DNA of 30,402 nucleotides from a virus. Where the stretch lies: the IMG/VR virus record IMGVR_UViG_3300032093_009701, positions 1 through 30,402 of that record; one strand, given 5' to 3'. Positions 1 through 30,402 of this stretch are shown here, one piece after another. The first letter of the stretch is position 1. Every line of letters starts with the position of its first letter. The translations under genes were made by a program, and so were the position numbers. The notes under the pieces were generated by a model. The model did no database searches and was not told the origin of the DNA. It was given only the letters and a program-made list of their open reading frames with translations.

Positions 1-47
1 AGAGATTCATACCCTCTATGTCGGTAGTTCAATTCTACCCACTGCCT
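1..47 (+). tRNA. tRNA with CAT anticodon, 5' truncated by window edge
   Basis: Only the 3' part is present: an anticodon arm with loop TTCATAC (anticodon CAT), a short variable loop, a 5-bp T arm with TTCAATT loop, and the 3' acceptor strand ending at about 46 with discriminator T. The 5' acceptor strand and D arm lie before the window. One A.C mismatch closes the anticodon stem. CAT could be Met, initiator Met or lysidine-modified Ile; the missing half prevents a choice. Confidence 0.8.
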
Positions 48-48
48 T

Positions 49-120
49 GTGTCGTTAGCCTAGTGGTTAAGGCAGTAGTTTGTGGAACTACCTAGATGGG
101 TTCAATTCCCATACGACACC
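49..120 (+). tRNA. tRNA-His(GTG)
   Basis: A complete cloverleaf: acceptor GTGTCGT/ACGACAC, anticodon stem GTAGT/ACTAC with anticodon GTG at 82-84, and T arm ATGGG/CCCAT. Discriminator C at 120 is typical of tRNA-His. It starts one base after the preceding tRNA, so the two are probably cut from one transcript. Confidence 0.95.
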
Positions 121-122
121 CC

Positions 123-193
123 GCCCGATAAGCATTGTGGTGATGCAGCAGTTTAGTAAACTGCAGAGAACAGTTCAATTCTGTTATTGGGCT
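123..193 (+). tRNA. tRNA-Thr(AGT)
   Basis: Acceptor GCCCGAT/ATTGGGC (one G.T), D stem GCAT/ATGC, anticodon stem GCAGT/ACTGC with loop TTAGTAA, and T stem AACAG/CTGTT. Anticodon AGT at 155-157 reads ACU. An A34 anticodon is unusual outside bacterial Arg(ACG), so modification or wobble reading is uncertain, but the fold is clear. Confidence 0.85.
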
Positions 194-226
194 CTCAACT
201 ATCCGGAATTTCCAGATAGTTCAAAT

Positions 227-302
227 GTTCAGGTGGCAGAGTGGTCGAATGCAGAAGTCTGCAAAACTTCTATCACCGTGGGTTCGAATCCCACCCTGAA
301 CT
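227..302 (+). tRNA. tRNA-Cys(GCA)
   Basis: Acceptor GTTCAGG/CCTGAAC, anticodon stem GAAGT/ACTTC with loop CTGCAAA (anticodon GCA), T stem GTGGG/CCCAC with TTCGAAT loop, discriminator T. All arms pair. Confidence 0.93.
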
Positions 303-336
303 CTTTAATCCCGTGGAATTCGACGGGATTACATAA

Positions 337-408
337 TCCAGAATCGACTAACTGGCAGGTCAGCACCCTTTGAAGGTGTACGTCTAGGTTCGAATCCTAG
401 TTCTGGAA
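337..408 (+). tRNA. tRNA-Gln(TTG)
   Basis: Acceptor TCCAGAA/TTCTGGA with a terminal U-A pair, typical of tRNA-Gln; anticodon stem GCACC/GGTGT with loop CTTTGAA (anticodon TTG at 370-372); T stem CTAGG/CCTAG; discriminator A. Confidence 0.94.
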
Positions 409-410
409 TT

Positions 411-599
411 GCTCCAATAGGAGCAACAATCTGTCCAACACTGGGGTTCGACTCCCCACATCTCCATTCTCGGGGATGAACTGGTATTCGACTGGGCAGA
501 GGGTTCCGAGAATAAATCTCAACAACATCGTATCTTTCCGCAGAACTGCTGTTGCCGTTTGAGCAATAGCACTTTGAGCGAACTGGGGAGTAATCCCCT
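411..599 (+). ncRNA. ssrA: Circularly permuted (two-piece) tmRNA
   Basis: tmRNA frees stalled ribosomes and tags the nascent protein for degradation. The two tRNA-like halves are in permuted order, 3' half first. T arm TGGGG/CCCCA (442-458) and 3' acceptor CATCTCC with discriminator A (459-466) are followed after 5 nt by 5' acceptor GGGGATG (472-478); the two strands pair over all 7 bp. The D-loop analogue at 479-493 contains the conserved TTCGAC. P2 forms between GGGCAG (494-499) and CTGTCC (431-436). A tag reading frame follows at 521-562, then a 5-bp GTAA-loop hairpin at 585-598. A hairpin GCTCC-AATA-GGAGC (411-424) precedes it. Permuted two-piece tmRNAs are known in marine picocyanobacteria. 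The 21 nt between P2 and the tag leaves no room for a standard PK1. Ends are approximate. Confidence 0.88.
521..562 (+). other. tmRNA proteolysis tag reading frame
   Basis: Codons 521-559 encode NNIVSFRRTAVAV, followed by TGA at 560-562. The start (NNIVSF) and the small hydrophobic end match the cyanobacterial SsrA tag family (for example ANNIVSF...). In register, the preceding codon is CTC rather than the usual Ala resume codon, so either the first tag residue is not Ala or the resume point has moved. A hydrophobic AVAV end fits recognition by ClpXP-type proteases. Confidence 0.8.
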
Positions 600-604
600 T
601 TCTT

Positions 605-677
605 GTCCTTTTAGCTCAGTGGAACAGAGCAGTAGGCTACGAACCTATGTGCGGGAGTTCGAATCTCTCAAAGGACG
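605..677 (+). tRNA. tRNA-Arg(ACG)
   Basis: Acceptor GTCCTTT/AAAGGAC, anticodon stem GTAGG/CCTAT (one G.T) with loop CTACGAA giving ACG at 639-641, T stem GGGAG/CTCTC, discriminator G. Lies 6 nt after the tmRNA 3' hairpin. Confidence 0.94.
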
Positions 678-679
678 TT

Positions 680-747
680 GCCAGTTTAAGGACTGGCACA
701 AGGCACTTGACTTTCTCGGTCAGATGCCTTATGATGATTGAGTCAAG
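680..747 (+). other. Hairpin-rich spacer between tRNA-Arg and tRNA-Ile
   Basis: No ORF or tRNA is visible. Hairpin 1 is GCCAGT-ttaagg-ACTGGC (680-697). Hairpin 2 is AAGGCA/TGCCTT (700-705/725-730) with inner TGAC/GTCA. An alternative helix CTTGACT (706-712) with AGTCAAG (741-747) excludes the inner part of hairpin 2. It may be a processing element or small RNA. Function unknown. Confidence 0.4.
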
Positions 748-753
748 GGTTAA

Positions 754-825
754 GGGACTGTCGCCTATTGGTTAAGGCCCACTGCTTATAACGGTGTGAA
801 CAGAGTTCAATTCTCTGCAGTCCTA
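754..825 (+). tRNA. tRNA-Ile(TAT)
   Basis: Acceptor GGGACTG/CAGTCCT (one G.T), anticodon stem CACTG/CGGTG with loop CTTATAA (anticodon TAT at 787-789, reads AUA), T stem CAGAG/CTCTG, discriminator A, short variable loop. Confidence 0.93.
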
Positions 826-829
826 CCTT

Positions 830-902
830 GCTCCTTTAGCAATCTGGTGAATGCAGCGAACTCATAATTCGCCTGAGGCGTGTTCGATCCACGCAAGGAG
901 CA
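830..902 (+). tRNA. tRNA-Met-like (CAT), copy 1
   Basis: Acceptor GCTCCTT/AAGGAGC, anticodon stem GCGAA/TTCGC with loop CTCATAA (anticodon CAT at 863-865), T stem GCGTG/CACGC, discriminator A. Whether it is Met or lysidine-modified Ile cannot be told from sequence alone. A second copy with no base difference lies at 4391-4463. Confidence 0.93.
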
Positions 903-926
903 CTTGGTAATCAAAGATTACCTTAT

Positions 927-1010
927 GGGAGTATGGTGGAATCGGTAGACACATCAGACTTAAAATCTGCTGGGAGCAATCCCGTGGGAGTTCAAGTCTC
1001 CCTACTCCTA
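927..1010 (+). tRNA. tRNA-Leu(TAA)
   Basis: A class II tRNA with a long variable arm. Acceptor GGGAGTA/TACTCCT (one G.T), anticodon loop CTTAAAA with anticodon TAA at 961-963, variable arm containing GGGAG..CCCG, T stem GGGAG/CTCCC, discriminator A. Confidence 0.93.
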
Positions 1011-1013
1011 CTT

Positions 1014-1087
1014 GCCGAAGTAATCCAACTGGTAGAGGTGCCTGACTCAAAATCAGGATGTTGTGGGTTCGAATCCCACCTTCGGTA
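1014..1087 (+). tRNA. tRNA with CAA anticodon (Leu) and a short variable loop
   Basis: Acceptor GCCGAAG/CTTCGGT, anticodon stem CCTGA/TCAGG with loop CTCAAAA (anticodon CAA at 1048-1050, reads UUG), T stem GTGGG/CCCAC, discriminator A. Leu tRNAs normally have a long variable arm; here it is only 5 nt (1058-1062). The acceptor strand and anticodon loop resemble bacterial tRNA-Leu(CAA), so it could be a Leu tRNA that lost its variable arm. Charging identity is uncertain. Confidence 0.8.
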
Positions 1088-1105
1088 TTGGTTATAACCA
1101 ATTTT

Positions 1106-1177
1106 ATTGGGATGGTGTAATTGGTAGCACGAGAGTCTCCAAAACTTTTAGTTAGGGTTCAAGTCCCTATCCCAATG
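1106..1177 (+). tRNA. tRNA-Trp(CCA)
   Basis: Acceptor ATTGGGA/TCCCAAT, anticodon stem AGAGT/ACTTT with loop CTCCAAA (anticodon CCA at 1139-1141), T stem TAGGG/CCCTA, discriminator G, as expected for Trp. Confidence 0.93.
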
Positions 1178-1178
1178 C

Positions 1179-1207
1179 TTGACAAATTCTTCTGAGTTTG
1201 TTACTAT
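1179..1207 (+). promoter_or_regulatory. Sigma70-like promoter
   Basis: TTGACA (1179-1184), 17-bp spacer, TACTAT (1202-1207). It starts 2 bp after tRNA-Trp. It would drive the structured leader, the HNH gene and downstream tRNAs. A short inverted repeat (ACAAA/TTTGT) lies between the boxes. Confidence 0.65.
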
Positions 1208-1211
1208 ATAA

Positions 1212-1358
1212 AAGGATAGAGGTTAAGTCACTGTTACATCCTTATGAGGTGTATCACACTTAATCCATCAAAACGTAGGAAGTGCAATCCCTCTCTCTGG
1301 TTACGCTAGATGAAGGAAAAGGTGATTCTGTCCGCACATAGAGATCCCTCCTACCACC
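1212..1358 (+). ncRNA. Candidate structured RNA or leader, unassigned
   Basis: This stretch has no convincing ORF and sits just downstream of a strong promoter. GGTTAAGT (1221-1228) can pair with ACTTAATCC (1258-1266, one bulged T). A long-range helix GTAGGA (1275-1280) with TCCTAC (1349-1354) encloses GTGC/GCAC (1282-1285/1334-1337). It could be a small RNA, a long leader for the HNH gene, or the remnant of an intron. No known riboswitch consensus was recognised with confidence. Confidence 0.4.
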
Positions 1359-1379
1359 ACAAATATTGGTAGATACGCT

Positions 1380-1387
1380 TATAAATA
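1380..1387 (+). promoter_or_regulatory. T4-type late promoter core
   Basis: TATAAATA, the exact T4 late consensus, lies 20 bp upstream of the HNH start codon. In T4-like phages this is read by the gp55 sigma factor with gp33 and the sliding clamp. Confidence 0.5.
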
Positions 1388-1407
1388 ATACTAGCAAGTT
1401 TACCATT

Positions 1408-1875
1408 ATGAGAAAAAGAACAGATTTAGATAATAACAAAGAATATATTATAAAATCTTTGTTGAGTGGAGAAAAATCTCCAACAGATATTTGTGTTGAG
1501 TTTAATTGTAAATATGATACTCTTCGTGTTCGAACTAAGGAGTGGATTCCAAATTATAAACCAGACTACACTTCAAAGATAAGAACTTGTGGGGGTCAAA
1601 ATAAACATCTTTCATTAGAGAAATATTATCTTCATAAAGATAAGAAATGTAAGAGAGGTATTTTACATAGATTACTTGTTGAAGAGAGAGGTGATTTTTG
1701 TTCTGAATGTGGGGTTTCTTCTACTTGGAATAATAAACCATTAAGATTACAAGTTGACCATATTAATGGAGAATGTTATGATAATAGACCCTGCAATTTG
1801 AGATTACTTTGTCCAAATTGTCATTCACAAACAGAAACATTCTCATCAAAACAATCATTAGCGAGAGTGGTGTAA
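1408..1875 (+). CDS. HNH homing-type endonuclease
   Basis: 155 aa from the ATG at 1408; an upstream TTG at 1366 would precede the late promoter core and is less likely. The C-terminal half has an HNH/zinc architecture: CxxC (CSECG), then DHINGxxxDNRxxNLR, then CPNCHSQT, with the DHI histidine as expected catalytic residue. The N-terminal part resembles a small DNA-recognition helical region (KEYIIKSLLSGEKSPTDIC). Free-standing HNH genes are common next to phage tRNA arrays and promote their own spread or exclusion of rivals. The last five codons and the stop (TAA 1873-1875) lie inside the acceptor/D-arm start of tRNA-Leu(TAG), which begins at 1861. This could mark the insertion boundary. No intron in a tRNA was found. 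Confidence 0.85.
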   Translation: MRKRTDLDNNKEYIIKSLLSGEKSPTDICVEFNCKYDTLRVRTKEWIPNYKPDYTSKIRTCGGQNKHLSLEKYYLHKDKKCKRGILHRLLVEERGDFCSECGVSSTWNNKPLRLQVDHINGECYDNRPCNLRLLCPNCHSQTETFSSKQSLARVV

Positions 1876-1942
1876 TTGGTAGCCACGTTGCTCTTAGAAA
1901 GCAATGCCGAAAGGTATAAGGGTTCGAGTCCCTTCTCTTGCA
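1861..1942 (+). tRNA. tRNA-Leu(TAG)
   Basis: Class II tRNA. Acceptor GCGAGAG/CTCTTGC (one G.T), anticodon stem TTGCT/AGCAA with loop CTTAGAA (anticodon TAG), a long variable arm, T stem AAGGG/CCCTT, discriminator A. Its first 15 nt are also the 3' end of the HNH gene. Confidence 0.93.
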
Positions 1943-1943
1943 C

Positions 1944-1972
1944 TTGACAATTAAACTTAAATAGTTTATAAT
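1944..1972 (+). promoter_or_regulatory. Sigma70-like promoter with inverted repeat
   Basis: TTGACA (1944-1949), 17-bp spacer, perfect TATAAT (1967-1972). An 8-bp inverted repeat GACAATTA (1946-1953) / TAATTGTC (1969-1976) joins the -35 and -10 regions. It lies directly between tRNA-Leu and tRNA-Gly, which would be its first product. Confidence 0.75.
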
Positions 1973-1982
1973 TGTCTCATAA

Positions 1983-2054
1983 GCGGAGTTAGTTCAGCGG
2001 TAGAACGCTATCCTTCCAAGTTAGATGTCGTCGGTTCGATTCCGATACTCCGCT
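1983..2054 (+). tRNA. tRNA-Gly(TCC)
   Basis: Acceptor GCGGAGT/ACTCCGC, anticodon loop CTTCCAA (anticodon TCC at 2015-2017) on a stem with one T.T mismatch, T stem GTCGG/CCGAT, discriminator T. Confidence 0.93.
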
Positions 2055-2074
2055 CTGAACCTTAAGGTTCTTAT

Positions 2075-2146
2075 TCCCTCTTGGCGCAGCGGTAGCGCAA
2101 ACGACTGTTAATCGTAGGGTCCCTGGTTCGAATCCAGGAGGGGGAG
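2075..2146 (+). tRNA. tRNA-Asn(GTT)
   Basis: Acceptor TCCCTCT/AGGGGGA (one T.G), anticodon loop CTGTTAA (GTT at 2107-2109), T stem CCTGG/CCAGG, discriminator G as typical for Asn. The U1-A72 pair is typical of cyanobacterial-type tRNA-Asn. Confidence 0.92.
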
Positions 2147-2183
2147 TAGGAAGGTCTGGAAATGTCTGGATCTTCCTCTAAAT

Positions 2184-2272
2184 CCTAAGTTTTCTTAGGT
2201 CGGGGACTTGATCACCCCCGCTCGTTGCGGAGAGTGTCTTCCGCGAGTAGTGGGCACTCACTACTCATCAAG
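2184..2272 (+). ncRNA. Candidate structured RNA upstream of tRNA-Val
   Basis: No ORF or tRNA fits here. A perfect hairpin CCTAAG-TTTT-CTTAGG occupies 2184-2199. A multibranched fold then follows: outer helix CTTGAT (2207-2212) / ATCAAG (2267-2272), a central 5-bp hairpin GCGGA/TCCGC, and an 8-bp hairpin GAGTAGTG (2245-2252) / CACTACTC (2259-2266). The outer helix ends exactly on the first base of tRNA-Val, so it may guide 5' processing or be a decayed tRNA-like element. Confidence 0.45.
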
Positions 2273-2343
2273 GGCGATTAACTCAGCGGTAGAGTGGCTG
2301 CCTTACAAGCAGTAAGTCATTGGTTCGAATCCGATATTGCCCA
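2272..2343 (+). tRNA. tRNA-Val(TAC)
   Basis: Acceptor GGGCGAT/ATTGCCC, anticodon stem GCTGC/GCAGT with loop CTTACAA (anticodon TAC at 2304-2306), T stem ATTGG/CCGAT, discriminator A. Confidence 0.93.
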
Positions 2344-2344
2344 T

Positions 2345-2352
2345 AATAAATA
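2345..2352 (+). promoter_or_regulatory. Late-promoter-like element
   Basis: AATAAATA, one base from the T4 late core, 36 bp before the ATG of the zinc-ribbon-like gene at 2388. AT-rich background makes chance occurrence possible. Confidence 0.3.
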
Positions 2353-2387
2353 AATTATATTGATGAGAATGAATAGGGTTTAAAATA

Positions 2388-2639
2388 ATGTTGTCAATAA
2401 GATGCAAAGATTGTAATAAAGAATTACTAGGACATCCATCAAAAACGGTAACGTGTGGATGTCCCAATATGGCAACAATTCGTGGAGACAAGATTTCGGC
2501 ACTTGACTTATCTCGAATTGTTATGCTAAACTCTCTAAAAGAAAATCAAAACAAAAGTGTGCTGACTTCTCAAGATATTGCTTGGCAAGAAGCACGTCGT
2601 CAACGTAAAGTAAGACGACTTGATTTTGAAGTCCGCTAA
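2388..2639 (+). CDS. Small Cys-rich (zinc-ribbon-like) phage protein
   Basis: 83 aa. The N-terminus has a CxxC pair (C6, C9) and a CGC pair (C23, C25) spaced as in a small zinc-binding knuckle. The C-terminal half is charged and probably helical (QEARRQRKVRRLDF), which would suit nucleic-acid or protein contact. It sits between tRNA-Val and tRNA-Ser and follows a late-promoter-like sequence. I recognise no named family; a conserved cyanophage hypothetical is likely. The ATG at 2388 is the first in frame. Confidence 0.7.
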   Translation: MLSIRCKDCNKELLGHPSKTVTCGCPNMATIRGDKISALDLSRIVMLNSLKENQNKSVLTSQDIAWQEARRQRKVRRLDFEVR

Positions 2640-2650
2640 GGACTTAATTT

Positions 2651-2734
2651 GGAAAGGTGTCCGAGTGGTTTAAGGAACTTGTCTTGAAAACAAGCGTGTT
2701 AGTAGCACCGTGGGTTCGAATCCCACCCTTTCCG
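2651..2734 (+). tRNA. tRNA-Ser(TGA)
   Basis: Class II tRNA. Acceptor GGAAAGG/CCTTTCC, anticodon stem CTTGT/ACAAG with loop CTTGAAA (anticodon TGA), a long variable arm, T stem GTGGG/CCCAC, discriminator G as typical for Ser. Confidence 0.94.
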
Positions 2735-2858
2735 TTACATAGAATACAAATTTAATACTTTCTTTCGGTTTCTGTATATTAGTGTTACAAAACACTGACA
2801 TTTAGATGACGTTTAAAATTCTATGATTAGTATATAGTAGTACTATGAATAGAAAAAA

Positions 2859-3008
2859 ATGGATCAGCACACCTATAATAATTGGGTGAAGATCAAGGCA
2901 ACCTTTGAGGAGTCTGGTAATACAGATAATATGTTCTACAAAAGAGCAGTTGAAATTGTAAAAACCAGAAGAGATCCTCTTGCGAAATTCCTTGGAGATG
3001 AAAAGTGA
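2859..3008 (+). CDS. 49-aa phage protein of unknown function
   Basis: Reads from ATG 2859 to TGA 3006-3008 and gives a soluble, basic, Lys/Arg-rich peptide that starts MDQHTYNNWVKIK and ends KTRRDPLAKFLGDEK. It is coupled to the next gene by a TGATG overlap, which supports it being translated. No family recognised. The region before it (2735-2858) holds a 6-bp hairpin AGTGTT-acaa-AACACT (2781-2796) and no clear promoter. Confidence 0.65.
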   Translation: MDQHTYNNWVKIKATFEESGNTDNMFYKRAVEIVKTRRDPLAKFLGDEK

Positions 3009-3208
3009 TGGATTCTTATGATGAATTTGTGAGTCGTACAGAAGTACAGGAGATGATCGATGCAGCAATACGACGACACAACCGTAATGCTTCTATCATT
3101 AGTATGTGCGTCGGTTGGGTGGTTCTTGCTTTATTTGCTGAGGGACTTTTAAGATTAGTGGGAGTTATTCCTCCATTATTTCCGTGGATGAAAATTACTT
3201 TAAACTAG
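3008..3208 (+). CDS. Small single-pass membrane protein
   Basis: 66 aa from ATG 3008, which overlaps the upstream TGA; a GTG at 3005 is possible but less likely. The N-terminal 25 residues are charged and helical (VSRTEVQEMIDAAIRRHNRN). One strongly hydrophobic segment follows (about residues 29-53), then a short tail. This suggests an inner-membrane protein with a cytoplasmic amphipathic helix. Function unknown. Confidence 0.65.
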   Translation: MDSYDEFVSRTEVQEMIDAAIRRHNRNASIISMCVGWVVLALFAEGLLRLVGVIPPLFPWMKITLN

Positions 3209-3212
3209 AAAA

Positions 3213-3299
3213 ATGGTTAAAATAATATTCAATGCGATGATAATTTTTGGTTCTATATCGATATTTCTTTTTTGGGGACTTAATCACGCATATAAATAA
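3213..3299 (+). CDS. 28-aa membrane peptide
   Basis: Reads from ATG 3213 to TAA 3297-3299 and is almost entirely one transmembrane helix (IIFNAMIIFGSISIFLFWGL). It begins 5 nt after the preceding membrane-protein gene. Its stop codon overlaps the late promoter core at 3291-3298. Short size makes the call tentative. Confidence 0.45.
   Translation: MVKIIFNAMIIFGSISIFLFWGLNHAYK
3291..3298 (+). promoter_or_regulatory. T4-type late promoter core
   Basis: TATAAATA, an exact match to the T4 late consensus, 26 bp before the ATG at 3325. It suggests late, virion-phase expression of the beta-rich 165-aa protein. Confidence 0.55.
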
Positions 3300-3324
3300 A
3301 CAAAAATAAATCAATTGAAATATT

Positions 3325-3822
3325 ATGGCAATAAGAACTGTAACTTTATCCATATCTCCCACTGAAGGATCTGCTTGGAGTGTAAATTTTTCATTTGATG
3401 ATGCGACAAATCCAACAATAAGAAATATTGTTGGATTTCCTATTACTTGTTCTACAAATACTGCAGGTAATTTTACTGTTGCCAGTAGTGGAAATATAGA
3501 TCAAGTGGTTAATGGATATTCAAGTCATTCTACTACTAATGGAGGAACTCCTTCTACTCTTGCAGGATCTGACGCAGACAGTTACGTAACATGGAGATCT
3601 CAGACGACTAATGGTCAATTTCCGGTCTTTGGTAGAAGTCTAGATATATGGAGTGTTGGTTTTTACAATGATATAATGTATAGTTCAAAAACTTGGGCAC
3701 AAATAGGCAATAATGTTACTTATAATTTAAACCCAAGAAAATGGAGTTTAATTTATGATTATTCTTCACGTACTGCTTTTGTTTGGTCTAAGGGTGGAAC
3801 ATTGACAGTTTCTGTGGTATGA
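3325..3822 (+). CDS. Beta-rich protein of unknown function, possible virion component
   Basis: 165 aa. The sequence is rich in Ser, Thr, Asn, Gly and aromatic residues with alternating hydrophobic strands. It has no signal peptide, membrane span or Cys cluster (one Cys, ITCST). This composition fits a beta-sandwich decoration, fibre or capsid-associated protein. An exact late promoter core upstream supports a structural role. No family recognised. It overlaps the next small ORF by ATGA. Confidence 0.6.
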   Translation: MAIRTVTLSISPTEGSAWSVNFSFDDATNPTIRNIVGFPITCSTNTAGNFTVASSGNIDQVVNGYSSHSTTNGGTPSTLAGSDADSYVTWRSQTTNGQFPVFGRSLDIWSVGFYNDIMYSSKTWAQIGNNVTYNLNPRKWSLIYDYSSRTAFVWSKGGTLTVSVV

Positions 3823-3950
3823 TAAAAGTTGTAGAATATCTTCTAACCAATCAGTGGTCATTGTTTATTTTATGCTACCTCTTGACAATGGTTCCAATTG
3901 TTGGTATTATGGTTATACATTCAACCAATGATAAAAACATCGGGCATTAG
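3819..3950 (+). CDS. 43-aa membrane peptide ending inside tRNA-Pro
   Basis: The ATG at 3819 overlaps the TGA of the preceding gene (ATGA), a sign of translational coupling. One transmembrane helix (LFILCYLLTMVPIVGIMVI) is flanked by a short N-terminus and a polar tail (HSTNDKNIGH). The stop TAG (3948-3950) lies within tRNA-Pro, and the promoter for that tRNA (3882-3910) lies inside this ORF. Function unknown. Confidence 0.5.
   Translation: MIKVVEYLLTNQWSLFILCYLLTMVPIVGIMVIHSTNDKNIGH
3882..3910 (+). promoter_or_regulatory. Sigma70-like promoter for tRNA-Pro
   Basis: TTGACA (3882-3887), 17-bp spacer, TATTAT (3905-3910), about 30 bp before tRNA-Pro. A short inverted repeat ACAAT/ATTGT lies in the spacer. 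The promoter is embedded in the coding region of the 43-aa peptide. Confidence 0.65.
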
Positions 3951-4014
3951 CGCAGTTTGGTAGCGCGTTCCGTTTGGGGCGGAAAGGTCAGAGGTTCAAA
4001 TCCTCTATGCCCGA
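3941..4014 (+). tRNA. tRNA-Pro(TGG)
   Basis: Acceptor CGGGCAT/ATGCCCG, anticodon stem TTCCG/CGGAA with loop TTTGGGG (anticodon TGG), T stem AGAGG/CCTCT, discriminator A. The C1-G72 pair is characteristic of bacterial tRNA-Pro. Confidence 0.95.
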
Positions 4015-4031
4015 CTCATAAACTTTACTTT

Positions 4032-4262
4032 ATGAAAATGTATCCAGAACTTTCAGATCTTCAAAGATTTACAGTCAAAGAGTTTCAAGCAGATTTTGAT
4101 AATTTAATAGAAAAAGTAGAAAATGGCGAATCATTCGTTATTACTGATGGGGAAATAAGCGCAGTAATAGTTCCATACAACGAAACCATAAAGTTTGCAG
4201 TAGAATCTGGCGTGAGCGATGAACTCATACGAATACACACGGACCACGAAGAAGGTTCTTGA
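4032..4262 (+). CDS. Phd/YefM-like antitoxin, no partner toxin
   Basis: 76 aa from ATG 4032 (a second Met lies 2 codons in). The pattern FTVKEFQADFDNLIEKVENGESFVITDG-x-SAVIVPY is that of the Phd/YefM prevent-host-death antitoxin fold: an N-terminal dimer/DNA-binding domain of about 50 residues, then a short charged tail that normally wraps the toxin. No Doc, RelE or similar toxin is next to it; tRNA genes flank both sides. It could neutralise a host toxin released on infection, or act as a repressor. The stop TGA overlaps the -35 box of the next promoter. Confidence 0.7.
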   Translation: MKMYPELSDLQRFTVKEFQADFDNLIEKVENGESFVITDGEISAVIVPYNETIKFAVESGVSDELIRIHTDHEEGS

Positions 4263-4287
4263 CAAAGGGTTCCAGGTCCTCTATAAT
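4259..4287 (+). promoter_or_regulatory. Sigma70-like promoter with operator-like palindrome
   Basis: TTGACA (4259-4264), 17-bp spacer, perfect TATAAT (4282-4287). A 7-bp inverted repeat CCAGGTC (4272-4278) / GACCTGG (4289-4295) brackets the -10 box. It overlaps the antitoxin stop codon, so the antitoxin, a family that often autoregulates at palindromes, is a possible ligand. Confidence 0.7.
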
Positions 4288-4300
4288 AGACCTGGTTCAA

Positions 4301-4388
4301 GCGAGTGAGACTTGGTAGTCAGAGGAGTCTTATAAACTCTTTCCGCCAGATTAGCGGCTTTGACCTGGTTCGAATCCAGGCACTCGTA
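4301..4388 (+). tRNA. Class II tRNA with TAT anticodon, identity unclear
   Basis: Acceptor GCGAGTG/CACTCGT, anticodon stem GGAGT/ACTCT with loop CTTATAA (anticodon TAT at 4331-4333), T stem CCTGG/CCAGG, discriminator A. It has a long variable arm (hairpin CCGC/GCGG), which in bacteria belongs to Leu, Ser or Tyr, and a short D arm (GAC/GTC with 6-nt loop). TAT would read the Ile codon AUA, already served by the tRNA at 754. A decayed Leu(TAA) or Tyr tRNA is possible. Confidence 0.75.
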
Positions 4389-4390
4389 TT

Positions 4391-4463
4391 GCTCCTTTAG
4401 CAATCTGGTGAATGCAGCGAACTCATAATTCGCCTGAGGCGTGTTCGATCCACGCAAGGAGCA
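4391..4463 (+). tRNA. tRNA-Met-like (CAT), copy 2
   Basis: Base-for-base identical to the tRNA at 830-902, including two bases before it and the CTTG after it. The lack of any difference points to a recent duplication or gene conversion. Confidence 0.93.
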
Positions 4464-4464
4464 C

Positions 4465-4494
4465 TTGACAGAATATCTGTCAAACCCTTATAAT
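4465..4494 (+). promoter_or_regulatory. Sigma70-like promoter with palindromic -35
   Basis: TTGACA (4465-4470), 18-bp spacer, perfect TATAAT (4489-4494), 22 bp before the ATG at 4517. The -35 box is one arm of a perfect palindrome TTGACAGA-ATA-TCTGTCAA (4465-4483), which would suit a repressor. Confidence 0.75.
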
Positions 4495-4516
4495 ACTAAG
4501 GACAACATTCAGAACA

Positions 4517-4732
4517 ATGACTCTCACATCAAAATTCAAGAAAGACGTTCAGACTCTTCGTGGTGCAGCAAATGGAGATTTTTATCTCGACGTAAAAAAC
4601 CCCAAACTTTATAAAAAAGTTCGTAGGTATTATGAAAGTGAAGGTGTAGTTTTTTCTGGCGATCCACTTGATGACTATGAAATGCTTATGGAATATGTGT
4701 ATCAAGATCTTGAATCTGTTGAAGTTGCATGA
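4517..4732 (+). CDS. Small acidic phage protein of unknown function
   Basis: 71 aa, soluble. The N-terminus is basic (SKFKKDVQTLRG) and the C-terminal half acidic (DDYEMLMEYVYQDLESVEV). No domain recognised; a conserved cyanophage hypothetical is likely. It is the first gene behind a perfect TATAAT promoter, suggesting early expression. Confidence 0.7.
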   Translation: MTLTSKFKKDVQTLRGAANGDFYLDVKNPKLYKKVRRYYESEGVVFSGDPLDDYEMLMEYVYQDLESVEVA

Positions 4733-4784
4733 GTAAATAGTCTCGGGAAGACTTTAAAAGCGCACTGGTCGGGAGCAACCCCTT

Positions 4785-5018
4785 ATGTCTAGATCTGATC
4801 TACTTCGTTGGGTTGGAAATATTCTCCTCTTAATTGGTTATCAAACTATGTTATGGGGAGAATTTAAATATGGTTTAATGATGAAATGTATCGGGGGACT
4901 GCTTACAGTACCATTTGCTATTAAACTTAAACTTTGGGATGTTTTATTTTTGTGTGCATTCTTTGGATTTAGTGAAGTATCAAAACTTATACAACTTTTC
5001 TTAGTTTCTCAAAACTAA
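4785..5018 (+). CDS. Small polytopic membrane protein
   Basis: 77 aa with two to three hydrophobic segments (about residues 9-23, 34-45 and 50-73), short loops and no signal-cleavage site. It is likely an inner-membrane protein; no named family recognised. The 52-nt gap before it can form GTCT/AGAC and GC-rich hairpins. It is the last gene before the structured spacer and terminator at 5019-5184. Confidence 0.65.
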   Translation: MSRSDLLRWVGNILLLIGYQTMLWGEFKYGLMMKCIGGLLTVPFAIKLKLWDVLFLCAFFGFSEVSKLIQLFLVSQN

Positions 5019-5045
5019 GTGGTGGAGTCAAAATCTGACCCTTTC

Positions 5046-5148
5046 TGTCCTCGTCGGATTGGACATAAAATATGCCGACTGGTGTGGATGGGGAAACCCC
5101 GCCTGGTTTCCAATTTCCAGATAAAGAATTGGTGGCGAGCCTGTTATT
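5046..5148 (+). other. Structured untranslated region ahead of a terminator
   Basis: No ORF is visible. Several helices can form: TGTCC (5046-5050) / GGACA (5061-5065), competing with GTCGG (5053-5057) / CCGAC (5075-5079); GGGG-aaa-CCCC (5090-5100); and CCAATT (5110-5115) / AATTGG (5127-5132). With the terminator immediately after, this could be an attenuator or riboswitch-like element, or only the 3' UTR of the membrane-protein mRNA. Confidence 0.4.
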
Positions 5149-5184
5149 AAAGAGAGGAGTTATTTTAACTCCTCTCTTTTTTTG
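5149..5184 (+). terminator. Strong rho-independent terminator
   Basis: A perfect stem of at least 12 bp (5151-5162 with 5166-5177), a 3-nt loop, then seven or more T. It separates the tRNA/early region from the glycan island. Confidence 0.93.
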
Positions 5185-5241
5185 TCTATATAGAAAAACA
5201 AATATTATCTTGTTGTTGAAAATTTATTACTTATTACAAAA

Positions 5242-6015
5242 ATGAATAGGATTTCTGATTATAAAAAATTATCTACGGATATTATTAATTGGATGAGTGA
5301 TTATGCATCTAGTAACAACATAAGAGCGTTTGTAATTGGGGTTTCTGGTGGAATTGACTCTGCAGTGTCATCTACACTTGCTGCTTCTACAGGACTTCCT
5401 ACTTACGCACTGGGGATGCCAATACATCAGAAAGAGGATCAAGAAACTTTATCTGATGCTCATTTGGAATGGTTAAAAACAAATTTTGATAACGTTATTG
5501 CAAATAAGTTCGATCTTACTAAAGTTTTTGATACTTTTCAATTTACTATGAAAGAGTTTGGATCTAACAATCTTGCTCTTGCAAATAGTAGATCACGTAT
5601 TCGTATGGTGACATTATATCAAGTCGCAACTTCTGTTGGTGGTATCGTAGTTGGAACTGGTAATAAAGTTGAAGATTATGGTGTAGGATTCTATACTAAA
5701 TATGGTGATGGTGGAGTTGATATTGCTCCTATCGCTGATCTTTATAAAACTGAAGTATGGGAACTTGGAAAGTATCTTGGTGTAGATCGACGTATTATTG
5801 ACGCATCTCCCACTGATGGGTTGTGGGATGATGGGAGAACTGATGAAGATCAGATTGGGACTTCATACGAAATGCTTGAGTGGGTTATGGAGAATGGATT
5901 ATCTGAAGATCCTATGTTCTTAAATGAAGAACAAATACAAGCAATTAATACTTACAAAAAATTTAATATGCAAAATAAACATAAAATGATTTCTATTCCT
6001 ACATTTAAACTATGA
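5242..6015 (+). CDS. nadE: NH3-dependent NAD+ synthetase
   Basis: 257 aa. It catalyses the last step of NAD synthesis, amidating NaAD with ATP and ammonia, in the cytosol. The P-loop of the N-type ATP pyrophosphatase is SGGIDS at residues 35-40; GTGNKVED (138-145) and YGDGG (154-158), followed by APIADLYKTEVW, are NadE hallmarks. No glutaminase domain is present, so it would use free ammonia. Length is normal for the short bacterial form. It leads the glycan island and its stop overlaps the next ATG (ATGA). It may restore NAD for the several NAD-dependent sugar enzymes downstream or counter NAD-depleting defences; both are inference. No Shine-Dalgarno is visible. Confidence 0.9.
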   Translation: MNRISDYKKLSTDIINWMSDYASSNNIRAFVIGVSGGIDSAVSSTLAASTGLPTYALGMPIHQKEDQETLSDAHLEWLKTNFDNVIANKFDLTKVFDTFQFTMKEFGSNNLALANSRSRIRMVTLYQVATSVGGIVVGTGNKVEDYGVGFYTKYGDGGVDIAPIADLYKTEVWELGKYLGVDRRIIDASPTDGLWDDGRTDEDQIGTSYEMLEWVMENGLSEDPMFLNEEQIQAINTYKKFNMQNKHKMISIPTFKL

Positions 6016-6785
6016 CTGCAACAATCACTGAAGTAAAAAAGTTTTGGGATGATCGTCCGTGTAATGTTAGACATTCCAGTAAAGATATTGGTACTAAAGA
6101 ATATTTTGATGAAGTTGAACGTAAGAAGTTCAAGGCAGAACCTCATATTCTTAAATTTACTGAATTTTCAAAATGGGAAGGTAAAAAAGTTTTAGAAATT
6201 GGTTGTGGTCTTGCTACAGTTGGGGCAAACTTTGCTTTTAATGGTGCAGACTATACTGGTGTAGAACTATCTGAAGAAAGCCTTGCTCTTGCAAAGAAGA
6301 GGTTTGCGGTATTTGAACAGGAAGGAAAATTTTATTCTGGTAATGCAGAGGAACTTTCCTCCTTTGTGCCTGTAGAAACTTATGATTTGATTTACTCTTT
6401 TGGTGTAATTCATCATAGTCCTCATCCAGAAAAAATCATTTCTGAGATCAAGAAGTATATGAATGAGAATAGTGTTCTCAAGATTATGCTTTACGCAAAA
6501 GATTCTTGGAAAAACTATATGATTGAGTCGGGACTTGATCAACCTGAAGCACAATATGGTTGTCCGATTGCAAATACATATACTAAGCAAGAGGTTATAA
6601 ATTTATTAGATGGATATGAAGTTCTTTCCATTGAGCAAGATCACATCTTTCCTTATCAAGTAGAACCTTATAAAAAAGGTGAGTATATCAAACAACCTTG
6701 GTTTGATTCTATGCCCCCAGAAATGTTTAGGACTCTTGAGAAAAATCTTGGATGGCATTTATTAATTACAGCTAAACTTAAATGA
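6012..6785 (+). CDS. Class I SAM-dependent methyltransferase
   Basis: 257 aa. Motif I is EIGCGLATVG (about residues 62-71), followed by an acidic motif II (GVELSEESL), a NAEEL segment and motif IV DLIYSFGVIHH. This is the methyltransferase 11/25 type. The FGVIHHSPHPEKIISEIKKYM stretch resembles small-molecule or sugar methyltransferases. Its ATG overlaps the nadE stop, so the two are translationally coupled. The substrate is unknown; the context suggests a glycan or its precursor. Confidence 0.85.
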   Translation: MTATITEVKKFWDDRPCNVRHSSKDIGTKEYFDEVERKKFKAEPHILKFTEFSKWEGKKVLEIGCGLATVGANFAFNGADYTGVELSEESLALAKKRFAVFEQEGKFYSGNAEELSSFVPVETYDLIYSFGVIHHSPHPEKIISEIKKYMNENSVLKIMLYAKDSWKNYMIESGLDQPEAQYGCPIANTYTKQEVINLLDGYEVLSIEQDHIFPYQVEPYKKGEYIKQPWFDSMPPEMFRTLEKNLGWHLLITAKLK

Positions 6786-6791
6786 AATTTT

Positions 6792-7496
6792 ATGAATGAA
6801 TTTGTAAGTTATCCCTTTATAAGGACAAATATATTAGTAACGCAACAAAGTGTCAGGGATAATCCATATACGTGGGACAATACTGGGGTAGGATTAACAG
6901 AACTTGAACTTGTAAATAAGTTTGTTTCATATATTAAAGACGAATTTACTATATTAGATATAGGTGCCCAAAGTGGGTGTTTCTCTTTAGCAGCTAGATA
7001 TTATCCAAATACCATCTGGCATTCTTTTGAACCAGATCCTTCGAACTATTCTTTATTATTGGATAATTTGAAATTGAATAATATTCATAATGTAAATACA
7101 TATGAAACAGCTTTGAGTGATAAAGTTGGAGAAGCAACTTTAAAAATTTGTGATTTTCATAAAGGATTAAACACTTTAGGAGAAAATCTAATTAGATTTT
7201 CTCCAGAGAATTCTATTAATTGTATCGTAGAAACAAATACTATTGATAATTTGTTTTTAAGTAAAAAAATTGACTTAATTAAAATAGATACTGAAGGATC
7301 TGAATATGATATAATAAAGGGGGGAATTCAAACAATTGAAAAATATAAACCAAAAATTTTATTGGAGTATTACCAAGACAATTTAAATCAATTTGGTAAG
7401 AAAACAAATGATATTGATGAGTTGCTTGAAGAAATTAATTATAAAATATCGTGGGTATTTGCCGAAAATATTTTTATTGAACCACGTACTAGATAA
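6792..7496 (+). CDS. FkbM-family methyltransferase
   Basis: 234 aa. Features of FkbM proteins: ILDIGAQSGCFS (motif I), FEPDPSNY (acidic end of strand 2), ALSDKVGEATL, then IDLIKIDTEGSEYDIIKGG and the C-terminal PKILLEYY. FkbM enzymes O-methylate sugars or polyketides. It follows the previous methyltransferase by 6 nt. A second FkbM gene is at 14770. The gap after it (7497-7532) is AT-only filler with no promoter I can support. Confidence 0.88.
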   Translation: MNEFVSYPFIRTNILVTQQSVRDNPYTWDNTGVGLTELELVNKFVSYIKDEFTILDIGAQSGCFSLAARYYPNTIWHSFEPDPSNYSLLLDNLKLNNIHNVNTYETALSDKVGEATLKICDFHKGLNTLGENLIRFSPENSINCIVETNTIDNLFLSKKIDLIKIDTEGSEYDIIKGGIQTIEKYKPKILLEYYQDNLNQFGKKTNDIDELLEEINYKISWVFAENIFIEPRTR

Positions 7497-7532
7497 TAGT
7501 AATTAATATTTATTTTTATTTTTATTTTTAAA

Positions 7533-8702
7533 ATGCATATGAAAATTGGTGTTATTGGTGCAGGTAGACTTGGAATTTGCTTTGCTTTACTTTTAGATAA
7601 AGCAGGGTATTCTATAGTAGCATCTGATGTACGTGAAGATTATGTAAAAAGTCTTTGCGAAAAGAGGATCGATACTGCTGAGCCTTACGTTCAAGAACTT
7701 CTTTCTTCTTCAAATAATATTACTTTTAGAACTGGTAATTATGATGTAATTAATGAATGTGATGTTCTTTATACTTTAGTAGCAACACCATCTTGCTCAG
7801 ATGGTAGTTATGATGTTAGTGCAATATGGAGAGTAATTGCTGATATTCAAAATGCAACTACTTTAGGAATTAACGTAAAAGGAAAGGCATTTATCGTAGG
7901 ATGTACAACTAATCCTGGGGATTGTGAGTTATTTCGAAAGCAATTGGAACCATATGGTGTAGAAGTATTTTATAATCCAGAATTCATTGCGCAAGGATCA
8001 ATTATTAAAGATCTTGAAAATGCTGACATGGTTCTTGTGGGGGGTCCAGAAGGAAAATATCGTTCTTTTATAGAAGAAATTTATAATAAAATTCAAGTTA
8101 AAAAACCAAAAATTTGCTTTATGTCAACAACTGCTGCAGAGTTGGTAAAACTTGCAGTTAATTGTTTCTTAACCACTAAGATCAGTTATGCAAATATGGT
8201 CGGTGAAGTAATGACTCTTGCTGGACTTGAAAATGAGATCGAACAAGTATTGGGGGCAATTGGATCTGATACTAGAGTTGGTAATAAGTATTTGAAATAT
8301 GGATATGGGTTTGGTGGTCCTTGTTTGCCGAGAGATAATCGTTCTTTTGCTGCTTATGCAAAAAAACTTGGATTAGAATATAACTTAGGAAAAACGACAG
8401 ATGATTTTAATAATGAACACGCTAAGTTTTTGAAAAATTATTTTATAGGAAAAAATAAAGAAAAATTGCCTTTTTACTTTGACTATATTTCTTATAAAAA
8501 AGGAACGGATATTTTTACGGAGAGTCAACAATATCGTCTATGTTTAGATTTATTAGATGAAGGGTATGAAGTTTACATAGGTGAAAATAAATCTGTTACT
8601 GGACAAATAAAAGATTATCTTCACTCAAAATATAAAAATAGTGTTCATTTTATAACAAAAGATAATGAAATAAAGATTGATATGTTTAGCGTATTCGTTT
8701 GA
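7533..8702 (+). CDS. UDP-glucose/GDP-mannose dehydrogenase family protein
   Basis: 389 aa. This family performs two-step NAD-dependent oxidation of a nucleotide sugar to a uronic acid. The Rossmann motif is GAGRLG (9-14). YNPEFIAQGS (147-156), K206/N210, and GFGGPCLPRD with the catalytic Cys at 264 and Asp at 268 are all present, so it is probably active. The C-terminal sugar-binding domain is shorter and more divergent than in typical Ugd. Whether the substrate is UDP-Glc, UDP-GlcNAc or GDP-Man cannot be told. It may feed the epimerase or glycosyltransferases downstream. Confidence 0.87.
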   Translation: MHMKIGVIGAGRLGICFALLLDKAGYSIVASDVREDYVKSLCEKRIDTAEPYVQELLSSSNNITFRTGNYDVINECDVLYTLVATPSCSDGSYDVSAIWRVIADIQNATTLGINVKGKAFIVGCTTNPGDCELFRKQLEPYGVEVFYNPEFIAQGSIIKDLENADMVLVGGPEGKYRSFIEEIYNKIQVKKPKICFMSTTAAELVKLAVNCFLTTKISYANMVGEVMTLAGLENEIEQVLGAIGSDTRVGNKYLKYGYGFGGPCLPRDNRSFAAYAKKLGLEYNLGKTTDDFNNEHAKFLKNYFIGKNKEKLPFYFDYISYKKGTDIFTESQQYRLCLDLLDEGYEVYIGENKSVTGQIKDYLHSKYKNSVHFITKDNEIKIDMFSVFV

Positions 8703-8722
8703 TTTGTGATATAATATATACT

Positions 8723-9826
8723 ATGAGTAATTTATCAACTATGAGTGATTATAAGAAAACAGCACTTGTTCTTGGTGCTGGTGGTTTTATTGGAAGCCAC
8801 ATGGTAAAAAGACTGAAAGCAGAAGGATATTGGGTTCGTGGAGTAGATCTTAAGTATCCTGAGTTTTCAATTTCTGATGCAGATGAATTTATTCAGGGAG
8901 ACCTGAGGGATATGAGTTTTGTTCGTCGTGTTCTTGAATTTAAAGGTGAGCAAGGTAATTTTTATAATTCTGTTCCTTATCGTTACATTCGTCCTTTCCA
9001 TGAAATATACCAGTTTGCCGCCGATATGGGTGGGGCAGGATTTGTTTTCACAGGAGAAAATGATGCAGATATCATGCACAACTCTGCAGCAATTAACCTA
9101 AACGTCCTTGAATCGCAACACCAATTGAATGAAACGTTTAATGGCGTTGATAATAGCGTAGAATGTGTTCGTCCAGTGTTAGACTACCAAACCAAAATTT
9201 TCTATTCTAGTTCTGCTTGTATGTACCCAGAACACAATCAATTGGATCCCGAAAACCCTGATTGCCGTGAAGACTCTGCATACCCAGCAAATCCAGATTC
9301 TGAATATGGTTGGGAGAAATTGTTCTCAGAGCGGTTGTTTTTCGCTTATAATCGTAATTATGGGATCCCTGTTCGGGTTGCTAGGTATCATAATATCTTT
9401 GGACCAGAAGGAACTTGGGAAGGTGGAAGAGAGAAAGCACCGGCAGCAATCTGCCGTAAGGTCGCCTATCTTCCAGAGGAAGGTGGAACAATCGAAGTGT
9501 GGGGAGATGGCCTACAAACTCGTTCCTTCCTGTATATTGATGAATGCATCGAAGCGACCCGCAGAATGATGGATAGTGATTTCATTGGACCAGTTAATAT
9601 TGGTTCTGAAGAAATGGTTACTATCAATCAACTTGTAGATACTGCTGCTAGGGTTGCTGGTAAGAGTGTTGAAAAGAATCATATTCTTGATGCTCCTCTT
9701 GGTGTTCGTGGACGTAATTCTAACAATGATTTGATTAGAGAAAAATTGGGATGGGACTATTCACAGACTCTGGAAGAGGGTATTCGCAAAACATATAACT
9801 GGATTCTAGGACAAATTAACAAATGA
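8723..9826 (+). CDS. gme: GDP-mannose 3,5-epimerase
   Basis: 367 aa from ATG 8723 (ATG 8741 also possible; a TTG at 8699 is unlikely). It is an extended SDR converting GDP-D-mannose to GDP-L-galactose or GDP-L-gulose. NAD site GAGGFIG (18-24). SSSACMYPE, YGWEK and GGREKAPAA match the plant-type GME signature. Taking Arabidopsis GME C145, Y174, K178 and K217 as reference, the phage C166, Y195, K199 and K238 keep the same spacings (29, 4 and 39 residues). EVWGDGLQTRSFLYIDEC and VNIGSEEMV are also GME-like. An insert of about 20 residues after position 132 is unusual. Overlaps the next gene by ATGA. Confidence 0.92.
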   Translation: MSNLSTMSDYKKTALVLGAGGFIGSHMVKRLKAEGYWVRGVDLKYPEFSISDADEFIQGDLRDMSFVRRVLEFKGEQGNFYNSVPYRYIRPFHEIYQFAADMGGAGFVFTGENDADIMHNSAAINLNVLESQHQLNETFNGVDNSVECVRPVLDYQTKIFYSSSACMYPEHNQLDPENPDCREDSAYPANPDSEYGWEKLFSERLFFAYNRNYGIPVRVARYHNIFGPEGTWEGGREKAPAAICRKVAYLPEEGGTIEVWGDGLQTRSFLYIDECIEATRRMMDSDFIGPVNIGSEEMVTINQLVDTAARVAGKSVEKNHILDAPLGVRGRNSNNDLIREKLGWDYSQTLEEGIRKTYNWILGQINK

Positions 9827-10389
9827 CACTTAAACAAATTCTTCAAGATTTTAGTCTTGAACCCGATACGGATAAAAATTGTACTCACTGTTACATTGAG
9901 CAGTTTTATGAAAGTGCTTTTGCGCCTTATAGGAACAAAAAAATTTCTATTTTGGAAATTGGAATTAGTCTTGGGGCAAGTTTAAAATTATGGAAAGAGT
10001 ATTTTAAAAATTCTGTCCATGTTGTCGGTATAGATAACAGGGAACATGTTTTGTTAGAAAAGTATAAAAATATAGAAGGAGTCACTTATTATTTTGAAGA
10101 TGCATATAATCCAGAAATTGTAAAAAAATTACCTAAATTTAACATTATTATCGATGATGGATGTCATGATTTGGATACTCAGTTAAAGGCAATAGAGATT
10201 TATCTTCCTTTACTGAAAAGGGGTGGAATTTATATTATTGAAGATATTCAGCAACATTTATTTCCAAACTGTTATGAAGAATTTTTAAAAGTAATACCCG
10301 ACGAATTTAAAGAAAACCATAAATGGTTGGATTTAAGAAGTTATAAAAACCGACCAGATGATACTTTATTGGTTATAAACAAACTATGA
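9823..10389 (+). CDS. Class I SAM methyltransferase (TylF/CmcI-like)
   Basis: 188 aa. The opening THCYIEQFYES.F.PYRNKKISILEIGISLGASLKLW and later IIIDDGCHD resemble methyltransferases of macrocin/rhamnosyl O-methyltransferase type, in which the Asp-rich IIDDG motif holds a metal. LLKRGGIYIIEDIQ is the usual late strand. It is coupled by ATGA to the GME gene and to the next methyltransferase. The likely target is a sugar hydroxyl. Slightly short for the family but with the core motifs intact. Confidence 0.8.
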   Translation: MTLKQILQDFSLEPDTDKNCTHCYIEQFYESAFAPYRNKKISILEIGISLGASLKLWKEYFKNSVHVVGIDNREHVLLEKYKNIEGVTYYFEDAYNPEIVKKLPKFNIIIDDGCHDLDTQLKAIEIYLPLLKRGGIYIIEDIQQHLFPNCYEEFLKVIPDEFKENHKWLDLRSYKNRPDDTLLVINKL

Positions 10390-11108
10390 TTAGATTAGAA
10401 ACAAAACATCCTGTTGCATTGACATCACCGGATCATCTTTGTCCGCATGGGTGTGTAAGAGATAATTTTTCTTCATTAGATTTAATATCCGAAGTAACTG
10501 AATATTTTCAAGACAAAAAAATTGTCATGATTGATCTTGGGTGCTCTGGCGGACAATTTGTTGTTGATTTTATTCGACAAGGAGATATTGCAATTGGATT
10601 GGAGGGTAGTTCTCACGTACTGGAGGGTGAAGGAAAATCAAATTGGAAAAAATATCATAATAAAAATTTATTTTTGTGTGATATATCTGAAGATTATCAA
10701 CTATATTTGAACGATGAACCTCTGAAGGCAGACTTTATCCATTCCGAAGAGGTTTTTGAACATATTAGTGAAGACAAGATAGATAACCTATTGAAAAATA
10801 TTAGAAATCATTTAAAGACTGGCGGAATATGTGCTTTTGGCATTTCTCTAGTTCCAGACGTTCAAGTTAGGGATTCTAATGATAATATTGTAGAACCTCC
10901 TTATGATGAAAGTGATTCTTCTCTAAAATTTTATAAACTACATCAATCAGTTTTTCCTGCTGATTGGTGGAGAGATAAACTGATTGAAAATGGATTTGAA
11001 ATTTTAAAAGGTGGAAAAAATGACCAAAACCATTTTGGATATATTTTTAATAGTACTGTGAGGTGGGATTACTCTGGAAGTGTTTATATCTGCTGTAAAG
11101 TAAAATAA
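10386..11108 (+). CDS. Class I SAM-dependent methyltransferase
   Basis: 240 aa. Motif I is MIDLGCSGGQFV (about residues 47-58), followed by IGLEGS, an acid-rich CDISEDY segment and ADFIHSEEVFEHISEDKIDNLL, where EVFEHI is typical of methyltransferase 11/23 proteins. LKTGGICAFGIS is the post-motif strand. Substrate unknown, presumably a glycan residue. Coupled by ATGA to the preceding gene; 16 nt precede the next. Confidence 0.82.
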   Translation: MIRLETKHPVALTSPDHLCPHGCVRDNFSSLDLISEVTEYFQDKKIVMIDLGCSGGQFVVDFIRQGDIAIGLEGSSHVLEGEGKSNWKKYHNKNLFLCDISEDYQLYLNDEPLKADFIHSEEVFEHISEDKIDNLLKNIRNHLKTGGICAFGISLVPDVQVRDSNDNIVEPPYDESDSSLKFYKLHQSVFPADWWRDKLIENGFEILKGGKNDQNHFGYIFNSTVRWDYSGSVYICCKVK

Positions 11109-11124
11109 AAATAGGTAGTTTTTT

Positions 11125-11973
11125 ATGAAAGTAACAGTATTAGGAAGTTCTGGTCAGGTTGGTGCATATCTAACTGAATACCTCAGAAATAAAAATTATG
11201 AGGTAAATGAGTTTGATGTAGTTAATGGTCCAGAACATGATATGACAATTATTCCAAATCAAAACTTGGAAGACAATATTAAAGATTCAGACTTTATTTT
11301 CTTTCTTGCATTCGATGTTGGTGGGTCTCGATATCTCAAGAAGTATCAACATACGTTTCAATTCATTGATAATAATGCTCGATTAATGGCAAATGCCTTT
11401 GGTCTTCTAAAAAAGTATAATAAGAGGTTTGTATTTGCTTCATCGCAGATGAGTAATATGAGTTATTCCCCTTATGGTGTTCTTAAGAATGTGGGAGAAC
11501 TTTATACTAAATCTCTGAATGGTCTTATCGTTAAATTCTGGAATGTGTATGGAATAGAGAGGGACCATGAAAAGGCACACGTCATCACAGACTTTATCCG
11601 TAAGGGATTTGAAACTGGTGTAATTGATATGCTCACTGATGGGCAAGAAGAACGTGAGTTTCTTTATGCGGAAGATTGTTGCGAAGCTCTTGAATCTATT
11701 ATGAACAATTTTGACGAATTTACTTCTGAAGACAATCTTCATATAACAAGTTTTCGGTCTACGAAAATTATTGATATAGCAAGCATTATTGCTGGACAAT
11801 TTAATCTTATTGGAAAAACAGTAAAATTAGAACCTTCTTTGGAAAAGGATAGTGTTCAAATGGATAAAAAAAATAGACCAGATGCATATATTATGAAATG
11901 GTGGATGCCAAAAACAACTATAGAATCTGGTATTTCAAAAATATTTGAGGTAATGAAAAATGAGCGTTTATGA
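11125..11973 (+). CDS. SDR-type NAD-dependent epimerase/dehydratase
   Basis: 282 aa. The N-terminal Rossmann motif is GSSGQVG (7-13). FASSQMSNMSYSPYGVLKNVGELY carries the Ser and YxxxK catalytic residues. VKFWNVYG and EEREFLYAEDCCEALE match the extended SDR sugar-nucleotide epimerase group. Substrate not assignable. A possible Shine-Dalgarno AGGTAG lies 8 nt before the ATG, one of the few visible in the island. It overlaps the GT17 gene by 14 nt. Confidence 0.83.
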   Translation: MKVTVLGSSGQVGAYLTEYLRNKNYEVNEFDVVNGPEHDMTIIPNQNLEDNIKDSDFIFFLAFDVGGSRYLKKYQHTFQFIDNNARLMANAFGLLKKYNKRFVFASSQMSNMSYSPYGVLKNVGELYTKSLNGLIVKFWNVYGIERDHEKAHVITDFIRKGFETGVIDMLTDGQEEREFLYAEDCCEALESIMNNFDEFTSEDNLHITSFRSTKIIDIASIIAGQFNLIGKTVKLEPSLEKDSVQMDKKNRPDAYIMKWWMPKTTIESGISKIFEVMKNERL

Positions 11974-12736
11974 TTGTTTTATATTCAACCATGAATTGGA
12001 ACTTCTTGAAATTAGATTAAATATCTTAGATAAGTATGTCGATAAATTTATCTTAACTGAAGGAGACACTACATTTTCGGGAAACCCAAAGGAAAGTATT
12101 TACCTGCAAAATAAAGATAAGTTTTCTAAGTGGGAAGATAAAATAGTTCATAATTATATCAATGTTCCAGAAGTAGAAAGTCCCTGGGATCGTGAAATAT
12201 ACTCAAGAAATTCAGTTAAAAATTTAAATATTTTTAAAGATGAAGATTTAATCTTGACAAGTGATATTGATGAGATTCCAAACCCAGAAGTTTTGGAGCA
12301 TAAAGATAAGTGGATAACTGATAGTTCTCATTTTACATTTCAGCAAAATTGTTATGTTTATTATCTTAATAATTTTTACTCTGGCAATTGGTTTGGAACA
12401 AGAGCATGTACTTACAAGTATTTAAAAAATACTACTGTTGATGATATTAGGGAAGCGACAGAAGACGACAATAAGTTAACTGGATCAATAATTACAAATG
12501 GGGGATGGCATTTCACTTATTGTGGCGGTGAAGAAATGATTAGAAAAAAGATTGATTCTTTTTGTGATTTGCAGTATAATACTCCTGAGGTCAAAAATAA
12601 TATAATCAATAATATCTCCAACAATAAAGATATATTTTTTAGATATTGGATGGAATATAAAACAGTAGAACTTGATGATAGTTTTCCTGATTATATTGTG
12701 AAAAATAAAGAAAAGTATTCGCATTTAATTAAATGA
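11960..12736 (+). CDS. Glycosyltransferase family 17-like protein
   Basis: 258 aa. The start VYDCFIFNHELELLEIRLNIL and KFILTEGDTTFSGNPK match GT17, whose known members transfer GlcNAc. ILTSDIDEIPNPEVL supplies a DxDE metal/nucleotide-binding motif, and GGWHFTYCGG is conserved near the C-terminus. No signal peptide or membrane span, so it is cytosolic. Overlaps both neighbours. Donor and acceptor are unknown. Confidence 0.85.
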   Translation: MSVYDCFIFNHELELLEIRLNILDKYVDKFILTEGDTTFSGNPKESIYLQNKDKFSKWEDKIVHNYINVPEVESPWDREIYSRNSVKNLNIFKDEDLILTSDIDEIPNPEVLEHKDKWITDSSHFTFQQNCYVYYLNNFYSGNWFGTRACTYKYLKNTTVDDIREATEDDNKLTGSIITNGGWHFTYCGGEEMIRKKIDSFCDLQYNTPEVKNNIINNISNNKDIFFRYWMEYKTVELDDSFPDYIVKNKEKYSHLIK

Positions 12737-13701
12737 TTGTATCTGAAATTTATAGTGGTTCTGGATTGGGAAATCAATTGTGGAATCTAGTCGTTCCCAG
12801 AATTATTGCAGAACGCCACGGGTATGAATGGGGTGTTAAAAAATCAAACCCATTTAAAGGATCTCAGTTCATGTCAAAATATGATTTTGGCAAAAAAGTT
12901 GTAGGTGGATATGGACCAGAGGGTGGACCACCAACACAACTTCCTAAGGGAATCGCAAATTATTACAAAGAAAGGTTTGATCCATATCCACCAGAAATGG
13001 GTGGAGATGACGCTATGATTTTTGATGACTATCTTTGGAATAATCTTGAAGACAATACAAAAATTGAAGGATGTTTTCAGAAAATTGGATATATTAAAGA
13101 TAGAAAAGATGATATTATCGAATGGTTAAAAACAGATTTCATATTTACTGATTTTTCTAAAGATGATATCTGCGTAATTCAATTTAGAGGAGGAGATTAT
13201 CTTACTGGAAGTGCTTGGTGCCCACCAGAATATTATCATAATGCAGCAAAAATAATACAGGGAATAAATCCCAATATGAAATTTGTTGTAGTGACAGATG
13301 ACCCAGTTAATGCTCAAAAGTTTATTCCTTGGGCAACAATTGTCGGTTCTGCAATTATGGAAGAGAAAGATACACTTCAGGGGAGCATTGGATGGTACAA
13401 GTATCCTGGTGGTCCTATTGGAGTTGATTATTCAATTCTAAACAATGCAAAGTATGCTATTATATCTGCATCTACTTTTTCTTTTTGGCCTTGTTGGACT
13501 AATACTAAGTTTAAAACTATTGTCGCACCAAAGTATTGGACTGATTTTAAGATTTCTAATGGATGGTGGAGGGGTGATGATAATATAGTTGACGAATGGT
13601 TATATGTTGATATGAATGGTAAACCAATGATAGGCACTGACTGCAGAATAGAATATAATGATTATCGCTCCAAAAATTCTTTTTACGCTAACCTAAAATG
13701 A
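12733..13701 (+). CDS. GT11/fucosyltransferase-like glycosyltransferase
   Basis: 322 aa. The opening GSGLGNQLWNL resembles the G-x-GNQ(L/M) motif of GT11 alpha-1,2-fucosyltransferases. IQFRGGDYLTG corresponds to the HxRRGDY donor-binding motif (first His replaced by Gln). DYSILNNAKYAIISASTFSFWPCW parallels the late conserved block. It is longer and more divergent than the two clear GT11 proteins at 16150 and 18500, with a Gly/Pro-rich insert (about residues 55-80). GDP-sugar use is inferred. Confidence 0.75.
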   Translation: MIVSEIYSGSGLGNQLWNLVVPRIIAERHGYEWGVKKSNPFKGSQFMSKYDFGKKVVGGYGPEGGPPTQLPKGIANYYKERFDPYPPEMGGDDAMIFDDYLWNNLEDNTKIEGCFQKIGYIKDRKDDIIEWLKTDFIFTDFSKDDICVIQFRGGDYLTGSAWCPPEYYHNAAKIIQGINPNMKFVVVTDDPVNAQKFIPWATIVGSAIMEEKDTLQGSIGWYKYPGGPIGVDYSILNNAKYAIISASTFSFWPCWTNTKFKTIVAPKYWTDFKISNGWWRGDDNIVDEWLYVDMNGKPMIGTDCRIEYNDYRSKNSFYANLK

Positions 13702-14768
13702 AAAAAGTAAAAATTTATACATATTCCCACAACAGACCTGATTTTATCGAACTTCAGTATAACACTATTAAACGACATGTAAAAGATGACTTTGAATTTA
13801 TTGTTTTCAATAATGAAAGGGGCGGTGGCGATGGTGGATTTGATTCAAATAAAATAGAACAAATCAATTCAATATGCGAAAAATTGAACATTGAATGTAT
13901 CAGAGTAGAATTAGATCCAGAACTTCAATACATGAATGGAGAAAAAATGTTTGAAGGAGATGAGTATTTGAATGGAAACATTGCATGTGCTTATTCCTAT
14001 ACTTGGGGTTGGAAAAATTACATTTGTAAAAATGATTGTCTGACAGTTATTCTTGATTCGGATATGTTCTTGATAAAGGACGTATCATTTGTTGATATAA
14101 TGGAAGGATATAATTTTTCATATGTACCCTCATATAGATACAATAAAAAATATGTAAATGAAGATAACCGAGGTGAAATAGCTTTCAAATATCCTTGGAA
14201 CGGATTTGTCATGGCTGATATCCCAAATATGCCAAATCCAAGTGAAATTAGTTGGGGATATGGGAAGATTAATGGAATCGCAGTAGACGTTGGGGGAGAG
14301 GTTTATAATTATCTTCAAAAATATGAAGATCAACTTAATCAACTTTATGTTGACCAATGGGGATTGTTAGTTGATATCAACCCTCCTTATGAAATTTGTA
14401 TAAATGGTTGTTCCCAAATGTATGCAGATTTTGAAGAATGTACAGTGCAGATTAACGATTACCAGCATTCAAATACTAAAACCTTTCCGCATCAAACTGA
14501 CAGGGATAATTACTGGGAATATGTTCACGATAACTATTCTAAGATAATTGAAATTTCTAGGAAAAATGAATTTCCTAGACCTACATATGTTGACTTTATT
14601 AAATTAGAAAAGGATGAAAATGTAATTACAGACTCTTTTATATTCCATTATAAAAACGCAAGTAATACTTTACCCTGGATGAATGACCAATACAATTATT
14701 ATAAAACAATTGCTTTGGACAAGTTTTTAAATTTATTTCAATTACAAAAAAGAATTTTAGGAGATTGA
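13698..14768 (+). CDS. Putative GT-A glycosyltransferase
   Basis: 356 aa. It starts with a GT-A-like strand (KIYTYSHNRPDF), and CLTVILDSDMFLIKDVS gives a DxD metal-binding motif near residues 118-120. The middle region has many aromatic residues. No CAZy family can be named with confidence. No membrane span. It is translationally coupled to the preceding GT and ends in a sequence (AGGAGAT) that doubles as the ribosome binding site of the next gene. Confidence 0.68.
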   Translation: MKKVKIYTYSHNRPDFIELQYNTIKRHVKDDFEFIVFNNERGGGDGGFDSNKIEQINSICEKLNIECIRVELDPELQYMNGEKMFEGDEYLNGNIACAYSYTWGWKNYICKNDCLTVILDSDMFLIKDVSFVDIMEGYNFSYVPSYRYNKKYVNEDNRGEIAFKYPWNGFVMADIPNMPNPSEISWGYGKINGIAVDVGGEVYNYLQKYEDQLNQLYVDQWGLLVDINPPYEICINGCSQMYADFEECTVQINDYQHSNTKTFPHQTDRDNYWEYVHDNYSKIIEISRKNEFPRPTYVDFIKLEKDENVITDSFIFHYKNASNTLPWMNDQYNYYKTIALDKFLNLFQLQKRILGD

Positions 14769-14769
14769 C

Positions 14770-15492
14770 ATGGGAATTTCTGTAGATGAGATTAAATCAT
14801 TAATTGGCGAAAAAGAAAAAATTGTAATTTTCGAAGTTGGTTGTGCTGATGGCAGAGATACCCGTCAGTTTCTTAATAAATTTGGAGATAATATTAAAAT
14901 TTACACTTTCGATCCAGAACCAATTAACATTAAAGCAATGACTGAGTTGGGAGTCGAAAATTGTGTGGGTGATTTAAACGATGATATTGTTTCTGATTCT
15001 AGGCATATTTTTCACCCATATGCAATGAGTGACACTGATGGTAAAGAAACATTTTATAGATCGAGAGATACTGGATACGATGATAAAGGATATAGTAGGG
15101 GTAGGTACTCTGGTTCAATTCACAAACCTGTAGATCAACTTAAGGGGTGGCCTCATATTGTGTTCGATGACAGCGCGGAAGTGGAGACTAGATCTTTAGA
15201 TAGTTTTTGCGAAGAGCATAATATAGAGCACATTGACTTCTTATGGATGGACACTCAAGGTGCTGAAGGAAAAATATTTGAGGGTGGCAAAAAAACATTG
15301 AAAAATGTCGATTATGTATATACTGAGTACTACAATCAGGATATGTATGAAAATCAGGTTTATTTTGAACAACTTCAAGAGTTGTTATCCGATTTTACTT
15401 TAATTGCTAATTGGAAGTATGTAGACTATGCTTATCCAGAATGTAATGGTGGCGATGCTTTGTTTGTGAGAAATGATGTTAAATCTTCCTGA
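14770..15492 (+). CDS. FkbM-family methyltransferase, second copy
   Basis: 240 aa. FEVGCADGRDTRQF is motif I and YTFDPEP the acidic strand. FLWMDTQGAEGKIFEGG and VDYVYTEYYNQDMYENQ are FkbM-type motifs. It is divergent from the copy at 6792, so it probably methylates a different residue. AGGAG, 6 nt before the ATG, is a good Shine-Dalgarno formed by the end of the upstream gene. It overlaps the next ORF by 20 nt. Confidence 0.86.
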   Translation: MGISVDEIKSLIGEKEKIVIFEVGCADGRDTRQFLNKFGDNIKIYTFDPEPINIKAMTELGVENCVGDLNDDIVSDSRHIFHPYAMSDTDGKETFYRSRDTGYDDKGYSRGRYSGSIHKPVDQLKGWPHIVFDDSAEVETRSLDSFCEEHNIEHIDFLWMDTQGAEGKIFEGGKKTLKNVDYVYTEYYNQDMYENQVYFEQLQELLSDFTLIANWKYVDYAYPECNGGDALFVRNDVKSS

Positions 15493-16153
15493 TGTAACTC
15501 TAATTTGTGTCTCTTCTGTAAACTTTGAGCATACTTTATATGCTTTTCAAAAAAGTATGCAAAAAATTAATTTTGGAGATGTTAAACTTGTAACCGATCA
15601 AAATCCTTCGGGTTTTATTGAAAATGGAATTTCTATAGAAAAATGCAATCCAATTACTTCTATAGATTCGTATAGTCATTATATGATCTTTGATTTGTAT
15701 AGGCATGTAAACACTTCTCATTGTCTTGTTATTCAAGCTGATGGATTTGTAATAAATCCTGAGCAATGGGATCCTCTTTGGTTAACATATGACTATATTG
15801 GAGCACCTTGGGAATATGTTGATCACTCTTATCTTGACCCATGGGGAAATCATCACAGGGTTGGTAATGGGGGATTTTCTCTAAGAAGTAAAAAACTTTT
15901 AGAAGTCCCTTTAAATGCCTATGTTCATTTTGATGTGAATTGGGGAAAATTTTATAAGCATATGAACGCGAATGATACTGCCGAGGATGGTTGTATTTGT
16001 GTACATAATAGACACATTTATGAAGTTCTTGGTTGTAAATTCGCCCCAGTTGAAGTAGCTTCTAGGTTTTCTCATGAAAAACCACTTCCAGAAACGAAGG
16101 GAATTAAACCATTCGGTTTTCATTATCACTTACCACCAGGCACAAAGTTATGA
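15473..16153 (+). CDS. DUF5672-like putative glycosyltransferase
   Basis: 226 aa. CLVIQADGFVINPEQWDPLWLTYDYIGAPW followed by VGNGGFSLRSKKLLE is the DUF5672 pattern, found in uncharacterised glycosyltransferases; QxDGF likely acts as the metal/donor site. It starts within the preceding gene (20-nt overlap; ATGATG gives two adjacent starts). Its ATGA overlap leads to the GT11 gene. Confidence 0.8.
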   Translation: MMLNLPDVTLICVSSVNFEHTLYAFQKSMQKINFGDVKLVTDQNPSGFIENGISIEKCNPITSIDSYSHYMIFDLYRHVNTSHCLVIQADGFVINPEQWDPLWLTYDYIGAPWEYVDHSYLDPWGNHHRVGNGGFSLRSKKLLEVPLNAYVHFDVNWGKFYKHMNANDTAEDGCICVHNRHIYEVLGCKFAPVEVASRFSHEKPLPETKGIKPFGFHYHLPPGTKL

Positions 16154-16935
16154 TAGGATATAATCATTTAGGAAAAAACGGAAGACTTGGAAATCAAATG
16201 TTTCAATATGCAGCATTGAGGGGCATTGCTGCTAAACATGGATATGATTTTATGATACCTGAATCTAATTTTGAAAATGAATGGAATCAGCACCAATTAT
16301 TTGAAGCATTCACGTTACCTAATCTAAAAAATACTGGGTATGTTTCTGGAGACTTTTATAAAGAAGAAGAAAATCAATCACACGTATTTAACCTAGAATA
16401 TGTTAATAACTGTCCAGATAACGTAAGTCTTTATGGATTTTTTCAGACAGAAAAATATTTTAAAAATATATCTGATAGTATTCGTGAAGATTTTACTTTT
16501 AAAGATGAAATTTTAAAACCATGCAAAGAAGAATTTAACTTTGATAAAATTGTTTCTCTTCATATAAGAAGAGGTGATTATGTCAATAAATCATACTATC
16601 ATCCATTGTGTGAGTTGGAATATTATAAGGAATCTCTAGAAAAATTTGATTCAAGTATTCCTGTTATAATCTTTTCAGATGATCCAAAGTGGTGTAAGAC
16701 TCAAGATTTATTTTCTTCTGACCGTTTTATGATTTCTGACTCTGGTTGGAATTTAATAGATCTCTGTTTAATGTCCATGTCCACTCACCATATTATCGCA
16801 AATTCTTCTTTTTCGTGGTGGGGTGCTTGGTTATCTGGATCTAGTCAAGTTATTGCTCCTAAAAAATGGTATGGACCAGCTGCCAAATCTGTATCTACTG
16901 TTGATTTGATTCCAAAAACATGGAAAGTTCTGTAA
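16150..16935 (+). CDS. GT11 alpha-1,2-fucosyltransferase-like
   Basis: 261 aa. GRLGNQMFQYAALRGIAAKHG is the N-terminal GT11 block, LHIRRGDY (about residues 138-145) the GDP-fucose-binding motif, and ANSSFSWWGAWLS with VIAPKKWYGP the C-terminal motif. It transfers L-fucose, or a similar GDP-sugar, to a glycan hydroxyl. It is closely similar to the gene at 18500, sharing SLYGFFQTEKYF and VIIFSD. No GDP-fucose synthesis genes are seen; GDP-L-galactose from the GME at 8723 is a possible alternative donor. Confidence 0.9.
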   Translation: MIGYNHLGKNGRLGNQMFQYAALRGIAAKHGYDFMIPESNFENEWNQHQLFEAFTLPNLKNTGYVSGDFYKEEENQSHVFNLEYVNNCPDNVSLYGFFQTEKYFKNISDSIREDFTFKDEILKPCKEEFNFDKIVSLHIRRGDYVNKSYYHPLCELEYYKESLEKFDSSIPVIIFSDDPKWCKTQDLFSSDRFMISDSGWNLIDLCLMSMSTHHIIANSSFSWWGAWLSGSSQVIAPKKWYGPAAKSVSTVDLIPKTWKVL

Positions 16936-17690
16936 AAGTTTCTATCGCAATACCTGCATATGCTCATGGCAATGCAGGTGTTCTATATTTAAAAGATGCT
17001 TTACAATCTATAGAAGAACAAAATTTTTCGGATTATGAAGTTGTCATATCTGATCATTCTGAAAGTAATATTCTTTTAAATTTGTGTGAAGAATACTCTA
17101 AAAAAATTAAAGTGGTTTACATTAAAAATTTTTATGGCAAGGGCATTCCTACATTTAATGCAAATTATTGCTTAGATTATTGCTCTGGAAAATATATAAA
17201 AATTTTACACCATGATGATTTTTTTGTATCAAAGTGTGCATTAGAAAAAATAGTTTCTTCCTTGGAAGAAAGTGGTAAATCCTGGTTAGTAAATGGATTT
17301 AATCATACTTATGACGGGAAAAATTTTTTTAATGAGAAAATTCCTCAATATCCTGACCACCTTTTAGTTGGAAATAATCTCCTTGGTGCTCCTACTAATA
17401 TTACTATTAGGAATGACTGTAAAGAATACTTTGATACAAATATAACTATGGGAATTGACCATGAGTGGTATCACCGTCTGAGAATGAAGTATGGATTGCC
17501 TTATTTTTTAAATGATGTTTTAACTACAAGTAGGATAAGAGAAGATAGAGTTTCTGCGAAATTTTCTAATAACTATGACATAGTTATTGAAGCAGATGGA
17601 TCTTCTTGGCAATTCATACAGAGTGAATTTGAATATATACAAAACAAACATTCAGAATTTTTTAAAACCTGGAAATATCCAAATGATTGA
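16920..17690 (+). CDS. GT2-family glycosyltransferase
   Basis: 256 aa. VSIAIPAYAHG starts the GT-A fold, NFSDYEVVISDHS is the nucleotide-binding strand, and YIKILHHDDFF supplies the DD metal motif. GIDHEWYHRL resembles the acceptor/catalytic region (D-E) of GT2 enzymes. No transmembrane segment, so it is a peripheral, non-processive transferase. It overlaps GT11 by 16 nt and the next gene by 8 nt. Confidence 0.87.
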   Translation: MESSVKVSIAIPAYAHGNAGVLYLKDALQSIEEQNFSDYEVVISDHSESNILLNLCEEYSKKIKVVYIKNFYGKGIPTFNANYCLDYCSGKYIKILHHDDFFVSKCALEKIVSSLEESGKSWLVNGFNHTYDGKNFFNEKIPQYPDHLLVGNNLLGAPTNITIRNDCKEYFDTNITMGIDHEWYHRLRMKYGLPYFLNDVLTTSRIREDRVSAKFSNNYDIVIEADGSSWQFIQSEFEYIQNKHSEFFKTWKYPND

Positions 17691-18513
17691 TTTATCAAAA
17701 TCCACTTTCATCATTCCTTTAAGAATTGAATCTGAAGATAGAATGAGAAATATTATTACCTTGTTATGTTTTTTACTTGGAAATTTTAATACAAAAATAG
17801 TAGTAAAAGAGGTAGATAATAATCCTGTATTTGAACATAAAGTTATTCCGCAAATAAAAGAGTTTCTTGGTAAAGAAGAAATTTCTTTGTTGCATATTTT
17901 TGAACATTCCGATGATCCTGTATTTTATAGGATGCAGATTTTGAATGAAATGATTTCTCTCTGTGATACTGAAATAGTTGTTAATTACGATTGCGATGTT
18001 CTTCTACCTTTGAAATCATATGTTAGTTCATATAATATGATTTTGAATGAAGGATATGATCTTGTTTATCCCTATGGAAATGGAACATACCAAAAACAAA
18101 TACTAGCAAACGACGCTTTAGTTTCTGATTTTCTTAATCAGAATTACGATTTTAATATATTGGATTCAAAGTCTAATATCTCTACTTCTGATTTTGGTTG
18201 GGTTCAATTTTTTAATAGATTGTCCTATATTGAAGGTGGTATGGAGAATGAAAATTTCAGAGGTTCTTCTCCAGAAGACAAAGAGAGATTTTATAGATTT
18301 AAAACTTTAGGGTATAATGTAGGTAGAGTTGATAATTTGATTTATCATTTGGAACATAGTAGAGGAAGAAATTCTTGGCCAGCATCGATTCAAGGAAATC
18401 CATATATGAAACAAAATTTTGAATTGTGGGAGACACTTCAGAAAATGAGTTCTAATCAACTTAAAGAATATTATTCTTATCAATCTTATCTTAAAAAATA
18501 TGTTGGCATTTAA
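17683..18513 (+). CDS. Putative GT-A glycosyltransferase
   Basis: 276 aa from ATG 17683, which overlaps the upstream stop by 8 nt; an in-frame ATG at 17587 would overlap by 104 nt and is unlikely. STFIIPLRIESEDRMRNI starts a GT-A-like fold, and IVVNYDCDVLLPL carries a DxD motif. FGWVQFFNR plus FRGSSPEDKERFYRF resembles the galactosyltransferase C-terminal type (GT7/GT27-like W-G/E-D block). The family assignment is tentative. It overlaps the next gene by 14 nt. Confidence 0.68.
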   Translation: MIDLSKSTFIIPLRIESEDRMRNIITLLCFLLGNFNTKIVVKEVDNNPVFEHKVIPQIKEFLGKEEISLLHIFEHSDDPVFYRMQILNEMISLCDTEIVVNYDCDVLLPLKSYVSSYNMILNEGYDLVYPYGNGTYQKQILANDALVSDFLNQNYDFNILDSKSNISTSDFGWVQFFNRLSYIEGGMENENFRGSSPEDKERFYRFKTLGYNVGRVDNLIYHLEHSRGRNSWPASIQGNPYMKQNFELWETLQKMSSNQLKEYYSYQSYLKKYVGI

Positions 18514-19357
18514 TCATATAGGAAATCTTGGCAGATTAGGCAATCAAATGTTTGAGTATGCTGCCCTAAGGGGAATTGCATCATATCATCGTTATGACTG
18601 GTGCATTCCTCCTTTTAACATATCTGGAATAGAAAATTATAGTCTCCATAAGTGCTTTAAACTACAATCAGTAAAGGAAGAAAATCTAGCAGTTATGGAA
18701 GATTTTTCATACATTCAGGAAAAATCTTTTGATTTTGATTCGGATTTATTTGAAAATTGTCCGGATAACATAAGTTTATATGGATTTTTTCAAACAGAAA
18801 AATACTTTAGACATATTTCAAATGAAATTCGTAGTGATTTTACTTTTATAGAACAATATTTAAATCCCTGTAAGGAAATGATATCTCAATATCATAACTT
18901 AGAACCCATTATGCTTCACGTCAGACGAGGTGATCCCAATTTAGTGGATTCTAGGGGATTTAAATGGTCTTATACTCAGTGTTCTGGTCAACATCCACCT
19001 CAACCAATTGAGTATTATGAAGAAGCATTGAAATTTTTTGATAAAGATCAACCAGTTATTATTTTTTCAGATTCTCCTGAGTGGTGTAAAAAACAAGAAC
19101 TTTTTAATAGCGATAGATTTCTTATTTCTGAACCAACGGATAAATATCCAGACGGATCTTATACTCCTTACATTGATTTATGTTTAATGTCTTTATGTTC
19201 ACATTCTATAATTGCAAACAGTAGTTTATCTTGGTGGGGTGCTTGGTTGCAAAATAATCCCAACAAAAAAGTAATATGTCCAAAAATGTGGTTTGGACCT
19301 TTATATGCCGATAAGAATACCAGAGATCTTTATGTTGATAATTGGATTGTAATCTAA
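18500..19357 (+). CDS. GT11 alpha-1,2-fucosyltransferase-like, second copy
   Basis: 285 aa. GRLGNQMFEYAALRGIASYH, HVRRGD and ANSSLSWWGAWLQ are GT11 motifs. It is a paralogue of the gene at 16150, with an added segment after the RRGD motif (SRGFKWSYTQCSGQHPPQP). The motif reads RRGDPN instead of RRGDY. The pair probably arose by tandem duplication and may add two different linkages. Overlaps both neighbours. Confidence 0.9.
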   Translation: MLAFNHIGNLGRLGNQMFEYAALRGIASYHRYDWCIPPFNISGIENYSLHKCFKLQSVKEENLAVMEDFSYIQEKSFDFDSDLFENCPDNISLYGFFQTEKYFRHISNEIRSDFTFIEQYLNPCKEMISQYHNLEPIMLHVRRGDPNLVDSRGFKWSYTQCSGQHPPQPIEYYEEALKFFDKDQPVIIFSDSPEWCKKQELFNSDRFLISEPTDKYPDGSYTPYIDLCLMSLCSHSIIANSSLSWWGAWLQNNPNKKVICPKMWFGPLYADKNTRDLYVDNWIVI

Positions 19358-20304
19358 TGTACGTTTCTTCTTGCCCCTTAAGAGTTTCATTATTTGGTGG
19401 TTCGACAGATAATCCATATTTTGTGGAACAATATGGATATGGATCTGTTATAAGTTTTACTTGCGATTTAAAAACATACATTACACTTCACGAAGATAAA
19501 ATTGGGTACAATAAAGAAGGTAATAAGTATATTATCAATTATTCAAAAAGAGAAGAAGTTCTTCATACTAAAGAAATTCAAAATGAATTAGTTAGAGTTG
19601 TATTAGAATACTTTAAAGTTTCTCCTTCTCTTGTTTCTATGACTAGTGATGCCTACTCTCAGGGAAGTGGATTAGCTTCATCATCTTCTTATATTATCTC
19701 CTTGATTAAGTGTATTTCTTTGTCAAACAATTTACATCTAACTGATATAGAAATTTGTGAAATTGCTTATAATTTGGAAAGAGAATTTAACCCATACTGT
19801 GGATATCAAGATCCTTATGGTTGTGGGATAGGTGGATTTAAGAGAATCGAATTCCAAAAAGGTGGAATTATAAAGTACAATTTTTTATCAACCGAACTTT
19901 TTGAGTATTATGATGCACATTTAATTTTTACTGGTGTTACGCGCAATTCTAAAAAAATCCTCAAAGATATAAGTTGCAATCTTGATAAAATTTCTCCTCT
20001 TTTACCCACACTTGAAAAAGCTTATGATTCAATCATTAATAAAGATTATGAGGAATTTTTATATCTTTTAAATGAGAGTTGGGACCAAAAGAAAAAAACA
20101 AGTTCTATGATCAGTGAGAATTCAAAAATCATGGAAATTGACAATTATTTAATAAATAATCCTCTAGTAATTTCGCATAAATTATGCGGCGCAGGAAATG
20201 GGGGATTTTTCTTAACTTTTTCAAAGAAGAATAAATTGACTTTACCGTTTTCTTCTATTAAAATAAATGTATCTTTGGATGGTGTAAAGGGGAAAAAATT
20301 ATGA
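19357..20304 (+). CDS. GHMP sugar kinase (HddA-like heptose kinase)
   Basis: 315 aa from ATG 19357, which shares a base with the preceding TAA. RVSLFGGSTD (9-18) is the GHMP N-terminal motif, SQGSGLASSSS (101-111) the ATP phosphate loop, and AGNGGFFLTF the third motif. The sequence resembles D-glycero-alpha-D-manno-heptose 7-phosphate kinases (HddA) and related sugar kinases. The following SIS isomerase and fused phosphatase/nucleotidyltransferase support a heptose role. A fucokinase-like role is the alternative. Confidence 0.82.
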   Translation: MYVSSCPLRVSLFGGSTDNPYFVEQYGYGSVISFTCDLKTYITLHEDKIGYNKEGNKYIINYSKREEVLHTKEIQNELVRVVLEYFKVSPSLVSMTSDAYSQGSGLASSSSYIISLIKCISLSNNLHLTDIEICEIAYNLEREFNPYCGYQDPYGCGIGGFKRIEFQKGGIIKYNFLSTELFEYYDAHLIFTGVTRNSKKILKDISCNLDKISPLLPTLEKAYDSIINKDYEEFLYLLNESWDQKKKTSSMISENSKIMEIDNYLINNPLVISHKLCGAGNGGFFLTFSKKNKLTLPFSSIKINVSLDGVKGKKL

Positions 20305-20338
20305 TACCATTAAATTCTACTTTGTATTTAAAGCGAAA

Positions 20339-20845
20339 ATGAATAATCCTTTCAGCGAATATATTAAAGCACTTCAATGTGCCAATATGGAAAAAGAATT
20401 TGAAAAGTTCAAAGATGCCTTTGGAAAATATAATAATATTATTATTCTTGGAAATGGTGGGAGCAATTCTGTTGCTTCGCATATTTCGCAAGATTATGTG
20501 AAATTTCACAACAAAAATTCTATGGTATTTTCTGACCCGTCAATGTTAACATGTTTTGTCAATGATTTTGGGATGGAGAATGCTTACTGTAAATTTCTTC
20601 AGTATTATGCAAAAGCAGATACTCTTTGTATTCTAATTAGTTCTGGAGGAGAGTCTAAAAATATTATTAATTGTATTAAATATTGTGAAAATACTTCAAT
20701 TCCATATGGGATTTTGACTGGATTTAATGCTTCCAATAAAGCAAGAAGCATTGCTAATAGTTCTCTTTGGGATTACCACATTGGCAGTAATGATTATGGA
20801 ATTGTTGAGTGTGTTCATCAAATATTTCTTCATGGAGTTGTATGA
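20339..20845 (+). CDS. SIS-domain phosphosugar isomerase (GmhA-like)
   Basis: 168 aa. GNGGSNSVASHISQDYVK (38-55) is the signature of phosphoheptose isomerases, and CILISSGGESKNIINCI the second SIS phosphate-binding segment. GmhA converts sedoheptulose 7-phosphate to D-glycero-D-manno-heptose 7-phosphate. It is a little shorter than typical GmhA (about 190 aa). It follows the kinase by 34 nt and overlaps the next gene by ATGA. Sedoheptulose 7-phosphate is a Calvin/pentose phosphate intermediate abundant in the host. Confidence 0.83.
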   Translation: MNNPFSEYIKALQCANMEKEFEKFKDAFGKYNNIIILGNGGSNSVASHISQDYVKFHNKNSMVFSDPSMLTCFVNDFGMENAYCKFLQYYAKADTLCILISSGGESKNIINCIKYCENTSIPYGILTGFNASNKARSIANSSLWDYHIGSNDYGIVECVHQIFLHGVV

Positions 20846-21597
20846 GATATTGTTTTGATATTGATGGAACTCTTTGTTATACTCCAAACAAAGAAAATGG
20901 AAACCCCGATTATGAAAATGCTCAACCATTTTCGTTTATGGTTAAGCAAGTAAATCGTTTGTATGATGAAGGTAATTATATCATTATGCAAACTGCCAGA
21001 GGAAAGGGTTCTGGTATCGACCACACTAAACTAACTAAAAAACAACTTAGTGATTGGGGATTTAAGTACCATGAATTATTTCCAATGTTTTGTAAACCGA
21101 CTGCAGATATTTTTATTGATGATAAGGGAGTAAATGTTGAAGATTGGAAAAAGCAGCAACCTCTAAAAAGAGGTATTATTGCTGGAGCTTTTGATATAAT
21201 TCATCCTGGATATGTTAGAATGTTTAAAGATTCTAAAAAATATTGTAATCATTTAACAATAGCTCTTCACGTTGATCCGTCTTTAGAAAGAAAACATAAA
21301 CTTGAACCAGTCCATTCTATTGCTGAAAGAACAGAAATTTTATTGTCTATGAAAAACATAGATAGTGTGGTATATTATTCTGTTGAAGACGAATTTCATG
21401 ATTATCTTAAGAGCGGTAAATATCAGGTTAGATTTTTAGGAACAGATTATCAAGATGGTTCTTATTCTGGAAAAGAAATTAATATCGATATTATTTGGTT
21501 AGATAGACAATCTCATAATTATTCTTCAACCAAATTAAAAACACAAATTTATGAATCTATTTTAAATAAAAAAATACGGTATAAAGAATATGACTAA
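20842..21597 (+). CDS. Fused HAD phosphatase and cytidylyltransferase-fold nucleotidyltransferase
   Basis: 251 aa, two domains. Residues 1-105 are a minimal HAD phosphatase: FDIDGT (5-10), QTARG (T51), K85, and FIDD (91-94). Residues 110-235 are a nucleotidyltransferase of the TagD/HldE C-terminal type: GAFDIIHPGY (115-124), AERTEIL (161-167) and SSTKLK (228-233). The usual HxGH is HxGY here. In heptose pathways, phosphatase (GmhB) and nucleotidyltransferase (HldE-C or HddC) act in succession, so the fusion would channel heptose 1,7-bisphosphate to NDP-heptose. Start chosen at ATG 20842 because it overlaps the upstream TGA. Alternative: a TagD-like alditol-phosphate route. Confidence 0.85.
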   Translation: MRYCFDIDGTLCYTPNKENGNPDYENAQPFSFMVKQVNRLYDEGNYIIMQTARGKGSGIDHTKLTKKQLSDWGFKYHELFPMFCKPTADIFIDDKGVNVEDWKKQQPLKRGIIAGAFDIIHPGYVRMFKDSKKYCNHLTIALHVDPSLERKHKLEPVHSIAERTEILLSMKNIDSVVYYSVEDEFHDYLKSGKYQVRFLGTDYQDGSYSGKEINIDIIWLDRQSHNYSSTKLKTQIYESILNKKIRYKEYD

Positions 21598-22489
21598 ATG
21601 TTTGGTTACAGGGGCAGCAGGATTTATTGGATCCAATCTTGTTGATGAATTGGTTAGATCTGGATACGAAGTAATTGCAATTGATAATGAAAGTGCAGAG
21701 TCTAATGAAGAATTTTACTGGAATCGCAAATCTGAAAATTACAAATATGATATTTTAGATTATGAAAAAACAAGACCTCTTTATGACGGAGTTGATTACG
21801 TATTTCATTTAGCTGCGGAGTCGAGAATACAACCTGCAATTTTAAATCCCATTGAAGCAGTTACAAAAAATTGTGTTGGTACTTGTACAGTTCTTCAATG
21901 TTCTAGAGAGGCTGGGGTAAAAAAAGTTATTTACTCTTCAACTTCTTCTGGATATGGTTTTAATGAACCTCCTAATCATGAAGGACAACCCGACGACTGT
22001 TTGAATCCATATTCTGTATCTAAAGTTGCAGGTGAAAAACTCTGTTCAATGTATACAAAACTCTTTGGATTAAAAACCATAGTATTCCGATATTTTAATG
22101 TTTATGGAGAACGCTCTCCTATTAATGGACAATATGCTCCCGTTATTGGAATTTTCTTACGTCAACGTGCTGCTGGAGAATCATTAACCATAGTTGGTGA
22201 TGGTGAACAACGTAGAGATTTTACTCATGTTTCTGATGTTGTATCTGCAAATATTCTTGCCGCATTTAAAGATGTTGATTGTGAATACTATGGAGAAGTT
22301 TATAATGTTGGCAATAGTATTAACTATTCTATCAATGAAATTGCAAGTGCTATTTCTTCAAACAAAATTAACATTCCGCCAAGGATTGGTGAGGCGAGAA
22401 CTACTCTTGCAAATAATGGGAAATTGAAAACTGTTTTTGGATGGGATCCGAAAGTAAATTTAAAGGACTGGATTGATGGACAAAAATAA
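21590..22489 (+). CDS. NAD-dependent sugar-nucleotide epimerase (SDR)
   Basis: 299 aa. GAAGFIG (8-14) NAD site, FHLAAESRIQPAILNP, SSTSSGYG with YSVSK (catalytic Tyr/Lys), FRYFNVYGERSPINGQYAPVI and GDGEQRRDFTHVSDVV mark a GalE-like extended SDR. It could epimerise or dehydrate the NDP-heptose made just upstream, or act on UDP-sugars. It is 8 nt overlapped with the fused nucleotidyltransferase gene, supporting a shared pathway. Slightly short at the C-terminus. Confidence 0.87.
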   Translation: MTKCLVTGAAGFIGSNLVDELVRSGYEVIAIDNESAESNEEFYWNRKSENYKYDILDYEKTRPLYDGVDYVFHLAAESRIQPAILNPIEAVTKNCVGTCTVLQCSREAGVKKVIYSSTSSGYGFNEPPNHEGQPDDCLNPYSVSKVAGEKLCSMYTKLFGLKTIVFRYFNVYGERSPINGQYAPVIGIFLRQRAAGESLTIVGDGEQRRDFTHVSDVVSANILAAFKDVDCEYYGEVYNVGNSINYSINEIASAISSNKINIPPRIGEARTTLANNGKLKTVFGWDPKVNLKDWIDGQK

Positions 22490-23276
22490 ATCAACATACA
22501 AATTAAAAAATTTTGGTCCAATCTATTATTTGAATCTTGATGAGCAACCAGAAAGACGAAAATATATGGAAGACCAATTTCAATATTGGGAAATAGAAAA
22601 TTATACTAGAATATCTGCATACGATGGTCGTGAAGATGACTTAAGTGGTATTATTAAAGGAAAATATCCAGATATGATGTCTTCAAGTGAGATTGGATGT
22701 ACAACTTCTCACTTGAAGGCAATTAAGTATTGGATGGAAACCTCCGATAGTCCATATGCAATTATTATGGAAGATGACTGCAATTTAGATCTTGTAAAAT
22801 ACTGGAATTTTATTTGGCAGGATTTTTACTCTCATATTCCATATGATTGGGATGTGATTCAGTTGGCAATTATTTGTACTGGTGATATTCACGTTAAACT
22901 TCATAAAAGATTTGTAAATGATTTTTCTACAGCTTGTTACTTGATTACCAGACATCATGCAGAAAAACTTTTGAAGTTTCATGTTCGTGGTGATAAGTAT
23001 AAACTCGATAATGGAGTTAAACCACGTCCTGTTGCCGATGACTTGATTTATAATTCTGGAAATACCTATTCAATTCCTCTTCTTCTTTATAGGATTGAAT
23101 TGGGATCTAGTATTCATCCTGAACATATTGATGCTTTCCATAGAGGAAACCACAAGGCTCTTTCACAGTACTGGCAACAAAATGGCGCAAGTATTGATAT
23201 TAGAGATTATATGAATTATGATCCTTATTTGGGTCGGATAACAGAAAATTCTACTTTCCAACAACAAGACCCTTGA
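22476..23276 (+). CDS. GT25-family glycosyltransferase
   Basis: 266 aa from ATG 22476 (a TTG one codon earlier is possible). IYYLNLDEQPERRKYMEDQF is the N-terminal GT25 signature. SSEIGCTTSHLKAIKYW and YAIIMEDDCNL (EDD metal motif) are conserved in LPS and collagen-type GT25 enzymes. It is the last gene of the island; its end (TGA 23274-23276) overlaps the -35 box of the porin promoter. Confidence 0.87.
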   Translation: MDKNKSTYKLKNFGPIYYLNLDEQPERRKYMEDQFQYWEIENYTRISAYDGREDDLSGIIKGKYPDMMSSSEIGCTTSHLKAIKYWMETSDSPYAIIMEDDCNLDLVKYWNFIWQDFYSHIPYDWDVIQLAIICTGDIHVKLHKRFVNDFSTACYLITRHHAEKLLKFHVRGDKYKLDNGVKPRPVADDLIYNSGNTYSIPLLLYRIELGSSIHPEHIDAFHRGNHKALSQYWQQNGASIDIRDYMNYDPYLGRITENSTFQQQDP

Positions 23277-23301
23277 CAGAATCTTAAGTATCTACTACAC
23301 T
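23273..23301 (+). promoter_or_regulatory. Sigma70-like promoter of the porin gene, with palindrome
   Basis: TTGACA (23273-23278), 17-bp spacer, TACACT (23296-23301). A perfect 9-bp inverted repeat TCTTAAGTA (23282-23290) / TACTTAAGA (23309-23317) encloses the -10 box and start region. CTAAATAA (23300-23307) also resembles a late core. The mRNA leader would be about 60 nt. Confidence 0.7.
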
Positions 23302-23370
23302 AAATAAGTACTTAAGAATACTGTTGTAATTCTTAACAATCTAAATGTCGTTTAGTACTAAAACACTTTT

Positions 23371-24837
23371 ATGAAACTCAAACAACTGATGCTTGCACCT
23401 GTTGCTATGGGAATGGTTGCTCCTGTTGCTGCGAATGCCGCAGATCTGAATATGACAGCAGTCAACCAATATTCCTCAGAACAGGTTACAAGCGTCACTC
23501 AATTCTCAGATGTCCGTCCTACTGATTGGGCATACCAAGCACTCAGCAACCTTGTAGAGCGTTATGGTTGCGTTGCTGGTTATCCTAATGGAACCTTTGG
23601 TGGTGGTCGTGCAATGACCCGCTATGAGGCAGCAGCATTGCTCAACGCTTGCCTGGATCGTGTGACTGAAGTTACTGATGAACTCAAGCGTCTGCAGGCA
23701 GAGTTTGCTCAAGAACTCGCTGTTCTTCGTGGCCGTGTAGATAAACTGGAAGCACAGGTTACCACTCTTGAAGCACAACAGTTCTCCACCACAACTAAAC
23801 TGCGTGGTGAAGCAAACTTTGTTCTTGGTGGCGTAGATAATTACCAAACCAAGGATGGCGACATCACTCACACTGCATTTAACTATGATCTGCGTTTGAA
23901 TCTGGACACTTCTTTCACTGGTAAGGATCTTCTCAAGACCCGTCTGCGTTCTTCTAACTTCAGCAGCAATCCTTTCGGTTCCAGTTCTTCAATCTTTAAA
24001 CTGGATAAAGCAGACAACACTGTTAGTGAAGTTGGCAACAACGTAGTTATTGACCGTCTGTATTATCAGTTCCCTGTGTTCAACGGTAGCACCACCCTGA
24101 CCGCTGGTGCTCTGGTTCGTAACACTGAAATGGCTTGGATTCCTACTGCTTATAAGTCAAACATTCTTGACTTCTTCCAAGTAGCAGGTGCTCCTGGTGT
24201 TTATAACAAGGCAACTGGTTCAGGTTTTGGTGTTCAGTATGGTAAGAAAGGTCTTGTTGCTGGTGTAAACTATGTGGCACAGAATGGTGCTGATAGTTCT
24301 ACTGGTGAGTTTGACAAGTCTGGTGCTCTTAATACCTTGGCACAAGTTGGTTATCGTGGTACTAACTGGGGTGCTGCTTTTGGTTATCGTTATGGTACTG
24401 AAGGTACTCGTGTCCGCACTTATAACGGTCTGAACGGTGCTTCTGGTGCTCTGGTTCCTGGTCAAACCTCTAATGGTTATGCCATCAACGCATATTGGCA
24501 ACCCACTCAATCTGGTTGGGTTCCCTCTATCTCTGGTGGTTATGGTTGGAACACTGTAAGTGGTACTCCTAGTGATGCTACGAACAGTCAATCCTGGTTT
24601 GCTGGTTTGACTTGGGATGATGTGTTTGTTGATGGTAACTCTGCTGGTGTTGCTATCGGTCAGGCACCTACTGGAGAAGATCTTGAAAAGGCAACTATGC
24701 TTGAGATCTTCTACAAGTATCAAGTATCTGATAACATCAGCGTCACTCCTGCTATCATCTACGGAAGTGACAATCAGCGCCTTGCTGATAACTCCTCTAA
24801 TTGGGGTGGCGTAATTCAGACAACTTTCAAGTTCTGA
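23371..24837 (+). CDS. SLH/OprB-type cyanobacterial outer-membrane porin
   Basis: 488 aa. Residues 1-23 form a Sec signal peptide with cleavage after ANA. An SLH domain follows (FSDVRPTDWAYQALSNL... about 45-95; in cyanobacteria it anchors to peptidoglycan-linked glycan). A coiled coil spans about 97-135, then a beta-barrel to the C-terminus, ending with the outer-membrane motif TTFKF. This is the SomA/Som porin architecture of marine Synechococcus. Full length with all domains, so probably functional. Codons look richer in G/C than the glycan island, suggesting acquisition from a host. It could keep nutrient uptake going during infection or change the surface seen by other phages. Confidence 0.92.
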   Translation: MKLKQLMLAPVAMGMVAPVAANAADLNMTAVNQYSSEQVTSVTQFSDVRPTDWAYQALSNLVERYGCVAGYPNGTFGGGRAMTRYEAAALLNACLDRVTEVTDELKRLQAEFAQELAVLRGRVDKLEAQVTTLEAQQFSTTTKLRGEANFVLGGVDNYQTKDGDITHTAFNYDLRLNLDTSFTGKDLLKTRLRSSNFSSNPFGSSSSIFKLDKADNTVSEVGNNVVIDRLYYQFPVFNGSTTLTAGALVRNTEMAWIPTAYKSNILDFFQVAGAPGVYNKATGSGFGVQYGKKGLVAGVNYVAQNGADSSTGEFDKSGALNTLAQVGYRGTNWGAAFGYRYGTEGTRVRTYNGLNGASGALVPGQTSNGYAINAYWQPTQSGWVPSISGGYGWNTVSGTPSDATNSQSWFAGLTWDDVFVDGNSAGVAIGQAPTGEDLEKATMLEIFYKYQVSDNISVTPAIIYGSDNQRLADNSSNWGGVIQTTFKF

Positions 24838-26148
<1,311 letters not shown>

Positions 26149-26150
26149 AC

Positions 26151-26195
26151 CTTAACCAAATCTTAGTGGACTTTAAGATTGTCTTCCAGTATCAT
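26151..26195 (+). promoter_or_regulatory. Pho box and promoter of pstS
   Basis: Three 11-bp-phased repeats, CTTAACCA (26151), CTTAGTGG (26162) and TTAAGATT (26173), fit the cyanobacterial PhoB box (YTTAAYYW-type direct repeats). TATCAT (26190-26195) follows at the right distance for a -10, with no -35 consensus, as in PhoB-activated promoters. Host PhoBR would switch on phage pstS under phosphate stress. Confidence 0.72.
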
Positions 26196-26230
26196 TACTT
26201 ATGAAGTCAATTCACTTCTAAAAACTTTTT

Positions 26231-27193
26231 ATGAAATTCAAAAACTTTATTGCTGTTGGTCTGGTTGCTGCTCCTGTTGCTGCTCTTGCTGGACCTGCTT
26301 TGAATGGTGCAGGTGCCACCTTCCCCGCACCCATTTATCAACGATGGTTCCAAGATTATGCACGAACTTCTGGGAGTAGGGTTAATTATCAGTCCGTTGG
26401 TTCTGGTGCTGGTGTTCGTCAATTCATTGCGGGCACAGTTGACTTCGGAGCAAGTGACGAACCAATCTCCGCAGCGGATGCCGCCAAAGTAAAGCGTGGT
26501 GTTGTTCAAATCCCTATGGTGGGTGGAACGATTGATGTTGCTTATAACAAACCTGGTTGTACTCTGAAACTTACTCAGAAGCAAACTGTAGATATCTTTG
26601 CTGGTCGGATTAAGAACTGGAACCAAGTTGGATGTGCTGCTGGTCCTATCACTCCTGTGTATCGTTCTGATGGTTCTGGAACCACTTACGCATTCACTAA
26701 CTCTCTTGATGCTTTTGGTGGATGGGGTCCAGGTGTAGGTAAGGCAGTTAAATGGCCTACTGGTGTTGGTGCAAAAGGCAACGAAGGTGTTTCTGGTCGC
26801 ATCCGTCAAACCCCTGGTTCTATCGGTTATGTGAATACTGGATTTGTTAAAGCAAATAAAATTCAGGCAGCAGCAATTCAAAACAAGGCAGGTAAGTTTG
26901 TTCTTCCTACCGCTACATCTGGTGCTGCCGCTCTGAATAATATCAAACTTGATGCTAATCTTGCTGGCGAAAATCCAAATCCTCCTGGTGCAAATGCATA
27001 TCCTATTTCTACTTTGACTTGGGTTCTTGCATATCGTACTGGTAATGGTGCTAAGGCATATGATATTCGTAATGCTTTGAACTATGCTCTGAGCTCTAAG
27101 GCACAATCTATTGCTGATGACCTTGGATATGTCCCTCTTTCTGGTTCTATTCTGAACCGTTCAAGACTTGCTGTTGGTCGCATTGGTCAGTAA
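26231..27193 (+). CDS. pstS: Periplasmic phosphate-binding protein PstS
   Basis: 320 aa. The signal peptide is residues 1-20 (cleavage after AALA). The mature protein starts with GAGATFPAPIYQRW, the standard PstS opening. GSGAGVRQFIAGTVDFGASDEP and RSDGSGTTYAFT form the phosphate site. It binds phosphate for the host Pst ABC transporter; no transporter genes are here, so it would dock to host PstCAB. pstS is a well-known cyanophage host-derived gene. A terminator follows. Confidence 0.95.
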   Translation: MKFKNFIAVGLVAAPVAALAGPALNGAGATFPAPIYQRWFQDYARTSGSRVNYQSVGSGAGVRQFIAGTVDFGASDEPISAADAAKVKRGVVQIPMVGGTIDVAYNKPGCTLKLTQKQTVDIFAGRIKNWNQVGCAAGPITPVYRSDGSGTTYAFTNSLDAFGGWGPGVGKAVKWPTGVGAKGNEGVSGRIRQTPGSIGYVNTGFVKANKIQAAAIQNKAGKFVLPTATSGAAALNNIKLDANLAGENPNPPGANAYPISTLTWVLAYRTGNGAKAYDIRNALNYALSSKAQSIADDLGYVPLSGSILNRSRLAVGRIGQ

Positions 27194-27224
27194 ATCCTGA
27201 CAAAATTAGGTATAAATGACTACG

Positions 27225-27250
27225 AGAGGGGCTTGACCCCTCTTTATTTT
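27225..27250 (+). terminator. Terminator after pstS, overlapping the hli promoter
   Basis: Stem AGAGGGG (27225-27231) / CCCCTCT (27237-27243) with a CTTGA loop and a T-rich tail. The loop and descending arm also form the -35 box of the next promoter. Confidence 0.85.
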
Positions 27251-27261
27251 TCCTATATAAT
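27233..27261 (+). promoter_or_regulatory. Sigma70-like promoter of hli
   Basis: TTGACC (27233-27238), 17-bp spacer, perfect TATAAT (27256-27261); expected start about 10 nt before the first hli ATG. It is nested in the pstS terminator. Confidence 0.78.
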
Positions 27262-27277
27262 TGTGTAACAATTCTTA

Positions 27278-27499
27278 ATGAATCTAAAAATGACTGTAAC
27301 AAAAAACGAATTTGGTCAAATGAACATGTTCGCTAAAGAACCTGCTATGTATATGACCAAAGAAGACCTTGAGCGTTATGGTATTGAACCCTATGCTGAG
27401 AAAGCGGAGAAAATGAATGGACGCTGGGCTATGGTCGGCATTGTTGCTGGCGCTATTTCTTATGCTCTCACTGGGCACCTCTTCTTTGGAGTAGTTTGA
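27278..27499 (+). CDS. hli: High-light-inducible protein
   Basis: 73 aa from ATG 27278; an internal ATG at 27290 gives 69 aa and leaves a longer leader, and no Shine-Dalgarno decides. The chlorophyll-binding helix is AEKMNGRWAMVGIVAGAISYALTG (about 42-65), with the ExxNGR/AM motif. Hli proteins bind chlorophyll and carotenoid and protect or help assemble photosystems in thylakoids. They are standard cyanophage auxiliary genes. The N-terminus is a phage-type extension. Confidence 0.93.
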   Translation: MNLKMTVTKNEFGQMNMFAKEPAMYMTKEDLERYGIEPYAEKAEKMNGRWAMVGIVAGAISYALTGHLFFGVV

Positions 27500-27502
27500 G
27501 AC

Positions 27503-27531
27503 TTGACAATGACTTCAACTATCTTTACAAT
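27503..27531 (+). promoter_or_regulatory. Sigma70-like promoter overlapping a small ORF
   Basis: TTGACA (27503-27508), 17-bp spacer, TACAAT (27526-27531). An 8-bp direct repeat ACAATGAC lies at 27506-27513 and 27527-27534, 21 bp apart. Transcription from it would start inside the 28-aa ORF and serve ferredoxin and the genes after it. Confidence 0.6.
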
Positions 27532-27595
27532 GACCTCAGTTGCCTTCTTCGTTCTGTTGGCAGCATCCGTAGAAAAACTTTGTGAGACTTACTAA
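27509..27595 (+). CDS. 28-aa single-span membrane peptide
   Basis: Reads from ATG 27509 to TAA 27593-27595, which overlaps the ATG of ferredoxin (TAATG). The peptide has a Thr/Ser-rich start and one hydrophobic helix ([15 protein letters not shown]), the size range of the small photosystem or cytochrome subunits. I cannot match it to a named one. Placement between hli and petF suggests a thylakoid role, but the function is unknown. Confidence 0.5.
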
Positions 27596-27888
27596 TGACC
27601 GTTTTTAATGTAACTCTTCAATCCCCTGATGGCACCGAAACTACTATCGAGTGTGCTGATGGCCAATATATTTTGGAAGCAGCAGAAGAGGCAGGTGTTG
27701 ACCTCCCTTCATCGTGTAAGGCAGGTGCTTGCTCTGCTTGCGCTGGAAAACTCATCTCTGGCACCGTTGATAATGAAGAACAATCGTTCCTTGATGATGA
27801 CCAACAAGCAGAAGGTTGGGTTCTCACTTGCGTTGCTTATCCCACCAGTGATTGTGTAATTCTTACTGAACAGGAAGAAAACCTGTGA
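27595..27888 (+). CDS. petF: Plant-type [2Fe-2S] ferredoxin
   Basis: 97 aa. Cluster ligands are Cys41, Cys46, Cys49 (CKAGACSAC) and Cys79 (VLTCVAYP), exactly the plant-type pattern. It is acidic, as expected for docking to FNR and other partners. It carries electrons from photosystem I to NADP reduction, bilin reductases and other sinks. Cyanophage ferredoxins are known. Coupled to the 28-aa peptide upstream. Confidence 0.95.
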
Positions 27889-27917
27889 TTGGTAACCTTG
27901 AACCAGAGGAGCAAGTT

Positions 27918-28196
27918 ATGGGCAATCCTGGAATGCTTGGGCAATTCGCAATTGCTCTTGAAACTCTTGGATGGGATAAAGATGATGATATTTCAGTTGA
28001 AATTGGTGGTGTAGCAGTCACAGGAACTGCTACTAGTCCAAATGCAAATCCAAAATGGGCAAAACCATTTGGAACAGTATCTTATCAGAACGATGCTTTC
28101 ATCGTAATTAAAAACAAGTCAAGGAACCCAGTTGTTCCTTCACGACCAAATCCTGAACTCAAACAACGACACCCTTATCAAGGAGAAAACAAATGA
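27918..28196 (+). CDS. Conserved-type phage protein of unknown function
   Basis: 92 aa from ATG 27918, chosen because AGAGGAG (27905-27911) lies 6 nt upstream; a GTG at 27885 would overlap ferredoxin by 4 nt. The sequence has an acidic segment (WDKDDDISVEIGG) and a basic, Pro-rich tail (NPVVPSRPNPELKQRHPY). No membrane span and no recognised domain. Its stop overlaps the ATG of the short hli, so it belongs to the photosynthesis-linked unit. Confidence 0.72.
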   Translation: MGNPGMLGQFAIALETLGWDKDDDISVEIGGVAVTGTATSPNANPKWAKPFGTVSYQNDAFIVIKNKSRNPVVPSRPNPELKQRHPYQGENK

Positions 28197-28312
28197 AAAA
28201 TCTTTTTAACGAGCGCAGTGAGCGTATTAATGGTTGGTTCGCAATGATTGGTTTCGTTGCAGCCGTTGGTTCTTACCTTATTACTGGTCAAATTATTCCT
28301 GGCGTGTTCTGA
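28193..28312 (+). CDS. hli: Short high-light-inducible protein
   Basis: 39 aa, nearly only the chlorophyll-binding helix: ERSERINGWFAMIGFVAAVG followed by SYLITGQIIPG. ERxNGxFAMIGF is the core Hli motif, with Trp in place of the usual Arg after NG. AAGGAG lies about 7 nt before the ATG at 28193. The ATG overlaps the upstream stop. It is a second, smaller Hli distinct from that at 27278. Confidence 0.9.
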   Translation: MKNLFNERSERINGWFAMIGFVAAVGSYLITGQIIPGVF

Positions 28313-28323
28313 TGGAGGTTTCT

Positions 28324-28827
28324 ATGAGAGCAGAAGGATATGAAATTCCTAATGTAGAATTTATTTTTCGTGAGAACAGTGAATTTGTAACTCGCACTTC
28401 TAAAGAACTTTTCGATGGAAAACGTGTGGTCTTGTTTAGTCTGCCTGGTGCTTTCACTCCTACTTGCAGTGCCTATCAGCTTCCTGGATTCGAAGAGAAA
28501 TACGACGACTTTATTGGTAGTGGCATCGACGATATTTACTGCATCTCTGTTAATGATGGGTTTGTGATGAATGCCTGGGCGAAAGGTCAAGGTATTGAGA
28601 AAGTAAAACTTATTCCAGACGGTAATGCATATTTTACTCGATCTATGGGAATGCTTGTAACTAAGTCTAATCTTGGTTTTGGAGATCGTTCTTGGCGTTA
28701 TGCTGCTGTGGTGAATGATGGAATTATTGAAAAGTTATTTGTAGAAGCAGGAAAACGGGATAATGCGGATACTGACCCATATGAGGTTACTAATCCAGAA
28801 ACTATTCTTTCTTATCTGAAAAGTTAA
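28324..28827 (+). CDS. Peroxiredoxin (Prx5 type)
   Basis: 167 aa from ATG 28324, set by the GGAGG at 28314-28318; an upstream ATG at 28312 has no such site. PGAFTPTCS (41-49) holds the peroxidatic Cys48 and Thr45, and SWRYAAVV carries the conserved Arg. KYDDFIGSGIDDIYCISVNDGFVMNAWAKGQ is the Prx5 family core. It reduces hydrogen peroxide and organic peroxides using thioredoxin, glutaredoxin or glutathione, and would limit photo-oxidative damage. A terminator follows. Confidence 0.92.
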   Translation: MRAEGYEIPNVEFIFRENSEFVTRTSKELFDGKRVVLFSLPGAFTPTCSAYQLPGFEEKYDDFIGSGIDDIYCISVNDGFVMNAWAKGQGIEKVKLIPDGNAYFTRSMGMLVTKSNLGFGDRSWRYAAVVNDGIIEKLFVEAGKRDNADTDPYEVTNPETILSYLKS

Positions 28828-28837
28828 ATAATAAATT

Positions 28838-28862
28838 AGAGGGTGTAACAACCCTCTTTTTT
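28838..28862 (+). terminator. Rho-independent terminator after peroxiredoxin
   Basis: Stem AGAGGGT (28838-28844) / ACCCTCT (28851-28857), 6-nt loop, then five T. It closes the hli/ferredoxin/peroxiredoxin unit. Confidence 0.88.
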
Positions 28863-28870
28863 AATAAATA
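28863..28870 (+). promoter_or_regulatory. Late-promoter-like element
   Basis: AATAAATA, one mismatch from the T4 late core, 24 bp before the C39-like gene. Late expression would suit lysis genes. Confidence 0.4.
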
Positions 28871-28894
28871 AATTGCAGGGTTGGATAAAATAAA

Positions 28895-29593
28895 ATGCTT
28901 ATAGATCTTCATAACTTTTTTAAGTTTTATGACGAAAAAAATCCAAAGCACGTTGCAGCAATTGATCAACTCGAAAAGGATTTGCTTTTAAAGTCTCAGG
29001 ATTTGCTTGAAGATAGTGCTAATTGGGTGAGAATCTATAGATCAAAAGAAGACAAACCACAATCAACAATTTTACCCGTTCCCTTCTATCCACAAACAGA
29101 CAATTATAAAGATGCAAATAGAACTTGCAATTCTTCTGCCTGTGCTATGTGCCTTGAGTATTTCAAACCAGGTACTTTAAAAGGAGCAAAAGGCGACGAC
29201 GCCTATCTACAAAAAGTTTTTTCAATCGGTGACACTACTGATCATTTGGTTCAGACCAAGGTTCTTGCGTCATACGGTATTAAATCCAGTTTCTCCTACA
29301 GTCTTACTTTTGATGATCTTGATAGAGAGCTTGCCGCTGATAGACCTGTTGTTATTGGTATTCTTCATCGCGGTCCTTTATCTAACCCCACGGGAGGACA
29401 CATGGTAGTTGTGATTGGCAAAACTCCTAGTGGAGATTATGTCGTAAATGATCCTTATGGATCACTCAACGATGGTTATACTGGTGCAGTAACTAATGGT
29501 AAAGGTGCTGTTTATAAGAGAAGTGACCTTTCTCGTAGGTGGTGCCCTAAAGGTAATGATGGATGGGGAAGACTATTTGATGTAAAAAAGTAG
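28895..29593 (+). CDS. C39-like cysteine peptidase, endolysin N-terminal module
   Basis: 232 aa. Residues 62-200 are peptidase C39-like: VPFYPQTDN, catalytic Cys78 in RTCNSSAC, His169 in GGHMVVVIG and Asp186 in VNDPYG. It would cut a peptide, possibly the peptidoglycan stem. No signal peptide. The N-terminal 55 residues are helical and uncharacterised. The reading frame ends at TAG 29591 directly after AAAAAAG, and the -1 frame continues into a GH24 lysozyme, so a share of product is probably a 392-aa fusion. Confidence 0.82.
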   Translation: MLIDLHNFFKFYDEKNPKHVAAIDQLEKDLLLKSQDLLEDSANWVRIYRSKEDKPQSTILPVPFYPQTDNYKDANRTCNSSACAMCLEYFKPGTLKGAKGDDAYLQKVFSIGDTTDHLVQTKVLASYGIKSSFSYSLTFDDLDRELAADRPVVIGILHRGPLSNPTGGHMVVVIGKTPSGDYVVNDPYGSLNDGYTGAVTNGKGAVYKRSDLSRRWCPKGNDGWGRLFDVKK

Positions 29594-29628
29594 AAACGCC
29601 AACTAATAATACTGTTCCGTTAGTTGGC
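29584..29628 (+). promoter_or_regulatory. Programmed -1 ribosomal frameshift signal
   Basis: The slippery heptamer A AAA AAG (29584-29590) is in the 0 frame, immediately before the TAG stop. A 7-nt spacer follows, then a perfect 9-bp stem GCCAACTAA (29598-29606) / TTAGTTGGC (29620-29628) with a 13-nt loop. All three elements have the geometry of bacterial -1 frameshift sites. There is no T tract, so the hairpin is not a terminator. Confidence 0.75.
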
Positions 29629-30072
29629 ATTGAATTGATAAAAGAGTTTGAGGGTTGTCATTTAAATGCTTATCCAGACCCACTAACAGGAGGGTTGCCA
29701 ATTACTATTGGTTGGGGAAGCACTAAAGATTTTAATGGGCAACCATTTAAAATAGGAAAAAGAATCACTCAAGAGTATGCAGATAGACTTTTAGTTTTTG
29801 ATGTTGAAAATAGATTTCTTCCTTCTATACAAAAAATACCTTACTGGAGTGAGATGAATGACAACCAAAGAGGGGCTTTACTTTCTTTTGCATATAATCT
29901 TGGTGCAGGTTTTTATGGTGGAACTAACTTCAATACTATTACAAAAGTCTTGAAGAATAAGGAATGGGATAAAGTACCTGATGCCTTGTATCTTTATAGA
30001 AATCCTGGTTCTAATGTGGAGGCAGGATTGGCAAGAAGAAGAAAAGCAGAAGGGGACTTATGGAAGTCTTAA
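29590..30072 (+). CDS. GH24 phage lysozyme, -1 frame extension of the C39-like gene
   Basis: 160 residues in the -1 frame. A Thr/Pro/Asn-rich linker (VETPTNNTVPLVG) is followed by GIELIKEFEG, the exact start of GH24 lysozymes. The catalytic Glu of EFEG, Asp of YPDP and the TIGWGST block are present, as are NQRGALLSFAYNLG and the C-terminal GLARRRKAEGDLW. It cuts the glycan chains of peptidoglycan. No ATG lies near the domain start; an independent start would need TTG 29635, which falls inside the conserved first helix and has no Shine-Dalgarno. A frameshift fusion is the simplest reading; a sequencing error or recent mutation is the alternative. Confidence 0.87.
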   Translation, partial: VETPTNNTVPLVGIELIKEFEGCHLNAYPDPLTGGLPITIGWGSTKDFNGQPFKIGKRITQEYADRLLVFDVENRFLPSIQKIPYWSEMNDNQRGALLSFAYNLGAGFYGGTNFNTITKVLKNKEWDKVPDALYLYRNPGSNVEAGLARRRKAEGDLWKS

Positions 30073-30389
30073 TCATCCATCTTTGCTTTTAGTCCAAGTA
30101 GTGCAGTAAATAAAGTAAATAAAGCATTATATCCCCTGCTCTCAGATTCTTTGCAATCTAAGGGTGGGGGATTTACTAATCCTCCCAATGCGTCTGCTCT
30201 TTCCATTGAACCCGGAATCATAAAATTACAATTTATGAATGTAATTCCAATGTAACATAAGGTTCCAATAACTAAAGAAGCGATTAATTTATCTAAAAGG
30301 TTCGCCTTTCTTTTTTCCTTTTTTTGCTGGTCTTCGGATGAATCTGAAGACTTCTGTTGGTTGTCTTTTTGGGGGGATTCTTCTGGCAT
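30069..30389 (-). CDS. Holin-like small membrane protein
   Basis: 106 aa on the minus strand. The N-terminal 33 residues are very polar and Lys/Gln/Asp/Ser-rich. A transmembrane segment (LLDKLIASLVIGTLCYIGITFI, about 31-52) follows, then a short loop, a second hydrophobic stretch (ALFTLFTALLGLKA) and a charged end KMDD. Two membrane segments, a charged end and contact with the lysozyme gene suggest a holin. A GGAG sits 9 nt before the ATG. It overlaps the lysozyme stop by 4 nt and is the only minus-strand gene supported here. A spanin or unrelated membrane protein is the alternative. Confidence 0.6.
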   Translation of the reverse strand: MPEESPQKDNQQKSSDSSEDQQKKEKRKANLLDKLIASLVIGTLCYIGITFINCNFMIPGSMERADALGGLVNPPPLDCKESESRGYNALFTLFTALLGLKAKMDD

Positions 30390-30402
30390 TTAGAAATACT
30401 CC

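Follow-up and report, generated by a model that had tools for sequence, protein, structure and literature searches.

tmRNA is a bacterial RNA that releases stalled ribosomes and marks their incomplete proteins with a tag. The virus record IMGVR_UViG_3300032093_009701 raises the question whether a short element in its tRNA array encodes such an RNA, and what use a virus might make of it. The whole record of 30,402 bases was analysed and is called the window in the following. Its BLAST matches to Synechococcus phages, together with genes for an OprB/SLH porin, a PBP-like binding protein, NAD synthase and a phage lysozyme, point to a cyanophage. The first 4.5 kb are a tRNA array, and the element lies directly after tRNA-Gln (337-408) and before tRNA-Arg (604-678). 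An initial annotation had read it as a phage-encoded circularly permuted tmRNA, which is now strongly supported by Rfam matches, pairing and covariation.

Structure of the permuted tmRNA gene

Positions 409-598 hold a circularly permuted (two-piece) tmRNA gene, in which the T arm and the 3′ acceptor strand come before the 5′ acceptor strand and the D-loop. Its parts are the following:

409-426, plus strand: 5′ hairpin of the acceptor half (TTGCTCC/GGAGCAA, loop AATA), folded, with compensated differences among 20 copies
430-436, plus strand: 3′ strand of P2, TCTGTCC, pairing with 494-500 in 20 of 20 copies (6 distinct helices)
442-458, plus strand: T arm, TGGGG and CCCCA around a TTCGACT loop (100/100 cells paired, 5 distinct stems)
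459-466, plus strand: 3′ acceptor strand CATCTCC (459-465) and discriminator A466, CCA not encoded (140/140 cells paired)
467-471, plus strand: intervening sequence TTCTC, presumably cut out from between the mature 3′ and 5′ ends (from the sequence)
472-478, plus strand: 5′ acceptor strand GGGGATG, with which the mature coding piece presumably begins (Rfam match and 20-copy comparison)
479-492, plus strand: D-loop region AACTGGTATTCGAC (alignment to the Rfam models)
494-500, plus strand: 5′ strand of P2, GGGCAGA (pairing and covariation)
508-520, plus strand: predicted GAGA-AUAAA-UCUC mini-hairpin at the pseudoknot 1 site, with AUAA (512-515) in its loop
518-562, plus strand: tag frame, consisting of the CTC resume codon, LNNIVSFRRTAVAV and TGA (14 codons in 7 of 7 distinct versions)
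539-580, plus strand: helix 5, present in the folds of nearly all copies, its loop located at the stop codon
585-598, plus strand: terminal hairpin GGGGAGTAATCCCC followed by TTTCTT, a terminator-like end of the coding piece (from the fold)

An unconstrained RNA fold of 409-600 contains the 5′ hairpin, P2, the T arm, the acceptor stem, the GAGA/UCUC hairpin, helix 5 and the terminal hairpin, and the minimum free energy of the element has a z of -4.3 against 300 shuffles. The 7-bp pairing of CATCTCC (459-465) with GGGGATG (472-478), which includes G3.U70, and the TTCGAC of the D-loop (487-492) are as the initial annotation had described them. It had also recognized a P2 helix across the permutation, but its version (494-499 with 431-436) was one base pair short of the actual 7-bp helix of 494-500 with 430-436. 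Likewise, the proposed tag frame and its TGA (560-562) stand, but the frame starts one codon earlier, with CTC (518-520) before NNIVSFRRTAVAV. We regard this CTC as the resume codon because the AUAA tetramer (512-515) occupies positions -6 to -3 relative to it. An extension of P2 (503-507 with 420-424), seen by eye, was dropped because compensatory changes preserve the 5′ hairpin, which uses 420-426.

Conservation and covariation

Pattern scans of IMG/VR brought up 32 further contigs with the same type of tmRNA, three of them incomplete; two other pattern matches, L147 and L174, were chance matches. No isolate phage was found by BLAST with the L177 copy. For the count of pairings, 20 distinct complete phage sequences were split into segments, and in these the acceptor, T-stem and P2 pairs were intact in 380/380 cells, with many compensatory changes. 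The acceptor stem (140/140) occurs as 6 distinct helices, P2 (again 140/140) includes double changes, and both sides have changed in 12 of the 19 pairs. Among 13 aligned sequences, 14 pairs show double changes as compared to 5.4 in shuffles (none of 500 reached this number), and in slid controls pairing drops to 41-61%. The alanine-identity pair G3.U70 is invariant (20/20), and in most of the 20 copies, 3 nt lie between the end of the 5′ hairpin and P2′, with hairpin sequences that differ. The acceptor, P2 and tag positions are thus conserved in related phages, a property whose absence, along with that of a covariance-model match, the initial annotation had named as grounds for rejecting its reading. 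In contrast, the mini-hairpin at 508-520 is invariant across copies, such that covariation speaks neither for nor against it.

Since several scans fixed hairpin or tag letters, the invariance of GAGAAYAAATCTC is partly a matter of ascertainment. Matches of an acceptor-plus-D-loop scan without the GAGAAYAAATCTC letters, which are close relatives, still carry GAGAAYAAATCTC, including L065 with altered codons. The intervening sequence measures 5-6 nt across the lineage, except for 64 nt in L161, and it is short in hosts too. In the lineage member L156 (8302-8516), the T loop reads GGCAGTA instead of TTCGANT, and the T stem is wholly re-paired (ATCGG/CCGAT) while the tag is unaltered.

Several further features were noted in the window and in related contigs. 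An ORF in the array (window 1366-1875) looks HNH-like by eye (CSECGV...DHINGE...LLCPNCHSQ) and has no Pfam match, and another, between tRNA genes (4032-4262), resembles Phd/YefM antitoxins in a weak match below the cut-off, with no evident toxin partner. The array contains two copies of a tRNA-Ile(tat)/tRNA-Met pair (754-903 and 4301-4464). A wcaG RNA element (RF01761, 75.1 bits; 5045-5146), found also in L101 and L154, lies upstream of a run of sugar/glycan-enzyme-like genes, and abiF RNA matches (RF03085) are located close to the tRNA arrays of lineage members (L178 748-784; L101 409-445). At 28895-30072 of the window, a C39-like peptidase gene adjoins the phage lysozyme gene, and this pair comes after genes for the porin, AdoHcy hydrolase, the binding protein and a redoxin.

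Detection by covariance models and ARAGORN

In cmscan, the element matched the Rfam model cyano_tmRNA over its full length (52.2 bits, E=2.5e-13; E=3.6e-15 in a repeat run), the hit that the initial annotation had proposed to look for, and it also matched tmRNA_permuted at full length (39.2 bits, E=1.8e-6). Both scores are below the Rfam gathering cut-offs of 70 and 47, respectively, which are detection thresholds and not biological features. The cut-off of 47 for tmRNA_permuted (RF04321) is passed by two other lineage members, L101 (60.9) and L161 (52.3). A chance resemblance beside tRNA-Gln is ruled out by the Rfam E-values, the fold z and the covariation as compared to shuffles, and an alphaproteobacterial origin is not favoured, as the tag core and the best-scoring model are cyanobacterial.

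A covariance model built for the lineage gave at least 110 bits to complete members, 92 to L163 and at most 68 to other phage forms. Across 201 host-family genomes, it gave the best host genes at most 59 bits, with one exception at 69, which is discussed below. ARAGORN did not call the tmRNA of the window. When run on 11 lineage loci, it missed 8 and gave wrong tags to the other 3, whereas it returned the expected tag for L163, S-CRM01, S-CAM1, S-SSM7 and two host loci. With most of the lineage missed or mis-tagged, phage tmRNAs are undercounted in ARAGORN-based surveys.

Apparent loss of pseudoknots

One departure from the hosts is the shortening of the gene, which measures about 190 nt in the phages and about 285 in hosts. 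From the D-loop TCGAC to the resume codon, the window lineage has 24-25 nt as compared to 52-53 in hosts, and from P2 to CUC it has 17 as compared to about 44. Spacer length and fold leave no evident room for pseudoknot 1, which therefore appears to be lost or reduced to the predicted 4-bp hairpin with AUAA in its loop. Furthermore, the only element between the stop codon and the terminal hairpin is the strand of helix 5, and hence the downstream pseudoknot region is gone.

S-CRM01 and L163 also lack the downstream pseudoknot part, but have a spacer of 41-43 nt and a GCA resume codon. L163, a phage copy that contains pseudoknot 1 and has the tag ANNIVSFSRTAVAV, is a plausible intermediate. In E. 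coli, tagging survives the replacement of pseudoknot 1 by a hairpin or a single strand (PMC4236655), and in vitro, no fewer than the last three pseudoknots are dispensable (PMC3985003).

The resume codon and the end of the tag

The resume codon is CUC (Leu) in the window lineage, whereas hosts use GCU or GCG (Ala in 64 of 64 cases). Upstream of it, the lineage has an invariant A at -4 and either U or C at -5. In E. coli tmRNA, A86 is essential and U85C is harmless (PMC2481249), and AUAG/AUAA tetramers are preferred as resume signal (PMC4236655). With -4 fixed as A and both U and C occurring at -5, the lineage fits the E. coli rule.

The second difference concerns the end of the tag. Host tags end in VAA in 64 of 64 cases, a count that leaves out one spurious frame (end HGG, distance 133), whereas the tags of the window lineage end in AVAV or SVAV in all members but L161 (AVAA). 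The tag occurs in 7 distinct versions, each of 14 codons; synonymous changes and exchange of TGA and TAG are among their differences. Over the nine codons that were not used in searching, pN/pS is about 0.58, a value that is suggestive only. Other cyanophages have longer tmRNA forms, whose tag ends include VAA, ATA, VTA, LV, TV and VAV. Among those with long spacers (L003, L007, L024, L046, L164, L213 and others), the ends VAV, ATV, ALV, TLV, QTV and VTA were seen. Changed tag ends may thus be widespread in phages.

For ClpXP, the terminal Ala-Ala are the most important residues of the tag (PMC7652416), and tags ending in AAV are weaker than LVA tags in Synechocystis (PMC3446811). By analogy with these data, which concern other tags and other species, the AVAV tag is probably a weakened degradation tag.

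A second compact tmRNA in an apparent prophage

The 69-bit exception in the search of host-family genomes is a compact permuted tmRNA in the picocyanobacterial genome G037 (G037:C1:926930-927148, minus strand, within L225, G037:C1:917000-936900), which is present beside a normal copy of 311 bits. It has the tag ANNIKRTERTLAIAA, a 25-nt spacer, an Ala resume codon and the tag end IAA. Genes for a T7-like RNA polymerase, a tyrosine integrase and an HNH protein lie nearby, so that the region is an apparent integrated T7-like prophage. Given its Ala codon and different tag, phages seem, from these sequences, to have acquired compact forms on more than one occasion.

Proposed function and alternative explanations

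From the anatomy, we infer processing, charging, tagging and weaker proteolysis in the following way. The permuted precursor would be transcribed inside the tRNA array, and the host's tRNA-processing enzymes would split it in two: an acceptor piece, starting at about 409 or 427 and ending at 466, and a coding piece, running from 472 to about 598. The 7-bp acceptor stem and the 7-bp P2 would hold the two together. Host AlaRS could charge it via G3.U70, and SmpB would bring it to ribosomes stalled on broken mRNAs, which are expected to be plentiful during infection. This SmpB is presumably the host's, since no SmpB gene was found in 17 phage records, many of them fragments. The ribosome would then resume at CUC, guided by AUAA at -6 to -3, add (Ala)-LNNIVSFRRTAVAV and stop. 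With pseudoknot 1 shrunk to no more than a short hairpin and the downstream one gone, the RNA would retain just what tagging needs. Because AVAV replaces the host PVAA, ribosomes would be recycled while the tagged protein would be destroyed less, or differently. The phage might thereby run or redirect trans-translation, as the initial annotation had suggested.

That the element is a functional, apparently pseudoknot-free two-piece phage tmRNA of cyanobacterial descent that recycles ribosomes, with AVAV as a likely weaker protease signal, has in our judgement, based on sequence comparison, a probability of roughly three in four. Counting against it are the Rfam scores below the cut-offs, the tag pN/pS of no less than about 0.58, the position of the resume codon within the predicted mini-hairpin, the abnormal T loop of L156 and the AVAA end of L161, as well as the origin of the degradation data from other tags and species. 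The more far-reaching proposal that the cyanophage RNA separates ribosome rescue from proteolysis, competing with the host tmRNA and sparing AVAV-tagged products, is tentative and perhaps rather unlikely. The tag changes might instead be drift under genome compaction in an ordinary tmRNA copy, which would supplement host rescue in the way that phage tRNAs do. Its place in the tRNA array would suit such a copy, as would the varied tag ends of other cyanophages, some of them still VAA, and the IAA of the prophage copy, but most of the lineage, as well as L163 with its pseudoknot 1, retains AVAV despite silent codon changes; we give this explanation somewhat less than an even chance. These probabilities are not exclusive of one another, as the ordinary copy shares the core claim and disputes the tag step alone.

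Size reduction in the lineage would also agree with a decoy or inhibitor, i.e., a compact RNA that would bind to SmpB and to stalled ribosomes, with the blocking of the host tmRNA as its main effect and a tag that matters little. There is a precedent in the tag-less RNA of phage DS6A, and an RNA resembling it acts as a tmRNA inhibitor in E. coli (PMC4131195; PMC11915505). However, the lineage has kept a tag frame of constant length together with its stop codon and resume signal, none of which a decoy would need, and we consider this explanation improbable. As for a decaying pseudogene of a captured host gene, the low Rfam score, the shortening and the failure of ARAGORN to find the gene would fit, but full pairing is maintained by compensatory changes in three helices across 20 copies, and the tag is open and of constant length. 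The covariation largely refutes decay, which we hold to be very improbable.

Relation to known tmRNAs and implications

Two-piece tmRNA in phages is already known, and the initial annotation's question whether phage copies had been described is answered by a 2022 survey. In this survey, 402 of 18,146 phages had a tmRNA, and ARAGORN gave 53 unique two-piece structures, 50 of them marine or aquatic; in its tmRNA tree, a cyanobacterial branch is shared with phages (PMC9004378). A 2025 tmRNA database holds 79 phage sequences (PMC11915505). What is unusual is the apparently pseudoknot-free form, the Leu resume codon and the changed tag end.

With the picocyanobacterial two-piece tmRNA (RF01851; Prochlorococcus, Synechococcus), the RNA of the window shares the permuted order, the 5′ hairpin, the short intervening sequence, G3.U70, the NNIV tag core and the terminal hairpin. 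The host RNAs differ in having pseudoknot 1 in a spacer of 52-53 nt, a further pseudoknot region, an Ala resume codon and VAA, and they score about 285-329 bits as compared to 52 for the window. The two-piece tmRNAs of aquatic phages (PMC9004378; S-CRM01, S-CAM1, S-SSM7, Sf-FS3) are likewise phage-borne, permuted and often near tRNAs, but their spacer is longer, their resume codon is one for Ala, and ARAGORN detects them and gives the expected tags. In S-CRM01 (L001), S-CAM1 (L211), S-SSM7 (L213) and Sf-FS3 (L214), the permuted tmRNA genes are unannotated in the stretches viewed.

Reduced tmRNAs occur elsewhere. Plastid tmRNAs resemble the one in the window in having few or no pseudoknots and a tRNA-like domain that is kept, but are organellar (PMC3985003). 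The jakobid mitochondrial tmRNA, in one or two pieces, also lacks pseudoknots, but has no tag coding sequence (PMC3985003). The RNA of mycobacteriophage DS6A is a phage-borne reduced tmRNA (PMC4131195) with little beyond the tRNA-like domain and no tag, whereas the window keeps a tag of 14 codons. We found no description in the open-access literature of a tag-bearing, apparently pseudoknot-free permuted phage tmRNA, nor of the difference in tag ends between hosts and phages.

If functional, the phage RNA would be a natural test of a minimal trans-translation RNA, in two pieces and apparently with no pseudoknot, a form that agrees with the mutagenesis showing pseudoknots to be dispensable. The difference between host and phage tag ends bears on the question why phages carry tmRNA at all, and it is directly testable. 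With a changed tag end, viruses may free stalled ribosomes while the tagged products are degraded less readily.

Follow-up and report, generated by a model that had tools for sequence, protein, structure and literature searches.

A four-gene cassette within a glycan gene island

The window (the whole 30,402-nt stretch of DNA analysed) comes from a cyanophage, a virus of photosynthetic bacteria, and at positions 19357–22489 holds four plus-strand ORFs with short or no gaps, whose identities and order (kinase, SIS, HAD phosphatase–nucleotidyltransferase, SDR) confirm those proposed in an initial annotation. The first encodes a GHMP-family sugar 1-kinase resembling HddA and WcbL (19357..20304; 315 aa), its likely true start being the ATG at 19357 (the listed ORF begins with TTG at 19342), and is followed by a putative GmhA-like SIS-domain ketose/aldose phosphate isomerase gene (20339..20845; 168 aa) that likely starts with the ATG at 20339, 34 bases past the kinase. 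The third encodes a bifunctional HAD phosphatase–nucleotidyltransferase (20842..21597; 251 aa; likely start ATG at 20842, with GTG at 20809 in the listed ORF), and the last an extended SDR nucleotide-sugar epimerase/dehydratase (21590..22489; 299 aa; likely start ATG at 21590). The earlier description of the genes as mostly overlapping also held, with an ATGA overlap between the SIS stop and the start of the fused gene and an 8-base overlap between the latter and the SDR gene.

Plus-strand glycosyltransferase genes of family 11 (18500..19357; Pfam 2e-22) and family 25, LPS type (22473..23276; Pfam 1.5e-14), flank the cassette upstream and downstream respectively. Together they lie in a low-GC glycan gene island (6012..23276, plus strand), recognised by the Pfam content of its ORFs (glycosyltransferases, methyltransferases, a UDP-sugar dehydrogenase and epimerases) and by its GC fraction of about 0.29–0.36, compared to 0.37–0.43 on the flanks.

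Distribution, linkage and selection

Shared by about 80 IMG/VR contigs, cyanophage SynMITS9220M01 and five Prochlorococcus-type genomes, the four genes as a set are not peculiar to the window phage. In SynMITS9220M01 (gp204–gp207; MT408532) they have the same order and overlaps, with 60–65% protein identity; its genome announcement already named heptose-related genes, three of the four among them (PMC7378029), with the fused gene annotated as ‘hypothetical protein’ and no pathway worked out. Two further genes of this phage, gp196 and gp198, give it an additional HddA-like kinase and an HddC-like transferase.

Among 87 loci with the fused gene, the SDR gene was present in 87, the SIS gene in 80 and the kinase gene in 73. 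All those missing SIS or kinase are cut by the start of the sequence and every locus long enough has all four, a co-occurrence which argues that the grouping is not due to chance. All four genes are under purifying selection, with dN/dS at about 0.18 and medians of 0.17–0.22 in each. In genome G390 the cassette is chromosomal, on a 1.94 Mb contig with clpP and ilvC adjoining, so we rejected the idea that it is restricted to viruses; it was present in only five of 400 genomes of the same family. A tree of host and virus copies has a single label change, its root being uncertain. In six viral contigs, a separate HldE-type kinase and an HPGH transferase adjoin the cassette, with a single recognised isomerase and phosphatase.

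Family, fold and catalytic residues of the four proteins

The kinase matched Pfam GHMP_kinases_N (7e-8) and, as its best NCBIfam family, HddA (1e-27; 97.4 bits, under the equivalog cutoff of 600 bits), and its PDB matches were 4n3o, 3k85 and 4usk (WcbL), at 1e-20 to 1e-22. Residues R13, D22, S118–120, Q162 and D163 are essential in WcbL, where Q162 binds heptose (PMC4691232). All seven are kept as R9, D18, S108–110, Q151 and D152, and are invariant in the alignment across 71–72 ungapped loci and in L128.

For the SIS protein the Pfam match was sub-threshold (3e-4; 21.1 bits versus a cutoff of 27), and the best NCBIfam family was GmhA (2e-14, well under the curated cutoff), with no match to KpsF at E 0.1 in the NCBIfam search. 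Its AlphaFold2 model (mean pLDDT 89.6; alignments for structure prediction were built without the SynMITS9220M01 rows) matched GmhA structures best in the PDB, with Z scores of 21–22.6 over about 164 residues, compared to 15.9 for the arabinose-5-phosphate isomerase KdsD; since DiaA also has the GmhA-type SIS fold (Z 21), fold by itself does not prove catalysis. The GmhA-like assignment stood as to family and fold, but two of the four zinc ligands differ, the metal site being H48/D52/E157/H165 versus H64, E68, Q175 and H183 in GmhA. This H-D-E-H site is invariant in every ungapped row of the 80 loci and is also present in bacterial HddA/GmhB cassettes. The protein is best read as a GmhA-like ketose/aldose phosphate isomerase with predicted activity on sedoheptulose 7-phosphate.

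The fused protein (AlphaFold2 pLDDT 88.2) matched, within one ORF, both phrog_1238 (HAD; 3e-22) and phrog_7878 (nucleotidyltransferase; 2e-28); we found no such phosphatase–transferase fusion in characterised pathways. Its EcbF/BcbF-type HAD domain (20842..21156; aa 1–105) has the catalytic motifs D6xD8xT10, T51, K85 and D93D94, invariant in 86 loci save for one T51S and lost in L128. It had been taken for the counterpart of GmhB; however, TIGR00213, for the GmhB_yaeD/histidinol-phosphatase HAD family, gave no match to this domain, which belongs instead to the EcbF/BcbF-like family, with EcbF-BcbF, phrog_1238 and PDB 9iqw (‘capsule biosynthesis protein’; 44 bits) nearest. This assignment is based on sequence and on viral predicted structures rather than on a PDB fold match, as the transferase domain filled the VIA-align list of the fused protein. 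Our literature search for EcbF/BcbF phosphatases returned only unrelated uses of those abbreviations. A GmhB-like match in jumbo phage LR756511, considered as support for a phosphatase swap, was dropped, being a polynucleotide kinase-phosphatase with a P-loop N-terminus.

The nucleotidyltransferase domain (21163..21597; aa 108–251) passed the Pfam CTP_transf_like cutoff (6e-8; 33.5 bits versus 21), and its best NCBIfam family was rfaE_dom_II (5e-15; 55.8 bits versus 39.6 for TagD), well below the curated cutoff. Structure matches were led by TagD (1coz, Z 16.6), followed by S. aureus TagD (16.1), the Fom1 cytidylyltransferase (15.8) and HldC (14.1). The TagD/HldE-type fold first suggested was therefore borne out. 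The second His of the HxGH signature is replaced, giving an HPGY motif whose H121 and Y124 do not vary among 86 loci. HPGY also occurs in LR756511, where the kinase is fused directly to the same type of nucleotidyltransferase, linking the kinase and nucleotidyltransferase steps, a further point in favour of the pathway proposed below.

Finally, the SDR matched Pfam Epimerase (6e-57), with the SST motif and Y141xxxK145 invariant in the alignment of the loci. Its NCBIfam scores, all below cutoff, were 142 bits for GalE, 137 for LegB and 108 for HldD (heptose_epim cutoff 274.6), so that the protein is not specifically HldD-like.

A candidate heptose pathway and its alternatives

Given the gene identities, fold, catalytic-residue conservation, co-occurrence and purifying selection described above, we consider it probable that the four genes constitute a complete phage-encoded pathway to nucleotide-activated heptose. 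In the scheme that we infer, as regards substrate, step order, nucleotide, anomer and purpose, the SIS protein would convert sedoheptulose 7-phosphate to aldoheptose 7-phosphate, which the HddA-like kinase would phosphorylate at C1 to the 1,7-bisphosphate, probably the alpha anomer as with HddA and WcbL. In the fused protein, the HAD domain would first remove the C7 phosphate to give heptose 1-phosphate, and the TagD/HldE-fold domain would next use CTP or ATP to form NDP-heptose, which the SDR may finally epimerise or oxidise. The flanking glycosyltransferases and methyltransferases might then draw on this product in assembling or capping a glycan of the virion or host surface. Thus, of the earlier proposal that sedoheptulose 7-phosphate is turned into activated heptose, the isomerase, 1-kinase, phosphatase and nucleotidyltransferase logic stands, with sugar, nucleotide and anomer as presumed attributes.

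Several observations support the heptose reading: three enzymes best match heptose families (HddA, GmhA and rfaE domain II), the kinase retains the seven WcbL-essential residues including the heptose-binding Q162, the GmhA Z scores of the SIS model are well above those of other SIS enzymes except DiaA, and the four genes are linked in all long-enough loci and constrained. Moreover, bacterial cassettes from the same GTDB phylum share this logic with recognised heptose enzymes, comprising an HddA-like kinase (189 bits), a gmhA SIS (108 bits), a fused sugar nucleotidyltransferase–GmhB and an SDR. Those of L175 and L176, for example, resemble the phage cassette in the HddA-like kinase, H-D-E-H SIS, phosphatase–nucleotidyltransferase fusion and SDR, but the domains of the bacterial fusion are of unrelated families and in opposite order, so the resemblance to the phage fusion is one of analogy rather than homology. 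In host genome G265 the HAD has lost the Thr of motif II and the first Asp of motif IV, and 1.9 kb past the SDR lies a GmhB that exceeds its cutoff; no GmhB was found in the four hosts with intact HAD. This swap is, however, a single case, and GmhB over the cutoff occurs in eight of 265 related genomes. In P-SSM2 and S-CAM1, whose heptose-like genes (T4-GC 304–308) have the HAD family and nucleotidyltransferase superfamily in common with the cassette, the HAD adjoins an HldE-type kinase and nucleotidyltransferase, which also favours heptose; there, HAD and nucleotidyltransferase are separate genes, the kinase is of HldE domain I (PfkB) type and the transferase HPGH, and no GmhA-like SIS was found in either genome. 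Counting against heptose are NCBIfam scores far below equivalog cutoffs throughout and the Tyr in place of the second His of HxGH. As to loss of key residues, earlier named as contrary evidence, the seven kinase residues and the HAD motifs are kept, and the SIS ligands and HxGH are altered.

Because the same HAD family adjoins an arabinose-5-phosphate isomerase in T4-like phages, the HAD is no proof of heptose, and the cassette could instead activate a pentose such as arabinose, starting from ribulose 5-phosphate and passing through arabinose 5-phosphate and arabinose 1,5-bisphosphate; DNA base modification is a possible purpose, as inferred for RB69-type phages. In Kosakonia phage 305 and Serratia phage 4S, this HAD lies beside a KpsF/KdsD-type SIS and a 562-aa nucleotidyltransferase-like protein, in a block that also has dCMP hydroxymethylase or thymidylate synthase, and the RB69 literature ties that block to UDP-arabinose (PMC6024577). 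The RB69-type module of T4-like phages likewise groups an SIS isomerase, the same-family HAD and a nucleotidyltransferase, but its SIS is of KpsF/KdsD type, its transferase has a GT-A (GlmU-like) fold and its neighbours are DNA-modification genes. We regard the pentose alternative as unlikely, since the SIS of the Kosakonia and Serratia phages is of KpsF/KdsD type (112 bits) whereas that of the window is of GmhA type by sequence and structure, the window kinase is of HddA type, and the window ORFs scanned include no recognisable base-modification gene, the neighbours being glycan genes.

The usual ADP-beta-heptose route with its kinase replaced, yielding ADP-glycero-beta-manno-heptose with the SDR as an HldD-like 6-epimerase, would fit the preference of the nucleotidyltransferase for rfaE domain II over TagD and the name, ADP-heptose 6-epimerase, that the SynMITS9220M01 annotators gave the SDR. 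We also doubt this route, given that GHMP heptokinases use the alpha anomer (PMC4691232), that TagD outranks HldC in fold and GalE and LegB outscore HldD, and that it would be redundant in the six contigs where an HldE-type kinase and HPGH transferase adjoin the cassette. A sugar other than heptose as the substrate of these four steps (octose, deoxyheptose precursor or hexose) is highly improbable: the family-wide H-D-E-H and HPGY could signal an altered substrate, but bacterial H-D-E-H SIS proteins have clear HddA-like and GmhB-like partners, pointing to a 1,7-bisphosphate intermediate. LPS-type clusters in cyanophages have been recognised from P-SSM2 onwards, and Sullivan et al. (2010) did not decide whether they are functional or ‘stuffer DNA’ (PMC3037559); for this cassette, the low dN/dS, near-invariant catalytic residues and conserved linkage make non-functional filler extremely unlikely.

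The heptose pathway would fit neither textbook route, as initially noted, for its kinase is of HddA (GHMP) type and its nucleotidyltransferase of TagD/HldE fold, a combination unlike the HldE (ADP, beta) and HddC (GDP, alpha) routes. It follows the GDP-heptose pathway in its sequence of steps, its HddA-like kinase (GHMP) and its GmhA-like isomerase, but its phosphatase and nucleotidyltransferase are fused and from other families, and the window ORFs scanned (5242–27190) gave no NTP_transferase match indicative of an HddC-type (GT-A fold) guanylyltransferase. With the ADP-glycero-beta-manno-heptose pathway (GmhA, HldE, GmhB, HldD) it shares a nucleotidyltransferase domain of the HldE-II/TagD superfamily, but the kinase is GHMP rather than PfkB, the HAD is not GmhB, the signature is HPGY rather than HxGH, and the SDR is not HldD-like. 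Our search, which fell short of most subscription journals and preprints, found no paper on such a mixed route.

The cassette is compact, complete and strongly conserved, and can be tested using its four proteins and a single, commercially available type of substrate. If the heptose reading is true, these phages would divert a Calvin/pentose-phosphate intermediate into glycan building, a function would be defined for a HAD family that is widespread and that phage records currently mislabel as ‘phosphoheptose isomerase’, and the fused protein would be a new phosphatase–nucleotidyltransferase enzyme that may yield NDP-heptose outside the two textbook routes. More tentatively, and with the odds somewhat against it, the fusion may define a third activation route from the alpha-1,7-bisphosphate to CDP- or ADP-alpha-heptose, in which case the six contigs with shared isomerase and phosphatase could make both anomers.

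Genomic setting of the cassette

The linear 30,402-base IMG/VR virus record carries cyanophage-type genes, pstS, peroxiredoxin and endolysin among them, and 18 tRNA genes arrayed at 1–4464 with an HNH-endonuclease-like ORF inside (1366–1875). A glycan gene block from ~6.0 to 23.3 kb has a GC content of ~0.29–0.36, versus 0.37–0.43 outside, and an NAD synthetase gene (5242–6015; phrog_11189) lies at its edge. Near the end of this block, with GT11 on one side and a GT25 glycosyltransferase on the other, open frames bear out the four genes and the order proposed in the initial annotation: GHMP kinase, SIS isomerase, fused HAD–nucleotidyltransferase and SDR, with likely starts at 19357, 20339, 20842 and 21590 respectively. 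An outer-membrane porin gene (23371–24837; SLH and OprB domains), resembling that of phage S-SRM01 (78% DNA identity), and a S-adenosylhomocysteine hydrolase gene (24895–26148), complete in this phage record, are both without a match to any PHROG family. The peroxiredoxin (28234–28827), whose residues 1–32 weakly match the high-light-inducible protein family, may be a fusion with such a protein.

Conservation and distribution

The cassette is real and conserved, and is predicted to encode a probably functional NDP-heptose pathway. Phage SynMITS9220M01 carries the same cassette, and three of its four genes were listed by the authors as heptose LPS genes (PMC7378029), the fused gene being annotated as 'hypothetical'; a non-exhaustive literature search found neither the fused enzyme nor the mixed route described. 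Scanning IMG/VR with the fused protein yielded 17 loci and an alignment-based scan 104 candidates, 80 of which were kept. These 80, five host loci, a phage isolate and a contig from an Acidimicrobiaceae MAG bin make up 87 loci. SDR accompanies the fused gene in all 87; SIS does so in 80 and the kinase in 73, and wherever SIS or kinase is missing the DNA of the locus starts within the cassette or only a little upstream of it. Kinase and SIS are directly adjacent in 58 loci; in 13 they are apart, in most cases with a single additional gene (a methyltransferase, for example) between them. Median pairwise dN/dS (pairs with dS of 0.1–1.2) was 0.185 for the kinase, 0.170 for SIS, 0.184 for the fused gene and 0.210 for SDR, and such low values in all four genes are evidence against the 'stuffer DNA' idea put forward for cyanophage LPS genes (PMC3037559).

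The fused gene occurs in five of 400 genomes of the host family and in two of 386 spanning the host phylum; in at least one host (genome G390) the gene is chromosomal, lying beside clpP and ilvC. In the fused-protein tree, viral sequences form one group opposite the host sequences, and one switch between host and virus, in either direction, accounts for the labels.

Enzyme assignments

The AlphaFold2 model of the SIS protein (pLDDT 89.6) matched GmhA structures with Z 21–22.6, then DiaA (Z 21), the remaining SIS enzymes scoring 17 or less (arabinose-5-P isomerase KdsD, 15.9). Structure prediction thus upheld the proposed GmhA-type fold but the zinc ligands differ: at the positions of H64, E68, Q175 and H183, completely conserved among GmhA orthologues (PMC5705639), the cassette protein has H48, D52, E157 and H165, invariant across loci. 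H-D-E-H is also found in Caulobacter phage Cr30, in phage-like contig L138 and in bacterial genomes, where an HddA-like kinase and a GmhB domain are encoded alongside. Since it recurs in phages and bacterial cassettes, we take it as a subfamily feature and not decay; the enzyme is GmhA-like, not GmhA by a strict test.

For the kinase, HddA was the top curated-family match, and the top solved structures were two putative heptokinases and WcbL. Residues whose mutation abolishes WcbL activity (R13, D22, S118–S120, Q162 or D163; PMC4691232) are all kept, invariant across loci. Because WcbL apparently binds the alpha anomer (PMC4691232), the kinase product would likely be the alpha-1,7-bisphosphate.

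The N-terminal HAD domain of the fused protein, with complete catalytic motifs, falls in phrog_1238 (EcbF/BcbF type), and GmhB identity was ruled out. In line with the TagD/HldE type initially proposed for the transferase domain, the predicted C-terminal fold resembles TagD (Z 16.6), Fom1 cytidylyltransferase (15.8) and HldC (14.1). By sequence, HldE domain II is slightly ahead of TagD, so that fold and sequence together do not choose between ATP and CTP. In place of HxGH, every one of the 86 non-degenerate loci has HPGY, as does a jumbo-phage protein joining a cassette-type kinase to a cassette-type transferase domain in one 458-aa ORF (LR756511; 5986–7362 of locus L022); no SIS of the cassette type was found in that 595-kb record. 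In P-SSM2 and S-CAM1, an HldE-type kinase gene stands between the HAD gene and a distinct transferase gene, and the transferase motif is HPGH.

Heptose or pentose

The main rival to heptose activation is that the cassette activates a pentose, because the step logic is identical for both sugars. The HAD family of the cassette recurs in T4-like phages, flanked there on one side by a KpsF/KdsD-type SIS and a 562-aa transferase-like protein and on the other by a base-modification gene; this block has been tied to UDP-arabinose (PMC6024577). The isomerase type in the cassette speaks against a pentose. In two T4-like phage loci (L142, 2517–5390; L143, 2384–5453), the phrog_1238 HAD lies beside arabinose-5-P isomerase and is a candidate for the arabinose 1,5-bisphosphate phosphatase that the RB69-type UDP-arabinose pathway still lacks; the record label 'phosphoheptose isomerase' on phrog_1238 HAD proteins looks mistaken.

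Other loci lend the heptose pathway independent support. The HAD domain of host genome G265 no longer has the motif-II Thr and the first motif-IV Asp, and a GmhB over the cutoff lies 1.9 kb beyond SDR; the four other host genomes, all with intact HAD, have none. This support is suggestive only, as it is a single case and GmhB exceeds the cutoff in eight of 265 genomes of that genus, with weaker matches in 58. Several genomes of the host phylum combine an HddA-like kinase, an H-D-E-H SIS, a fused sugar nucleotidyltransferase–GmhB and an SDR, sharing all four functions with the phage cassette and likewise fusing phosphatase and transferase, but with domains from unrelated families in reversed order. 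At loci L175, L176, L177, L178, L180 and L194, the genes next to such a fusion encode an HddA-like kinase, an H-D-E-H SIS and, in most cases, an SDR.

In six viral contigs (for example, L139, 7461–12346), the cassette is immediately preceded by genes for an HldE-type kinase, an HPGH transferase and a cupin, and no additional HAD or SIS was recognised. This arrangement suggests that a pair of kinases and a pair of transferases share one isomerase and one phosphatase, as would fit products differing in anomer or nucleotide sugar. SynMITS9220M01 has a second heptose-like set (974–2977 of locus L019) comprising an HddA-like kinase (287 bits), a cupin and an HddC-like transferase. In L138 (4209–6220), which was binned in an Acidimicrobiaceae MAG, an HddA-like kinase, the H-D-E-H SIS and an HAGH TagD-type transferase are separate genes.

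Follow-up and report, generated by a model that had tools for sequence, protein, structure and literature searches.

The window analysed here is a virus record of 30,402 bp from IMG/VR, in which two overlapping frames on the forward strand would encode a C39-like peptidase and a GH24 lysozyme. Window positions 5242-28824 form a long stretch of host-like genes, including those for NAD synthase, a sugar dehydrogenase, epimerases, a GT11 glycosyltransferase, an OprB/SLH porin, S-adenosylhomocysteine hydrolase, a phosphate-transporter subunit, ferredoxin and peroxiredoxin. The ORF at 28234 gave an hli match, which was dropped because the start of this ORF overlaps a short hli-like frame. The features of the two-frame gene are:

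28895..29593, + strand: zero-frame ORF, N-terminal module (about residues 1-50) and C39-like peptidase, 232 aa, stop TAG at 29591-29593
28895..29044, + strand: N-terminal module LHNFFKFYDE..., which also precedes the lysozyme in relatives
29578..29580, + strand: TGA closing the -1 frame just 5' of the heptamer (window sequence)
29584..29590, + strand: slippery heptamer A_AAA_AAG (window sequence; the same in 60 of 63 distinct heptamer junctions)
29590..30072, + strand: -1 frame, linker VETPTNN and GH24 lysozyme, 160 codons and a stop at 30070-30072
29591..29597, + strand: 7-nt spacer, its first bases being the zero-frame stop (sequence and fold)
29598..29607, + strand: 5' arm of the stem (window fold; covariation in relatives)
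29619..29628, + strand: 3' arm of the stem, within the PLVG codons of the lysozyme frame (window fold; covariation in relatives)
29635..29637, + strand: TTG, the sole start-like codon ahead of the lysozyme core, without SD-like sequence

The zero frame matched Peptidase_C39_2 (PF13529) over residues 60-188 at 7e-13, and a structure model of the peptidase (pLDDT 85.5) matched the C39-like structure 3erv at E 5.5e-5. C78, H169 and D186, which from the motif are taken to be the catalytic residues, are invariant in 43 aligned sequences. By profile, modelled fold and these Cys/His/Asp positions, the domain qualifies as a C39-like peptidase. The N-terminal module has no Pfam match, the Pfam stretch starting only at residue 60, and a profile search of PDB sequences gave no match to it either. 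The -1 frame matched Phage_lysozyme (PF00959) at 2.8e-23 and PDB lysozymes at 1.7e-15 at best. Its E, D and T (at FEG, YPD and TIG) align with a solved lysozyme and presumably have the catalytic roles usual in GH24. Family profile and Glu/Asp/Thr positions fit a GH24 enzyme. An endolysin function, i.e. degradation of host peptidoglycan at lysis, is inferred from the domains and from PHROG endolysin matches. All 105 phage records matching the window peptidase are Synechococcus phages or cyanophages.

The original prediction, made from this DNA alone, had described a heptamer at the peptidase end before an in-frame TAG, a stem-loop seven nucleotides later, a complete GH24 lysozyme in the -1 frame with no good start of its own, and products of 232 and 392 aa. 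All of these were recovered. The C39-like ORF ends GTA AAA AAG TAG, both domains are intact (Pfam), and the predicted products would measure about 25.9 and 43.9 kDa, respectively. The stem comprises nine Watson-Crick pairs and a loop-closing U-G pair around a loop of 11 nt. Up to the LIKEFEG helix of the lysozyme, the -1 frame contains no ATG, GTG or TTG except the TTG at 29635. Given that the TGA at 29578 closes the -1 frame, a ribosome could enter it only within about ten bases; the corresponding opening starts 10 or 13 nt 5' of the peptidase stop in 55 of 63 junctions. With a zero-frame X_XXY_YYZ heptamer and a structure a few nucleotides 3', the window site meets the definition of a -1 frameshift site. 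As a measure of chance, A_AAA_AAG accounts for 0.045% of codon positions (120 of 266,155) and 9.0% of Lys-Lys pairs (120 of 1329) in long ORFs of related loci. Frameshift structures are described as starting 5-8 nt downstream (PMC4066793). The 60 nt 3' of the heptamer have a folding energy of -13.3 kcal/mol (z -2.8; 2 of 200 dinucleotide shuffles fold as well), but with 75 nt and simple shuffles z is only -1.5, so the window stem alone is not decisive. A candidate SD-like stimulator upstream of the heptamer, GGGGAAG, was rejected as indistinguishable from conserved Gly-Trp-Gly-Arg codons. An attempt to reach the host tRNA-Lys set through the S-adenosylhomocysteine hydrolase of the window found no marine Synechococcus or Prochlorococcus among the 80 matches listed.

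Recurrence of the junction in relatives

IMG/VR contains at least 596 relatives of the peptidase. In the best 80 of these, which were kept, GH24 lies in the -1 frame 58 times and in the same frame three times, while none was found in 19. The full set consists of 219 fetched loci and the window, with some contigs present twice and some ending near the gene; it comprises 105 loci with a -1 overlap, 38 with a separate lysozyme, 13 fusions, 52 with the peptidase only, seven with the lysozyme only and five with neither. Collapsing by sequence left 73 distinct -1 junctions, 63 of them with an in-frame heptamer: A_AAA_AAG in 60 (61 under other collapse windows), T_TTT_TTT in two and C_CCA_AAG in one. 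Among the remaining ten, four overlap by ATGA (L036, L055, L073, L074) and six have an ATG 3' of the stop (L130, L134, L135, L138, L157, L158). A heptamer near the peptidase end (last 33 nt plus 12) occurs in 64 of 73 -1 junctions, in 0 of 30 separate-gene loci, in 1 of 39 peptidase-only loci (CCCAAAT) and in 2 of 10 fusions. These two fusions are seven-A versions of the junction, and the other eight distinct fusions have no heptamer at the join. The -1 linker of the window lines up with the VE of plain fusions.

The AAA and AAG codons are fixed across the 60 A_AAA_AAG junctions. The codon preceding them varies (GCA 33, GTA 23, ACA 3, GAA 1), that is, Ala, Val, Thr or Glu may stand before the two lysines, and all 60 codons end in A; the A-ending fraction of these codons in the loci is 0.41 for Ala, 0.29 for Val, 0.30 for Thr and 0.68 for Glu. 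On the peptidase tree, this residue changed at least 13 times (61 rows), and a minimum of 20 changes fell on the codon of a Gly lying eight codons ahead of the stop (58 rows). The sequences are related and the counts not independent; since the rows are related, we put no probability on the conservation of the third-base A. On this evidence the heptamer appears to be under synonymous constraint.

In 61 of 63 junctions the longest helix begins 2-8 nt downstream, and at 11 and 12 nt in the other two. Stems of several groups differ in sequence and occupy the same place. Arms from the same junction score 21.0 against 12.6 (sd 0.6) for permuted arms, with 0 of 20,000 permutations as high; because arms are shared within a stem group, only 23 of 63 junctions have their own 3' arm as the best or joint-best partner. 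The same score is 11.7 for 32 distinct separate loci and 15.6 for 10 fusions, the latter raised by the two seven-A fusions (31 and 29), in which the stem is kept. In a first group alignment (18 sequences), 97.4% of cells are paired and four pairs show double changes, a count reached by 0 of 500 shuffles. A second (17 sequences) is 96.1% paired; its two double-change pairs are weak evidence (42 of 500 shuffles as high), its covariation score was reached by 0 of 500, and three of five measures were met. Anchoring at the first Gly codon of the lysozyme placed 61 of 63 junctions, of which 58 were kept (L041, L087 and L170, with fewer than 6 of 12 pairs, were dropped). In these 58, the Gly wobble base forms A-T 22 times, T-A 21 times and C-G eight times, with G-U or no pair in seven, showing that linker bases covary with synonymous positions of the lysozyme. 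Simple-shuffle z values fall below -2 for no more than 41 of the 63 stems, and several are around zero or positive (L047 excepted), chiefly at ATG-overlap junctions and in L185 and L186. Judged by covariation, the structure counts as conserved. The comparison with related phages, which the original prediction had named as a check, found heptamer, short spacer and covarying stem again in 63 distinct junctions and also in isolates. As far as sequences can tell, it shows the heptamer, the stem and the linked lysozyme frame to be under joint selection.

Proposed mechanism and rival explanations

One gene very probably gives rise to two endolysin forms by programmed -1 frameshifting, a reading made without protein, ribosome or read data but strongly supported by the relatives. 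Ribosomes stopping at the TAG would release the 232-aa N-terminal module and C39-like peptidase. In others, delayed by the hairpin 7 nt downstream, two tRNA-Lys would slip in tandem on A_AAA_AAG and set the reading back by one base; these ribosomes would read on in the -1 frame to yield a 392-aa module-peptidase-lysozyme. In other systems it is established that heptamers of this kind, given a stimulator downstream, allow tandem slippage (PMC4066793). That the slip takes place in this phage or in cyanobacteria, how efficient it is, what it is used for and that a trans-frame product exists are inferred, as there are no proteome or profiling data. It is likewise an inference that the enzymes are brought to the wall by the N-terminal module and that it matters in what ratio the two forms are made.

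Ribosomes might instead end at the peptidase stop and restart nearby, making the lysozyme as a separate protein. An ATG overlaps the stop in 6 of 63 heptamer junctions (S-SRM01 included), where the stems are short, and the four distinct ATGA junctions lack a heptamer altogether. Yet in 30 of 63 heptamer junctions the lysozyme frame has no ATG, GTG or TTG up to LIKEFEG, the window offers only its TTG without SD, and an SD-like sequence precedes a start-like codon of the lysozyme frame in 1 of 63. A restart would also leave the fixed heptamer and the covarying stems unexplained, and we consider it very unlikely as a general account. It stays open at the six ATG-overlap junctions, and at these and the ATGA junctions restart and frameshifting could act together.

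Slippage of the polymerase on the A run, giving mRNAs with an extra A that are read straight through, seems less likely still. Three loci (L054, L056 and L069; two distinct) do carry seven A in their DNA, which joins peptidase and lysozyme in one frame with the stem kept; the extra A could mean either that the shift was lost recently or that the homopolymer was misread. Furthermore, three S-CAM7 isolates have a run of eight T with arms GTAGAACC/GGTTCTAC, long enough to make polymerase slippage a real option there. The run in the window, however, is only six A closed by a G, whereas a described example of transcriptional slippage has a run of 11 A, and another gene 9 A (PMC4256274). Such slippage requires no stem, fixed spacer or G, and cannot apply to C_CCA_AAG or to the G_GGA_AAG of a sister group (below).

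Finally, the gene could be decaying, or its A run could have been misread in sequencing or assembly: these are metagenome contigs, a one-base change closes the gap and plain fusions exist. This is highly improbable in view of 63 distinct junctions, a heptamer and stem under selection, two intact domains and the isolates. S-PM2 has the junction GCA AAA AAG TAA with arms CTCTACTTC and GGAGTAGAG in AJ630128, NC_006820 (same length) and the deletion mutant LN828717, the break being present in two separately sequenced records. Since both S-PM2 and the S-CAM7 isolates carry such junctions, assembly error cannot explain the family. In the records examined, the deposited lysin annotation covers 72 aa (S-PM2, two S-CAM7) or 90 aa (NC_031927). 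These pieces (L081, L087, L351-L354; S-PM2, S-CAM7) are C-terminal and start 3' of the catalytic region, as placed by the catalytic positions usual in the family. With only the 72- or 90-aa lysozyme piece annotated, the putative long endolysin has escaped notice in laboratory phages.

A second slippery site and other architectures

The N-terminal module precedes GH24 in all 38 distinct separate-gene loci, which include six of the ten heptamer-less -1 loci. It shares a frame with the lysozyme in 28 (24 by pattern; L133, L142, L149 and L152 by eye). In the other ten it occupies a different frame and ends ...CPHCGKPLGK or ...CPHCGKSLGK on G_GGA_AAG and a stop, with GH24 in -1. A scan for short module ORFs in the best 80 loci gave 23 loci with 14 distinct junctions, 14 of 14 with G_GGA_AAG, compared with 55 places where module and GH24 share a frame. 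The second site was noted in L107, L114, L118, L119, L121, L128, L136, L140 and L163 and in part of L355-L376. The hairpins begin a few nucleotides downstream, mostly six. In nine distinct stems, 63 of 63 outer cells are paired and six of seven pairs show double changes; here the 3' arm was picked as the best complement, which favours pairing. A second alignment was left uncounted, groups with different loop lengths being out of register. The G_GGA_AAG heptamer is of the lambda type. A_AAA_AAG, G_GGA_AAG and C_CCA_AAG are given as the most efficient heptamers in E. coli (PMC4066793).

A tree of 134 peptidases (tail omitted) was built by a quick method that left 55 of 131 inner branches open. 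The A_AAA_AAG rows are intermixed with peptidase-only, ATGA and seven-A rows, and the three T_TTT_TTT rows, in another part of the tree, form a starred group nested within a larger one of 11, also starred, whose other members are plain fusions. The tree does not distinguish gain from loss. Homologues of the kinds once named as refuting the prediction do occur, as 13 uninterrupted fusion loci (three by an extra A) and 38 separate lysozymes. Plain fusions and nearly all separate lysozymes sit in other parts of the tree than the A_AAA_AAG rows. A structure model of one plain fusion, L172, reached a pLDDT of only 68.8. Two loci have the reverse order in one frame, N-terminal module, GH24 and then a C39/C70-like peptidase (L240:2330-3466, L247:2318-3466). 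Phage MA01 (L089:2489-3754) encodes a 422-aa protein in which a C39-like domain is followed by about 200 aa without Pfam match (E 0.01).

Given that relatives provide GH24 with the same module by plain fusion, module duplication or a second slippery site, the likely use of the shift is to couple some lysozyme to module and peptidase. Going further, endolysins of T4-like cyanophages might be a recoding hot spot. On this view, the same lysozyme would have been placed downstream of a slippery site on three or more independent occasions, with A_AAA_AAG and T_TTT_TTT following the peptidase and G_GGA_AAG following the N-terminal module alone, and the reason would be that lysis requires a fixed proportion of lysozyme-free short and lysozyme-bearing long forms sharing one targeting module. 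This we offer as a tentative idea, more doubtful than the frameshift itself.

Comparison with known systems

Known frameshifts in phages mainly serve tail-assembly, head and tail proteins. Their use for tail proteins is likewise stated in a phage study (PMC7260188). The tail-assembly chaperone and head and tail protein cases resemble the cyanophage gene in a -1 shift that gives a C-terminally extended minor product, but they concern structural and assembly proteins, involve no lytic enzyme and share no homology. E. coli dnaX encodes a DNA polymerase subunit and its shift leads to the shorter product, whereas the cyanophage shift would lead to the longer one and add an enzyme domain. The likeness lies in the heptamer, the downstream stem-loop and the two product lengths: dnaX is described with A_AAA_AAG, a downstream stem-loop and two products of unequal length (PMC5009743, PMC4066793).

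Among endolysins, the closest in content are plain C39-GH24 fusions (phage ACG-2014f; PHROG 3617, which both window frames match by sequence), with the same domains in the same order but a single open frame. Lys170, CD27L and CTP1L each come as a long and a short endolysin from one gene by internal starts (PMC6023083). There, an in-frame internal start yields a binding domain, in contrast to a frameshift that would add a second enzyme domain. A Lactococcus lysin from another host and phage group is said to be possibly frameshifted, judging by the title of a 1994 paper and its citation in PRFect. PRFect cites that paper in counting lysins among known frameshifting genes, so lysin frameshifting as such is not claimed as new. 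Overlapping lysin frames are also shared with the split lysin of Lactobacillus phage Sabazios, for which its authors proposed ribosomal slippage (PMC7260188).

No description of a cyanophage endolysin frameshift was found among the open-licence PMC titles and abstract starts listed, and "endolysin" has 0 matches in the first 300,000 of the 475,107 characters of a 2016 recoding review. Frameshifting is known; the new part is its repeated use in one endolysin family. The comparative case for a frameshift in a lytic enzyme, recurring with different slippery sites within one family, is strong, and it makes the dependence of lysis on the ratio of enzyme forms testable.
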